NCBI RefSeq assembly: GCF_037392515.1
Contig: NC_090283.1
Location: 20,837,001 to 20,901,000 of the forward strand
Length of the DNA stretch: 64,000 bases
Reading direction: 5' to 3'
Source: Haliotis asinina
Lineage: Eukaryota > Mollusca > Gastropoda > Lepetellida > Haliotidae
This document shows positions 1 through 64,000 of the stretch, piece by piece. The first letter of the stretch is position 1; every line of letters starts with the position of its first letter. Position numbers and translations under genes: made by a program. Below the pieces are notes generated by a model. The model did no database searches, was not told the origin of the DNA, and saw only the letters and a list, made by a program, of their open reading frames with translations.

Positions 1-484
1 TGGCTGTATCCTCGAGGGAGCGTAAAGCACTGTCAAAATTATTGTCGTCCTGAGAAGGTACGTAAGTCCCAAAACATTTGAAGTCAAATTTGATCTTCCA
101 TTTTGTCTTAGCCGTAGTATTTCTCTCATTTTAATTTGTGGCTAATCTTGCATACAATCACCAGCAGCTGAGGGGATGATGTAACTCCAGCTAGGGACCA
201 TGCAGGTAGCAGAAGTACTGTAAGTCCCCATGGCCCCTAGTATGGTGATCTGCCTTTAGTTGTTGGTGATCTATAGAGCCTGTTTTTATATTGTATTGTC
301 TGAATAGGGATATCAGTTTTAACTTTTCACGCTAGTTTTATTTCTTATTGTGATATTTTAGTTGTTTTGCTGTCTGTCGTCAACAGTTTTTTATGATATA
401 CATAGATTCCTTGTTTAAGAATGCTCTCGTCACGATATGGCTGCAATACTGCCGATAAATGTTAACTCACTCACTCACTCACTC
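1..484 (+). mobile_element. 3' UTR end of a Nimb/I-like LINE (body lies left of the window)
   Basis: This stretch matches the 3' untranslated end of the family seen intact at 39.9-40.5 and 50.3-50.8 kb. The shared landmarks occur in the same order: a GTGGCTGTATCCTC-type start, the CCATGCAGGTAGCA phrase, CTCGTCACGATATGG near the end, and an (ACTC)n tail at about 465-484. The tail runs straight into a minus-strand LINE fragment, so this insertion went into that older copy. Its coding part, if any, is outside the window. Confidence 0.85.
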
Positions 485-853
485 ATTAGAGTATAATTTA
501 GTAATGTAGTGTAAAGCTAACTTTATACGGCGCTACTCAAGAGATGCTTCATCGGCCTCAACATAGAGGCTGTCAACAGGTGAAGTTCTAAAGGAGACAA
601 AGTCCTAGACCTCGATGATGGACAGAATCTAATAGTTTGAAGTTGCTTTTGCAGGCTCCACCATATATGATGGAGCCATAATCAAGCTGAGAACGCACGA
701 GTGATCGATATAGATGGAAAAAAAAGGTAACATGATCCCCCGGTCATTTAAAATTTGAAATCATTTTGAACAAGTCAAGTGCTTTCAGGCATTTAGTTTT
801 AAGTGACTTAATATGCGGTGAAAACGTTAAGTGTGAACCCAAGAACTTAGCTG
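485..853 (-). mobile_element. Older LINE copy, RT-thumb region (outer part of the left palindrome arm)
   Basis: Read on the minus strand this matches the region after the RT core of ORF2 (compare 2500-2880 minus and 8510-8870 plus). Small indels and stops break the frame. At 853 it is interrupted by a full-length LINE and resumes at 6899, as the 10-bp duplication CCTTGACGTG shows. Together the two pieces form one arm of an inverted duplication whose other arm begins at 7643. Confidence 0.8.
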
Positions 854-863
854 CCTTGACGTG
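854..863. repeat. Target-site duplication, 3' side of the full-length LINE
   Basis: CCTTGACGTG here is repeated exactly at 6899-6908, on either side of the element. The uninterrupted site exists in the opposite palindrome arm (8500-8509, reverse complement). Confidence 0.85.
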
Positions 864-1418
864 AGTGAGTGAGTGAGTGAGTGAGTGAGTGAGTTAATAT
901 TTAACGTCACATCGGCAATATCTCAGCCATATCGTGACGAGAACATTTAATACTGAAATGAAGTATATATATCTATTATAAAACCTGTCAACGAAGGACA
1001 GTAAAACAACTAGAATATCACAGATGAGAATATAAAACTAGTAACTATACGTAAAACAATTTATCTATAGAGGACAATACAAGATAAAAATGGGCTATAG
1101 ATTGCTAACAACTGAAAGTAGATCACCATACTAGGGACCATGGGGACTTACAATACTTTTGCTACCTGCATGGACCCTAGCTGGATTTACATCATCCCCT
1201 CAGCCATCAGCAATTTGGGAAATCTAGCCATGCAGATAAAACGACACTTATGCTACGATTCAAAAATGTGAAAGTTTGAATTTACTTTGAATGTTTGTGG
1301 ACTTACGTACCTTCTCAGGGGGACAATAGTTTTACAATACTTCAACCCCCTTTGAGGATACAGCCACTAACAAGCACAGTTACCAATTTAAACTTCCAAT
1401 AATAAAATATTTATCTAT

Positions 1419-4400
1419 TTACAATTCTGTCAATAAATCTAATTCTGTTAAAAATGCAATGATTAAATGAGAGCTTGTGTTATTAAAAAGATCCTTCAGA
1501 GTTCGTGAATGAAAATACTGATCCCTTGTGGTGGAATACTCAACACAGTCAAGCAGGATATGCTTGACTGTGATTCTTCCATCACAAGGGATACAAAACG
1601 GAGGATCCTCACCTTTAAGCAAATATTTATGTGTATATCTTGCGTGGCCAATACGACATCGTCGCATGATGACCTCCTCAAATCTGGACTGACAACCCAA
1701 GTAGGTGTAGCCAACATACGGTTTTATTTCATGTAATTTATTGATACCTACTTGAGTGTCCCACCTCTTCTGCATCAGATCACGGATATACGTTCTAATG
1801 CTTGCTTTGTAATCTAAATATGGAAGAGGAAGTGGCGTCACAAATTTGTGGAGTGCTGCCTTGGCAGCAAGATCAGCCATCACATTCCCAGAAATACCTA
1901 CGTGACTCGGTAACCAACAAAAGACGATGTCGTATTGGCCAGTAGCAAGAGTATTATATAGTTCAATAATTTCAATTAAAAGTGGATGTTTACAAGAAAT
2001 ATTTTTAATAGCCTGAAGGCAAGAAAGAGAGTCGGAATATATTATATACTGTTTACGTTTCGGGTGTCTTTGAATATATTTGAGAGCTGTTAATATGGCA
2101 TTAGCTTCTGCTGTAAAAATATAACTATTATCTGGTAATCTAGAAGATATTGTTCTGGATCCAATGACAGTAGCGCAAGCAACTGCACCACCGTCCTTGG
2201 ACCCATCTGTAAATAAGGATTTGTAATTGTTATATGTATGTTTCAATTGATTATATTCTTGTTTATACTGTAATTCATTTGTTTCTGATGTTTTAAATGT
2301 GGTTAATGTTAGGTCAACATGTGGTCTAACCAACTGCCAAGGGGGAGAGGAAAGAAGGCGGAAAGGAGCTATATTGTCCAGCTCAATACCAGCAGCAGCA
2401 ATAAACGGCTTTATTCTGAGCCCAAGAGGTGGAACAAGAGAAGACTTTTTGCTATACAAATCCTCATAAAGAGGATTGAAAACACAGTTATATGCAGGGT
2501 TAGATTCGTTGGAGTATAGTTTTGTGATATATTGTAAAGATAATTTAATACGGCGTTGTGCAAGAGATGGTTCATCGGCCTCAACGTAAAGACTGTCAAT
2601 AGGTGAAGTTCTGAAGGGCCCAAGACAAAGTCTTAGACCTTGGTGATGGACAGAATCAAGAAGTTTAAGATTGCTTTTGCATGCTCCACCATAGACGATG
2701 GAGCCATAATCAAGTTTAGAACGTACTAGTGATCGATATAGATGTAAGAGGGTAGCTTGATCCCCTCCCCATTTTGAATTTGAAACCACTTTCAACAAGT
2801 CAAGTGCTTTCAGGCATTTAGTTTTAAGAGATTTAATATGTGGTAAAAAAGTTAAATGTGAATCAAAGATTAGAGGCAGGAATTTGGCTTGCTTCACAAC
2901 TTTAATGGGAGTCCCATCTAGAGACAGTTCAGGGTCTTTATGGGGTTTGTATTTACGACAAAAATGTATGCAATTAGTTTTCGATTTGGAAAATTTAAAG
3001 CCGTTTTCAAGACACCATTTATCTATTTTGTTTAAACACAACTGCAATTGCCGTTCAATGGTATGCATATTTTTACCACGACAAGAAATATTAAAATGAT
3101 CCACAAACAACGATCCATCAATTGAATCGTTTAAAACTTTTGATAAACTGTTGATCTTGATGCTAAAAAGAGTGACAGATAAAATACTGCCTTGTGGAAC
3201 ACCCTGATCCTGACTGTAATGACCAGACAGGGTAGAACCCACACGGACCTGGAATTGTCTGTCATTTAAAAAGTTGGCAATAAATTGCGGCAAACGACCT
3301 CGCAAACCAAAGTCATGTAAATCCCTCAAAATACCATATTTCCAGGTTGTGTCATATGCTTTTTCAAGATCAAAAAAGATAGACACTGCATGTTGTTTAT
3401 TAATTAGTGCGTTTTTCACAAATGATTCCAGTCGCACTAAGTGATCGACAGTACTTCTGTTTTTACGGAAACCACATTGTATATCTGTGATAAGATTATT
3501 TGTTTCCAAGTACCAAACAAGTCGATTATTTATCAGGCGTTCCATGGTCTTGCAAACACAGCTAGTTAGTGAAATCGGACGATAATTGGACGGATCCGTA
3601 TGATCACGTCCAGGTTTAGGTATTGGTACTACTATGGCGTCACGCCATGACGGAGGAAAGTTACCCGATGTCCAAATACCATCAAAAATATTGAGACGAG
3701 TTTCTAGGCAGGATTCCGGTAAGTGCTTCAGGAGTTGATAATGTATGTTATCAGCTCCAGTAGCAGTGTCATGAGCTTGATCAAGAGGAGTATGGAGTTC
3801 ATGAATAGAAAACGTTTCATTATAATCTTCCCCATTATCAGAATTGAAATTAATAGTTTTCTTTTCTTCTTGTTTTTGATATTGCTGGAATTTTGGTACA
3901 TAATTTGAAGAGGAAGAGTGTTTAGCAAGGGTTTCACCTAGTTTATTAGCAATATCTGATTTATCAGTAAGCAATTGATCTCCATGTTTATGATGATGGA
4001 CAGTAGATTTAGTACCTTTACCTTTTATTTTCTGGACCATGTTCCATACCTTGGACGTGGGTGTCCGAGAATTTATTTTAGATACATAATTTTGCCAAGA
4101 TTGGCGTTTATTCAGTTTAAAGGTACGCCGTGCTTTAGCATTTAAAATTTTAAATCTATTTAAATTATGCACCATAGGGTGGCGACGGAAATAATGTTCT
4201 GCTTTTTTCCTTGCCTTTCTAGCCTGTTTGCATTCATCGCTGAACCATGGTTTTCGAATATGTGGAACTGCAGAAGACTTTGGGATACACTCATCAGCAA
4301 TGTCAATGAGTACATCTGAAAAACATTTAATAGCATCAGGAGCAGTAATAAAATGTTCGGGATTAAGTTTGCCAGTACAGAGAGATTCATATAGAGCCCA

Positions 4401-5090
4401 GTTGGCCTTTTTAAAATTCCATCGTGATGATGGAGGTACATCAGAGGGGCTCACAGGTTTTAGTATTGTAGGGAAATGGTCGCTCCCACACAAGTCATCG
4501 TGAACCGACCATTCAAATTCTTTTAAGAGATTAGAGTCAGTAACTGATAAATCAAGAGCTGAATATGTCCCTGTGCTAGGATGTAAATATGTATGTGATG
4601 CGTCATTGTAAATACAGAGATCATTATTTGAAAGAAAATCCTCAAGTAATTTACCTTTGGTGTTCGTAGTAGTACCACCCCAGAGTGGGTTATGGCCATT
4701 GAAATCGCCCATGATTATACAGGGTTTAGGAAGTTCATTGTAAAGAGCTTGTAGATCAGTTAAATGGACAGTGGATGAAGGTGGAATATACAATGAACAA
4801 AGCGTATATGCAACTTGTAATGTAAGTCGCACAGCTACAGCTTGGAGATTTGTTTTAAGCGCGATTGAACTATGTATAACATTTTGCCGTACCAAGATTG
4901 ATGATCCTCCACTTGCCGTATCACCGGGAGGTGAAAAATAATGGTACGCATTGAAATGACGGAGGTCGAGAGTATCAGTGTGTTTTAAATATGTTTCCTG
5001 TAGACACATTGCTGACGGTGTAAAATCCTGGATTAAAAGCTGCAATTAATTAAAATTAGTCCTTAGTCCTCTGCAATTCCACTGAATAAT
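1419..5090 (-). pseudogene. LINE ORF2: endonuclease-RT-RNase H polyprotein (copy A, near-intact)
   Basis: ORF2 would nick the target and reverse-transcribe the element RNA. It is open for 1208 codons from 5045 to 1419. APE endonuclease motifs are visible at the N-terminus: LQET near residue 15, MGDFNGHN near 112 and GSDHFP near 190. The RT follows with SNYRPISLTS, motif A DLEKAYD near 556, GVPQGS near 620 and the catalytic box FVDH, with His at residue 650 in place of the second Asp. RNase H shows TDGS near 941, the AEAN and SDSL acidic residues, and HVGI..N..AD. A CX2CX7HX4C zinc finger lies near 1148. The conserved endonuclease start (a QWNCRGL motif) lies upstream of 5045 but is cut off by an in-frame TAA. 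Loss of the RT aspartate plus this stop argue that the copy is dead. Confidence 0.88.
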
Positions 5091-5104
5091 ATTATTCTGA
5101 TAAC

Positions 5105-6302
5105 CTATCTTTTGGGGGGATTTATTGGGGATCTGCCCCGCACTTTTTTCGTGGGCGACAGGCTGTGTGCCCTAGAGCGGACGTTTTCAGACACGTCCAT
5201 GTCTTCGAGTGATCCATATTTGTTGTAAATTTGGATTTTATTCTCTGAACCTTTTGGGGCTCTGCCACTTAGCTTTTTCAAAGAATCAGGCTTCTTAGTT
5301 TTTGTTTTACTGGATTGAGACCTTGTTGATGGCAGAAGATATGTTATGATCAGGGGATGTTGCTGATTGAATCTGAGATGTACCAGGAAGTGATTCTGCA
5401 GTTTGAGTAGATATGGCAGGTGACAAAGGTTGAGGGGAATCCGTGTTCACCCAAGTCAAGTTTGTCTGACAGCTTGCAGATAATTTCATAATTGTGGATG
5501 TTGCGTCTGGGTTTGGTCTGGCAACGGAAGCATAGCTTTCCGTTTGTACTGAGCTCTGGACCATTTTCTTTGCATCTGCAAAACTGATGTTTTGTGTAAA
5601 CTTTATTCTGTTAATGGCCATTTGTTGTTTCCACACAGGACATTCTTTAGAGAAAGATGGGTGATCCCCTGCGCAGTTTGTGCACTTTTTAACATGGCTG
5701 TCACAATCTTCTGCTGTGTGTGTTTTTTCACTACAATGAGCACACACAACAGACAATGTGCACGTATTTACACCATGACCGAATTTTTGGCACTTGAAGC
5801 ACCTCAACGGATTTGGAATGTATGTATCAACATTGAGATCACAGTACCCTGCCTTAAGTGACTTTGGAGCAGTAGGCGATGAGAAGGAAAACAGATATGT
5901 GTTGGTTTTTATGGTTGTGTTGTTTTTACGGGTTGAGAAGCGTTTGACATATAGTACACCCTGATCTCTCATCTCGGAAACTATATCTAGGTCAGACATG
6001 TCTGCTATCAATCGATCACGATCTCGCACTATTCCCTTACTGGTGTTGAGTGTTTTGTGAGTCGTGACAGTAACCGGAGTACCAACAAAAGTGTCGATAT
6101 TCAAAAGGTTGGTTGACTGTTGCTTTCTGGCACACTCAATCAACAGTGCACCAGAACGTAATCGTCGAATGTTCTTTACTTCGCCAGCAATGCCTTGGAT
6201 ACCTTTAGACACAGCAAATGGGTTCAGCTTCAAAGGTGTCTTATCTTTGGTCTCAATGACAAGAAAACGTGGCCAGTAATTAGTGGGGGTTTCGTAAGCC
6301 AT
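5105..6302 (-). pseudogene. LINE ORF1, gag-like CCHC zinc-knuckle protein (copy A)
   Basis: ORF1 is the nucleic-acid-binding, gag-like protein that coats the LINE RNA. ATG at 6302 opens 331 codons. The N-terminal half carries the family block YWPRFLVIE and a GIVRDRDRL segment. Then come three knuckles: CFKCQKFGHGVNTC (CX2CX4HX4C), CAHC...H...C (CX2CX4HX4C) and a CX2CX3HX6C variant. A single-base frameshift near 5330-5345 moves the conserved basic C-terminus (ending in a PINPPKR-type tail, stop near 5105) into another frame. Copies at 37.8 and 44.8 kb show the same tail in frame. The stop of ORF1 overlaps the start of the ORF2 frame. Confidence 0.85.
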
Positions 6303-6837
6303 GTTTAGTTATGTAGATTTCATCATCCGAGCTCCCCACCCACCACGGAGTCTCACAAGGACGATGCTAAAGCAAGCGGGCCTCCATCTTACAGCACCAA
6401 GGATACCCGGATGATATACTCCAGTAGAAGAATCATAAATAATTACTCAACCAGATTGGCCCATGAGCCACCGCTTTCTGGGCATAAGACTCTAGGCAAA
6501 GTTCAAAACAACATAATTCAACATCAAACATGTTTTAGACAATAAAGCCAAGACTAAACGCAATCAAAATTAATTCCAAATCATACTTGTGCAATGATAC
6601 ATAAATTTATAATCTATGCACAGGGCTTGGCATGACCAGCCGATTGGTTGAACCGGGCCCATTCAACCTCCCGTCTAGGTGAAGTAAGGGTCGAAGGGGT
6701 GTATTGAGCAAAGGGAACGCGGTCACAGGCCCCCTGTGCCCTCAACCCCCAGACTCCCTCCTCCACCGACACAGGGCCGCAACCCACGGCAAACGGGTTG
6801 GTGGACCAAATATGCCCCCGGATCCACACGGGGGGTT

Positions 6838-6895
6838 GGCGAGCACTTAGCGTTACCCAGCACCCACCATGAGGAGGTGGCTCGCCACGGGTGCC
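6838..6895 (-). ncRNA. HDV-like self-cleaving ribozyme at the LINE 5' end (copy A)
   Basis: Read 5' to 3' on the minus strand, the element opens with GGCACCC, which pairs with GGGTGCT to make a 7-bp P1 whose first pair is G.U. P2 is GGCGAGC with GCTCGCC (6880-6886 and 6838-6844), all seven pairs intact. P3 is ACC/GGT closing a TCCTCAT loop. GGG follows P1, and the joining strand before P2 reads CTAA (CNRA form) with the putative catalytic C. P4 is essentially absent. Predicted cleavage is just upstream of 6895. Confidence 0.85.
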
Positions 6896-6898
6896 TTT

Positions 6899-7642
6899 CC
6901 TTGACGTGCCATCTAGAGATAGTTCAGGGTCTTTATGTGGTTTATATTTACGACAAAAATGTATGCAATTAGTTTTCGATTTAGAAAATTTGAAGCCGTT
7001 TTCAAGACACCATTTATTAATCTTGTTTAAACACAACTGCAGTTGCCGTTCAATGGTATGCATATTTTTACCACGACAAGAAATATTAAAATGATCCACA
7101 AACAACGATCCATCAATTGAATCGTTTAAAACTTTGGATAAACTGTTAATCTTTATACTAAAAAGTGTGACTGACAAAATACTGCCTTGTGGAACACCCT
7201 GATCCTGACTGTAATGATCAGACAGGGTAGAACCCACTCGAACTTGAAATTGTCTGTTATTTAAAAAGCTGGATATGAATTCAGGCAAACGGCCTCGCAA
7301 CCCGAAATCTTGTAAATCTCTTAAAATGCCATATTTCCAGGTTGTGTCATATGAATTCTCAAGATTGAAAAATATAGACACTGCATGTTGTTTATTAATC
7401 AGCGCGTTTTTCGCAAATCATTCTAAACGCACTAAGTGGTCGAATGTACTTCTGTTTTTACGGAAACCACATTGTATATCTGTTATATTTTTTTTTATGA
7501 GATTATTTGTTTCCAAGTACCAAACAATAGAAAACGTTTCATTATAATCTTCCCCAGTTTATTCGCAGTTTATTCGCAGTTTATTCGCAATATCTGATTT
7601 ATCAGTAAGTAATTGATTTCCATGTTTAAGATGATGGACAGT
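6899..7642 (-). mobile_element. Older LINE copy, RT core (inner part of the left palindrome arm)
   Basis: This is the continuation of 485-853 after the nested insertion. It encodes RT blocks (GVPQGS, FVDH at 7091-7093, ENGFKFSKSKTNC) on the minus strand up to about 7381. Motif A reads FFNLENSYD instead of the usual FFDLEKAYD, so the first catalytic Asp is lost. Past 7528 the copy is scrambled: a T-rich insertion at about 7487 and a triplicated TTTATTCGCAG unit at 7557-7587. It abuts the mirror-image copy at about 7643. Confidence 0.85.
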
Positions 7643-9736
7643 AGATTTGCTATAGGAGCTGATAACATACATTATCAACTCCTCAAGCATTTACCAGAAT
7701 CCTGTTTAGAGACGCTCTTATCAATTTTTGATGATATTTGGATTTCCGGGAAATTTCCTTCTTCATGGCACGATGCTACAGCAGTACCAATACCTAAACC
7801 TGGACGTGATCATACGGATCCATCCAATTATCGTCCGATTTCATTAACTAGCTGTGTTTGCAAGACCATGGAACGCCTGATAAATAATCGACTTGTTTGG
7901 TACTTGGAAACAAATAATCTCATAACAGATATACAATGTGGTTTCCGTAAAAACAGAAGTACATTCGACCACTTAGTGCGTTTAGAATCATTTGTTAAAA
8001 ACGCACTAATTAATAAACAGCATGCTGTGTCTATCTTTTATGATCTAGAAAAAGCATATGACACAACCTGGAAATATGGCATTTTAAGAGATTTAAATGA
8101 TTTCGGGTTGCGAGGTCGTTTGCCTGAATTCAAATCCAGCTTTTTAAATAACAGACAATTTCAAGTTCGAGTGGGTTCTACCCTGTCTGATCATTACAGT
8201 CAGGATCAGGGTGTTCCACAAGGCAGTATTTTGTCAGTCACACTTTTTAGTATAAAGATTAACAGTTTATCCAAAGTTTTAAACGATTCAATTGATGGAT
8301 CGTTGTTTGTGGATCATTTTAATATTTCTTGTCGTGGTAAAAATATGCATACCATTGAACGGCAACTGCAGTTGTGTTTAAACAAGATTAATAAATGGTG
8401 TCTTGAAAACGGCTTCAAATTTTCTAAATCGAAAACTAATTGCATACATTTTTGTCGTAAATACAAACCACATAAAGACCCTGAACTATCTCTAGATGGC
8501 ACGTCAAGGCAGCTAAGTTCTTGGGTCTCATTTTTGACTCACACTTAACGTTTTCACCGCATATTATGTCACTTAAAACTAAATGCCTGAAAGCACTTGA
8601 CTTGTTGAAAGTGGTTTCAAATTCTAAATGGGGAGGGGATCAAGCTACCCTTCTCCATCTATATCGATCTCTCGTGCGTTCTAAACTTGATTATGGCTCC
8701 ATCGTCTATGGTGGAGCCTGCAAAGGCAACTTGAAACTATTAGATTCAGTCCATCCTTTCGAACCTCACCTGTAGACAGCCTGTATGTCGAGGCTAATGA
8801 ACCATCTCTTGAGCAGCGTCGTATAAAATTAGCTTCACAGTATGTAACAAAACTATATTCAAATGAGTCAAACCCTGCATATAACTGTGTTTTCAATCCT
8901 GTGTATGAGGATTTATGCAATAATAAGAAATCTTCTCTTGTTCCGCCTCTCGGCTTAAGAATAAAACCACTTATTTCTGCTGCCAGCATTGAGCTGGATA
9001 ATGTAGCCCCTTCCCGTCTTCTTTCTTCTCCTCCTTGGCAGATGGTTAGGCCACAAGTTGACCTAACATTAACTACATTTAAAAAATCAGAAACCAATGA
9101 ACTACAATATAAACAAGAGTATAATTAATTAACATCCACTTTTAATTGAAATTATTGAATTGTATAATAATCTTGCCACTGGCCAATACGACATCGTACT
9201 CTGTTGGTTACCCAACCATGTAGGCATTTACGGTTACGCAATGGCTGATCTTGCTGCTAAAGCAGCACTCAACAAATCTGTGACACCACTTCTTATTCCC
9301 TGCACTGATTACAAAGCTAGCATTAGAACTTACATCCGTGATCTGATGCAGAAGAAGTGGGAAACCCAAGTAGGTACAAATAAATTACATGAAATAAAAC
9401 CGTATATTGGTGACACATACTTGGGTTGTCAGTCCAGATTTGAAGAGGTTATTTTAAGACGATGTCGTATTGGCCATACTAGATATACTCATTCCTACCT
9501 TTCAAAAGGTGAGGATCCTCCATTTTATATCCCTTGTGATGAGAGAGTCACGGTCAGGCATATTCATACATTAGGTATAGTTACTAGTTTTATATTCCAC
9601 TCTGTGATATCCTAGTTGTGTTACTGTTCTTTCTTGACAGGTTTTAGAATGGACGTATATTTCATTGCAGTATTAAATGTTCTCGTCACGATATGGCTGA
9701 GATGTTGCCGATTTGACGTTTAATATTAACTCACTC
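7643..9736 (+). mobile_element. Mirror-image LINE copy with internal deletions
   Basis: Plus-strand ORF2 pieces: RT from GADNIHYQLLKHLPES through FVDH (8309-8317) to about 8548 in one frame, then the thumb in another frame (8521-8775). A C-terminal piece follows, and after a deletion of most of RNase H near 9128, an RNase H end (CWLPNHVGI, 9160-9570). A second deletion joins ORF2 near 9570 directly to the 3' UTR end, which finishes in ACTCACTCAC at about 9736. It is the inverted partner of 485-853 plus 6899-7642, and arm identity looks high by eye. Confidence 0.85.
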
Positions 9737-9743
9737 ACGATTG

Positions 9744-9944
9744 CAAGTGGCGTGTTGGGCACAGTAACGCTATTCATTGCTCCCATGCCCTTGGCCCCCA
9801 GACTCCCGTTCTCCACCGACACAGGGCATCAACCCACAGCAAACGGGTTGGTGGACCAAATATTTCCCCTGGTTCACAACGGGGGTGAACGGCTCTCAGC
9901 GTTACCCAGCACCCACCACGAGGAGGTGGCCGTTCACGGGTGCC
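9744..9944 (-). mobile_element. Orphan LINE 5' UTR fragment
   Basis: A minus-strand 5' end only. It starts at GGCACCC (9944) with the complete ribozyme motif and runs through the conserved 5' UTR (CCGTTTGCTGTGGGTTG segment) to about 9744, where it stops without any ORF. Fragments holding only the 5' end are unusual for LINEs, which normally lose 5' ends. It abuts the 3' tail of the preceding copy, so rearrangement or deletion is likely. Confidence 0.8.
9887..9944 (-). ncRNA. HDV-like ribozyme (orphan 5' end)
   Basis: On the minus strand P1 GGCACCC/GGGTGCT and P2 GAACGGC/GCCGTTC (9929-9935 with 9887-9893) are perfect. The L3 loop is TCCTCGT closed by ACC/GGT. The joining strand before P2 reads CTGA, again CNRA. 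P2 differs from copy A at several positions on both strands, so the pairing is kept by covariation. Confidence 0.85.
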
Positions 9945-10029
9945 AAGAGTCAGTGACGACCAGTAGCTGGTTGGAGGTGAGAGCTCTCCACTCAGTACGT
10001 TCTCCATCAGAACGAAACCCTTTTCCCGC

Positions 10030-10620
10030 CTCCTCTTAATATGCTTGTTTAACAATGCACCTTTATTTTATTTTTCTTAACATGGTGCATTGCAAGTATT
10101 ACATGATTTAGTTGAGTTGGCATGAGAGTAAGACACAGTTCTTAGGCTTCATTTGCAGGTCAACCCCTCTGTTATATTGTAGCAGTAAGATGTTTACTGG
10201 AGAACCTTGACGAGTTAGCATCAGTTGTGATGCACTCTGTAGCAGTCGTGAGTTGTTGTCTTACATTGAGTTGTAGCGGTTAGATGTTCACTGCAGAGTC
10301 TGGTCGGGTTGGCATTATAAGTGACATGTACATGTTGATGCATGTTGCTGTTTTGTAACATTCAAGTTGGCACCAAATGTGACTCTTGAACATTATCTGT
10401 GAGACATTGTGGCAGGTTGGTGTATTTACTGCAGAACTTAGTCAGGTTGGCATTAGATGTGCGAAGTGCATATTGACTTGCTTCTGAGTGATCTATTCGG
10501 CTTCGTGCTACCCGTAATGTAAAGCTTTTATAAGTGCAGTTATCTATACTGTTATTATAATAAATATTCTTTGTTAAAGCTATATTGTGTTCAGTTGTCC
10601 TTCACCCCGCAACAGAGGAA
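10030..10620. repeat. Unassigned sequence with three imperfect ~95-bp repeats
   Basis: Three related segments near 10180-10240, 10275-10335 and 10410-10470 share the order TTTACTG..GA..CTT, GTC.GGTTGGCATTA and TGTG..GTGCA. The end (10535-10620) has AATAAA-like signals and could be the end of a long terminal repeat, but I see no partner and no primer-binding site I trust. Confidence 0.35.
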
Positions 10621-11329
10621 GAACCTGGGTCAGTAGTACGAGCTTGGCGATTAGAGTTGCCATATAACACCTTTTAAAAATACACAACGCAAAGTCCACT
10701 GATGGCCAGACTCGTCCTATTGCTTAAGCATAAATCAATGACGAGCAAAACTTGGGCAGAGTTCTATATTTAAATCGGTAATTGACAAAGACCAAATACC
10801 CAACATGGATCAAGAAATCCACAATGGCTTATGGGACTTTACTTAAATCTTCAAACTTTCCAGCTCCTAAAACGATGCCCATCGTTAAATTGGTTGGTGT
10901 AAACAAGGCATTCTTAAAATGTTCAAGATAATACGTGACATAAAGATTGGTGACTTTGGGGTAGAATTATGATCAAAAGCATGGTTACTCCGAATGTTAG
11001 ACTTCACCTGAATCCAGAATGACGATACCTTCTGTGGACCTTTTATGAATATGCAGCTTCTTTATTCTGTGAAAGGCGACGGTTTCAAAATGTCTAATGT
11101 CTTTAACAGATCAAACCTTTTCCATATGGACACCCATCAAGAATCAGTGTCTCTTCTACAGTTCACTGTGGAGATATTAATGCTTTCACAGGCAAGCAAA
11201 ATAGGCATAACTTTAGGTTTAGATGACGATATCAGAAACGATCATCTTAAAAATAATGTAAAGGGATGCAACGCATGTCATGTTTGGAATTTCACTTTCT
11301 CAGTAAAGTACAAATTCTAGTACTTTTTT
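10621..11329. other. No gene recognised
   Basis: AT-rich sequence. One open stretch of 91 codons at 11045-11320 has no recognisable motif and no splice context that I can support. Confidence 0.5.
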
Positions 11330-11435
11330 GTTGAGTCCCATCCGGGATTCGAACCCGCACCCTCAGAGTCAGGCACCTAATCGCTAGCACACAAAGTCAG
11401 CCGCCTAACCCGCTCAGCCACCGCGACTTCCACAC
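11330..11435 (-). mobile_element. tRNA-like SINE head (Pol III A and B boxes)
   Basis: On the minus strand the sequence has an A-box-like TGGCTGAGCGGGTTAGG and a B box GCGGGTTCGAATCCC, with a long variable-arm-like middle as in Leu/Ser tRNAs. The acceptor ends pair poorly, so it is not a functional tRNA. It is best read as a tRNA-derived SINE or a decayed tRNA. Confidence 0.65.
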
Positions 11436-12066
11436 GTGTACATATAATTTTAACTTCGTCTGACAGCAATTACCTCACCTAAAATATTTTTAAAACTGTT
11501 TGATTGCGAGGATGAAACCAATAATGTTATATGGATCTGATACTTGGGGATACCAAATATATGGTAGTGTAGGAAAGCACGTAAAAGATATTTTTCCATT
11601 GTATTATATGCATCAAACGGTATAATTTATGGCGAATGTGAAATATTTAAAGTCTCGGATTTAATGCTCGTAATATTGGATAAAACCCATCCGTATGCAT
11701 GAAAACAGATTTTCCAAACTTGCTTTCTAGTATATATTTTTACATTTACACTACATCGATAAAATTGCGTAGGCATAGTTTTCCGATGTTCGGTTTTTAA
11801 GCAAGATGTTGGCGATGTAAAAAAATATTGTGTCAGTGTTCTCAATCATAAGTCCCTTTCAGACTTTTTTCGCATCTGTCTACATGTCTTAAATGCAGAT
11901 TGGAAGATGTATCATGTTCTTATTGTTCTTTTCGTATAAGCTGAAGACGAACGTTACTTAGTCTGTGGGGCCTCCTCTGCCTGCAGAGAGAAGTATTTTA
12001 AAAGCTCTAACATCCCACAAAAGATATATAATGAACGAGTATTATAGACAATGATAGTCAGGACCA
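11436..12066. other. No gene recognised
   Basis: AT-rich. Only short antisense open frames, none with recognisable motifs. Confidence 0.5.
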
Positions 12067-12667
12067 CAAACGCAGTAATGTTTTCAGTTGATGGTATGTG
12101 GTGAGTTCAGCTAAAATCAGACAGAACTCTCCCTCTGAGCTCTTACTGTCCGTGAGTGCCGAAGAAATAATCTCGCTTACCGTATTTAGTTTTGTTTCAG
12201 ACAGAACCTTGACCTCATTATGTTTCAACTCTTTACATTGTAGTTTGCGTGAGGGTCATACTTGAGGGTCAAACCCACCAACCCCATAGACCCGGCTTCT
12301 ATTTCAATACAGAACACCGCAGGCAGGGCCTCGAGGATGGACAGTAACCCGGCACAAACCACGCCTCGCCATACACTTGTTGCTACCAGGATAGTATCAA
12401 TCCCGTCAATAGTATTGACGGCTCAATGGTACTTCTTGTATAATGCTTCCCTCGTATCGCGGTCTTGCTTTAGCAGACGCTTTATGTCACATGACTGTTA
12501 CACGTGAAATCCAGTGTCTTGGCTACTTCCTCTTTGACTGGGTTCAGACTCGGACATGGTCCAGACTTGGGTCCAGACTCTGATCCAGAACTATCATTGC
12601 CTGTACTCCTTGTACGTAATTCAATGATGCTGATATCATCAAATCTTTTGTCATTTTCATAAAGCAT
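12067..12667 (-). pseudogene. Relic of a multicopy protein gene of unknown function (copy 1)
   Basis: Minus-strand translation gives, in order: an acidic Ser-rich N-terminus from a Met at 12667; a TREALYKKYH block; a TGA; a hydrophobic Gly/Val-rich segment starting VNTIDGIDTILVATS; and a helical C-terminal block, HNEVKVLSETKLNTVSEIIS, followed by EFCLILAEL. The same blocks in the same order occur at 40.7-41.3 kb (minus) and 42.65-51.06 kb (plus). Three in-frame stops or shifts break this copy. I remember similar proteins being multicopy in invertebrate genomes but cannot assign a function. The hydrophobic segment may be membrane-interacting. Confidence 0.7.
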
Positions 12668-12985
12668 TTTGTGTCCATCCGTAAATCACATGTAAAACCA
12701 TAGTTTAATGTCACGTCACAAATAGTTGTCATTGAGCGACTGTAATTGTATTTTGAGCCACTGAATGAAAGCTGTCTGTCATGGACATCCTATGTTCTCT
12801 CATGAGTTTGGATGAAAAGAAGTGTTGGAAATATCAATCACTATTGATATAATTGTAACAACCAAGCTATTGATATGTTCTATCAGGATTGGCAGACTAA
12901 CCCTTAATTATAGATCAAGATGCGATATATTGTTTCATTAACATTTGTCTATTCCTATAGTTAAGAAGTAATTTTATCAAGGTTA
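12101..12985. repeat. Dispersed repeat, member 1 (partner 40786-41660)
   Basis: About 880 bp is shared in the same orientation with 40786-41660, extending beyond the protein relic on its 5' side as far as the ATCAAGGTTAAATGTG phrase. Both copies carry the same TGA after the YKKYH block, so they descend from an already broken or readthrough-type source. Confidence 0.75.
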
Positions 12986-13260
12986 AATGTGAGGTCAGGT
13001 GTAATGATACACAGAGGCTTGATCATGGACTTGCGACTCCACCACAGATTGTACTTTGGTGAATGTTTTCTGAAAACACTTCACTTTATGGCAGTATATG
13101 TATTTGAGAAAACGTGAATTTAAAAGTGTAAACTTTGTTTTGCCACTAGTTTGTGTTCTGGTGGCCTTAAATGCAATAAACTCTTTTGACTTTGACATGA
13201 CAAAGGTGTATGCACAATTATATATGTATATATGCCATCAATTGTTTTGGTTTTTTTACA
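12668..13260. other. Flank of the dispersed repeat; no gene recognised
   Basis: The first ~320 bp belong to the repeat above. The rest is AT-rich with no supported feature. Confidence 0.5.
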
Positions 13261-13395
13261 TACTTATCAGGTAAGAAAGTCAACATTGCCCACTTTAGTG
13301 GCACTTACTCGATTTCTCTCATAACACAAAGTAGATGCGAGGTCATACGGGCGATCACCCAGGTCACGAGATGACGTATACACGTTATTCCTTAC
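13261..13395. repeat. Left inverted terminal repeat of the DIRS-like element
   Basis: Shares TTTCTCTCATAACACA, ACGGGCG and CACCCAGGTCACGAGATG with the reverse complement of 16378-16508, in the same order and with small indels. Confidence 0.8.
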
Positions 13396-13577
13396 CTCCT
13401 GTGCGGTGTAGTGGACGACAGACGGACCCTCCGTCTAGGTGGACCCTTAGCTATGCGTTTCTCGTGACGTGCCTCTCCTCGGATTGGAGCTAAAATGGAC
13501 GTCACCCCTTGGTAGCAAATCCCATTCGTCCATTCCACCATAGTATTCGCCTCCTTCTGCACTCAGTGCAGCACTCG

Positions 13578-14403
13578 GAAGATGACTAAGTGGGACCCTC
13601 ACACCTTGTGTAGTCTTTGCAAGAGCCCCTGCGCCCCGGATAACACTCGCGCAGTGTGTTAGGTTCTCTCTGAGTGGGCATTCCATCAGTACCTAGCGGT
13701 ACAGTTTCGCCCATATCTCCAGCGTCATCCAGATGATCGGTGCCTCGCTCTGCCGGAGGAGGCAGAACTGAAGTCAGAACCCGTCAGGACTATGTCAGAG
13801 AGGAGCGCTTCTTGCTCCTGTTCCTCTCTCCCCCTCGGGCCTCCTGAGGAAGGACGAGAGCAGGTTCGTTCAGAGAAGTTTATCCTTTCGGTTAAAGGGC
13901 TAGTGGAGTCCATCCTTGACCAATGTCTTTGTCCGCCCAAACCGTCAGGCTCCTTGGAACCACCCTCTCCACTCTCCCCTTGCCTCTGCGGCCTCCTCCA
14001 GCCGGAGGCGGACGCCAGTTCACTCCCCCAGGTGCTCTCATTCTCCCAGGTCCTCCCCCTCTCGGGAGTTCATTCACACAAGAGACCTTCCTCTTATTCC
14101 CATCCTCCCGGAGGACGGCGACAATATCCCTCCAGAACCTAACACTCCAGTCTTGCACTCTGCTTCGAGGCTGGAGACTTTTGCGGAATACACCGGCTTG
14201 GTGTTGGTGGAAGTGGAGGATCAACCTTCCGCCGCTTCTAGGGCGAGCGGTCCTGAAGACTCTGTTCTCTCCCCTCAGAAGGCCCTCCCTCCGCACCGCT
14301 TCCTCAAATTAGCCGCTAACGAATTGAAGGAGGCTGTTGCCTCCGCCGGACCTCAGCTCCTCCTCACAGACAAACAAAGGTTTAGGCTTCTGGTGGCGAA
14401 CTA
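13578..14403 (+). pseudogene. DIRS-like gag region (broken)
   Basis: The plus-strand frame reads WDPHTLCSLCKSPCAPDN...C, a Cys-rich block like the one found early in DIRS gag proteins. It is followed by a TAG inside the block, an EWAFHQYL segment, and then a Ser/Pro-rich stretch (13792-14142). The open frame then changes to 13916-14404, whose end contains a KLAANELKEAV segment. Stops and shifts rule out a product. The assignment to gag rests on position and the Cys block only. Confidence 0.55.
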
Positions 14404-15230
14404 GATTAGCCCATTCCTCCAGATCCTCCCTCCTTGGACACGGACATCTCTCGAGTGACTTCTGCAGGCGTACTCCACAAGGTGTCAGACATTCACCTCA
14501 TCAATTTGGATGAGGCCAGATCCATTGTGGGGCTGAGCAACTATGTTGCTCACGCCTAACCAGCTATGGCCACTTTCGTCAAGGAGGAACAGGGTTGGAA
14601 CAGGGTGAGAAGCCTTTGTACAGGGCATTTGGAGCGGTAGTCAGTGGAGCGGCAGAGGTCACCCTGTCAGCTGCCAGGATTTGGGCGACCATTACCAACC
14701 GCAGACGGGAAGGCCTCTTGGGGCGCACTAATCTCCCTCTGGAAATTAGGGACTCCCTCCATCACGCCTCAGTGGGTGCAGGCACTTTGTTTGCCATGAG
14801 ATCCAGCAGCAGGATATAACCATGATGAGTGAGGGACCCCCACAGACTCCAGCCCCCGCAAGCATCAGGGAGGTCCAACAGACCAGCACACTCCTACGAA
14901 GCAGACGGGGAAGGTGGACTTTCGGTTTGGAGGTCATGGCCGAGGACCCACAAACCAGTCCAACCAGCCCAGCCAAGCTAACCAGGGGCTCCAAACCCCA
15001 GCTAGCACACTCCCCGGAAGTGGAACAAGGGCAAGTGGACCCCCAAGAAGAATTCACTCTTGGTCAGTCCTTCTGCCATCTATCATTCCTCCACTCGGCG
15101 GGCCCGTTGGCGGCCGTCAGAGCCTGTTTGTCCCGAACTGGCGTCAGCTAGGACTAGACCCCCATTCGTGTGTCGGATCCTGGAGTGGGCTTCCGCATCC
15201 TGATCACAGCATCCTCTCCACCCCTCTAAC

Positions 15231-16232
15231 GTGTTCTCACCGATGGACTCGGTCAAGTTCCAACTCACCTTTGAGCAGGTGGAGGTTTTCGTCTCCAAGG
15301 GGGTGGTTCAGGAGATCCCCCTTCATGATCTGACTCACGGGTTCTATTCCCCCTTGTTTGTCAGGCCCAAACACAACACGGGGAAATTGCGACTGATTCA
15401 CGGCTTGAAGGAGTTCAACTCCTCCTACCTCGAACAGCCGCCATATTTTCGACTCTTGTCCGTTCTGTCAGTCATGCTGTCGCTGGAGCCTTCTCACTAT
15501 GTGGTGTCCCTAGACCTCCATGATGCTTACCTGCACATCCCCATTCACTGGGCTGATCACAGGTACCTCCATTTCATCCTGGGGTCAGGCACTTTCAATG
15601 AACGTCCTCCCGTTTGGGATTTCCTCAGCCCCATGGCTGTTCACGCGTGTGACCCAACCCATCATCCAGTTCCTCCATGAACTCCAGGTACAATTCTTCA
15701 TGTACATAGACGATGGGTTCGCTCATAACCCTTCGCCCTCCATTCTCGAGGTGCAGCGGGATCTCATCATCCACCTCATTCGTTGCCTCGGGTGGCTTGT
15801 GAACCTGGAGAAGTCGGACCTAGTACCATCCAATACCTAGGCGCCATGCTGGATACAGAAGCCTTCAAGGCCTTCATACCCAAGGAGCAGATGACAAGGC
15901 TAGCGCCCCTAATGACATGTGCACTATCAGAGCCCCTGTCCCTCAGGCAGTGGCAGTGGATACTGGGCCTCCTGACATCAGCCCAGGACCTGACCGTCAG
16001 GGGAGGTTGCTGCTCCAACCCCTTCAGGTGTTCCTTAATGAGCACGTCAGGGAGGCCCTCTGTCTTTACCCAATAAGTCTCCCACCTCACCTCAGACACT
16101 TCCTCGCATGGTGGTAGGTGGACGACAATGTCCTCAGAGGTTGTTCGCCAGCCACTATTTATGAGCCCTCTCCAACGAGGATCTGGTGGGCATTTCCAGA
16201 CTATGTCCCCAGGCTGCTTTCTTACCTGATAA
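15231..16232 (+). pseudogene. DIRS-type reverse transcriptase (broken)
   Basis: RT blocks run in order: FYSPLFVRPK, LRLIHGLKEFN, VVSLDLHDAYLHIPIH (motif A), then after a frameshift near 15600 NVLPFGISSAPWLFTRV, and the catalytic YIDD at 15703-15714. LRQWQWILGLLTSAQD follows in another frame, as in the linker between RT and RNase H of DIRS elements. A short WW-containing start of RNase H ends the homology. At least three frameshifts are present. The YIDD box itself is intact. Confidence 0.8.
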
Positions 16233-16377
16233 GTATGTAAAAAATATAGCATATTTTATTAAATGTCATTTTTTATACTTACCTGGTGGAAAGACAACAG
16301 TGGTGAGTTCCCGCCCAGCCTCCCTCCTTGGGGGTTTTATTGCCTGCCTCGATGGGTAAGGGAATGAGGGGTATAGG

Positions 16378-16508
16378 ACATCTCGTGACCTGGGTGACCT
16401 ACCGCCCGTATGTTGACCTCGCGTCTCTACTTTGTGTAGACACTGTGTTATGAGAGAAACTGAGTAAGCACCACTCAAGTAGGCATGTTGGCTTTCTACC
16501 AGGTAAGC
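16378..16508. repeat. Right inverted terminal repeat of the DIRS-like element
   Basis: Reverse complement matches 13261-13395. It has extra bases around GTGTCTAC that the left copy lacks, so the repeats are similar but not identical. Confidence 0.8.
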
Positions 16509-16554
16509 ATAATTAATCAAAAATGTTATATTATAAAACACGTTTATTGTCAAG

Positions 16555-16790
16555 CACAATCAATACGTTCAATACGAATTCTCAGTGGTGGAGGTTATGA
16601 GGTTCCTTTTAACTTCAACCCAGTGGTAGCTGAGAGAGTCACTGAAATTTGAGGCATCGGTTCCCTTTGGGGGTCAAATTCAAGAAGGTTGCTCGAGTTG
16701 AAATTCATATTATGTTCTTACTTGTTCTTTGTGCTTTGTGAAAATCCAGTGGTGCCTAAGCACTGATTTGACTACATGGAATACAGAAAA
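16555..16790. repeat. Dispersed repeat R1, member 1 (partner 42325-42640)
   Basis: Shares CTCAGTGGTGGAGGTTAT, GAGGCATCGG.TCCCTTT and TTTGACTACATGGAATA with 42325-42640, in order and the same orientation. In the second location it lies directly upstream of the unknown-function gene, so R1 may be its 5' flank or the border of a carrier element. Confidence 0.7.
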
Positions 16791-17906
16791 GACTCGCTAC
16801 ACTTTAGTTGTCAGTTGCCTGTACACAAAAATCGAATCCAAATATATTCTCTATTTTTTGTATATGCTTGACTGCTTCCGAATATATCAAAAGCATGTGA
16901 AGAATGAGAAAAATTAATTTAAGGATCCGGCTAATAATTGTTCATTCGACAACGGGTTCAACGTTTCATGTACAAGCGAAGGCAGAGAGAACGGCTGAAC
17001 GAACCTGTGTTATTTCATAAATATTAATGTATACCTTAAAAGGTTTTGAAATGAGGTGTTACTGATGTTCGTAACAAAAGGTGTCTCCCTATAACTGTGA
17101 ACCACAGGGTCACAGAGTAAACGTATCTGTGTTGCAGTGTGGTCTGGTCGCCCAAATATACTAGTATATATTTGGGAGGCGATGGGCGGTCAACCTGCGT
17201 AGCTGCCCTCTCATGGTCAAGTCTACACCAACAGCAAGCATTCTATCTCCATGGGGGTGGTCGAATCTTGACTAGACTGTCACATGTAGCATTTCAGAAT
17301 GTCTGGTCAGCCTGCAGTATCCCGCACTTCATCCACAGTGTCATGCTTCAGTAGTGAACCAATCCTTGTCTAAGTATGATCAATGACTCTGATGTGGTGG
17401 TCATGATGACAACGGTCAAAAACGGTCATTTAAATACTTCAGGAAATATATAAATATCCCTGACAAATCCAGGTCCAAGGGTTTCTGATGATTCAGATGT
17501 TTTGAAATTTGGGGTGTATAGAGTATGTGCGTCCTCATGCCGCACATCATTAGCAGTCACAGGATTGTCTGGTGCAGACTCGATTATTTGCAAACCACCT
17601 TCTCCTAAGTGAGAACATACCGACAGCGACACTGAATAATGCTCAAAACAAATACAACCATTTTCTGCTGCAACAATTTATTCAAATGTAAATCTCAAAA
17701 TGTTTCTAAAAACGTTCCCATTCCAAATTGTGTTCTCAAGATACATCGTTTTTATCTGACACATTTATCACTGAAATCACAAAGAAAATATGATTTCCTT
17801 TTTTGAAAGAAATAACATAAATATTAAGCAGCATTTGACTGGACAAAGCGTACAGAATCCATGTTGCAGCCCTATGCTGTGCAAAACAGGGATGTAAATA
17901 ACACGT
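16791..17906. other. No gene recognised
   Basis: AT-rich intergenic sequence. Short open frames (62-72 codons) show no motif. Confidence 0.5.
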
Positions 17907-17999
17907 CACAATTTAATTCTGGACTCACAAAAGTCCACAAACTCTCCGCACTGTGGCCACTCTCCCACAAGGGATTTGGCAAAAATAAACATCCAGTTG

Positions 18000-18830
18000 T
18001 TAGGTTTATATGCTAGGGATGAAAAAATGAAGAAAGAATATTTACTTTCACTGAAAATACATGCTTTTTCCATACTTCGCAGTTTTTAAATAAATGTATA
18101 TTTATTAGTGTCGTGACACGAAAGTAAGCTTATTTTGACTTAATTTTGCTAATTTAGAGTGATTTTTAAAAAATATTGCCCATGAGCGAAAAACATTTGG
18201 TCCCTCTGTGAGAATATTTACTTTTACTCCAAATACTTTTTTCCCATGTTTTCATTAGTGTCATGACATGAACTCCAACCCATTTGTGACTTAATTCTGC
18301 TAATTTAGACCGGTTTTTAAAAACTCTCGCCCATGGGCGAGAATATTTACCTTCACTCAAAATATTTGTTTTTCCATGTTTTGCAGGTGGTAATTTAATG
18401 CATTTAATACATTTATTTGTGTCATGACATGAAATCCAACCCATTTTGACTTAATTCTGCTAATTTAGAAACTGATTTTGACTTAATTTTGCGAATTCAG
18501 TTCGATTTTTAAAAAATATGCCAGAATAATTACTTCTACTGAAAATACATCTTTTCCTCTGTTTTGGAGGTTGCAAATGAATGAGGATATATTTATAAGT
18601 AGCATGGCACAAAATTCAACTCATTTTGACTTAATTCCGCTAATTTTTAATAAGTTCGAGAATCTGGACTTCCACTCAAAATTCATAGGTTTTTTATATT
18701 ATCTTGGAGGTTATAGATGAATGAAAGTCTACTTACTGTATACTGTTTATAAGTATCATGACAAAAAAAAATTAAATCATTACGGTCGCGATTTGACTAA
18801 TCTCGCTCGTGGACGAAAATATTTTCATTT
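18000..18830. repeat. AT-rich tandem repeats with a palindromic CGCCCATGGGCG core (left arm)
   Basis: Units of about 150-165 bp each contain GACTTAATTCTGCTAATTT, then a GCCCATGGGCGAGAATATTTAC-like block or a decayed version of it, then a T-rich block and GTCATGACA. At least five decayed units are visible. Confidence 0.75.
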
Positions 18831-18904
18831 GCTTGTTTTCTTTATTTTGTAAACATATGGTTTAAAAAAAGATGAAATTATAATGACAAATAATTTCAGT
18901 TGAA

Positions 18905-19170
18905 TTTAGTGAGTTAAGCTTTATATCGCACTCAGCAATATTCCAGCAATATGGCGGCGATTCGTAGATAATCGAGTTTGGACCAGACAATCCAGTGATC
19001 AACAGCATGAGCATCGATCTACACAATTGGGAACCGATGACATGTGTCAACCAAGTCAACGAGCCTGACCACCCGATCCCGTTAGTCGCCTCTTACGACA
19101 AGCTTAGTCGCCTTTTATGGGAAGCATGGGTTGCTGAAGCCCTGTTCTACTCAAGATCTTCACGGATCTG
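18905..19170 (-). mobile_element. SINE with (ACTC)-type tail (left arm)
   Basis: Read on the minus strand it contains AACCCATGCTTCCCATAAAA, GGCGACTAACGGGATCGGGT and ACATGTCATCGGTTCCCA, and ends GAATATTGCTGAGTGCGA...AACTCAC. The same repeat occurs at 26335-26615 and 58290-58570, and it is a family I associate with abalone DNA. Confidence 0.8.
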
Positions 19171-20034
19171 GAACGCAGAGCTTTACTTCCAGCAACATAT
19201 ACAGCACAGTTAGAATACTGAGTCTTGAAATTCTTTTGAATTTAGGTATTCTATAAATATAACAAAATTCAAGCTATATCTATGAAGTTATTTGTGAAAG
19301 CCCTAATCAAGAGTGACCGAACTCCACTGACTATTCTGACACATTAATAAACAGTGTTGTGAGATCTTTAAACTGTATTCAAATTTTTCTTGTTAATCCC
19401 ACTGACATTCGCCAATAACCACTTGTATATGAAATACACAATATGTGCTTTTTCAGAACAAATAAGTAATTAAGGATCCTCATCTGGGTAATTAAGGAAA
19501 GAACTCAAAATACTGCCACATTTCCAGTCACCAGTCTTGAGCTAATGGCCTTGTAAAGCCCCTCACAAAGGAAACACAAAGCACCAAAATTGTGTTTCTT
19601 TCTAGGTGACACACGGTATGTTGTCAAAGTTTCCGTTGTTGAATACATTCTATCGTGGGCAAAACTTACTACCCAGTAGTTTTAAGTGTATCTACCCAGT
19701 TTAGCGTGTTTCGTTTTGATATTGTGGTCTCCATTTTTAGTAATTCCCGTTTGCCCGTCCCGGCTTTTCTTCGTCCGAGGTTTAATGGGGTACTCTCCTA
19801 TTTGTCAGACCAGAAATAATTTACAACAGGGATAGGTCACTCGCTTGTTTTCTTTACCATTTGTACTAATTAACATGCGTCTCTTCATGCTCCAACGCAC
19901 ACAGTGACTTACCACGGCCGTCCCTTCCAATACATGCTAAAGAACGCAAAACTATCGTTAGATCAAATGTGTTAACATCGGCTTTTTATACTCTCCCTTG
20001 TCAGACATAACAATTGTCAGACAGGTTAAACAAT

Positions 20035-20235
20035 CTATCTGGCTGACTGCACAGCTGCCTGTTGACGTAGTATACACACATCACCTAATTTTCCTGCGTA
20101 ACCTTCATCTACATCACCATCCTTAATATAATAAGCAGAGAACACAGAAGGCCGTATAGCTGTAACCACTGAACCGCGTGGCGTCTCCCTGTTCCCAAGT
20201 TCCCAAATGGGGGTGTCCTTCTCTACCTTTCCCAT
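20035..20235 (-). other. 66-codon ORF conserved in both foldback arms (left copy)
   Basis: The last ~42 residues, from SVVTAI through SAYYIKDGDVDEGYAGKLGD to a stop, are almost the same as in the ORF at 24797-24994 of the right arm. The N-termini differ by frameshifts. I recognise no domain. Conservation could simply reflect the young age of the duplication. Confidence 0.35.
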
Positions 20236-20943
20236 GGATCTTTAAAACGTCTAACAAGCTCAACGCATGCAACATTTAGCTTAAATGTGATGTTATACAT
20301 ATCATAAAAGTTCTTTTTATGCATTATTCACTTGATAAATTATCATTTTGTGATGCATATATGTATGACATGCTGAACAGGAATTGGGCATTTTGTGTTA
20401 ATTTACCATTACCATTGGCATGACAGGCATGACATACCCACATCAGCTAATTAATTTTCCGTACCTATCGAGTAAAAAATATATAAAATGGGGGGACACC
20501 CTGTTAACTAATGGGAGTGAGCCATGTAGGAAGTACCCTCACTCTCACAAACCCACAGACTGAGGAGAAGCGATCGTGTTTGTCATGGATTGTTCTGGCT
20601 TTGCTAAATAAATCGTACATAAACATGTAAAATATTTTGCTTTGATTGTGTAACTACCCACATTATGACATTGAGACCGTTCTGATTTATCACGTAAAAT
20701 ACGATTGTATAGTTTTGAGTTTGAAACTTGGCATATTTTAACCGGTTTGCCACTTTTGCACTCAACCTTTTTACCTGGGGCGTGCATATTTGGGCGTGTT
20801 TTAGTATTCCATCTATTTGTTTAGATTTATTGATTTATTTGTCTTTGCGTTGCTTTTGTTTTTGTTTTTACTGGTAGTGGCCCAGCGAGTGAGTCTGCTT
20901 TGATAACTAGATTTATTCTGACGTTTGACGAGGGGGACATGAA

Positions 20944-23900
20944 GTGTTGTTATCATGTGTGTTATGTAATTATATTATTGGTATGGAGCGGCATTGATAT
21001 GTATGTTTATGCTTGCCAAACCAGTCACGATTACTTGAGGAGATTAAAATATCCATACTGTTAATGTGTAATCTTTGTAGTATATTCAAGATTGATTTTG
21101 CGTTTGCTTTTCTATATGTTTTTTTTTATAAATTTTCGCTATTTTGCTACAGTCAAAAAGATTTACTTTGGCTTTCGTTGTGCAAAGGTCCGTGGTTGCG
21201 GTCTCTAAGTATTTTAGAAAATATGTTGTTGAGACAGTTGGAACCGTTGATCTGCAGTCTTTCAAAATTCATTTTCACGAGACACATTCTCCCGTTTTAC
21301 CATTTCTCACAATGAAAACTGTCATTTCCAACATTCACATTGCGAGCACTTTTATTAAGAAACCAAATAAGTCATTACTACTGGAAGGAGTGAACTGAAA
21401 GTTCATTTTATTACCGAAAGTCACTGAGTGAACTCGCTAACATCGATCTCTTACATTCTGTTAAACGTGTCTTTTTTCGTTTCCTGAGGAAACACATTTT
21501 ACTTTTTTGTAGAAAACCAGTGTCTTATCCCTTAAAACAACACCATTGTCACTACACCAAATGATTTTGAACTTGACCCAAAACAAAGGTTTAACTTACA
21601 GGACTACCCGTAGACATCACTTGCTTGATAACGAGTTTAACAGCTACGCCGAAATGCTGCTTACATTATAAGAAGTTGTATATCCATAGAACTTTCTCTG
21701 TTTTTTTCCCCAAATCATCGTGACCTGAACAGATATTGCTTTGTCAACGACTGAGAGATTTTCAAGTTCTAACCCACACAGATTTCCACATTTTCATCAT
21801 TCTGACTTTTATCTCAGTTTGTTAAGTATTTCAGCATAACTCGCAAAGACAAGACCACTGAGCGGAACGATGACGTTTTCTGTTTCTCCGCGTTCAGTTA
21901 CGTAATTTCAGCAAAGGTCGTGTCTCGTCCGCTGGTCTTGTTTATTGGAGTAAAACAGCTGCCGCTTTCAAGTGTATTTTACTTGTCATGAGCACAGTTC
22001 ATCCATGGATCACACTTGGTCATTAGGTGACACCAGCTTTCAAATGAACAGGTGTTCGTGAATGTATATGGATGAAAATGACTGACTGCGCATGACGCTG
22101 AGCCAAATATCTCACATTCAAAGGAAATCTCGAATTGATTGTTTTATAAGGCGTCTAGCTGACCAGTTCGATTTGGTTTTCTGTATAAACCTCCTTCGCC
22201 GTGTGAACATAGAGTCTAAATACATTGTTGTTTATATTGGGGATGCGGGCAGACTTTATGTACAAATATATGCACACGGATAATCTCGAATTTCGACCTT
22301 TTGTAATATTCTATGTGCTTTGAATTAATTGTCATTTCACTGTAAATATATTGAAATCAATATTTATATACATGAAAGTGTGATTGAACAACCCTGTTTA
22401 CTTGAACAGGAATGGGGACTTAGTCATTTTGCAAGACCCGCACATATTACTCTTTGAAAGACATTGACATTTATGTGCATGTGCTCTGGAAAACCTTGTC
22501 CGGCGCGATATTCCTTTCAGTTTAGTTATTGTGTGCATGCTATGTTTCAAGTTTCAAAATGTGCTTAAGACATATTTTGATTCTCAAAGAATCTGGTTCG
22601 TTTAGCAAGCAAAATATTGCTTTCATTAACACTTCACCAGTACTATACAATATTACAGAATACATAAAACCGGATACACAAAACCAACAAATTATAGCAT
22701 TGTGATGAGGGGTATACGGGGTTATAGGAGTCCGTTTTTATCCATCGAGCCAAATTGTTGCTGACACGGCCCCACAATCCTAAACGGCCTGGTGGGGTGT
22801 GGATTCGGGGGAGGGGGTAACGGAGGAGGTGACCAAGCCAAGGAAAACACAAGTACTCCATACTCTATCATGGTCTTCCTTACCGCTTGAAGATGGACCT
22901 TTCTCACTGTGGTCTACGATGACTCCGGTGAAAGAAAGAAACTTATTCACTGTGAAAACCAGAGGATACTGGAATCCGTCCACGATTTTATCATAAAGCA
23001 CAAAGATTTATTTTTAATTTTTTTTTACAGAAAACTAATTAACTCACAAATGTTCAGTGTTTCTACAAAGAGCTAGTCAGACATAACAAACTTTAACTCC
23101 CCTTTTTACGTTCACTAATATGGAAGTTGTATTTGATCTAATGATATGTATGCATATGTTAATATATTATAGTTCATACGGTTGACGACACATGCCTCAT
23201 TTATATTTTGTATTATATGTTGCATTGGTGAGGTACTGATATAAACTGTAAAGCTTGTTCACCAATCCCAATCAGTGTTACGAAACACACAAAAAATACA
23301 AGAAGGAGATGTGTGGAGAAAATAGAGACATATGGAGAACAGCAATGCCATAACTGAACAGAAATCATTCCCTCTATTGGTGAAGGCCATGTGGGATTAA
23401 TTAAACAAAGAAACCTAGTCGACCATGCCTCATAATCGTCTTACTCCTTAAACAAACAACTTGCCTGGGTTGTCGAAAATTGAAATTTTGTAAATTCGAT
23501 GTTTCAAGTATTACGTAAGGTCGACGCTCGACATGAAGGAAAACAAAATACGTTATACAGTACAATAATGTGGTCTCTAATCCCTTGTCTGTGAAGCTGG
23601 TCGTTAAGATGCTGAAACCTTCTGTCAAGTTCTTCTTTATTCTATATTATGGCCACTGTGTTACAACATGCAGTTTACACTGTTCACAGACCCTTGATTC
23701 ACGATGATGCCAAATTTCTCAATTACTGTTTGTGCGACGACCATCATTCAGGAATTGGTTCCACAGCTCATTCTTTCACCGATGTCTTTGTGTATGTGTT
23801 CCCCCTCGTTAATAAGAGTAGAGACGAGTCTTCTGCTATCCTTAGGCACAAGTTCTCCAAGGTAGTCGACACTCCGGGTGTTATTGGAATAGTGTTGAGC

Positions 23901-24426
23901 ACTGTCACACTTCACTGCTTTTCGACAGTCCTGTTGTGTATTCGAAAAAAAACATTCGACAGTCCGGGTGTGAACCAAAATAGGATATCACCATTGGGAT
24001 CGGTGGATAAAATGGGATGAAGAAACCCCGCATACTCCTCATCACATTGCTTCTATTTACCATAACGGATGTTTAAATCTCACTTTATGTATATACAGCA
24101 TAAAAAACTGAAATCATGTATTTTATTAACGTGGTAGTGACTATAGTCGATTCGAACCACTGCTTCACAGTTCACTGACTGTCGTGGATGCATGCTTTTC
24201 CCACGTGGCCGGGTAAAACATAATGATTTATTCTCCCTCGAAAGGCCACGTGAATCCATCACAAATGGACATTCTTAAATGGGGTAGGAGAAATGTGCCC
24301 TCTACATGCTTATGAACCTTCAACTTGCCGTTACATTTCATCAGTTGTGTACAAATACTGGTATAGAATAATTTTTTTAATACTTTTGTCTTAAATATGT
24401 ATTGATGCAGGGGCACAATATATGTT
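20944..24426. other. Spacer of the foldback; no gene firmly recognised
   Basis: About 3.5 kb, AT-rich. Scattered open frames of 60-123 codons lack motifs. The best candidate is the minus-strand stretch at 22780-23001, listed separately. Confidence 0.5.
22780..23001 (-). other. Possible exon or protein relic, unrecognised
   Basis: A 73-codon minus-strand frame begins MLYDKIVDGFQYPLVFTVNK and contains VDHSEKG. Local base composition is richer in GC than its neighbours. I cannot name a family, and no clear splice pair was found. Confidence 0.25.
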
Positions 24427-24796
24427 CTTGTTCATATCCCGCTCGTCAAACGTCAGAATAAATTCATAGTTATCAAAGCAGACTCACTCGCTGGGCCACT
24501 ACCAGTAAAAAAACAAACAAAAGCAAAGCAAAAATAAATAAATCAATAAATCTAAACAAATAGATGGAATACTAAAAAACACCCAAATATGCACGCCCCA
24601 GGTAAAAAGGTAGAGTGCAAAAGAGGCAAACCGGTTAAAATATACTTAAAATAATACGATTCAAACTCAAAACTATACAATCGTATTTCACTCGGTAAAT
24701 CAGAATGGTCTCAATGTCATAATGTGGGTAGTTACACAATCAAAGCAAAATAGTTTACATGTTTATGTACGATTTATGTAGATGTTTTAAAGATCC

Positions 24797-24994
24797 ATGG
24801 AAAAGGTAGGAAGGATACCCCCATTTGGGAACTTGGGAACAGGGAGACGCCACGGTTCAGTGGTTACAGCTATAGGGCCTTCTGTGTTCTCTGCTTATTA
24901 TATTAAGGATGGTGATGTAGATGAAGGTTACGCAGGAAAATTAGGTGATGTGTGTATACTACGTCAACAGGCAGCTGTGCAGGCAGCCAGATAG
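24797..24994 (+). other. 65-codon ORF conserved in both foldback arms (right copy)
   Basis: Partner of 20035-20235. The C-terminal ~42 residues differ at only about two positions, ending in CILRQQAAVQAAR before the stop. No domain recognised. Confidence 0.35.
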
Positions 24995-25126
24995 ATTGTT
25001 TTAACCTGTCTGACAATTGTTATGTCTGACAAGGGAGAGTATAAAAAGCTGATGTTAACACATGTGATCTGACGATAGTTTTGCCTTCTTTGGCATGTTT
25101 TGGAAGGGACGGCCGTGGTGATTTAT

Positions 25127-25160
25127 TCATTCATTCATTCTTTCATTCATTCATTCATTG
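25127..25160. repeat. (ATTC)n microsatellite
   Basis: About eight ATTC units with one CTTT interruption. It is absent from the matching place in the left arm. Confidence 0.85.
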
Positions 25161-25256
25161 TAAGATTTTGACGGATACAGTAAACTGGCTGAAGTACTGT
25201 TAAACGCAGATGAAGTTGCGATGGAAACGAGCTAAGTCACTCGTTGGAGCATGACG

Positions 25257-26227
25257 AGGCAATATTAAAACGAAACATGCTAAACTGAGTAGATACTCTT
25301 AAAACTACTGGGTAGGTACACGTTCTACACGTAAGGTTTTGCCCATAATAGAATGTATTCAACAACGGAAACTTTGACAACATAATTGTGTCACCTAGAA
25401 AGCAACACGGTTGTGGTGCTTTGTGTTTCCTTTGTGTGTGTGTGTTGAGGGGGAGGGGGGGGGGAGGTTACAAGGGACTAGCTCAAGACTGGTGACTGAA
25501 AATGTGGCAACATTTTGAGTTCTTTCCTTGATTACCCAGTTGAGGATCCTTAATTACTTATTTGTTGTGAAGAAGCACATATTGTGGATTGCATATACAA
25601 GTGGTTATTGGCGAATGTCAGTGGGATTAACAAGGCATATTTCAGTACAATTTAAAGATCTCACAACACTGTTTATTAATATGTCAAAATAGTCAGTGGA
25701 GTTCGGTCACTCTTGATTAGGGCTTTCGGATGAAGAAAAGCCGGGACGGGCAAACGGGAATTACTAAAAATGGAGACCACAATATTAAAACGAAACATGT
25801 TAAACTGGGTAGATACTCTTAAAACTACTGGGTAGGTACACTTTCCAAGCATACGGTTTTGCCCACGATAGAATGTATTCAACAACGGAAACTTTGACAA
25901 CATACCGTGTGTCACCCAGAAAGAAACACAGTTTTGGTGCTTTATGTTTCCTTTGTGAGGGGTTTTACAAGGCCATTAGCTCAAGACTGGTGACTGGAAA
26001 TGTGGCAACATTTTGAGTTCTTTCCTTAATTACCCAGTTGAGGATCCTTAATTACTTATTTGTTGTGAAGAAACACATATTGTGTATTTCATATACAAGT
26101 GGTTATTGGCGAATGTCAGTGGGATTAACAAGAAAAATTTGAATACAATTTAAAGATCTCACAACACTGTTTATTAATGTGTCAGAATAGTCAGTGGAGT
26201 TCGGTCACTCTTGATTAGGGCTTTCAC
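25257..26227. repeat. ~0.48-kb direct duplication inside the right arm
   Basis: Unit 1 (25257-25733) and unit 2 (about 25783-26227) share AATATTAAAACGAAACATG at the start, AACAACGGAAACTTTGACAA in the middle and GTTCGGTCACTCTTGATTAG at the end. The left arm has the unit once (about 19280-19730), so the duplication happened after the arms separated, or the left arm lost one. Confidence 0.8.
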
Positions 26228-26334
26228 AAATAACTTCATAGATATAGCTTGAATTTTGTTATATTTATAGAATACCTAAATTCAAAAGAATTTCAAGGCT
26301 CAGTTTTCTAACTGTGATGTATATATTGCTGGAA

Positions 26335-26615
26335 GTAAAGCTCTTCGTTCCAGATCCGTGAAGATCTGGAGTAGAGCAAGGCTTTAGCAACCCATGCTTC
26401 CCATAAAAGGCGACTAGGCTTGTCGTAAGAGGCGACTAACGGGATCGGGTGGTCAGGCTCGCTGACTTGGTTGACACATGTCATCGGTTCCCAATTGTGT
26501 AGATCGATGCTCGTGCTGTGCTGCTGATCACTGAATTGTCCGGTCCAAACTCGATAATCTACGAACCGCCGCCATACTGCTGGAATATTGCTGAGTGCGA
26601 CATAAAACTAAACTC
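26335..26615 (+). mobile_element. SINE with (ACTC)-type tail (right arm)
   Basis: Inverted partner of 18905-19170 and same family as 58290-58570. The tail reads CATAAAACTAAACTCA with the tandem repeat almost lost. Confidence 0.8.
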
Positions 26616-26699
26616 AGATTATTTGTTATTCAGATTTTAAACTGAAATTATTTGTCATTATAATTTCATCTATTTTAAAACCATATGTTTGCAAAATAA

Positions 26700-27780
26700 A
26701 GAAAACTAGAAAATGAAAATATTTTCGTCCACGAGCGAGATTAGTCGAATTAAGACCGGAATGATTTCATTTTTTTTTTCATGATACTTATTAACAGACT
26801 TTCATTCATTTATAACCTCCAAGATAATAGAAAACCCCTATGAATTTTTAGTGGAAGTCCAGATTCTCTTTAAAAATCGCCCTGAAGTCGCAAAATTACG
26901 TCAAAATCAGTTGAATTGTATGTCATGATACTCATAATGGCACTTTCATTCATTTACATCCTCCAAAACATTGGAAAAGATGTATTTGGAGTGAAAGGAA
27001 ATATTCTCGCCCATGGGGCAAATGTTTTTCGCCCATGAGCGAGATTTTAAATAAAATCGGTCTAAGTTAGCAGAATTAAGTCAAAAATGGGTTGGATTTC
27101 GTGTCATGATACCATTAAATGTACTTGCATTCAATTACTACCTGCAAAACATGAAAAACAAGTATTTTGAGTGAAGGTAAATGTTCTCGCCCATGGGCCA
27201 AAATGTTTTTCGCCCATGGGCGAGAGTTCTTAAAATTGCTCTCAGTTAGCGGAATTAAGTCAAAATGTGTTGAAAGTTGTGTCATGATCCTTATGAACAT
27301 ACCTTTAATCAATTTACAACCTCCAGAACATGGGAAAAGATGTATTTTGAGTAAAAGTAAATATTCTCACCCAGGGACCAAATGTTTTTCGCCCATTTTT
27401 TAAAAAAAATCACTCTCATTAGCAGAATTAAGTCACAATAAGCTTACTTTCGTGTCACGACACTAATAAATAGACTTTCATGTATTTAAAGACTGCGAAG
27501 TATGGAAAAAGCATGTATTTTCAGTGAAAGTAAATATTCTCGTCCAGGGGTCAACATGTTTTTCACTCATGGGCGGGAATTTTCAAAAATCGCTGTCAGT
27601 TAGCAGAGTGAAGTCACATGGAGCTGAAATCTGTGTCATGATACTAACATTTTTTCATTCATTTACAACCTCCAACACATTTATTCTGCACGAAAATAAA
27701 CATTCTCGCCCATTGGCCACTGTTCGCCCATGGGCATGCCCATGGGAGAGCGAGTTTAAATTTTGAGCTTTCGAAAAAAA
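26700..27780. repeat. AT-rich tandem repeats with palindromic core (right arm)
   Basis: Six or more units with GCAGAATTAAGTCA and CTCGCCCATGGGC-like blocks. At 27727-27746 there is a perfect 20-bp palindrome, CCCATGGGCATGCCCATGGG. Confidence 0.75.
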
Positions 27781-27903
27781 AAAATTATCCTTAGCACATA
27801 TACATAATAGCTGCATGTTTATTTTTGCCAAATCCTTTGTGGGAGAGTGGCCACAGTGCGGAGAGTTTGTGGACTTTTGTGAGTCCAGAATTAAATTGTG
27901 ACG

Positions 27904-28433
27904 GGTTAAATGAATTTCGTTGTTTCAGTTGAGGACAGTTGACTGCCAGTTAATACATTCAGGTCTGGAGTAATTCAACTGGGATAATTTTGCTTAGTGA
28001 ATAAACTCCTGAAAGCTCCATATTAAAGTGTAGACTTCGATGTCGTTACAATGATTACTGTTAATTCCTTAGATGAATATTCCAATTATTTCACGATGTG
28101 ACATAAGCGAGAAACACCCAACAAAAAGCAAAATTTATAAATGTTCACTTCCTCAATATATACTGTCAGTAATTAGAAAGACAATGTAATAGATATCCTA
28201 AAATGTGCGCAGACAAGTAAAGGATGATGTAATCGGTTTCATAAAGATTCCTTGCTTACCGAGAGGGTTAAACACCATGTTCACATTAAAACTGACAATA
28301 AAGAAATGGTTGAATGTATATGCTCAGGACATATGTATTTTTGTCGAGTATTGTGGGTGTTGATTCAAGGTAATTATGGGAAATATTCCAGGTGCTGGAA
28401 CCAAGGCAAACCTGATGTAACCGAGACTGAAAG
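27904..28433. other. No gene recognised
   Basis: AT-rich sequence between the foldback and a LINE fragment. Confidence 0.5.
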
Positions 28434-28690
28434 TGAGTGAGTGAGTGAAATAATATTTAACGTCACGTCAGCATTATTGCAGCCATATCGTGACGAGAAC
28501 ATTTAACGTTTAAATGGAATATATGCATGTTATAAAAAAAACTGTCGAAGAAGGACAGAAAACCAACTACAATATCACAGTTTGAATTAAAACTAGCGTG
28601 GAAAGTTGAAACTAATATTACTATTTGTACAATACAATGTAAAACCAGACTGTAGTTCGCCAACAACAGAAGGTAGATCACCAGACTTAG
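28434..28690 (-). mobile_element. 5'-truncated LINE 3' UTR fragment
   Basis: Begins with GTGAGTGAGTGAGTG on the plus strand (the tail) and matches the terminal ~250 bp of the family, including CATATCGTGACGAGAACATT, ending near AGGTAGATCACCA. Confidence 0.85.
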
Positions 28691-30012
28691 GACCCTGATC
28701 GAAAGCAGGGTGCAGTGGGTTTTTTATTTCTGAGTGGAACCCACGAATGTCACCCGTTCAAAGGACATATTAATGTGCTTGGTACAAATTATCAACTAAG
28801 ACACATAAACGCGGTGTGGGCAATAATTTTCAGTATATCGCTTGATTACTTTGTCATACTGTCTGCCAAGCATCGCTTCTACATGAAACAACCATGTGCT
28901 ACGGTAGAAAATATATTGTGGAATATTGTCATTTTTTTATTTGCTTGTAGGCCCTTCTAATAAACTCCTTAACTCGAGAATTATTTACCTACAATATGAC
29001 ACCCATTGTTTCTATCGCCGAAGTGAAAAAATAGGAAGGTGAAAGCCTGAATTACTTTCATTTCCAACGGTGCCATGTATTTCACACGTTGCTCGTTCAA
29101 TCATATTTACATTGACTAATTTGTAATCTAGGTAAATATAATTGTCTACATAGAAAAGTAAACAATATAACGATAAATATGTGGTAAATATATATTACAC
29201 CTGTCTGCTGGACAGGTTATATGTCTTGAAGAACGCCGTTGGTTCGACTCGTTGGTTGCTATAGTTAGCTGGGATTCTATAAATACTTAATGAATAACAC
29301 TTTCAAATAAGGCATCTTACGAACGCGTGACAGACGGGTCGATCTCCCTACACTGTATTGTCAATAATGTCATGAAGCGTACAAACGGATATTGTTGAAG
29401 AAGAAGCCATTTCATCCAAGACATTTCTCAGAAGGTACGTAAATGTACTGGGTACTAGACGGATACAGCTGATCAAAATGCATCTTAAGAACTCTAGTTC
29501 AAGCGTTGTTTGACTAAGGTTTCAGTAGTCTAGTCCTAGGTAAAGATATCAAAGTTTGTGGTGCACGGTTGTAGAACATTCAAATTCCTCAAGATGTGGA
29601 ATGTAATTACCCCTTATCTTACCAAGCAGCATTGGAAGTCACATTGTGTAAAAAATAGTCAGCCATGACGAGATAAACCGTGCACAATGACACCAAATAA
29701 AAGTTATCATGTTGACCCAATTTACATTGGTTCCGGGGACATTGCAGCCATACTTCCGTTAGACGGGTCAGCTAAATAACATAGGGTACGGAATCTATTC
29801 GAATGGGAACCCCCGGTAGCTGGCAGATGCCTTAACATATGTTTCAGAGATAGTTAAACGGTACTACCATTAGACGAGGCAAATGATCTAACCATCAAAT
29901 TGCCAATTGCCAGGGTTGTTTGACAAAGGATGGTTTCTACTTTCCAACAGCCAACTTCCTTCCATGTTGAGTAATATTCTAATAATATTCGTGTATATAT
30001 TTCACATTTTTA
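28691..30012. other. No gene recognised
   Basis: AT-rich. An 81-codon plus-strand frame at 28715-28960 has no motif. Confidence 0.5.
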
Positions 30013-30349
30013 GGTGCAACTGAACGAGCATTTTCATCAGGATTTCAAAGAGGGTCAGGCCAGAACACTTTATCAGAAATTGTTTAATGCGATTCCCTGT
30101 TTTGGCTTAAACCACACGTTCCCGAATTATTTCGGGAGAATAAATGACTGGACTAAGCCCTTGTTTATGGTGGATGCCACCGGTGGGGCAGGACACGCTC
30201 ACCTTTTCGAGAACACCTGGTATCATCACAATTTCATAGACACATACCCTGTCATAGTGACAATCACTGGCTTGTCTGCTACAGACACGATGTTTTTACC
30301 AAGAACATCATACAACTGTAACACAGTTGAAACAAACATCTGTTCATGA
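30013..30349 (+). CDS. Possible terminal exon, unknown protein
   Basis: A 111-codon plus-strand frame follows an acceptor-like CATTTTTAG at about 30004-30012 and ends TAA-proximal with Cys residues (YNCNTVETNICS). AATAAA occurs downstream near 30376. Composition looks protein-like (a GLNHTFPNYFGRINDW segment), but I do not recognise a family. No upstream exon could be joined with confidence. It could also be chance. Confidence 0.3.
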
Positions 30350-30472
30350 CATATAAATAAATCTTAAAATAAAGATTGTTTCCAGGTACCTTCTGAGTAT
30401 ATTTTCATTGGTAACCACTGGAAAACACGGTAGTAAAACAAGAGGAGGCCAGTCAATGTTTAAATTCAGTTT

Positions 30473-30699
30473 TTACATACAGTAAATGGTGTAGGTTGTC
30501 CAAGAATTGTCTTGGTGTGAAGTGAAGACTTTGTCAGTGAGCAGACAGTTGTCATCAGTCGACGCTGTTGCACTGTAGCTGAAGTCGATGCATGAATGAT
30601 GTTTGTGACAAACGATGCCACAGTCCCCGGCTGTTATTGCCAACGTGGTCAGGAACGGCATAGACACCTTCTTGTTCCAGGACGGCTTGTAGTATGAAC
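30473..30699 (-). CDS. Last exon: PAN/Apple-like domain of a secreted lectin-type gene
   Basis: Minus-strand exon with acceptor TTTTCTACAG just upstream of 30699, phase 1, ending at TAA 30473-30475. It encodes CGIVCHKHHSCIDFSYS...NCLLTD...WTTYTIYC, the Cys spacing and W-T-Y ending typical of PAN/Apple modules, which bind protein or carbohydrate outside the cell. It joins in phase to the exon ending at 31281. No polyadenylation signal is obvious just downstream. Confidence 0.65.
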
Positions 30700-31280
30700 C
30701 TGTAGAAAAGTAATTTTAGTGTGAACGGGATTCCTTCAACGTTATATTGACGCTATACTGGTCAACGTCATCGAGTCACGTTACACACCATCTGCAATGT
30801 CTCAGAGTCAGACTGCCAAGTCCATCTTTATGGGTAAAAGTGACTTGACTCGAAGTCAAGATCGCAGACCAACCGATACATCTTTATGGGCAAAAACTCA
30901 ACCTGTCTAACGAAGATAACTTGGATCCAAACAACCCTAGGAACTTCCAAAGTTCGAGGGAACATTTCGAAATAGTTTACTGATAAGTGTTTACGTAACG
31001 CAAACCTCATAACCTCTAAATAATCAAGCTTGAAAGGCAGTCCGTTTTATCAGTCACTTATATGACCAACGTCGGGGTTAATGACAGACAACAACGTCAC
31101 CGCCACTGACGACCAGATCCATTCATTGGTCTCGTAGGACCAGCAGTTTGCCACTTCGGTGATCTCACAGGACCAGAGTTGGTTCCGCAGAGCTCAGTTA
31201 CCTCTGTACAAAACGAAAATATATTAACTTACTGACTCCTACTTCAGAGAATATGACGTAGTACTCCCTGGTTTACTCAC

Positions 31281-31523
31281 GATATGGCTTCATTGCCCCT
31301 TCCCCTTGCACGTCAACATGTCCGATCATGAGGTATGTGGAACTTGTCGATCGTCTTGTGACCCGGACAAAGCGGACAGGGAAGGTGGCATTGCATGTGA
31401 AAGTGAACTTCTCACCAGGAGCAACACTGGTGGCTACTGCTCCACACCACACCACCTGGACATCAGAGCAGAGGCTGATATCCTTGTCCGTCACCTCCAC
31501 GGATGCTTGTTCCATGTAGGTAT
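31281..31523 (-). CDS. Middle exon: second half of an F5/8C or fucolectin-like domain
   Basis: Bounded by acceptor CTGTTTACAG (ending at 31524) and donor GTGAGT (31280-31275). Its length of 243 bp keeps phase 1 at both ends. The product contains VVWCGAVATSVAPGEKFTFTC, then FVRVTRRSTSSTYLMIGHVDV, resembling the second half of galactose- or fucose-binding discoidin/F-type folds (strand pattern and the Cys pair). The split of one domain over two phase-1 exons fits exon-shuffled extracellular proteins. Confidence 0.65.
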
Positions 31524-31712
31524 CTGTAAACAGTCCATGTTTGGTATCACACATAACATGCATGCTTTTTACATGGTAAAGGCCTACTTTCTTGTAGTTA
31601 GGAAAATAATATGGTTACTTTGAATGGTATAGCGTTGAGCCAATTTAACAAACTACATTGAACGTCTTCAAATAAATAAGATGTGAATCGTCAAATCTAT
31701 GTGAACACTGAC

Positions 31713-31907
31713 AATAGTGACTTCTTGCTGTGAGGGTGATGTTGCTGATGGTGAAGAAGCCCCTCAGGTCCACCTCCCACCAGAGGTCGTTGCCTGGGAC
31801 TGTTATTGATTCAGTGTTTGAATAATATATATCAAGAGCACGGCTAGCAACATAGCCGTGGTAGGTACCGCTCTGTTTTGCATCTTTCCCTCTTGAAATG
31901 CTTTCAC
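31713..31907 (-). CDS. Exon: first half of an F5/8C or fucolectin-like domain
   Basis: Acceptor TTCTCTTGCAG precedes 31907, and donor GTCAGT follows 31713. The 195-bp length keeps phase 1. It encodes GKDAKQSGTYHGYVASRALD and then NDLWWEVDLRGFFTISNITL, the A.QS....A..A.D and WW.VDL signatures of F-type lectin and discoidin-like domains. A signal-peptide exon should lie further right (31.9-33.5 kb), but I could not identify it. The role is probably secreted recognition or adhesion. Confidence 0.7.
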
Positions 31908-33423
<1,516 letters not shown>

Positions 33424-34020
33424 GTACGTGTGCATGTCAGATATGTTTCTTCTTAAATATAATTACGTTTTAACATTTATATGTTAGCTAGGCCTCGTTC
33501 GTTGTCAGTGTCCAAGAAAATTTGGTTTCAGATTCCGTGTTTGATAGAAAACATTAAAAAAACATATGTCGTCGTTTCATGAGTGAGTTCATATTTAACG
33601 TCACATCGGCATTATTGCAGCCACATCGTGACGAGGACATTCAGCAATGGAAACGATCATATATACATTATAAAACCAGTCAACGAAGGACAGTAAAAGC
33701 AACTAGACTATCACAGTTAGAATTAAAACTAGCGTGGTAAGTTAAAACTAATATCACTATTCGGACAATACAATGTAAAAACAGGCTATAGATTGCCAAC
33801 AATTGAAGTCAGATCACCATACTAGGGACCATGGGGACTTACAGTACCTTTGCTACCTGCATGGACCCTAGTTGGATTTACATCATCCCCTCAACCGTCA
33901 GCAATTTGTGAAATCTAGCCAGACAATAAAAAGACACAATTTAGCAATTTAGTCCCATCTAGCCAAAAATTAAAAATACACATATACTACGTTTAAAAAC
34001 AGTGGAACAGCTTATGAATG

Positions 34021-34193
34021 TTTTTGGACTTACGTATCCTCTCAGGAGGACAATAATTTTACAATACTTCAACCCCCTTTGAGGGTACAGCCACCAACAA
34101 TTCTAACTGTACTTGGAATGTTTTGGGACTTACGTACCCTCTCAAGAGGACAATAATTTTACAATACTTCAACCCCCTTTGAGGGTACAGCCA
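34021..34193. repeat. Direct duplication of ~80 bp in a LINE 3' UTR
   Basis: GGACTTACGTA.CCTCTCA through CTTTGAGGGTACAGCCAC occurs twice in a row (34024-34096 and about 34121-34193). Confidence 0.85.
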
Positions 34194-35337
34194 CTATAAA
34201 TCTAGTTACTAATCTAAACCACCAATCATTAAAACACATTTATTTGCAGAAACATATCGCTCAAAATTCAACCATGAAATCGATCTGAAAACCAATGATT
34301 AAATGAGTACTAACGCTGCGAAAAAGACCCTTGATAGTTTTGACATTGAAATATTTATCCCTTGAGGTGGAGAATTCAACAGTCAAGCAAACTATGGATA
34401 CAAAAGCGGGCATCCTCACCTTTTAACAGGTAATTGTGGGTACATCTTGTGAGGCCAATACGACATCGTCGTAAAATAACCTATTCAAATCTGGACTGAC
34501 AGCCCAAGTAGGTGTAACCAAAATACAGTTTTATTTCATGTAATTTATTTATACCTACATGGATGTCCCACTTCTTCTGCATCAGGTCACGGATGTAAGT
34601 TCTAATGCTAGCTTTGTAATCAATGGCATAAGAAGTGGTGTCACAGATTTGTTGAGTGCTGCTTTGGCAGCAAGATCAGCCAGTGTGTTCCCTGAAAAGC
34701 CTACGTGGGTTGGTTTTAAGTTGCTTTTGCAGGCTCCACCATATACGATGGAGCCATAATCAAGTTTAGAACGCACGAGTGATCGATATAGATCGAGAAG
34801 GGTAGCTTGATCACCTCCCCATTTAGAATTTGAAACAACTTTCAATAAGTCAAATGCTTTCAGGCATTTAGTTTTAAGTGATTTAATATGTGGTAAAAAC
34901 GTTAAGTGTGAATCAAAGATTAGACCCAAGAACTTGGCTTTCTTCACAACTTTAATGGGAGTGCCATCTAGAGACAGTTCAGGGTCTTCATGTGGTTTGT
35001 ATTTACGACAAAAATGTATGCAGTTTTTGATTTAGAGAATTTAAAGCCATTTTCAAGACACCGTTTATTAGTCTTGTTTAAACACAACTGCAGTTGCCGT
35101 TGAATGGTTGTTTTTACCACGACAAGAAATATTAAAATCATCCACAAATAACGATCCATCAATTGAATCGTTTAAAACGTTTGATAAAGTATTTATCTAT
35201 GTACTTAAAAGTGTGACAAACAAAATACTGCCTTGTGGAACACCCTGATCCTGATTGTAATGAGCAGACAGGGTAGAACCAACGCAGACTTGAAATTGTC
35301 TGTTATTTAAAAAGTTGGTTATGAATTGAGGCAAACG

Positions 35338-35606
35338 ACTTCTTAAACCGAAATCATGTAAATCTCTAAGAATGCCATATTTCCAGGTGGTGTCATAAGC
35401 CTTCTCGAGATAAAAAAAAGATAGACACAGCGTGTTGTTTATTAATCAGCGCGTTTTTCACAAATGATTCCAAACGCACTAAGTGCAAACCGAAATCATG
35501 TAAAGCTCTTAAAATATCATATTTCCAGGTCGTGTCGTATGCTTTCTCAAGATCGGGGTGTTGGTGATTAATCAGCGCATTTTTCACACAGGATTCCAAA
35601 CGCACT
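35338..35606. repeat. Direct duplication of ~130 bp in a LINE RT region
   Basis: The segment from AAACCGAAATCATGTAAA to CCAAACGCACTAAGTG appears twice (35345-35484 and about 35485-35611), duplicating the RT motif A neighbourhood. The second copy has a 20-odd-bp internal deletion. Confidence 0.8.
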
Positions 35607-35947
35607 AAGTGATCGACAGTACTTCTGTTTTTACTAAAACCACATTGTATATCTGTTATGTGGTTATTAGTTTCCAAGTACCAAACAAGTCAATTATTTA
35701 TCATGCGTTCCATGGTCTTGCAAACACAGCTAGTTAGTGAAATAGGTCGATAATTGGACGGACCGGTATGATCACGTCCAGGTTTAGGTATTGGTACTAC
35801 TATGGCGTCAGGCCATTAGGGAGGAAAGCTACCCGATGTCCAAATATTATCAAAAATAATTAGAAGAGTTTCTAGGCAGGATTTTCAGAGGTGGAGTGTA
35901 ATCATGAGACCAGTCTCGACAATGGCAGCCCACATGGTCTCTAGTAA

Positions 35948-35960
35948 ACTCAGGAATGAA
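35948..35960. repeat. Target-site duplication, 5' side of LINE copy C
   Basis: ACTCAGGAATGAA here versus ACTCAGGGATGAA at 40466-40478, one mismatch in 13. It abuts GGCACCC, the first bases of the element. Confidence 0.85.
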
Positions 35961-36018
35961 GGCACCCATGAAGAGCCACCTCCTCGTGGTGGGTGCTGGG
36001 TAACGCCAAGAGCTCGCC
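35961..36018 (+). ncRNA. HDV-like ribozyme at the LINE 5' end (copy C)
   Basis: P1 GGCACCC with GGGTGCT is perfect. The TCCTCGT loop, GGG and a CCAA joining strand are kept. P2 is weakened on its 5' strand (GAAGAGC against GCTCGCC, two mismatches), so activity of this copy is doubtful. Confidence 0.75.
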
Positions 36019-36548
36019 GACACCCCCGTAGTGGACCCGGGGGGATATTTGGTCCACCAACCCGTTTGCCGTGGGTTGCGTCCCGTGTTGGTGGAGGACG
36101 GGATCCTGGTGGTTGAGGGCACTGGGGCTGTTAACTGCGTTCCATTGCCCAACACACCACTTCGGCCCTGACTTCACCTAGACGGGTGGTCGAATGGGCC
36201 CGGTTCAACCAATCGGCTGGTCATGCCAAGCCCTGTGCATGGAGGATATATATCATTGCACAAATTTTATTTGGATTTTTACTTTCGGTCTTGGCCTATT
36301 TGTTCATTGAGCTTTTCAAATTTTAAAATGCATTTTTGACGTTCTGAACTTTTGCCTAGAGTCTTATGCCCAGAAGGCGGTGGCTCATGGGCCAATCTGG
36401 TAGACTAATTATTTCTAATTCTTCTGCTGGAGTATATCATCCGGGTATCCTTGGTGTTGTAAGCTGGAGGTCTGCTTGCTTTAGCATTGTCCTTGTGATA
36501 CTCCGTGGTGGGTGGGGCGCTCGGATGATGAACCGTATTACACTAAAT

Positions 36549-37781
36549 ATGGCTTATGAAACTCCAACAAAAAAAACAAAACGTCCACTTGATATTGACC
36601 CTGTTGATACTGACCATAGACCGTCTACATCGATTGAGTATTGGCCACGTTTCATTGTGATTGAGACTCCTGATAAGACACCTTTGCTGTATCCAAAGGT
36701 ATTCAAGGCATTGCTGGGGATGTGACGAACATAAGACGCTTACGTTCGGGTGCCCTGCTAGTCGAGTGCGGGAAAAAGCAGCAAGCAACAAATCTGATGA
36801 ATATTAAATCTTTCGTGGGCATTCCCGTCACGGTTTCTGCACACAAAGCCTTGAATACAAGTAAAGGTATCGTGAGAGATAGAGATCGATTGTTTGATGA
36901 CATGTCGGAACTTGATATAGGATCTGAAGTGAAGGATCAGGGTGTACTATATGTCAAGCGCTTTTCAACTCACAGAAACAACAAAACCATCAAAACAAAT
37001 ACGTATCTGTTTACTTTCTCATGTCCAAACGCTCCAAAATCAGTGTAGGCAGGCTACTGCAACATACAAGCTCAGGTGTTTTAAATGCCAGAAATATGGA
37101 CACGGTGTAAATACTTGCACATTGTCTGTTGTGTGTGCTCACTGTGGTGAGAAGACACACACAACAGAAGATTGTGACAGCGATTATACAAAATGCACCA
37201 ATTGCTCAGGCGACCATTCGTCCTTTTCTAAACAGTGTCCTATTTGGAAAGAGCAAATGGAGATCAATAAAATAAAATTCACTCAAAATATCTCTTTTTC
37301 TCAGGCCAAAAAACTGGTAAAGAGATCTGATCTTACAGAAAGTTATGCAACAGTAGCAAAAACATTATCGGGGTCTAGCTCTAAAACAACATCAACCACA
37401 GGCTGCCAGACTACCTTGACTTGGATAAATTGCGATTCTCCACAGCTTTTGTACCCTGCTATGTCATCACAGACTGAGGAATCACTTCCTAGTACCTCAA
37501 GGTTTTCTGATCACAAATCATCATCTCAGTCACACTCAAAGTCTCAATCGACAGCTGATAGTCAACAAACTGTGCAAAGTAAACCGAAGCCTAAGGCTGA
37601 TGCTTCAAAACAACAAAGTGGCAGAACTCCTAAAGGGTCACAGAACAAAATTCAATTGTTCAATAAATACGGGTCTCTTGAAGACATGGACGTTTCTGAA
37701 AACGTCAGTTCTAGGGCCCATAGCTTGTCGCCCTCCAAAAGAGTGCGGGGTAGATCCCCAATAAATCCTCCCAAAAGATAG
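36549..37781 (+). pseudogene. LINE ORF1, CCHC knuckle protein (copy C, frameshifted)
   Basis: ATG at 36549. A ~15-bp deletion near 36687, between short CCTTTG-like repeats, shifts the frame. The central region continues at 36722-37048 in a second frame. A further deletion before the first knuckle shifts it again. The last frame (36942-37781) holds all three knuckles (CFKCQKYGHGVNTC, CAHCGEKTHTTEDC and a CX2CX3HX6C) and the conserved PINPPKR C-terminus. Confidence 0.82.
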
Positions 37782-37795
37782 TTTATTCCAATAAT

Positions 37796-39911
37796 ATTGT
37801 ACAGTGGAACTGCAGAGGATTGAGGACTAATTTACATGAATTACAGCTATTAGTCCAAGATTTTACACCTTCAGCGTTATGTCTCCAAGAGACATATTTA
37901 AAACAAGCAGATGCATTTGACCTTCGTCAATTTAATGCGTATCATTGGTTTTCACCTCCGGGTGATAGGGCCACTGGCGGATCACCCATTCTAGTCAGAC
38001 AAAACGTTATTCAAAGCCCCGTTTCACTTAATACTAATATGCAGGCTGTTGCAATGAGAATTACTTTACTCTATATTTCGTCATCTTCGACGTTTGCCCA
38101 AACTAATTTTCAAGCTTTATATGACCAACTCCCGAAGCCCTGTATTATAATGGGAGACTTAAATGGGCACAACCGACTCTGGGGTAGTGTAACTACAAAC
38201 ACTAAAGGTAAATTGTTGGAGGACTTTTGTTCTGACAATGATTTGTGTATTTATAATGATGGTTCCAGCACGTATTTACATCCTGGTACAGGGACCTATT
38301 CTGCTCTTGACTTGTCACTCACAAATTCAGAACTACTAACTGAATTCGAATGGTCAGTCCACGATGACCTATGTGGAAGTGACCATTTTCCTACCGTATT
38401 AAAAGCTGTAACTCCATCCGATGTTCCTCCATCATCAAGACGAAATTTTAAAAAGGCTAACTGGGCTTTATATGAAACACTGTGTGCTAAAAAACTTAAA
38501 CCTGAACGTTTTATTGACGTTCCCGATGCTATTAAATGCTTTTCTGATGAACTGAATTCCAAGCTGATGAGTGTATACCAAAGTCCTCTGTAGTTCCACA
38601 CATAAGAAAACCATGGTTCAACGATGAGTGCAAACAAGCTAGGAAGGCAAGGAAAAAAGCAGAACATTATTTCCGTCGCCATCCTATGGTGCACAATTTA
38701 AATAAATTTAAAATTTTAGATGCTAAAGCACGGCGTACTTTTAAACAGAACAAACGCCAATCTTGGCAAAATTATGTATCCAAAATAAATTCTCGGACAC
38801 CTATGTCCAAAGTATGGAACATGGTCCAGAAAATCAAAGGTAAAGGTACTAAATCTAGTGTCCATCATCTTAGGCATGGAGATCAACTGCTTACTGATAA
38901 ATCAGATATTGCGAATAAACTGGGCGAAACTCTTGCTAAACATTCTTCCTCTTCAAATTATACACCTAAATTTCAGCAATATCAAAAAGAACAAGAAAAG
39001 AAAATTATTAATTTCAATTCTGATAACGGGGAAGATTATAATGAAACGTTTTCTATTCATGAACTCCATACTGCTCTTGATCAAGCTCATGACACTGCTA
39101 CTGGAGCTGATAACATACATTATCAACTCTTGAAACATTCACCAGAATCCTGTCTGGAAACTCTCCTAAATATTTTTGATGGTATTTGGACATCGGGTAA
39201 CTTTCCTCCTTCATGGCGTGACGCCACAGTAGTACCAATACCTAAACCTGGACGTGATCATACCGATCCATCCAAATATCGTCAGATATTTTGGTACTTG
39301 GAAACAAATAATCTTATCACAGATATACATTGTGGTTTCCGGAAAAACAGAAGTACTGTCGATCACTTAGTGCGACTGGAATCATTTGTTAAAACGCACT
39401 AATTACTAAACAACATGCTGTGTTACCAAGCCACGTAGGCATTTCTGGTAACACAATGGCCGATCTTGCTGCTAAGGCAGCACTCAACAAATCTGTGACA
39501 CCACTTCTTATTCCATACAGTGATTTTAAAGCTAACATTAGATCTTATATCCGTGATCGGATGCAAAACAAGTGGGACACCCAAGTAGGCATCAATAAAT
39601 TTCATGAACTAAAACCCTATATTGGTTATACCTACTTGGGTTGTCAGTCCAGATTTGAAGAGGTTATTTTAAGACGATGTCGTATTGGCCATACTAGATA
39701 TACTCATTCTTACCTATTGAAAGGTGAGGATCCTCCGTTTTTCATCCCTTGTGATGACAGAACCACGGTCAAGCATATCCTGCTTGACTGTGTTGAATTC
39801 TCCATCATAAGGGATAGATATTTCAATGTAAAAACAATTAAGGACCTTTATAACAGCATAAGTTCTCATTTAATTCTTGGATTTGTAAAAGAAATTGAAT
39901 TTCATCATTGA
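37796..39911 (+). pseudogene. LINE ORF2 with RT-core deletion (copy C)
   Basis: The endonuclease domain (LQETYL, IIMGDLNGHNRLWG, CGSDHFP) runs to a frameshift near 38560. The linker and RT start continue at 38686-39402. At about 39421 the sequence jumps from the KQHAV block directly to PSHVGISGN of RNase H, removing motif A, GVPQGS, the FVDD box, the thumb and the acidic residues of RNase H. A C-terminal zinc-finger region (CDDRTTVKHILLDC, with the first Cys replaced by Phe) remains. A second small deletion lies near 39285. Confidence 0.85.
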
Positions 39912-40465
39912 ATTTTGATTATTATGTTCTGTAGATAGCTGCATTTTAATTCATGGTAGTTTAGATTAGTAACTTGAATTGTTAGTGGCTGTACTCTCAA
40001 AGGGGGTTTGAAGTACTGTAAAATTATTGTCCTCCTGAGAGGGTACGTAAGTCCCAAAACATTTCATGCACGTTTAGACTTCCACTGTTTTTAATCGTAG
40101 CATATGTGTATTTTTAATTTTTGGCTAGATGGGACTAAATTGCTAACGGTTGAGGGGACGGTGTAAATCCAACTAGGGTCCATGCAGGTAGCAAAGGTAC
40201 CGTAAGTCCCCAGAGCCACTAGTATGGTGATCTACCTTCAGTTGTTGGCAATCTGTGGCCTGATTTTATGTTGTATTGTCCGATAGTGATATTAGTTTTA
40301 ACTTTCCACGCTAGTTTTAATTCAAATTGTGATATCCTAGTTGTTTTACTGTCCTTCGCCGACAGATTTTATAATATATATATAGTCCTTTTCTTTGTTA
40401 AATGTTCTCGTCGCGATGTGGCTGAGATATTGCCGATGTGACGTTAAATATTAACTCACTCACTC
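39912..40465 (+). mobile_element. LINE 3' UTR and (ACTC)n tail (copy C)
   Basis: Contains the family landmarks CCATGCAGGTAGCAAAGGTA and GTGATATCCTAGTTGTTTTACTG-like segments, then CTCGTCGCGATGTGG and the tail. No ORF. Confidence 0.85.
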
Positions 40466-40478
40466 ACTCAGGGATGAA
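40466..40478. repeat. Target-site duplication, 3' side of LINE copy C
   Basis: ACTCAGGGATGAA, partner of 35948-35960. Its first bases are continuous with the ACTC tail, a microhomology seen at the other 3' junctions too. Confidence 0.85.
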
Positions 40479-40689
40479 AACATGACACTGCAGTTGGTGT
40501 TTAAATTCGACGGCGTGTTCACCATCCTGGGAAATCTACTGGTGAATTCCACACTGGTCATTCTTGAAATGAAGCTTTAGTCAGCCATACACTCTTATTA
40601 TTTTTCTGGTCAGAAGTTATGTCAGTCAGTTATGTTTACCTCAGCAAAACAATTTAACATGTATCTTCATGATCTCTTAGGCTTCTTGT

Positions 40690-41290
40690 CTCCCTTGTTC
40701 TATCCACGTATTTTTCTCATCTTCTCTAATGGTAGTACTTTTACGGGACCAAGTTAAAATCTCTTGCTTCAATTTGCGGTATTTGGTGTGTTCAGCTAAA
40801 ATCAGGTGCAACTCCCCCTCTGAGCTCTTACTGTCAGTGAATGTCGAAGAAATACGCTCGCTTACCGTATTTAGTTTTGCTTCAGACAGAATCTTCTTTC
40901 AGCGCTTTAGATTGTAGCTTATGTGATATGTACTTGGGGTTCAAACCCACCAATCCCATCGACTTGGCCACTATTTCAACGTGGCAAAGAGGGTGGACAG
41001 TAACCCGGCACAAACCGCGCCTCGCCCTACACTTGTTGCTACCAGGATAGTATCAATCCCGTCAATAGTATTGACGGCTCAATGGTACTTCTTGTATAAT
41101 GCTTCCCTCGTATCGCGGTCTTGCTCTAGCTGGTGCTTTATGTCACATGACTGTTTCAACTGAAATCCAGTGTCTCCTCTACTTCCTCAAGGACTGGGTT
41201 CAGACTCGGATGTGGTCCAGACTCTGATTCAGAACTGTCGTAGTCTGTACTACTTATACGTAATTCAATAATGCTGATATTATCAAATCT
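40690..41290 (-). pseudogene. Relic of the multicopy unknown-function gene (copy 2)
   Basis: The minus strand reads the same blocks as copy 1: an acidic Ser-rich N-terminus (NDKRFDNISIIELR), TREALYKKYH, the same TGA, VNTIDGIDTILVATS, KLNTVSE-like and EGELHLILAE. It extends further at the C-terminus: KYRKLKQEIL, RKSTTIREDEKNTWIEQGRQ, then a stop. This C-terminus matches the part of copy 3 found beyond the LINE insertion at 50.8-51.06 kb, which shows that the two halves of copy 3 belong together. Confidence 0.72.
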
Positions 41291-41660
41291 TTTGTCATTT
41301 TTATAAAACAGTTTGTGTCCATCCGTAAATCACATGTAAAATCATAATTTCATGTCACGTGAAGAATAGTTTCAGTCACTGAGCAACTGTAATTGTATTT
41401 TGAACCACTGGACTCTAACTACTGAATGCATGGACATCCTATATAAGAAACATTTTATTCTCTCATGAGTTTGGTTTTATTTGGATGAACAGAACAATTG
41501 GAAATATCATTCACTGTTTATATAATTTTAAAAAACAAGCTATTGATATGCTCTATCACGATAGACAGACTAACCTTTTTATTATAGATAAGGCATGAAT
41601 GTTTCATTAAGAATATTTAAGAAGCAGTTTTATCAAGGTTAAATGTGGTAGGTCGGAGTT
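40786..41660. repeat. Dispersed repeat, member 2 (partner 12101-12985)
   Basis: Same orientation and block order as member 1. See the protein relics for detail. Confidence 0.75.
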
Positions 41661-41691
41661 AATGATAAACGTATGCTGTCAAAACAATGAC

Positions 41692-42318
41692 GGATCTTTT
41701 TAATATTAAATATCATTTAATCATTGAATTTTTAAAGGAAATAAAATTGTTAGATAAATTTTGAATAATATGTTTTGTAAATAAAATGCTGCTGTTTTAA
41801 ACATGGTTTTATGAATTGTCAACTGCGATTGTTAGTGGCTGTATCCTCAATGGGGGTTAAAGTAGTATAAACTTATTGTCCCCTTGAGAGGGTACGTAAG
41901 TCCCGAAACTTTCAAAGTGAAATTTAAACTCACCAGTATTTTAAACGTAGTATTTTTGTCATTTTAAAATTTCGGCTACATGTTCCTACAATCACCAGCG
42001 GATGAGGGGATGGTGTAAATCCAGGTACGGTCCATGCAGGTAGCAAAAGTAACGTAAGTCCCCTTGGTTCCTAGTATGGTGATCTACCTTCAGTTGCTGG
42101 TGATCTATAGCCTGCTTTATATATTACGTATTGTCCGAATTGGGCTGTTAGTGTTAACTTCATATACTAGTTTTAAATTCGAATTGTGATACTCTAGTTA
42201 TTTTGCCGTACTTTGTCGAAGGGTTTTAGAATATATACATATTCTTTATAATCATGTCTTTTCTCGTCACGATATGGCTGAAATATGGCCGGTGTGACGT
42301 TAAATAATAACTCACTCA
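41692..42318 (+). mobile_element. 5'-truncated LINE fragment (ORF2 end and 3' UTR)
   Basis: Starts inside the last ORF2 codons (HLIIEFLKEI-type) and carries the whole 3' UTR and an ACTCACTCACT tail. It is placed just before repeat R1. Confidence 0.85.
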
Positions 42319-42324
42319 CTGAAA

Positions 42325-42640
42325 CATAATCAATACATGCAATACGAAAGTTTATTCTCAGTGGTGGAGGTTATCAAGGTCTTTTCAACTTCCATGCAAT
42401 GGTATCTGAGAGTGTCTCTGAAATGTGAGGCATCGGGTCCCTTTTGGGATCAAGAACATTCAATCTGTGTCTAGTTTGGCCAAACGTTTCAAAATATTAT
42501 ATACTCTTTAGTTGATACAGTAGATGCTTACATTTTACCTTTGGTGGACCCAACCAGAGGGTTGCTTGAATTGAATTTTTTTGTGGTATAGTCTTGTTTG
42601 TTATTTCTTTACTTGATTTGACTACATGGAATATAGTAAC
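42325..42640. repeat. Dispersed repeat R1, member 2
   Basis: Partner of 16555-16790. It ends a few bases before the open frame of unknown-function copy 3. Confidence 0.7.
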
Positions 42641-42900
42641 ATAAAGCATTCAGCTTCATGGATGGGGCCAATACCACCCTCATGACAACCAGCATGAGAT
42701 TAGGAGCAGCAGGAGTGGGATTTCTGGCCACCATCATAGCCGCACCCATTGTGCTAGGCTTCAAAATATCAGCTGGGGTAATTGGGTTTGCAGGGTTGGT
42801 TTGTAGGTTTCCATCCCGCAGATTACATTGTAAAGCACTGAAACATGACAAAATTAGAATTCTGGACGAAGCAAAGCTAAACACTATAGACGACCATATT

Positions 42901-42913
42901 TCCACCACGCACA
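42901..42913. repeat. Target-site duplication, 5' side of LINE copy D
   Basis: TCCACCACGCACA, exact partner of 50819-50831, abutting the first G of the ribozyme. Confidence 0.95.
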
Positions 42914-42971
42914 GGCACCCGTGAACGGCCACCTCCTCGTGGTGGGTGCTGGGTAACGCCAAGAGCCGTTC
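42914..42971 (+). ncRNA. HDV-like self-cleaving ribozyme at the LINE 5' end (copy D)
   Basis: P1: GGCACCC (42914-42920) pairs with GGGTGCT, first pair G.U. P2: GAACGGC (42923-42929) pairs with GCCGTTC (42965-42971), perfect. P3 ACC/GGT closes TCCTCGT. GGG follows P1, and the joining strand CCAA before P2 has the CNRA form. P4 is minimal. Known HDV-like ribozymes in other LINE groups sit at this place and release the element RNA 5' end from a host cotranscript. Confidence 0.88.
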
Positions 42972-43176
42972 AAACCCCCGTGTGGACCCTGGTCAACTAG
43001 GTCCATAGCACCCCATTGCTGGTTGCAAGGAGCAACCGAATTGAGCAACCTGTTTGCCGTGGGTTGAGACCCTTGTCGGTGGAGGACGGTAGTCTGGTGG
43101 TTGAGGGCAGTAGGAGCCTGAACCGTGTTCCTGTTGCTCAACACACCACTTTGGCCCTTACTTCACCTAGACGGGT

Positions 43177-43199
43177 GGTAGAATCGGACCGATTCTATC
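43177..43199 (+). promoter_or_regulatory. Conserved covarying hairpin in the LINE 5' UTR
   Basis: TAGAATCGG and CCGATTCTA pair perfectly here. In copy A the stem is GGTTGAA/TTCAACC (6646-6652, 6662-6668, minus), and in copy E GGTAGAA/TTCTACC (60006-60028). Copy C has one mismatch. Base changes on both sides suggest a selected RNA structure. Its role is unknown. Confidence 0.55.
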
Positions 43200-43527
43200 A
43201 ATCGGCTGGTCACGCCAAGCCCTGTGTATGGACTTGTACGTCACTGCACAAATTTAATTTGAAAATGTTTTACATTTGGACTTGGTACATCTATTCATAT
43301 CAAATGTCAATGATTTGCAATATGCTCTTTTGCTCTTTGCCTAGAGTCTTATGCCAGAAGGCGGTGGCTCATGGGCCAATCTGGTGGATTAGCTATTTAT
43401 AACTCTTCTGCTGGAGTGTATCATCCGAGTATCTTTGGTGCTGCAAGTTGGAGACCACTTTAGCATTGTCCTTGTGATACTCCGTGGTGGGTGGGGAGCT
43501 CGGATGATGAACCTTAAAACATTAATT

Positions 43528-44801
43528 ATGGCTTACGAAACCCTTATCACCAAGAAAAAACGTCCTCTTGACACGGATCCTGATGTTAATGAACAAAGAC
43601 CATCCACATCTATTGACTATTGGCCACGTTTTATAGTACTTGAGACTGTTGACAAGACTCCTTTGAAGCTGAACCCTTTTGATGTTTCAAAAGGCGTACA
43701 AAGCATAGCAGGAGATGTTAAAAATGTTAGACGTTTGCGTACAGGTTCACTTCCTATTGAATGTAATAAGAGACAACAGGCAAATAACCTCCTGGCAACT
43801 AAATCTTTTCTCGGCATTCCCGTATCAGTCTCTGCCCACCGAACGCTTAACACCAGCAAAGGCATAGTAGGAGACCGAAACCGCCTTTTTGCTGATATGC
43901 TGGAAATTGATATTGCCTCTGAGATGAAGGAACAAGGTGTGTTGCATGTAAAACGTTTCACCACCCGTAAACACAACGAGATCCAACAAACACCTATTTG
44001 TTTTCATTCTCTACTCCGACTGCTCCTAAATCCATAAAGGCTGGTTACTGTCATATCAAGGTGGAATCATATATTCCGAATCCACTGAGATGTTTCAAGT
44101 GCCAGAAGTATGGGCATGGCGTCAATACTTGCACATTGTCTCACTGTGGTGAGAAGACAAACACAACAGAAGATTGTGACAGTAGTTATAAGAAATGCAC
44201 TAACTGTTCAGGAGACCATTCCTCTTTTTCAAAAGAGTGTCCAATATGGAAGCAGCAGATGGAAATAAACAAACTGAAATTTACCCAAAATATTAGTTTT
44301 TCAGAAGCAAAACAGATTGTTCAAAGATCTGAATTAACAGAAACGTATGCTTCAAAAACTAAGGCATCATCTGAGGCGACGAATAAAGCAACCAGATCAA
44401 CTTCAGGTTGCCAAACATATTTGACGTGGGTGAACACTGATTCCCCACAAACTTTTGCACCTGCAATAGCTACCCAAACTGCTGAGTCACTTCCTGGCAC
44501 GTCTCAAAGTCAACCAGAGCCCGATCATGATCATAATGTGTCATCTCAGTCTACCACAAGGTCGCAATTGTTGTGTAACGTGCAACAAACTGCTAAAGGC
44601 AAAAGTAAACATAAGCTGGATTCTTCCCAAAAACAAAGTGACAGAGCCCCAAAAGGGTCCGAAAATAAGATTAAACTTTTCAACAAATATGGATCACTTG
44701 AGGACATGGACGTGTCCGAAAATGTCCATTTTAGGGCACACAGCTTGTCGCCCACCAAAAAGGTACGGGGTAGATCCCCAATAAACCCTCCTAAAAGATA
44801 G
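43528..44801 (+). pseudogene. LINE ORF1 (copy D), one frameshift and a broken second knuckle
   Basis: ATG at 43528 gives the YWPRFIVLE and LNPFDVSKG blocks. Near 43983 the frame shifts, and the frame through 44801 continues with SFSTPTAPKS, the first knuckle CFKCQKYGHGVNTC, a second knuckle missing its first Cys and with His changed to Asn, an intact third, and the PINPPKR end at 44801. The stop codon overlaps the ORF2 frame by a few bases. Confidence 0.83.
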
Positions 44802-46799
44802 TTTACTCCCACAATGTTGTACAGTGGAATTGCAGAGGACTAAGGCATAATTATAATGAGTTACAGTTATTGGTCCAGGATTGTACGCCGCCAGCAGTCT
44901 GTCTGCAGGAGGCTTATTTAAAGCAGACAGATCTTTTTGAGCTACGTCATTTCAATGCTTATAATTGTTTCTCACCTCCGGGTGACAGGGCCACTGGAGG
45001 ATCTTCAATCCTAGTCAAACAGAATGTTATCCATAGCCCCATTACACTCACTACTAATCTTCAAGCAGTTGCCGTCCGCCTCACTTTACATGTTACTCTT
45101 ACATTATGTTCTTTGTATGTCTCACCGTCTACAGCTCTTCAGAAGGCCGACCTTCAAACCTTATACGATCAACTTCCCAAAACGTGTATTATTATGGGAT
45201 ATTTGAATGGCCATAACCCACTCTGGGGTGGTACAACTACGAATACTTCAGGTAAACTATTAGAGGAGTTCTGTTCAGATAACGATTTATGCTTATATAA
45301 TGACGGTTCTAACACATATTTACACCCTGGGACAGGGACCTATTCTGCTCTCGACTTGTCACTCACAAATTCAGAACTACTAAATGAACTTGAATGGTCA
45401 GTCCACGATGATCTCTGTGGAAGTGACCATTTTCCTACTATACTAAATTCTGTAACTCCATCTAATATTCCTCCATCATCAAGGCGAAATTTTAAAAAGG
45501 CTAACTGGGCTTTATATGAAACACTGTGTGCTGAAAAACTTAAACCAGAATGGTTTATTGACGTTCCTGATGCTATTAAATGCTTTTCTTATGAATTGAA
45601 CTCTATAGCTGATGAGTGTATACCAAAGTCCTCTGCAGTTCCATATATTCGAAAACCATGGTTCAACGATGAATGCAAACAAGCTAGGAAGGCAAGGAAA
45701 AAAGAAGAACATTATTTCCTTCGCCATCCTATGGTGCATAATTTAAATAAATTTAAAATTTTAAATGCTAAAGCGAGGCGTACTTTTAAACAGAACAAAC
45801 GCCAATCTTGGCAAAATTATGTATCTAAAATAAATTATCGGACACCCATGTCCAAGGTATGGAACATGGTCCAAAAAATCAAAGGTAAAGGTACTAAATA
45901 TGGTGTCCATCCTCTTAGACATGGAGATCAGTTACTTACGGATAAATCGGATATCGCAAATAAACTGGGCAAAACCCTTGCTAAACATTCTTCCTCTTCT
46001 AATTATTTACCTAAATTCCAGCATTATCAACAACAACAAGAAAAGAAAACTATTAATTTCAACTCAGATAATGGGGAAGATTATAATGAAACTTTTTCTG
46101 TTCATGAGCTCCATACTGCTCTTGATCAAGCTCATGATACAGCTACAGGAGCTGATAACATACATTATCAACTCCTGAAGCACTTACCAGAATCCTGTCT
46201 GGAAACTCTCCTAAATATTTTTGATGATATTTGGACATCGGGTAACTTTCCTCCTTCATGGCGTGATGCCATAGTAGTACCAATACCTAAACCTGGACGT
46301 GATCATACCGATCCATCCAATTATCGTCCGATTTCATTAACAAGCTGTGTTTGCAAGACCATGGAACGCATGATAAATAATCGACTAATTTGGTACTTGG
46401 AAACAAATAACCTTATAACTGACATACAGTGTGGTTTCCGGAAAAACAGAAGTACTGTCGATCACTTGGTGCGTTTAGAATCATTTGTTTAAAACGCACT
46501 AATTAATAAACAACATGCTGTGTCTATCTTTTTTGATCTCGAAAAAGCATATGACACAACCTGGAAATATGGTATTTTAAGAGATTTACATGACTTTGGC
46601 TTGCGAGGTCGTTTACCTCAATTCATAGCCAACTTTTTAAATGATAGACAGTTTCAAGTTCGAGTGGGTTCTACCCTGTCTGATCATTACAATCAGGATC
46701 AGGGTGTTCCACAAGGCAGTAGTTTGTCTGTTACACTTTTAAACGATTCAATTGAAGGATCGTTATTTGTGGATGATTTTAATATTTCTTGTCGTGGTA

Positions 46800-47195
46800 A
46801 AAACATCCATTCAACGGCAACTGCAGTTGTGTTTAAACAAGATTAATAAACGGTGTCTTGAAAATGGCTTTAAATTCTCTAAATCAAAAACTAACTGCAT
46901 ACATTTGTATCGTAAATACAAATCACATGAAGACCCTGAACTGTCTCTAGATGGCACTCCCATTAAAGTTGTGAAGAAAGCCAAGTTCTTGTCTAGGGAA
47001 AAACATTCATACTTTTGAACGGCAACTGCAGTTGTGTTTAAACAAAATAAATAAATGGTGTCTTGAAAACGGCTTTACATTTTCTAAATCGAAAACTAAT
47101 TTTATACATTTTTGCAGAAAATATAAGCCACATAAAGACCCTGAACTATCTCTAGATGGCACTCCCATCAAAGTTGTAAAGGAGGCCAAGTTCTT
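46800..47195. repeat. Direct duplication of ~195 bp inside LINE ORF2 (copy D)
   Basis: CGGCAACTGCAGTTGTGTTT through GGCACTCCCATTAAAGTTGT-like sequence occurs twice (about 46814-46990 and 47021-47190). The two units differ at many bases, so they were diverged when joined, which suggests template switching between different family members rather than simple slippage. Confidence 0.8.
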
Positions 47196-47701
47196 GGGCC
47201 TAATCTTTGACTCCCACTTAACATTTCTGCCTCATATTAAGTCCCTTAAAACTAAATGCCTGAAGGCTCTTGACTTGTTGAAAGTTGTTTCCAACTCAAA
47301 GTGGGGAGGGGATCAAGCAACCCTCTTACATCTATATCGATCAGTCGTGCGTTCGAAACTCGATTATGGCTCCATCGTATATGGTGGAGCCTGCAAAAGC
47401 AACCTTAAACTTCTTGACTCTGTCCACCATCAAGGCTTAAGACTTTGTCTTGGGTCTTTCAGAACTTCACCTATTGATAGTCTCTACATTGAGGCCGATG
47501 AACCATCTCTTACTCAACGTCGTATAAAATTGTCTTTACAATACATTACTAAATTACATTCTAATGAATCTAACCCTGCCTATAACTGTGTGTTCAATCC
47601 GCTTTATGTGGATTTGTGTAACAAAAAGGCTTCTCTTGTACCACCTCTAGGGCACAGAATTAAACCATTTATTTCTTCAGCTGGTATAGAGCTGGAAAGT
47701 A

Positions 47702-47729
47702 TACATATGGAAATTAATTAAGCAACACC
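47702..47729. repeat. Left terminal inverted repeat of the Tc1-like element
   Basis: TACATATGG then the shared core. It differs from the right repeat at two or three positions. Confidence 0.9.
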
Positions 47730-47969
47730 AAATTCAAAGACACATAAAAACTTAACAAAGTTTAACGAAGTAATTTTGATGATTGATTATTCAATTTTGA
47801 TGTATTGACATACAGCATGAGCTTTTCATGGGTTGATATGACGCGCGTGAAGCTTGCACAGCGCACGTGCATTGCTTTAACCTCAACTTTCGAAAAATGC
47901 ACTTTTTCCCTGGGGTGTTTACAAGCGCAGGTTGTCGATTGCATTCGGTTTTTCATTCATTTCAATGTC

Positions 47970-48995
47970 ATGGCACGTAGGAAATTATCAGAGGCCACTC
48001 GTTGGCAAATAATCGGCATGAGGAATGCTGGTATGTCTCTAAGACAAATCGGGACTCAAATCGGACGACATCATTCCATAATTTCAAAACTTTTGAAAAA
48101 ATACCGGGCCACTAATGAAGTTAAAGACCTGCCTAGACCAGGAAGACCCAGGAAGACCACAGTCCGGGAGGACAGAGCTTTACTGAGACTTGTACGGCGC
48201 AGGTCCTTCGACTCGAGCTCTCGGTTGAGACAGGAGTGGCTTCCAGGGAGACCCATCTCGAACAGGACTGTTCGGAATCGTCTGAAAGCTGCAGAATACC
48301 GGGCAAGGAGGCCAATCAAGCGACCCAGACTGTCTCCAGCCCATAAGGCAGCCCGACTGGCCTGGTGTAATGACCGTTTGCACTGGAACATTGCCTCTTG
48401 GAGGAAGGTCCATTTCTCAGATGAGAGCCGGTTCTTGCTGCACATGGTGGACGGTCGTACTCGGGTCTGGAGGCAGAGGAACACAGCAATGGCTCCACGG
48501 AACATCCAGGAGACTGTGGCCTTTGGGGGAGGTTCCGTTATGGTATGGGGGTGCATTTCCATGAACTGCAAGTTGGATATCATTACCATCCGTGGCAACC
48601 TTAACGGTGTTCGTTACCAACAGGAGGTTCTTGACAGGGCTGTGGTACCTCATTTTGAGAACCATCCTCTGGCAACGAGACCCATATTTATGGACGACAA
48701 TGCTAGACCTCACAGGGCGCATGCTGTAAATGATTTTTTGCGGCAAAATGCAATTGACAGAATTCCATGGCCTGCCATGAGCCCTGACCTCAACCCCATT
48801 GAACATTTGTGGGACTTTATTGGCCGTCGTGTGAGGCAGAGAGACCCACCAGTCCATAATCTCAACGAATTGACGGCTGCCCTGCATGAGGAGTGGAACA
48901 GGATCCCCCAGAATCAGATCCGGAGACTCATCCAAGGAATGAGGAGGCGTCTGGAATCGGTGGTGCGTGCGCAGGGAGGACACACTAGATATTGA
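47970..48995 (+). CDS. Tc1-like transposase, DD34E, apparently intact
   Basis: 341 residues, the usual Tc1 length, starting at the ATG at 47970 (MARRKLSEAT). The frame is open for 55 codons further upstream, but family length favours this start. Residues 1-50 form a helix-turn-helix (NAGMSLRQIGTQIGRHHSII). A GRPRK motif near 58-62 is the usual linker, and a second HTH lies at about 65-115. The catalytic triad is D151 (HFSDES), D243 (MDDNARPH) and E278 (NPIEHLW), with exactly 34 residues between the last two. The Gly-rich box FGGGSVMVWG is present at 185-194. The enzyme excises the element and reinserts it at TA. No frameshift or stop is seen. Confidence 0.95.
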   Translation: MARRKLSEATRWQIIGMRNAGMSLRQIGTQIGRHHSIISKLLKKYRATNEVKDLPRPGRPRKTTVREDRALLRLVRRRSFDSSSRLRQEWLPGRPISNRTVRNRLKAAEYRARRPIKRPRLSPAHKAARLAWCNDRLHWNIASWRKVHFSDESRFLLHMVDGRTRVWRQRNTAMAPRNIQETVAFGGGSVMVWGCISMNCKLDIITIRGNLNGVRYQQEVLDRAVVPHFENHPLATRPIFMDDNARPHRAHAVNDFLRQNAIDRIPWPAMSPDLNPIEHLWDFIGRRVRQRDPPVHNLNELTAALHEEWNRIPQNQIRRLIQGMRRRLESVVRAQGGHTRY

Positions 48996-49289
48996 TGAAA
49001 GTCGGTGTGCAGACTCTCAGATGACTGTTCTTTCTTTCCATGTGACATTTGTGTTAATACACCTGACAACAACGTCTGTGGATGAATAGTAAATTGTGTC
49101 CATTTTTTCATGAATTTAAGACAGTTTTAAGAATTTGGATTTCGTTGCAATAAAGCAAAGTCTTGATACTTTTTCCCTTTAAGTTGTTTGTCAGAGATCG
49201 TCTGTTGAATAAAAAAGTGTCAAACTATATCAACCCGGCATATTTTGATTGTCAGAACACTTCAAAGTTGCTCCAATAGAAAAAATTGG

Positions 49290-49317
49290 GGTGTTGCTTG
49301 ATTAATTTCCAGGTGTA
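49290..49317. repeat. Right terminal inverted repeat of the Tc1-like element
   Basis: Reverse complement of 47702-47729 with few mismatches, followed by TA at 49318-49319. Confidence 0.9.
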
Positions 49318-50818
49318 TATATCACCTTCCCGTCTCCTTTCTTCTCCTCCTTGGCAATTGGTTAGGCCACAAGTTGACCTAACATTAACATCATTTAAAA
49401 AATCAGAAACAAATGATTTACAATATAAACAAGAATATCATCAACTGAAACATACATATAGCAATTACAAACCCTTATTTACAGATGGATCCAAGGACGG
49501 TGGTGCAGTAGCTAGTGCCACTGTCACTGGAACCAGAACAATATCTTCTAGAATTCCAGATAACAGCTCTATTTTTACTGCAGAAGCAAACGCCATATTA
49601 ACAGCTCTTAAATATATTCAAAGACACCCTAAACATAAACAGTATATAATCTATTCCGACTCTCTTTCTTGCCTTCAGGCGATTAAAAATATTTCTTGTA
49701 AACATCCACTTTTAATTGATATTATTGAATTGTATAATAATCTTGCTACTGGCCAATACGACATCGTATTCTGTTGGTTACCCAGTCACATAGGCATTTC
49801 CGGTAACACATTGGCTGATCTTGCTGCTAAGGCAGCACTCAACAAATCTGTGACACCACTTCTTATTCCATACAGTGATTACAAAGCTAGCATTAGAACT
49901 TACATCCGTGATCTGATGCAGAAGAAGTGGGACACCCTAGTATGTATAAATAAATTACACGAAATAAAACCGTATATTGGTTACACCTACTTGGGTTGTC
50001 AGTCCAGATTTGAAGAGGTTATTTTAAGACGATGTCGTATTGGCCATACTAGATATACTCATTCATATCTTTTAAAAGGTGAGGATCCTCCATTTTCTAT
50101 CCCTTGTGATGAGAGAGTCACGGTCAAGCATATTCTGCTTGACTGTGTCGAATTCTCCATCACAAGGGATAAATATTTCAATGTGAAAACAGTAAAGGAT
50201 CTTTTTACAAACATTAATTCTCATTTAATTATAGGTTTTTTAAAAGAAATTAATTTTTTGGTTGAATTTTTAATAACATGTTCTATAAATAGATGTATTT
50301 TAATTATTGGTTGTTTAGATTTGTAACTAGAAATGTTAGTGGTTGTACCCTCAAAGGGGGTTGAAGTATTGTAAAATTATTGTCCTTCTGAGAGGGTATG
50401 TAAGTCCACAAACAGTGAAAGTAAATTCTAAATTTCCAGGTTTTTAATTGTAGAATAAGTGTCTTATTATTGTATGGCTAGATTTCACAAATTGCTGACG
50501 GCTGAGGGAATGATGTAAATCCAGCTATGGTCCATGCAGGTAGCAAAAGTACTGTAAATCCCCATGGTCCCTAGTATGGTGATCTACCTTCAGTTGTTAG
50601 CAATCTATAGCCCATTTTTACATTGTATTGTCCTCTGTAGATAAATTGTTTTAGGTATAGTTACTAGTTTTATATTCTACTCTGTGATATCCTAGTTGTT
50701 TTACTGTCCTTCGCTGACAGATTTTATAATAGACATACATTTCATTTTAGTATTAAATGGTCTCGTCACGATATGGCTGAGATATTGCCGATGTGACATT
50801 AAATATTAACTCACTCAC

Positions 50819-50831
50819 TCCACCACGCACA
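50819..50831. repeat. Target-site duplication, 3' side of LINE copy D
   Basis: TCCACCACGCACA directly after the ACTC tail. Confidence 0.95.
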
Positions 50832-51102
50832 CTGACAATAAAGTCTCAGATGAAGAGTTTCATTTGATCCTCTGTGAACTCTCAAAATATAAAACAATGA
50901 AACAAGAGATTCGATCCAAGTCTCGCAAAAGCACTGCCATCAGCGAAGACGATAAAAAAAGTACATAGAACAAGGGATACAACAGGCCCAGCGATCCTTC
51001 ATTACGAAAACCAAAGAAATCATTAGAGATACACGTTAAACTGTTTTGCCAAGATCAACATATGTTGATGTGTAATATCTCACTTCAAAAGTTCGCTTCA
51101 GC

Positions 51103-51150
51103 CTGGGGCAAAAATTAATAACGTTCGATCTGTCATTAATTTTTCCCCCA
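51103..51150. other. Strong hairpin downstream of unknown-function copy 3
   Basis: AAAAATTAAT and ATTAATTTTT flank an 18-base loop, extended by GGGG and CCCC after one mismatch. It could be a MITE remnant or a transcript-end structure. Not seen at the other two copies. Confidence 0.4.
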
Positions 51151-51582
51151 TTTTTCTATTGAGTATAATCAGTGCAAGAGTGAAAATGTATGAAACACGC
51201 TTTCCAGCGATAGTGAGCCAGGACCCCTACTCTGTATACTACTACTTATATCTTTCATCATTCAATAAGGAAAAGAACATAAATCAATATCTTGAGAGGG
51301 ATGTACTGACTATAACAGCCTCGTTAGTGCAGCATGAAGGCATAAAAATGGGATAAGGTATAGTATTAGGAGAAAATATTTTACCTACCTAAAATGAGTT
51401 ATTCTGGTATCAAATATCAAACATACAAAGCAGTCTCTAGGTTAGAAAACCTGCACATAAAACGAATTTGCAGGATTTAGATATAAACTGCATCAAAATA
51501 GTCCTCTCCTCTACTCGCTTAACTGATTCTTTCCATTACCAACTCGAAGTCAATTTGAAAAAAATACAGATATGACTTGAAA

Positions 51583-51790
51583 TTTAAATTGAAATTATTG
51601 AATTATATTACGATCTTGCTACTTGCCAATGCCACATCCTCTTCTGTTGGTTATCCAAAGCCAACAATAGATCTTATACCCGTGACCTGATGCAAAAAAG
51701 TGGGACACCCAAGCAGGTATCAATAAATTACATGCAATATAACCCTATATTGGATGCGCATATTTGGGTTGTCAGTCCAAATTTGAAGTG
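51583..51790 (+). mobile_element. LINE RNase H fragment
   Basis: Matches ORF2 around the C-terminal part of RNase H (AAATTGAAATTATTGAAT, GGGACACCCAAGCAGGTA, GGGTTGTCAGTCCA), with a deletion near 51655. Diverged and short. Confidence 0.8.
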
Positions 51791-52689
51791 CTCCCCATGC
51801 GACACACATTTACCATTTGACATTTACTATGAACTAAATGAATAAAGCTGAAATAAAATGGAAACTTGCAGAGTTTCTTTTATGGTACGTATTTTCATTT
51901 CATTGTATTGACTGAGTAATTATACTCACCGTTTGTGCCGTTCAGTTTTGATATGCCAAAACAGAACACTACATAGGCGAGCACATTAACATACATCTTA
52001 TAGACAAGAACCCCTGTGGCAATCTGTTTAGCTCAAAGTGAACAAGGAAATGTGAGGCTAAGGACATAGGAAACATAATCCTTGTGGTTGGCTAATATAG
52101 ATCTATGACCCTAAAGTCAGAATATTGCTTTTACAAAAAAAAAACAAATGAATATTTAACATTAGTACTACAGTTGAACTCTGTTCCGTTCCTGAGGCTG
52201 AGCACTGGGAAAGCAGAGAGTCGAAATACTCTATATCACCACTATGTACACAAAAGACATCACAGCTTTTAAAGTCAATTGAGTATTTCGTTGTTGTTTT
52301 TTTCTCGTGTATACTTGACACAACACCATGTAAACGTCGAAGGTCCATTAAAAGGCCTATTGCATGCAATATTAACATGCTCGCTTCTGTGGATTCAACG
52401 ATGCCCATCAAAGCCTGTTTTGAGTGCTGAGTCAGTAACATGTTTTCCTCGAAGACTTCAGATTGGGCTGTTCTCGTCGCATGTGATAGGTATTGTTAGA
52501 GTTTCGTATCTTGATGAGAATTTGACAATCAAACACATCAAACTGTGAAAAGCACTCGCAAATTGAAAACTTCTCTCACGTACCAGGGGAGATATGATCA
52601 ATGACTTCAGTTGAGTAGAGCTGTAAAACTTCACCGCCAATTACCTAAGACAAAATTGCTAACATGTATCAAGACACACCAAAAAATTA
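51791..52689. other. No gene recognised
   Basis: AT-rich. Open frames on both strands near 52.1-52.55 kb lack motifs. Confidence 0.5.
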
Positions 52690-52800
52690 AAATATATTTG
52701 GGAACTTATCTACCCTCTCAGGAGGATACTAACTTAACAGTACTTTAAACCCCACCCACCTACCACACCCTTCGAGGATGCAGCGGCCAACAATCTTAGT
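52690..52800 (-). mobile_element. LINE 3' UTR scrap
   Basis: Matches the segment near the start of the 3' UTR (ACCCTCTCAGGAGGA, then an ACTT..A.CCCC stretch and GAGGATGCAGCGGCCA), diverged. Confidence 0.6.
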
Positions 52801-53519
52801 TACTACTGTTACGAGTGTGTATTTTCTTTATATTTTCGGTATTAATTAAGTAATAATTATTATTCTGTCACAACATTTAGTGTTTTGAATATTAAATATG
52901 ATGGGTCACATTTCGTTTTAATAGCTGGTCAACACTTTTGGGATTCTGGATTTTCGAAATTTATCTGTTCCTTGTTTTCTATGTGTTTACTTACGGGAGA
53001 CTTATTCGAGGGCATTCTTCGGTGTTGACGATAGTCGTGTGTGCCCGAACTTTCGGGAAATCACTTAGAATATATGAAAAGGCTGGTTGCCGTGTGGAGG
53101 GGGACACTCATTCATATTTGCTGGAGTTACATCACTGCCACACTTGATCATCAAAACCTGTCAACGCCTGAATCTACATTATTTGCTGTCGCACCGATCT
53201 CTCTGTTCAGATTTTGCCATAGCTGTTCTCTCTCATACCAAGACTTTGGTGAGTTTGCTGCTATATATATCTTGTGACCCACTGACTTAGATTTTGTCTC
53301 ACTTGTATTGAATTTGTAATCAGTAATGTGAAATTGACTTGTGACTTTGTATACCTTGCTCTCGTTGCATAATAATAATAATATTAATACAGAATTTGAA
53401 CGTTTATGACTTGTCTTTGTTCTGTTTTTCTGGTTCACAGGGCATTTCGTACGTTGTTGTCATGGTATATTCTTAACCGTAACACTACTTCAAACTTACG
53501 TATTTACAAAATATTTAAA
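52801..53519. other. No gene recognised; possible unassigned repeat
   Basis: The part at 53220-53330 resembles 58940-59040 loosely (CCAAGACTTT..., GTGA.CCA.T.ACTTAGATTT), hinting at an unassigned repeat. Confidence 0.4.
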
Positions 53520-54290
53520 AATTTTAAAAATCTAATTCTTTAACAAAAGCAATAATGAAAAATTATATTAGTAAGAAAATCCTTCATCATTCGTGATTTG
53601 AAATAGGTGTCCCTTTGAAATATTCCACACACTCCAGCAGTACATGCTTGACTGCTTCATGAGAATCCCTTGTGTGGCCAGTACTTCATCACATGATGAC
53701 CTCTTGAAATTTGGTGTAGCTAATATGGGGTTTTATTGCATGTAATTTATCGATACCTGCTTGGGTGTGCCACTTCTTTTGCATCAGATCATGGATGTCA
53801 CAGATTTGTTGAGTGCTGCCTTGGCAGCGAGATCGGCCATTGTGTACCCAGAAATGCTAAATTGGCTGGATAACCAACAAGAAACGATGTCGCATTGGCC
53901 AGTAGCAAGATCATTATACAATTCAATAATTTCAATTAAAAGTGGATGAATGCAAGACAGATTAAACCGCCTGAAGGCACGAAAAAGAATTGTAAAAGAT
54001 TATGCAGAGAAAGCTTTCAAAACTGACATCTGTCCAATAAGGCAAGTTGTCAAAACCGGCACAAAATCTCAGTCCCTTACATGGCATGTACTGTTATCAT
54101 CAGCTCTACAATCCAGCATGTTGTCTAAACCGGATTTGTTCTTCATTCCCCATGAGTGCCGGTTTAGACAGTTTCCACTATATATTCTTTATGTTTTTAA
54201 TATACCTTAAGGCGTTAATATAGCGTTTGCTTCTGCTGTAAATATAGACTTGTTACCAGGTATTCTAGGAGAATACCGTATTGTAAAGAC
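53520..54290 (-). mobile_element. Diverged LINE ORF2 C-terminus, interrupted by a small MITE
   Basis: Minus-strand matches to RNase H and the C-terminal region (compare 1430-2160 minus): CAGATTTGTTGAGTGCTGCC, GCGAGATCGGCCATTGTGT and TTTGCTTCTGCTGTAAATAT are clear. About 190 bp of unrelated DNA interrupts it at 53987-54178. Confidence 0.8.
54044..54178. mobile_element. Small MITE-like insertion with ~16-bp inverted ends
   Basis: TTGTCAAAACCGGCAC at the left and the reverse complement of CTGTCTAAACCGGCAC at the right. An additional internal GTCTAAACCGG can also pair with the right end. It lies inside a LINE fragment. Length is ~135 bp, non-coding. The superfamily is not determined. Confidence 0.5.
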
Positions 54291-54526
54291 GTTAGAAATG
54301 CTTCAGTTGTGGCGCGACCTCTGTTAGTCTCGGGAGCGTTCGTTTGTTTGTCGCATCACATCAGGTTGGATGTGCTCCTTGGTGCCATCCGTCAGCTGTT
54401 GGTCCTGAGACATTTTCGCCGTGATTACAAATTTGAGGCTTCCAGATCGTTCAGTTCCTTGTCGCCTTTGTTGGCTATCGTTGGTTTGTTGGTATAAATG
54501 TCCATGGGTTGATTGACGGGCATTCG

Positions 54527-54778
54527 TCAACCTCTCATCAGCATGAACTGTGGTTTGATGGTTTTGTGTTCCTCCGGCAGTGCGATCCAGCTTTCCTCAG
54601 ACCAGAGTTTAGGTTCTTTGACTAAGGGAGGCTGGACGTCTTGTATGTTGAGTAGTCTCAAAAGCTGGGTTTTCTTTAATTGAGAGTAACCAACCACTCC
54701 ACGGTCTTTTGCCATTGTTTTCAATTTTTGAACAGTTAAACGCATTGTCTCTATATCAGCGTGTGAATTTTTTTTCAA
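54527..54778 (-). pseudogene. SAP/Rho-N-like small protein, Polinton/adintovirus-type (copy 1)
   Basis: An 83-codon minus-strand frame from ATG 54778. It contains VQKLKTMAKDRGVVGYSQLK followed by LLRLL, the helix-extended-helix pattern of SAP/Rho N-terminal nucleic-acid-binding motifs that occur in genes of Polinton/adintovirus-like elements. The remainder is acidic with a Trp-rich patch. A stop at 54527 may be premature, since open sequence resumes in another frame to the left. A partial second copy lies at 59243-59365 on the plus strand. Family placement is from remembered similarity and is not certain. Confidence 0.45.
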
Positions 54779-54931
54779 AAATAAATAAATATATCTCTAA
54801 TTTCTGTGTTAAAATTTTTAAATTGTTATTCGAGGAAGTCAGTGATGTTTGTTGAGACAATCTTGTTTAGTCGGGTACATGAGATGACTTTGGACCACGT
54901 CTGTTCCATAGCCTTGGCATCGACGGTAATA

Positions 54932-56054
<1,123 letters not shown>

Positions 56055-56297
56055 TCATTTCAACAAGCTGATTTTTATGCATTCTTGTGTGCTTGGAATA
56101 TTGTCGTTTTCCCGTAAGCATTCCTCAAACGAATCCCTGTTTTGCAGTGAAACAGAGCGACCTATCACGTGTGCTCCTGCTCTCTCCATGTACCTCACGT
56201 GCAAGGGAACGATGACGTGGTCAAACGCGTCCCAATAGTAATCTTCCAACATATTCAGCACGAAAGACAATTTGCCAAACCCTCTCTGATCGCACAA
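56055..56297 (-). other. 80-codon ORF, possible part of the same viral-type relic
   Basis: The minus-strand frame contains FGKLSFVLNMLEDYYWDAF and a Cys/Glu-rich end. Its position and strand continue those of the capsid relic at 56.6-57.06 kb. No domain recognised. Confidence 0.3.
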
Positions 56298-56589
56298 ACG
56301 ATGGTGCAGTGCAGATCATGAGGTAAATCAATATCAAAAGTTCCATTCAAAACATTTTAACTCTCGCACGAATCTTTCATCGTCTATATTAAGCTGTGTC
56401 ATTAGCACGTACAAATATAAATTCAATCTACCTCTATTTGGTGATTTGAATGGTAATCCTTTCACTGTCGTTCGTCGTCCGTGCATTGCATGTGCATCCA
56501 CAGTGCATATTTCGTTTTTAGCTATTGTCCTAGCATCACAGATGCGAGAACAGAGATTCTTGATGATCATGTTGAGTTCCGGTGGGCGC

Positions 56590-57060
56590 TTTGGCACCGG
56601 ATATTTTTTGGGTCTCGTCCCACAGGTCGTAAACTTGAGTGCCTTGCCTGAAATGCTGTTTTGCCATGCCCTCTGGCCATGCCCTCGATGGTCACTTCCA
56701 ACTGGTAATCTCGGGGTTCCAATAGTTTTCACTGACTCTTTGCAACAGTGCAAATCCTTTCAAAATGTCCTTCATTGATCGAGCGGACACGGTCAGATTG
56801 ATATTCCACAACTTTTATTTGTGTCGATCTTCCGATCATGCAGCATGCAATCGTACAAGATGACTAACGTGCCTGAATACTGTTTGTGAAGGTGTTGTGC
56901 CCTTTCGGGATTCGTGTCCTCGTCGAGCTCCAGTAAAATATTATCAATGGCGTAACTGCCACTGCTCCCCATAGCAATAACATTGCTGTAAGCATTAAAC
57001 GTGAGTTCGTATCCCTGTTCATATTCCCCAGTGGGACTTGGCAAAATGGTCCGTGACCCT
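56590..57060 (-). pseudogene. Capsid-type protein relic of a Polinton/adintovirus-like element
   Basis: Minus-strand open sequence at 57044-56793 reads SYAIDNILLELDED and YSGTLVILYDCMLHDRKI. Homology appears to continue in a different frame at about 56805-56600 (SARSMKDILKGF, NYWNPEI) across a stop. These blocks remind me of double-jelly-roll major capsid proteins of Polinton/adintovirus-like elements in invertebrates. The frame is broken by at least one shift and one stop, so no capsid can be made. The assignment is by remembered resemblance only. Confidence 0.45.
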
Positions 57061-57487
57061 CCAGTAGGTTGAAGTCAAACAGAATTCAAGGTCACTTCCT
57101 GAAAGCCCCAGTTATAACCTCATGTCCCCTCGGCTTGTTCAAAAGCATACCCATTACCGAGTCAACAGACAATCAGACAATCGGATAGATGAATGCCTTG
57201 GTATTTCATGCTTTCCCATTTTGTAGTTCTCTACAGGTCCGCATAACTGAAAAACATGTCGCTGTCGTTGATGCTCTGGATCTCGTTCCCACTGATGTTG
57301 ATGGTCGTTTTTTTTTATGACGGCACAACCGATGTTCCTCTTTTATCATCATCACAGTCCAAACTGATCTGAAAAGACAGGCGAGCTGTCCCCAGGATGA
57401 CCTAATCTGTGCATGTCTAGATTCGGAAAATGCACTCAGGCTTTGCAAAAGGCGCGGGCCGAGCTGGGTGCCACGAGGATGTGACAG

Positions 57488-57694
57488 ATGATCAAGGGTC
57501 ATCAAACAAAATCAAAGCACCATTGTCCACATACTGGAGCAAACCCATGTCAGGTTCTGGGATATCCTGTTCAGGAACTGCGAGGTCTAGACAAGGCCTT
57601 ACGAACAATACATGGAGAACTCGTGAACAACCTAACCAAACTCAACGAATTTGATGTCGCTTATGAGAAAAATCAACCTCGAACAAGTAGCTGA
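57488..57694 (+). other. Charged helical ORF near the capsid relic
   Basis: A plus-strand frame ends with QELRGLDKALRTIHGELVNN and then LTKLNEFD, an amphipathic coiled-coil-like stretch. It lies opposite in strand to the capsid relic and may be another gene piece of the same element. Confidence 0.3.
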
Positions 57695-58289
57695 TATGAC
57701 GACGAGAGTTTGCTTGTGGTTTACATTATATCTGAGATATTTGTAATGAAAATGAATTTCTAAGTTTTCAAGATCTGCAATGATGTACAAAATAGGAGCA
57801 TCATCCTTAGATTATCAACATTTGTCAACTAATTCCCGAAAGAACTGGAGAACTTCTACGAAACAGAATTCTTTGCTTGAATCAGCTAAATATTCACAGT
57901 GTTTACCAAGATATGATCACAAATGTTCATTCATTCATAATTTACACAAGTTCATTCAAACACACCTGGGGCATACACTCTGGGCTCAACTGTCCGTCTT
58001 TGTGCAGTCGCCAAGCAGCAAAGATTTCAGAAGCCGACTTTTCCACAAACCTTTCGAGGAAAATTAGATTTGGATTAAAAACTTTCAACAACCATAGCAA
58101 CAAAAACAAACATCCGGTACTGATTAGTCATGATACTTAGTCAAGACACTTCACAATGAAAACATTTCAGTCTCATGTTCAAATTCTATTCAAAATCACA
58201 ATAACAAACCAAACACTATTTACACTATTTTAGTATGTATTTTTTTTTATTTTTCGGCCTTTGTGGCCTTTCATTTCAACCTATTTGAC
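57695..58289. other. No gene recognised
   Basis: AT-rich. The 95-codon frame at 57780-58067 has no motif. Confidence 0.5.
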
Positions 58290-58570
58290 TTCAGGCCCGC
58301 GAAGGTCCCAGGGTAGAATAGGCCTTCAGCAACCCATGCTGGTCATAAAAGGCGACTATGCTTGTTGTAAGAGGCGACTAACGTGATCGGGTGGTCAGGC
58401 TCACTAACTTGGTTGACACATGTCATCGGTTCCCAACTGCACAGATCGATTTTCATGTTGTTGGTCACTGGATTTTCTGGTCCAGACTTGATTATTTACG
58501 GGAGAATATTGCTGACTGCGGTGTAAAACTAAACTCACTCACTCATTCACTCACTCACTGTACAGGTAAT
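58290..58570 (+). mobile_element. SINE with (ACTC)n tail, third copy
   Basis: Same family as 18905-19170 and 26335-26615: AACCCATGCTGGTCATAAAA, GTGATCGGGTGGTCAGGCTC, ACATGTCATCGGTTCCCA, a GAATATTGCTGACTGCGG end and ACTCACTCACTCATTCACTC. Confidence 0.85.
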
Positions 58571-58734
58571 TAAGGTAAGTGGTAGTTATTATGGGTCACA
58601 TTTCCTAGTATTTTAGCGACCTGTCTTTTTTAATGTGGTGCTTTAGAGTTTTTAGGCACTCTTCTGTATATGAGTATGTGTTTTGACTGTCTGCCTCTTC
58701 GTCAGCGTTGACCTACATTCAAGACCACTTGCTG

Positions 58735-58747
58735 CATAACATTTAGT
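58735..58747. repeat. Target-site duplication of a SINE (left)
   Basis: CATAACATTTAGT, exact partner at 58918-58930. Confidence 0.9.
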
Positions 58748-58917
58748 GAGTGAGTGAGTGAGTTAAGTTTTACGCCGCTTTTAGCAATATTCCAGCAATA
58801 TCAGGGCGGGGGACACCAGAAAATGGGCTTCACACATTGTGCCCATGTGGGGAATTGAACCTGGGTCTTCGGCGTGACGAGCGAACGCCTTAACCACTAC
58901 GCTACCCCACCACCCAA
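58748..58917 (-). mobile_element. tRNA-derived SINE with (ACTC)n tail and exact duplication
   Basis: Read on the minus strand: a Pol III head (A box TAGCGTAGTGGTTAAGG, B box GGTTCAATTCC), a body ending GGAATATTGCTAAAAGCGGC, and a tail AACTTAACTCACTCACTCAC. A 13-bp duplication flanks it. Tail and duplication style match the LINE family, consistent with mobilisation by the LINE machinery. Confidence 0.88.
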
Positions 58918-58930
58918 CATAACATTTAGT
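58918..58930. repeat. Target-site duplication of a SINE (right)
   Basis: CATAACATTTAGT, partner of 58735-58747. Confidence 0.9.
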
Positions 58931-59126
58931 ATAACTGTTTCTCACTGATAACCAAGACTTTTGCAGAGTTGATATTATATTTGTGATCCATTACTTTAGA
59001 TTTGACTTAGTTGCATTGTACTAGAAACCTCTATTGTGAATCTTTGTAACTTGATATTTGTCTGCTCAATACATATTATTGATTATTTTGGACTTGTTAT
59101 ATTAAAATTCGTATTGTTTTACACCT

Positions 59127-59127
59127 C

Positions 59128-59205
<78 letters not shown>
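59127..59205. repeat. Compound (CT)n(GT)n microsatellite
   Basis: About 42 bp of CT repeats followed by about 34 bp of GT repeats. Confidence 0.97.
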
Positions 59206-59209
<4 letters not shown>

Positions 59210-59242
59210 GAACACAGAAATTAGAGATATAAATGTTTACTT

Positions 59243-59365
59243 TTGAAAAAAAATTCACACACTGATGTAGGGACAATGTGGTCAAATGTTCCAAAACTGA
59301 AAACAATGACAAAAGAACGTGGAGTGGTTGGTTACTACCAATTAAGGAAAGCCCAGCTGTCATAT
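59243..59365 (+). pseudogene. SAP/Rho-N-like relic (copy 2, truncated)
   Basis: Matches 54527-54778 in inverted orientation, including ~30 bp of upstream sequence (ACAGAAATTAGAGATAT). It reads VPKLKTMTKERGVVGYYQLR and then is cut off at about 59365, where T/G-rich low-complexity DNA begins. The two copies point outward from the capsid relic between them. Confidence 0.5.
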
Positions 59366-59520
59366 ACACTTTCTTTGGTGTTTTGTTTTTGTGGGGTTTT
59401 TTGGTTTGTTTTGTCTTTGGTGGGTTTTTTTCTTTGTTTTGTTGTTGTTGTTGTTGTTTTGGTTGGGGTGGGTTTTTTTGTTTGTTTGGGGGGGTTTTTT
59501 GTTTGTTTGTTTTTCAATGA
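59366..59520. repeat. T/G-rich low-complexity DNA
   Basis: Runs of TTTT and GGGG with GTT repeats. Not coding. Confidence 0.85.
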
Positions 59521-59788
59521 TGTCATGTGTATTACCTTTCATGTCATATACATTTAATTTGTGAATTGATATGAAATAACTGCAAACAGAAATAAATGAA
59601 AGAGTGTTCCTCAAGCCATAAGTGTGAGTTTGATGTCTCCTTCAAACGTCGTCAGATGTATACGCGAACTGGTATCTGTCACGCCTACCAGTTCTCAGGA
59701 ACGAAACCTTTATCATCGAAAGAGCACTTCTTGTATGCGGAATTGCTTGCCATACAGTACAAGTCTCTGTCTGTTCCTCTCATCATGG

Positions 59789-59846
59789 GGCACCCGTGGC
59801 AAGCCACCTCCTCGTGGTGAGTGCTGGGTAACGCCAAGAGCTCGCC
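59789..59846 (+). ncRNA. HDV-like ribozyme at the LINE 5' end (copy E)
   Basis: GGCACCC pairs with GAGTGCT (one A.C mismatch), and P2 GGCAAGC with GCTCGCC (one mismatch). TCCTCGT, GGG and CCAA are kept. Probably a weakened copy. Confidence 0.75.
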
Positions 59847-60327
59847 AACAGCCCCGTTGTAGACCCGGGGGCATATTGGTCCACCGTGGGTTGTGGCCCT
59901 TTGTTGGTGGAGGAAGGGATCCTGGTGACTGAGGGCAATAGGTTCCTGGAACCGCGTTCCTCTTGCAAAACACACCTCTTTGGCCCTGACTTCGCCTAGA
60001 CGGGTGGTAGAATGGGCCCGGTTCTACCAATCGGCTGGTCATGCCAGGCCCTGTGCATAGTGAGTGTTATTGCACAGATTTATTATATTATTTGGTCTTG
60101 GCTTTTTGAAATTACAATTATTCCTGATAGTATATTGCCTAGAGTCCTGTGCCAGAAGGCGGTGGCTCATGGGCCAATCTGGTTGTTCCTGTGGATTAAC
60201 TGCAGTATACCATTCCTGTAACCCTTTGGTGTCAGTTTGCTGGAAGTCCGCTTACGTATGACATCGCCCTTGTTCGCGTTTCATGGCAGGCAGGGAACAG
60301 GTTTACTGAACCAATATACATTTCAAC

Positions 60328-61600
60328 ATGGGTAAACACAATCCCAAAAAAACCAAAACGTCATCTTTCAGAATCAGATTCTGAACTTGATTCTGATGAA
60401 AATGAAATCGTTACCAAATTATTGTATTCTGAAAGGGATACTTGGCCACGATTTCTGGTGCTGGAAGCAAAGGGTGAGCGTGCCCTTTCTTCCTACTCGC
60501 CATTTCTTTTGGAAAAGGGTCTACAAGGTAAAGCCGGTGTCTTGAAAAACGTTACAAAATTACGCTCTGGAGGTCTTTTGGTTGAATGTGCCAGGAAACC
60601 ACAAGCCATTAATCTTATGACTTCAACCAAATTAGCAGACATTCCAATTACCTGTTCTGCACATAAAACCCTTAATTTCTCCCAGGGTCTTATCCGTGAT
60701 AGAGACCGAAGCCTCGCTCATGAATCTATTGAAGGCATCGTATCAGAGCTTAGAAGTCAAGGTGTCATTGATGCCAAGCGGTTTACTTATCGTAAAGATG
60801 ACCGTGCTTTCCCGTCAAATACATACCTTTTGACTTTTGACGCGCCAGTACTGCCAAGTTCTATCAAGGTTGGATGTTTTTCTGTGCCTGTGGATCTTTT
60901 TATTCCACGCCCTACCCGTTGTTTCAATTACCAGAAGTTTGGTCATGGGCAAAATTCTTGTAAGAATAAACTGACTTGTTTCAGATGTGGAGAATCTGAT
61001 CATGATGGGAAGATGTGCACTAACACCATTAAGTGCTCACATTGCAAAGGCGATCACATGGCATCATCAGAAGACTGTCCCATGTGGAAATATGAAGCCA
61101 GTGTGCAGAAACTGAAATATGAGAAACGAATCAGTTACTCTGATGCCAGACAACAAGCACGACTACTTATACCTGAAAATGCTGCACGTCCATCTTGTCT
61201 GTTCCTTGTCAAACTAATTTAACTCACATCGGAACATCCAACACCCCTTTCCGAAACAGTACTGATTCAAAAAGCAACACCAGATTCAAAACAGCCATCT
61301 TTAAAACCAACAGGAACAACATCATCTACACAAACAGAATCCCATCAAATGAAAATGTCAAAGTGTTCCAAAGTAGATATTAAGAAAAAGCAGAGTCAGT
61401 CAGATAGATTGCCGAAGGCACTAAAAGACTCTGTCCTACTTCACAATAAATATGGATTGCTTGAAGATATGGATACTGAAGTATCCACCCGTGTGACCGC
61501 CGGTGGCCACCCAAGTGGTCACTCACCGAAAACGAAAGGGAGAGCAGTATCTCCTGTTACTGTTCCTCAGATATTTAAACCACCATTTGTTATTCACCTA
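60328..61600 (+). pseudogene. LINE ORF1, CCHC knuckle protein (copy E)
   Basis: ATG at 60328 with a frameshift in an A-run at about 60350. The main frame at 60422-61222 holds TWPRFLVLEAK, GLIRDRDRS and three knuckles. In the first, the second Cys is Tyr (CFNYQKFGHGQNSC); the others are CFRCGESDHDGKMC and CSHCKGDHMASSEDC. After a break near 61190 a Lys/Ser-rich C-terminus continues in other frames (61349-61600) and includes HNKYGLLEDMD, matching the NKYGSLEDMD of the other copies. Confidence 0.8.
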
Positions 61601-61609
61601 ATCTATTAC

Positions 61610-64000
61610 AACGGAATTGCAGAGGACTTAAAAATAACTTAAATGAAGTACAGTTGTTGGTTCAAGATTTTAAACCGTCAGCACTATGTATCCAAGAGAC
61701 GTATCTCAAACATACCGATGCATTGATTTAAGGTTCTTATCATTCATTCTTTCCTCCAGGGAATAAAGCAACTGGAGGTTCAACTATATTAGTTAGACAG
61801 AATATCATTCATAGCCCTGTTCACCTGAATACAAATCTCCAAGCCGTAGCTATTTATCTCAGCTTGCACATTGCGATCACTCTATGCTCTTTGTACATTC
61901 CACCCTCGTTTGCTCTTCAGCAAACTGATCTTCAGAATCTATATGATCAGTTACCAAAGCCCTGTATTATCATGGGCGATTTTAATGCGTACAACCCTCT
62001 ATGGGGAAGTACAATTACAAACAATAAAGGCAAGGTTATTGAAAATTTTATATCTGAAAATAGCTTATGTGTTTTTAATGACGAATCAAACACCTATTGA
62101 CATCCTGGTACAGGATCCTATTCTGCACTTGATCTGTCCCTCGCTGATTCTACAACGAATTTGACTGATGTCATGTCATGATGACCTTTGCGGAAGTGAC
62201 CAGTTCCCAACTGTCCTAGAGGTTGACCCACCTTTATTTGGAATTTTAATAAAACCAACTGGTCTTTATATGAAACATTGTGTATGGAAAAATTAATACC
62301 AGAAAATGTTATCAATATATCAGACCCGATAGAGTCAGTTGTTTTCTGCTCAGTTAAATGAAATTGCTGACCAGTCTGTTCCTAAGTCCTCTGCAGTTCC
62401 TCAAATTCGTAAACCCTGGTTCAATAATTATTGTAAACAGGCCAGAAAGTGTAGAAGGAAAGCTGAAAAGTATTTTCGCCGACACCCCACTGTACATAAT
62501 CTAGATAAAGTAAAAATTTTAAATGCCAAAATAAGCGTCAGGCGTGGAGAAATTACGTTAGTAAAATAAATTCACGCACGCCAATGACAAAGGTGTGGAA
62601 CATGATTAAAAGAATAAAGGGCAAAGGTTCGAAATCTACTGTTCATCATCTAAAGGATGGTGATAATATATTAACTAACAAAACTGACGTTGCAAATAAA
62701 CTTGGTGAAACTCTCACCAAGCATTCATCTTCATCCAATTACGTCCCTGAGTTTCAAAAGTGTCAGACACAACAGGAGAAGAAAAAATTAAATTTTAACT
62801 CAGACATCGGTGAAGATTATAATGAATTATTTTCAATACATGAGCTACATACTGCCCTTGAGCAAGCTCATGATACAGCTACAGGGGCTGATGATACCCA
62901 CTATCAGCTCCTGAAGCATTTGCCCGAAGCATTTGGAAACGTTGCTAAACATTTTTGATTCAGTATGGACATCAGGGAATTTCCCAACTTCCTGGCGTAA
63001 TGCCATTGTAGTCCCAATATCAAACCCTGTCCGGGATCATACAGTTCCGTCCAATTACAGACCAATATCTCTCATTAGCTGTGTCTGTAAAACCATGGAA
63101 CGTATGGTGAATAATAAATTATTTTGGCATCTTGAAACCAATAACCTTATCACAAATATTCAATGTGGTTTCAGGGAAAATCGTTGTACCATTGATCATC
63201 TGGTACGCCTAGAATCCTTTGTTAAAATGCTCTAGTAAATAAACAACATGCAGTATCGATTTTCTTTGATCTTGAAAAGGCCTACGATACCACCTGGATG
63301 CATGGCATTTTGAAGGATTTACATGACATCGGTTTAGGGGTCGTTTACATCTTTTGATATCACAGTTTTTAAAAGACAGGCAATTTCAAGTCCGAGTGGG
63401 CTCAACCCTGTCTGATCATTACAATCAGGATCAGGGAGTCCCACAAGGCAGTATTTTGTCTGTAACACTTTTTAGTATCACGATAAACAGTTTATCCAAG
63501 GTTTTAAATGATTCAATCGATGGATCCCTTTTTGTGGATGATTTTAATATTTCTTGTCGAGGTAAAAATAGGTATACTATTGAACGGCAACTACAATTGT
63601 GCTTAAACAAAACAAACAAATGGTGTCTTGAAAACGGTTTTACATTTTCTAAGACAAAAACCAATTGTATACATTTTTGTAGACAATACAAACCGCATAA
63701 AGACCCAGAATTGTTTTTAAATGGCGCTCCCATCCTCTTAAGGAGGCCAAGTTCTTGGGTCTGATTTTCGACTCTCATTTAACTTTTCTCCCCCAATATC
63801 AAATCCCTAAAAATCTAAATGCCTGAAGGCGTTGGATTTATTAAAAGTCGTTTCTAATTCAAATTCTAATTGAAAGTGGGGAGGAGATCAAACTACCCTC
63901 CTTCACCTGTACAGATCCCTGGTCCGTTCCAAACTTGATTATGGCTCCATCGTATATGGTGGAGCCTGCAAAAGCAACCTGAAACTACTAGCTTCTGTCC
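61610..64000 (+). pseudogene. LINE ORF2 (copy E, 5' part; runs off the window)
   Basis: Endonuclease blocks (QETYLKH, IIMGDFNAYNPLWG) are interrupted by a frameshift near 61725 and a TGA at 62098-62100. The linker continues at 62339 and 62584-62958, RT at 62933-63235 and 63354-63764 with GVPQGS and an intact FVDD box at about 63533-63543. At least five frame breaks are visible. The thumb region continues to the last base. Confidence 0.85.

Follow-up and report, generated by a model that had tools for sequence, protein, structure and literature searches.

Self-cleaving ribozymes at the 5′ ends of LINEs are known from several lineages. The ribozymes of R4, RTE, L1Tc and Drosophila R2 are described as cutting at the 5′ junction of the element, and those of most other R2 elements as cutting 9–36 nt upstream of it (PMC3774820). 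Within the ingi clade, which is placed in the I superfamily (PMC10294476, PMC11203168), HDV-like ribozymes are known from the L1Tc/ingi elements of trypanosomatids, where the ribozyme at the LINE 5′ end frees the element RNA from cotranscripts and where P1 and P1.1 differ strongly from those of R2 and HDV (PMC4035085). Forms without P4 are known mainly from phages; the minimal drz/theta ribozymes, with the catalytic C in J4/2, are almost confined to phage genomes, where many have a tRNA as neighbour (PMC10879173). An HDV-like ribozyme in which 5 nt replace P4 has been described from the abalone Haliotis discus (Webb and Luptak 2011, as cited in PMC3774820).

The window, the whole 64-kb stretch of Haliotis asinina DNA analysed here, holds five LINE 5′ ends, at 6895 and 9944 on the minus strand and at 35961, 42914 and 59789 on the plus strand, and all five lie at the coordinates and on the strands given by the original prediction. 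The elements are LINEs of about 6 kb with endonuclease, reverse transcriptase and RNase H. Copy A (864–6895, minus strand, ~6.03 kb) has an ORF1 of 331 aa (5307–6302, minus strand), in which zinc-knuckle-like C/H motifs can be seen by eye and which gave no match to Pfam, and an ORF2 with an open frame of 1208 aa (1419–5045, minus strand) that matches Exo_endo_phos_2, RVT_1 and RNase_H. A C-terminal C-x2-C-x7-H-x4-C motif following RNase_H in ORF2 is invariant in 30 aligned sequences, namely copy A and 29 relatives. The 3′ end of the LINE is TTAAATATTAA, followed by CTCA repeats. Since an ORF1 together with an ORF2 carrying an AP-type endonuclease, reverse transcriptase and RNase H is the architecture of the I superfamily, the elements are assigned to it, and the description of the family as I-like holds. 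The I-superfamily clades reported from molluscs are Nimb and Ingi, plus an unknown one in O. sinensis (PMC10294476); the Haliotis column of Table 1 in PMC11203168 has no Nimbus or Ingi entry.

Copy C (42914–50818, plus strand) is split by a Tc1-like transposon, so that LINE homology stops at 47703 and resumes at 49317; an open frame for the Tc1-like transposase lies at 47805–48995 (plus strand), and its best relative is 99% identical. Copy E is a 5′ fragment, ~206 nt long (9739–9944, minus strand; the inner end was placed by eye), copy B (35961–40465, plus strand) is internally deleted, and copy D (59789–64000, plus strand) belongs to a more divergent family and runs off the window. The LINE family has apparently been active recently. 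R2 elements have a single ORF, a restriction-like endonuclease and a 28S target, whereas the abalone element has two ORFs, an AP-type endonuclease and dispersed sites, and falls outside the R2 clade. Elsewhere in the window, 30473–32007 (minus strand) contains exon-like frames of a Haliotis gene family in which several proteins bear the name fucolectin-like; three joined frames from this segment gave 36 protein matches, 36 of 36 from Haliotis and the best from H. asinina.

The predicted HDV-like ribozyme of copy C occupies its positions 1–59 (42914–42972, plus strand), with cleavage predicted just 5′ of G 42914. From G1 onward the RNA reads GGCACCC (P1), G, TGAACGGC (P2), C, ACC (P3), UCCUCGU (L3) and GGU (P3′), and then GGGUGCU (P1′), GGG, UAACG, CCAA, GA and GCCGUUCA (P2′). 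The 5′ strand of P1 (GGCACCC, 42914–42920) pairs with GGGTGCT at 42944–42950, placing a G·U pair at the predicted cleavage site, and the 5′ strand of P2 (TGAACGGC, 42922–42929) pairs with GCCGTTCA at 42965–42972. P3, ACC/GGT with the loop L3 TCCTCGT, lies at 42931–42943, and the CC of this loop (42935–42936) can form P1.1 with GG 42951–42952. The J4/2 strand CNRA, here CCAA, is at 42959–42962, with 42959 as the putative catalytic C. A C at this place in J4/2 and a closing G1·U pair, both marks of HDV-like ribozymes, can thus be read from the sequence. A P4 stem, which varies among HDV-like ribozymes and is missing from the minimal ones, is absent, and just the 5 nt TAACG (42954–42958) stand in its place between GGG and the putative catalytic C.

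P1 GGCACCC/GGGTGCT with its terminal G·U, GGG after P1, the CNRA strand and the short P3 ACC/GGU closing UCCUCGU were all seen as predicted, with a variant L3, UCCUCAU, in copy A and with CCAA, CUGA and CUAA as forms of CNRA among the window copies. The claim that one layout is shared by all five 5′ ends stands in full for 6895, 9944 and 42914, where the nested double pseudoknot of P1, P2 and P3 (P1.1) is complete in HDV-like order; at 35961 and 59789 the layout is broken or mismatched. P1 has its full 7 bp in four of the five copies, a C-A mismatch being present at 59789, and P2 has its full 7 bp in three (6895, 9944 and 42914). The ribozyme of copy A (6837–6895, minus strand) has P2 GGCGAGC/GCTCGCC, and the intact one of copy E has P2 GAACGGC/GCCGTTC and CTGA. 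Besides its P1 mismatch, the ribozyme of copy D has one mismatch in P2. In copy B (ribozyme 35961–36018) P2 pairs at 5 of 7 positions, since a type III 5′ arm is joined there to a type II 3′ arm of the P2 types described below; this is a natural non-cognate P2, possibly produced by recombination between copies.

The element begins where cleavage is predicted. Over 70 genomic copies the information per position stays within 0.06–0.36 bit before the element (−12 to −1) and rises to 2.0 bits at G1 itself, and from this jump it follows that homology begins at the predicted cleavage site. Target-site duplications (TSDs) were examined in nine copies, A, B and C of the window and L119–L124 from elsewhere in the genome. 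In five of the nine the duplication adjoins G1 exactly: 13 bp in copy C (TCCACCACGCACA, 42901–42913, plus strand, repeated at 50819–50831), 13 bp with one mismatch, as judged by eye, in copy B (35948–35960 and 40466–40478), and 12, 14 and 12 bp in L119, L120 and L123. Copy A has a 10-bp duplication (6899–6908 and 854–863), with three extra A before G1 at the 5′ junction. None was seen in L121 or L122, and the LINE 3′ end of L124 was not found in the stretch examined. Target sites are dispersed, with TSDs of 10–14 bp. The junctions agree with cleavage and are no proof of it, because they would look alike if transcription simply started at G1.

A descriptor search, proposed together with the prediction, was run on the whole window. 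With P2 of at least 6 bp it returned exactly 6895, 9944 and 42914, and the same descriptor gave 0 matches in 60 dinucleotide shuffles of the 64-kb window. When the 72-mers of the five copies were shuffled and P2 was allowed to be as short as 4 bp, there was 1 match in 20000. A less strict descriptor recovered four of the copies, missing 59789 and placing the P2 of 6895 elsewhere, and added one window site at 57267 that is probably a spurious match. No Rfam family reached its gathering score in the 64-kb window. Below threshold, in a scan that covered copy 42914 alone, the best match was RF02682 (HDV-F-prausnitzii), which scored 28.2 bits where gathering requires 44 (E 6e-4 for 111 nt), followed by RF00094 (23, with 50 required) and RF01787 (14.5, with 37 required). 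Copy C resembles RF02682 in P3/L3 and in the GCNAAGA region, and departs from it in the P4 region, where 15 model positions stand against 1 nt.

The core pattern CCTCCTCGTGGNNNGTGCTGGGNAACGCNRAG has 3294 matches in the 1.143-Gb genome (1652 and 1642 by strand), and a reversed control pattern has 0 in the same genome. The sample of 70 copies is the first 70 of 100 matches listed, all on contig C1; it is non-random and includes some duplicated flanks. In this sample 63 of 70 copies have a complete P1, the 5′ strand of which lies outside the pattern. P2, also outside the pattern, forms all 7 bp in 61 copies and 6 of 7 in the remaining 9. The N of CNRA is C in 38, T in 27, G in 4 and A in 1. Fifty-one of the first 100 listed cores fall within the ~2.1 Mb at 0.77–2.9 Mb of contig C1 (G000), whereas the genome averages 2.9 per Mb; this part of the contig is a LINE-rich chromosome end. 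Short non-autonomous carriers of the ribozyme, sought as a run of three CTCA units within ~1.5 kb downstream, were found at 0 of 30 loci.

Replacing the putative catalytic C by A, G or T in the pattern gave 78 matches against 3294. Reading this ratio as selection on the C was considered and rejected, since any repeat with a C in its ancestor would show such a ratio; it shows only that the core matches are non-random. The 78 mutants are no rarer than changes at a position of the P1 3′ strand (29 matches, looser pattern), and the present copies therefore decay without visible selection at the C. Conservation of the putative catalytic C is thus a property of the family level only.

The helices were followed through distinct copies. 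All loci fetched from the genome and the window amount to 103 distinct copies by a 90-nt key, and they show three P2 types, GGCGAGC/GCTCGCC, GAAGAGC/GCTCTTC and GAACGGC/GCCGTTC. Taking P2 as cognate when each arm is within one base of its type, 95 of the 103 are cognate: 64, 19 and 12, respectively. A type III arm combined with a type II arm was scored in two copies: copy B of the window, and L101, which has a 3′ arm one base off either type. In six copies one arm fits no type. By source, cognate P2 was found in 4 of 5 window copies, 63 of 64 from the core pattern, 22 of 28 from the P1-variant pattern and 6 of 6 from a 76-nt query. As P2 is part of that query, a fair count leaves its six copies out, and 89 of 97 are then cognate (64, 19 and 6). 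In the 64 distinct copies from the core pattern, which leaves P2 free, P2 is fully paired in 55 and paired at 6 of 7 in 9.

Covariation in both P1 and P2 had been put forward as a check on the fold. It is present in P2, where 4 of 7 pairs change on both sides, and absent from P1 (0 of 7 pairs) in 36 rows, which comprise 31 distinct sequences of the 70 copies and the 5 window copies. Doubly changed cells in P2 number 30; the 500 shuffles gave 8.5 (sd 2.1), and slid structures 0–8. As for doubly changed pairs, 147 of the 500 shuffles also reached 4. The cell counts are inflated by shared descent, and the three types amount to two compensated states beyond the first. Double changes in P1, P3 and P1.1 were not found in the 36 rows, and P1.1, being invariant, gives no covariation test. 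P1 is nearly invariant, with the same sequence in 63 of 70 copies. Compensation was also sought at 29 loci of the genome where the fourth base of the P1 3′ strand differs, and P1 is imperfect at every one; support for P1 is therefore a matter of conservation only.

The sequence, the compensation in P2, the junctions and the genome-wide copies together uphold the central claim that a molluscan I-like LINE begins exactly with an HDV-like fold. Judged from sequence, the first ~59 nt of the LINE are in all likelihood a compact, P4-less HDV-like self-cleaving ribozyme that would release the element RNA at G1, and the predicted ribozyme very probably cuts the element transcript exactly at its first base. 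The element would be transcribed by readthrough from upstream host DNA, and the ribozyme would fold cotranscriptionally, on emerging. The J4/2 cytosine would act as in HDV, with the cut just before G1 and, as product, a full-length LINE RNA with a 5′-OH G. We propose that a promoter exactly at the element start would be unneeded, because the ribozyme would release the full-length RNA. The uncapped RNA would then be translated and copied by target-primed reverse transcription; since it would start at G1, new insertions would begin at G1 and carry the ribozyme along. In this scheme we infer the cleavage, its cotranscriptional course, the independence from a promoter and the translation of uncapped RNA. 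A mechanism as in R2, RTE, R4 and L1Tc (PMC3774820, PMC8256844) appears the most economical reading. Against it weigh the lack of compensation in P1, the decay at the putative catalytic C, the two defective window copies, the Rfam scores below gathering, element starts that a plain transcription start would also leave, and the relative L002 described below, in which the ribozyme model had no match.

Other readings have to be weighed against self-cleavage at G1. A conserved 5′-UTR structure that does not cleave, and acts instead as a promoter, a translation start or a binding site for an element protein, would suit a P1 that is more invariant in sequence than folding needs, and the same 77 nt of L1Tc are also reported as a promoter (PMC8256844). 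We regard it as quite improbable here, because conservation falls on the HDV core, namely L3 UCCUCG, GGG after P1 and CNRA, positions partly fixed by the pattern in the genome sample and free in the five window copies. Furthermore, the G·U pair falls on the first base of the element, and P2 is compensated in the pseudoknot topology, a pairing that a promoter would not need.

A real ribozyme may also have its main use elsewhere, in translation initiation of the uncapped RNA or in regulating host transcripts with a copy of the element inside. This alternative, which we hold to be unlikely, draws on the discussion of HDV-like ribozymes as a possible IRES for R2 (PMC8256844), on a possible role in host mRNA cleavage in Leishmania 3′ UTRs (PMC4035085) and on the 3294 core copies in the abalone genome; however, the element starts and TSDs coincide with the predicted cleavage site, as 5′ processing predicts. 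The empty shuffles of the window, together with three P2 types that are cognate in nearly all copies chosen without regard to P2, leave hardly any room for chance or shared descent alone, by which the helices would be a frozen accident of a young repeat family, even though nearly all copies have one P1 and one P3 sequence and thus show no covariation there.

Relatives of the LINE were sought outside the abalone. Two pattern scans of viral contigs for the ribozyme gave 0 matches, and a protein-profile scan of viral contigs for LINE relatives found none. The same profile scan of genome contigs found 11 relative loci, apparently animal DNA that has ended up in assemblies of symbionts or metagenomes. 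L001–L006 are LINE sequences in bacterial symbiont or metagenome assemblies, among these a scaffold of 537 kb with the label Solemya velum gill symbiont, and look like host contamination or misassembly. In the 11 loci no ribozyme was found by descriptor or model (best E 0.92); among the closer relatives, at 48–50% identity, a long stretch upstream of ORF1 is present only in L002, from the Solemya symbiont assembly. L002 and the abalone LINE have downstream 5′-UTR boxes in common, CAACCTGTTTGCCGTGGGTTG and CCTAGACGGG ... ATCAATCGGCTNGTCA, as seen by eye. Despite these boxes, the upstream stretch of L002 matches neither the ribozyme model nor the descriptor.

A head motif, GTCGTAAGAGGCGACTAA(CGGG), occurs in a SINE-like repeat of the window at 19082–19097 (minus strand), 26424–26439 (plus strand) and 58366–58381 (plus strand, one mismatch). 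The same motif GTCGTAAGAGGCGACTAA is found in the 5′ region of L002 at ~7951–7968, inside a stretch closed, by eye, by GTTGCCCCC/GGGGGCAAC. Rfam gave no ribozyme match for the L002 head, for which twister and hammerhead were considered, and none for the SINE-like motif. The GTCGTAAGAGGCGACTAA head is possibly an alternative structured 5′ module. An inverted repeat of the window (19002–19665 and 25856–26519; 664 nt, 97% complementary, 6.2 kb apart) includes two of these SINE-like repeats. A bolder reading, which we offer as doubtful, would have the P4-less ribozyme maintained through compensatory change in three parallel LINE lineages of one animal, with several thousand potential cleavage sites sown in its genome, and 5′ modules exchanged between LINEs and borrowed by SINEs; the exchange of 5′ processing modules would follow from L002, where no ribozyme was found upstream of ORF1 and where another, possibly structured head with GTCGTAAGAGGCGACTAA is present instead.

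Set beside the described systems, the abalone ribozyme resembles those of R2 in its predicted cut of LINE RNA at or near the 5′ junction, and the silkmoth R2 ribozyme, as described in PMC3774820, is likewise without P4. It resembles those of L1Tc/ingi in its place at the LINE 5′ end; unlike the abalone ribozyme, the L1Tc/ingi ribozymes are described with P4, and they also have the Pr77 promoter function. With the minimal drz/theta ribozymes of PMC10879173 it has the lack of P4 and the C in J4/2 in common, whereas its host is an animal. A close counterpart is the ribozyme cited from Haliotis discus, of the same genus and with 5 nt at the place of P4, like UAACG here; going by the description in PMC3774820, it is probably of the same kind. 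The original prediction knew of no description in this clade. On this point the ribozyme is probably not wholly new to the literature, given the form cited from Haliotis discus (PMC3774820). Among the matches listed, which were titles and openings of abstracts and covered little of the subscription literature, no publication was found that assigns such a ribozyme to the abalone LINE or gives the exact 5′ end of this LINE, the number of its copies or the compensated P2 types.

Our analysis introduces no new kind of ribozyme and no new role. It puts a predicted HDV-like ribozyme of minimal form, lacking P4, exactly at the start of an animal LINE that encodes RNase H and is present in many copies, and it makes the abalone LINE a likely home for the Haliotis discus ribozyme. 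With three P2 types compensated by nature and thousands of copies, the family offers test material, and direct experiment is feasible since abalone can be sampled for RNA. Self-processing at the 5′ end would thereby be extended to another LINE lineage.
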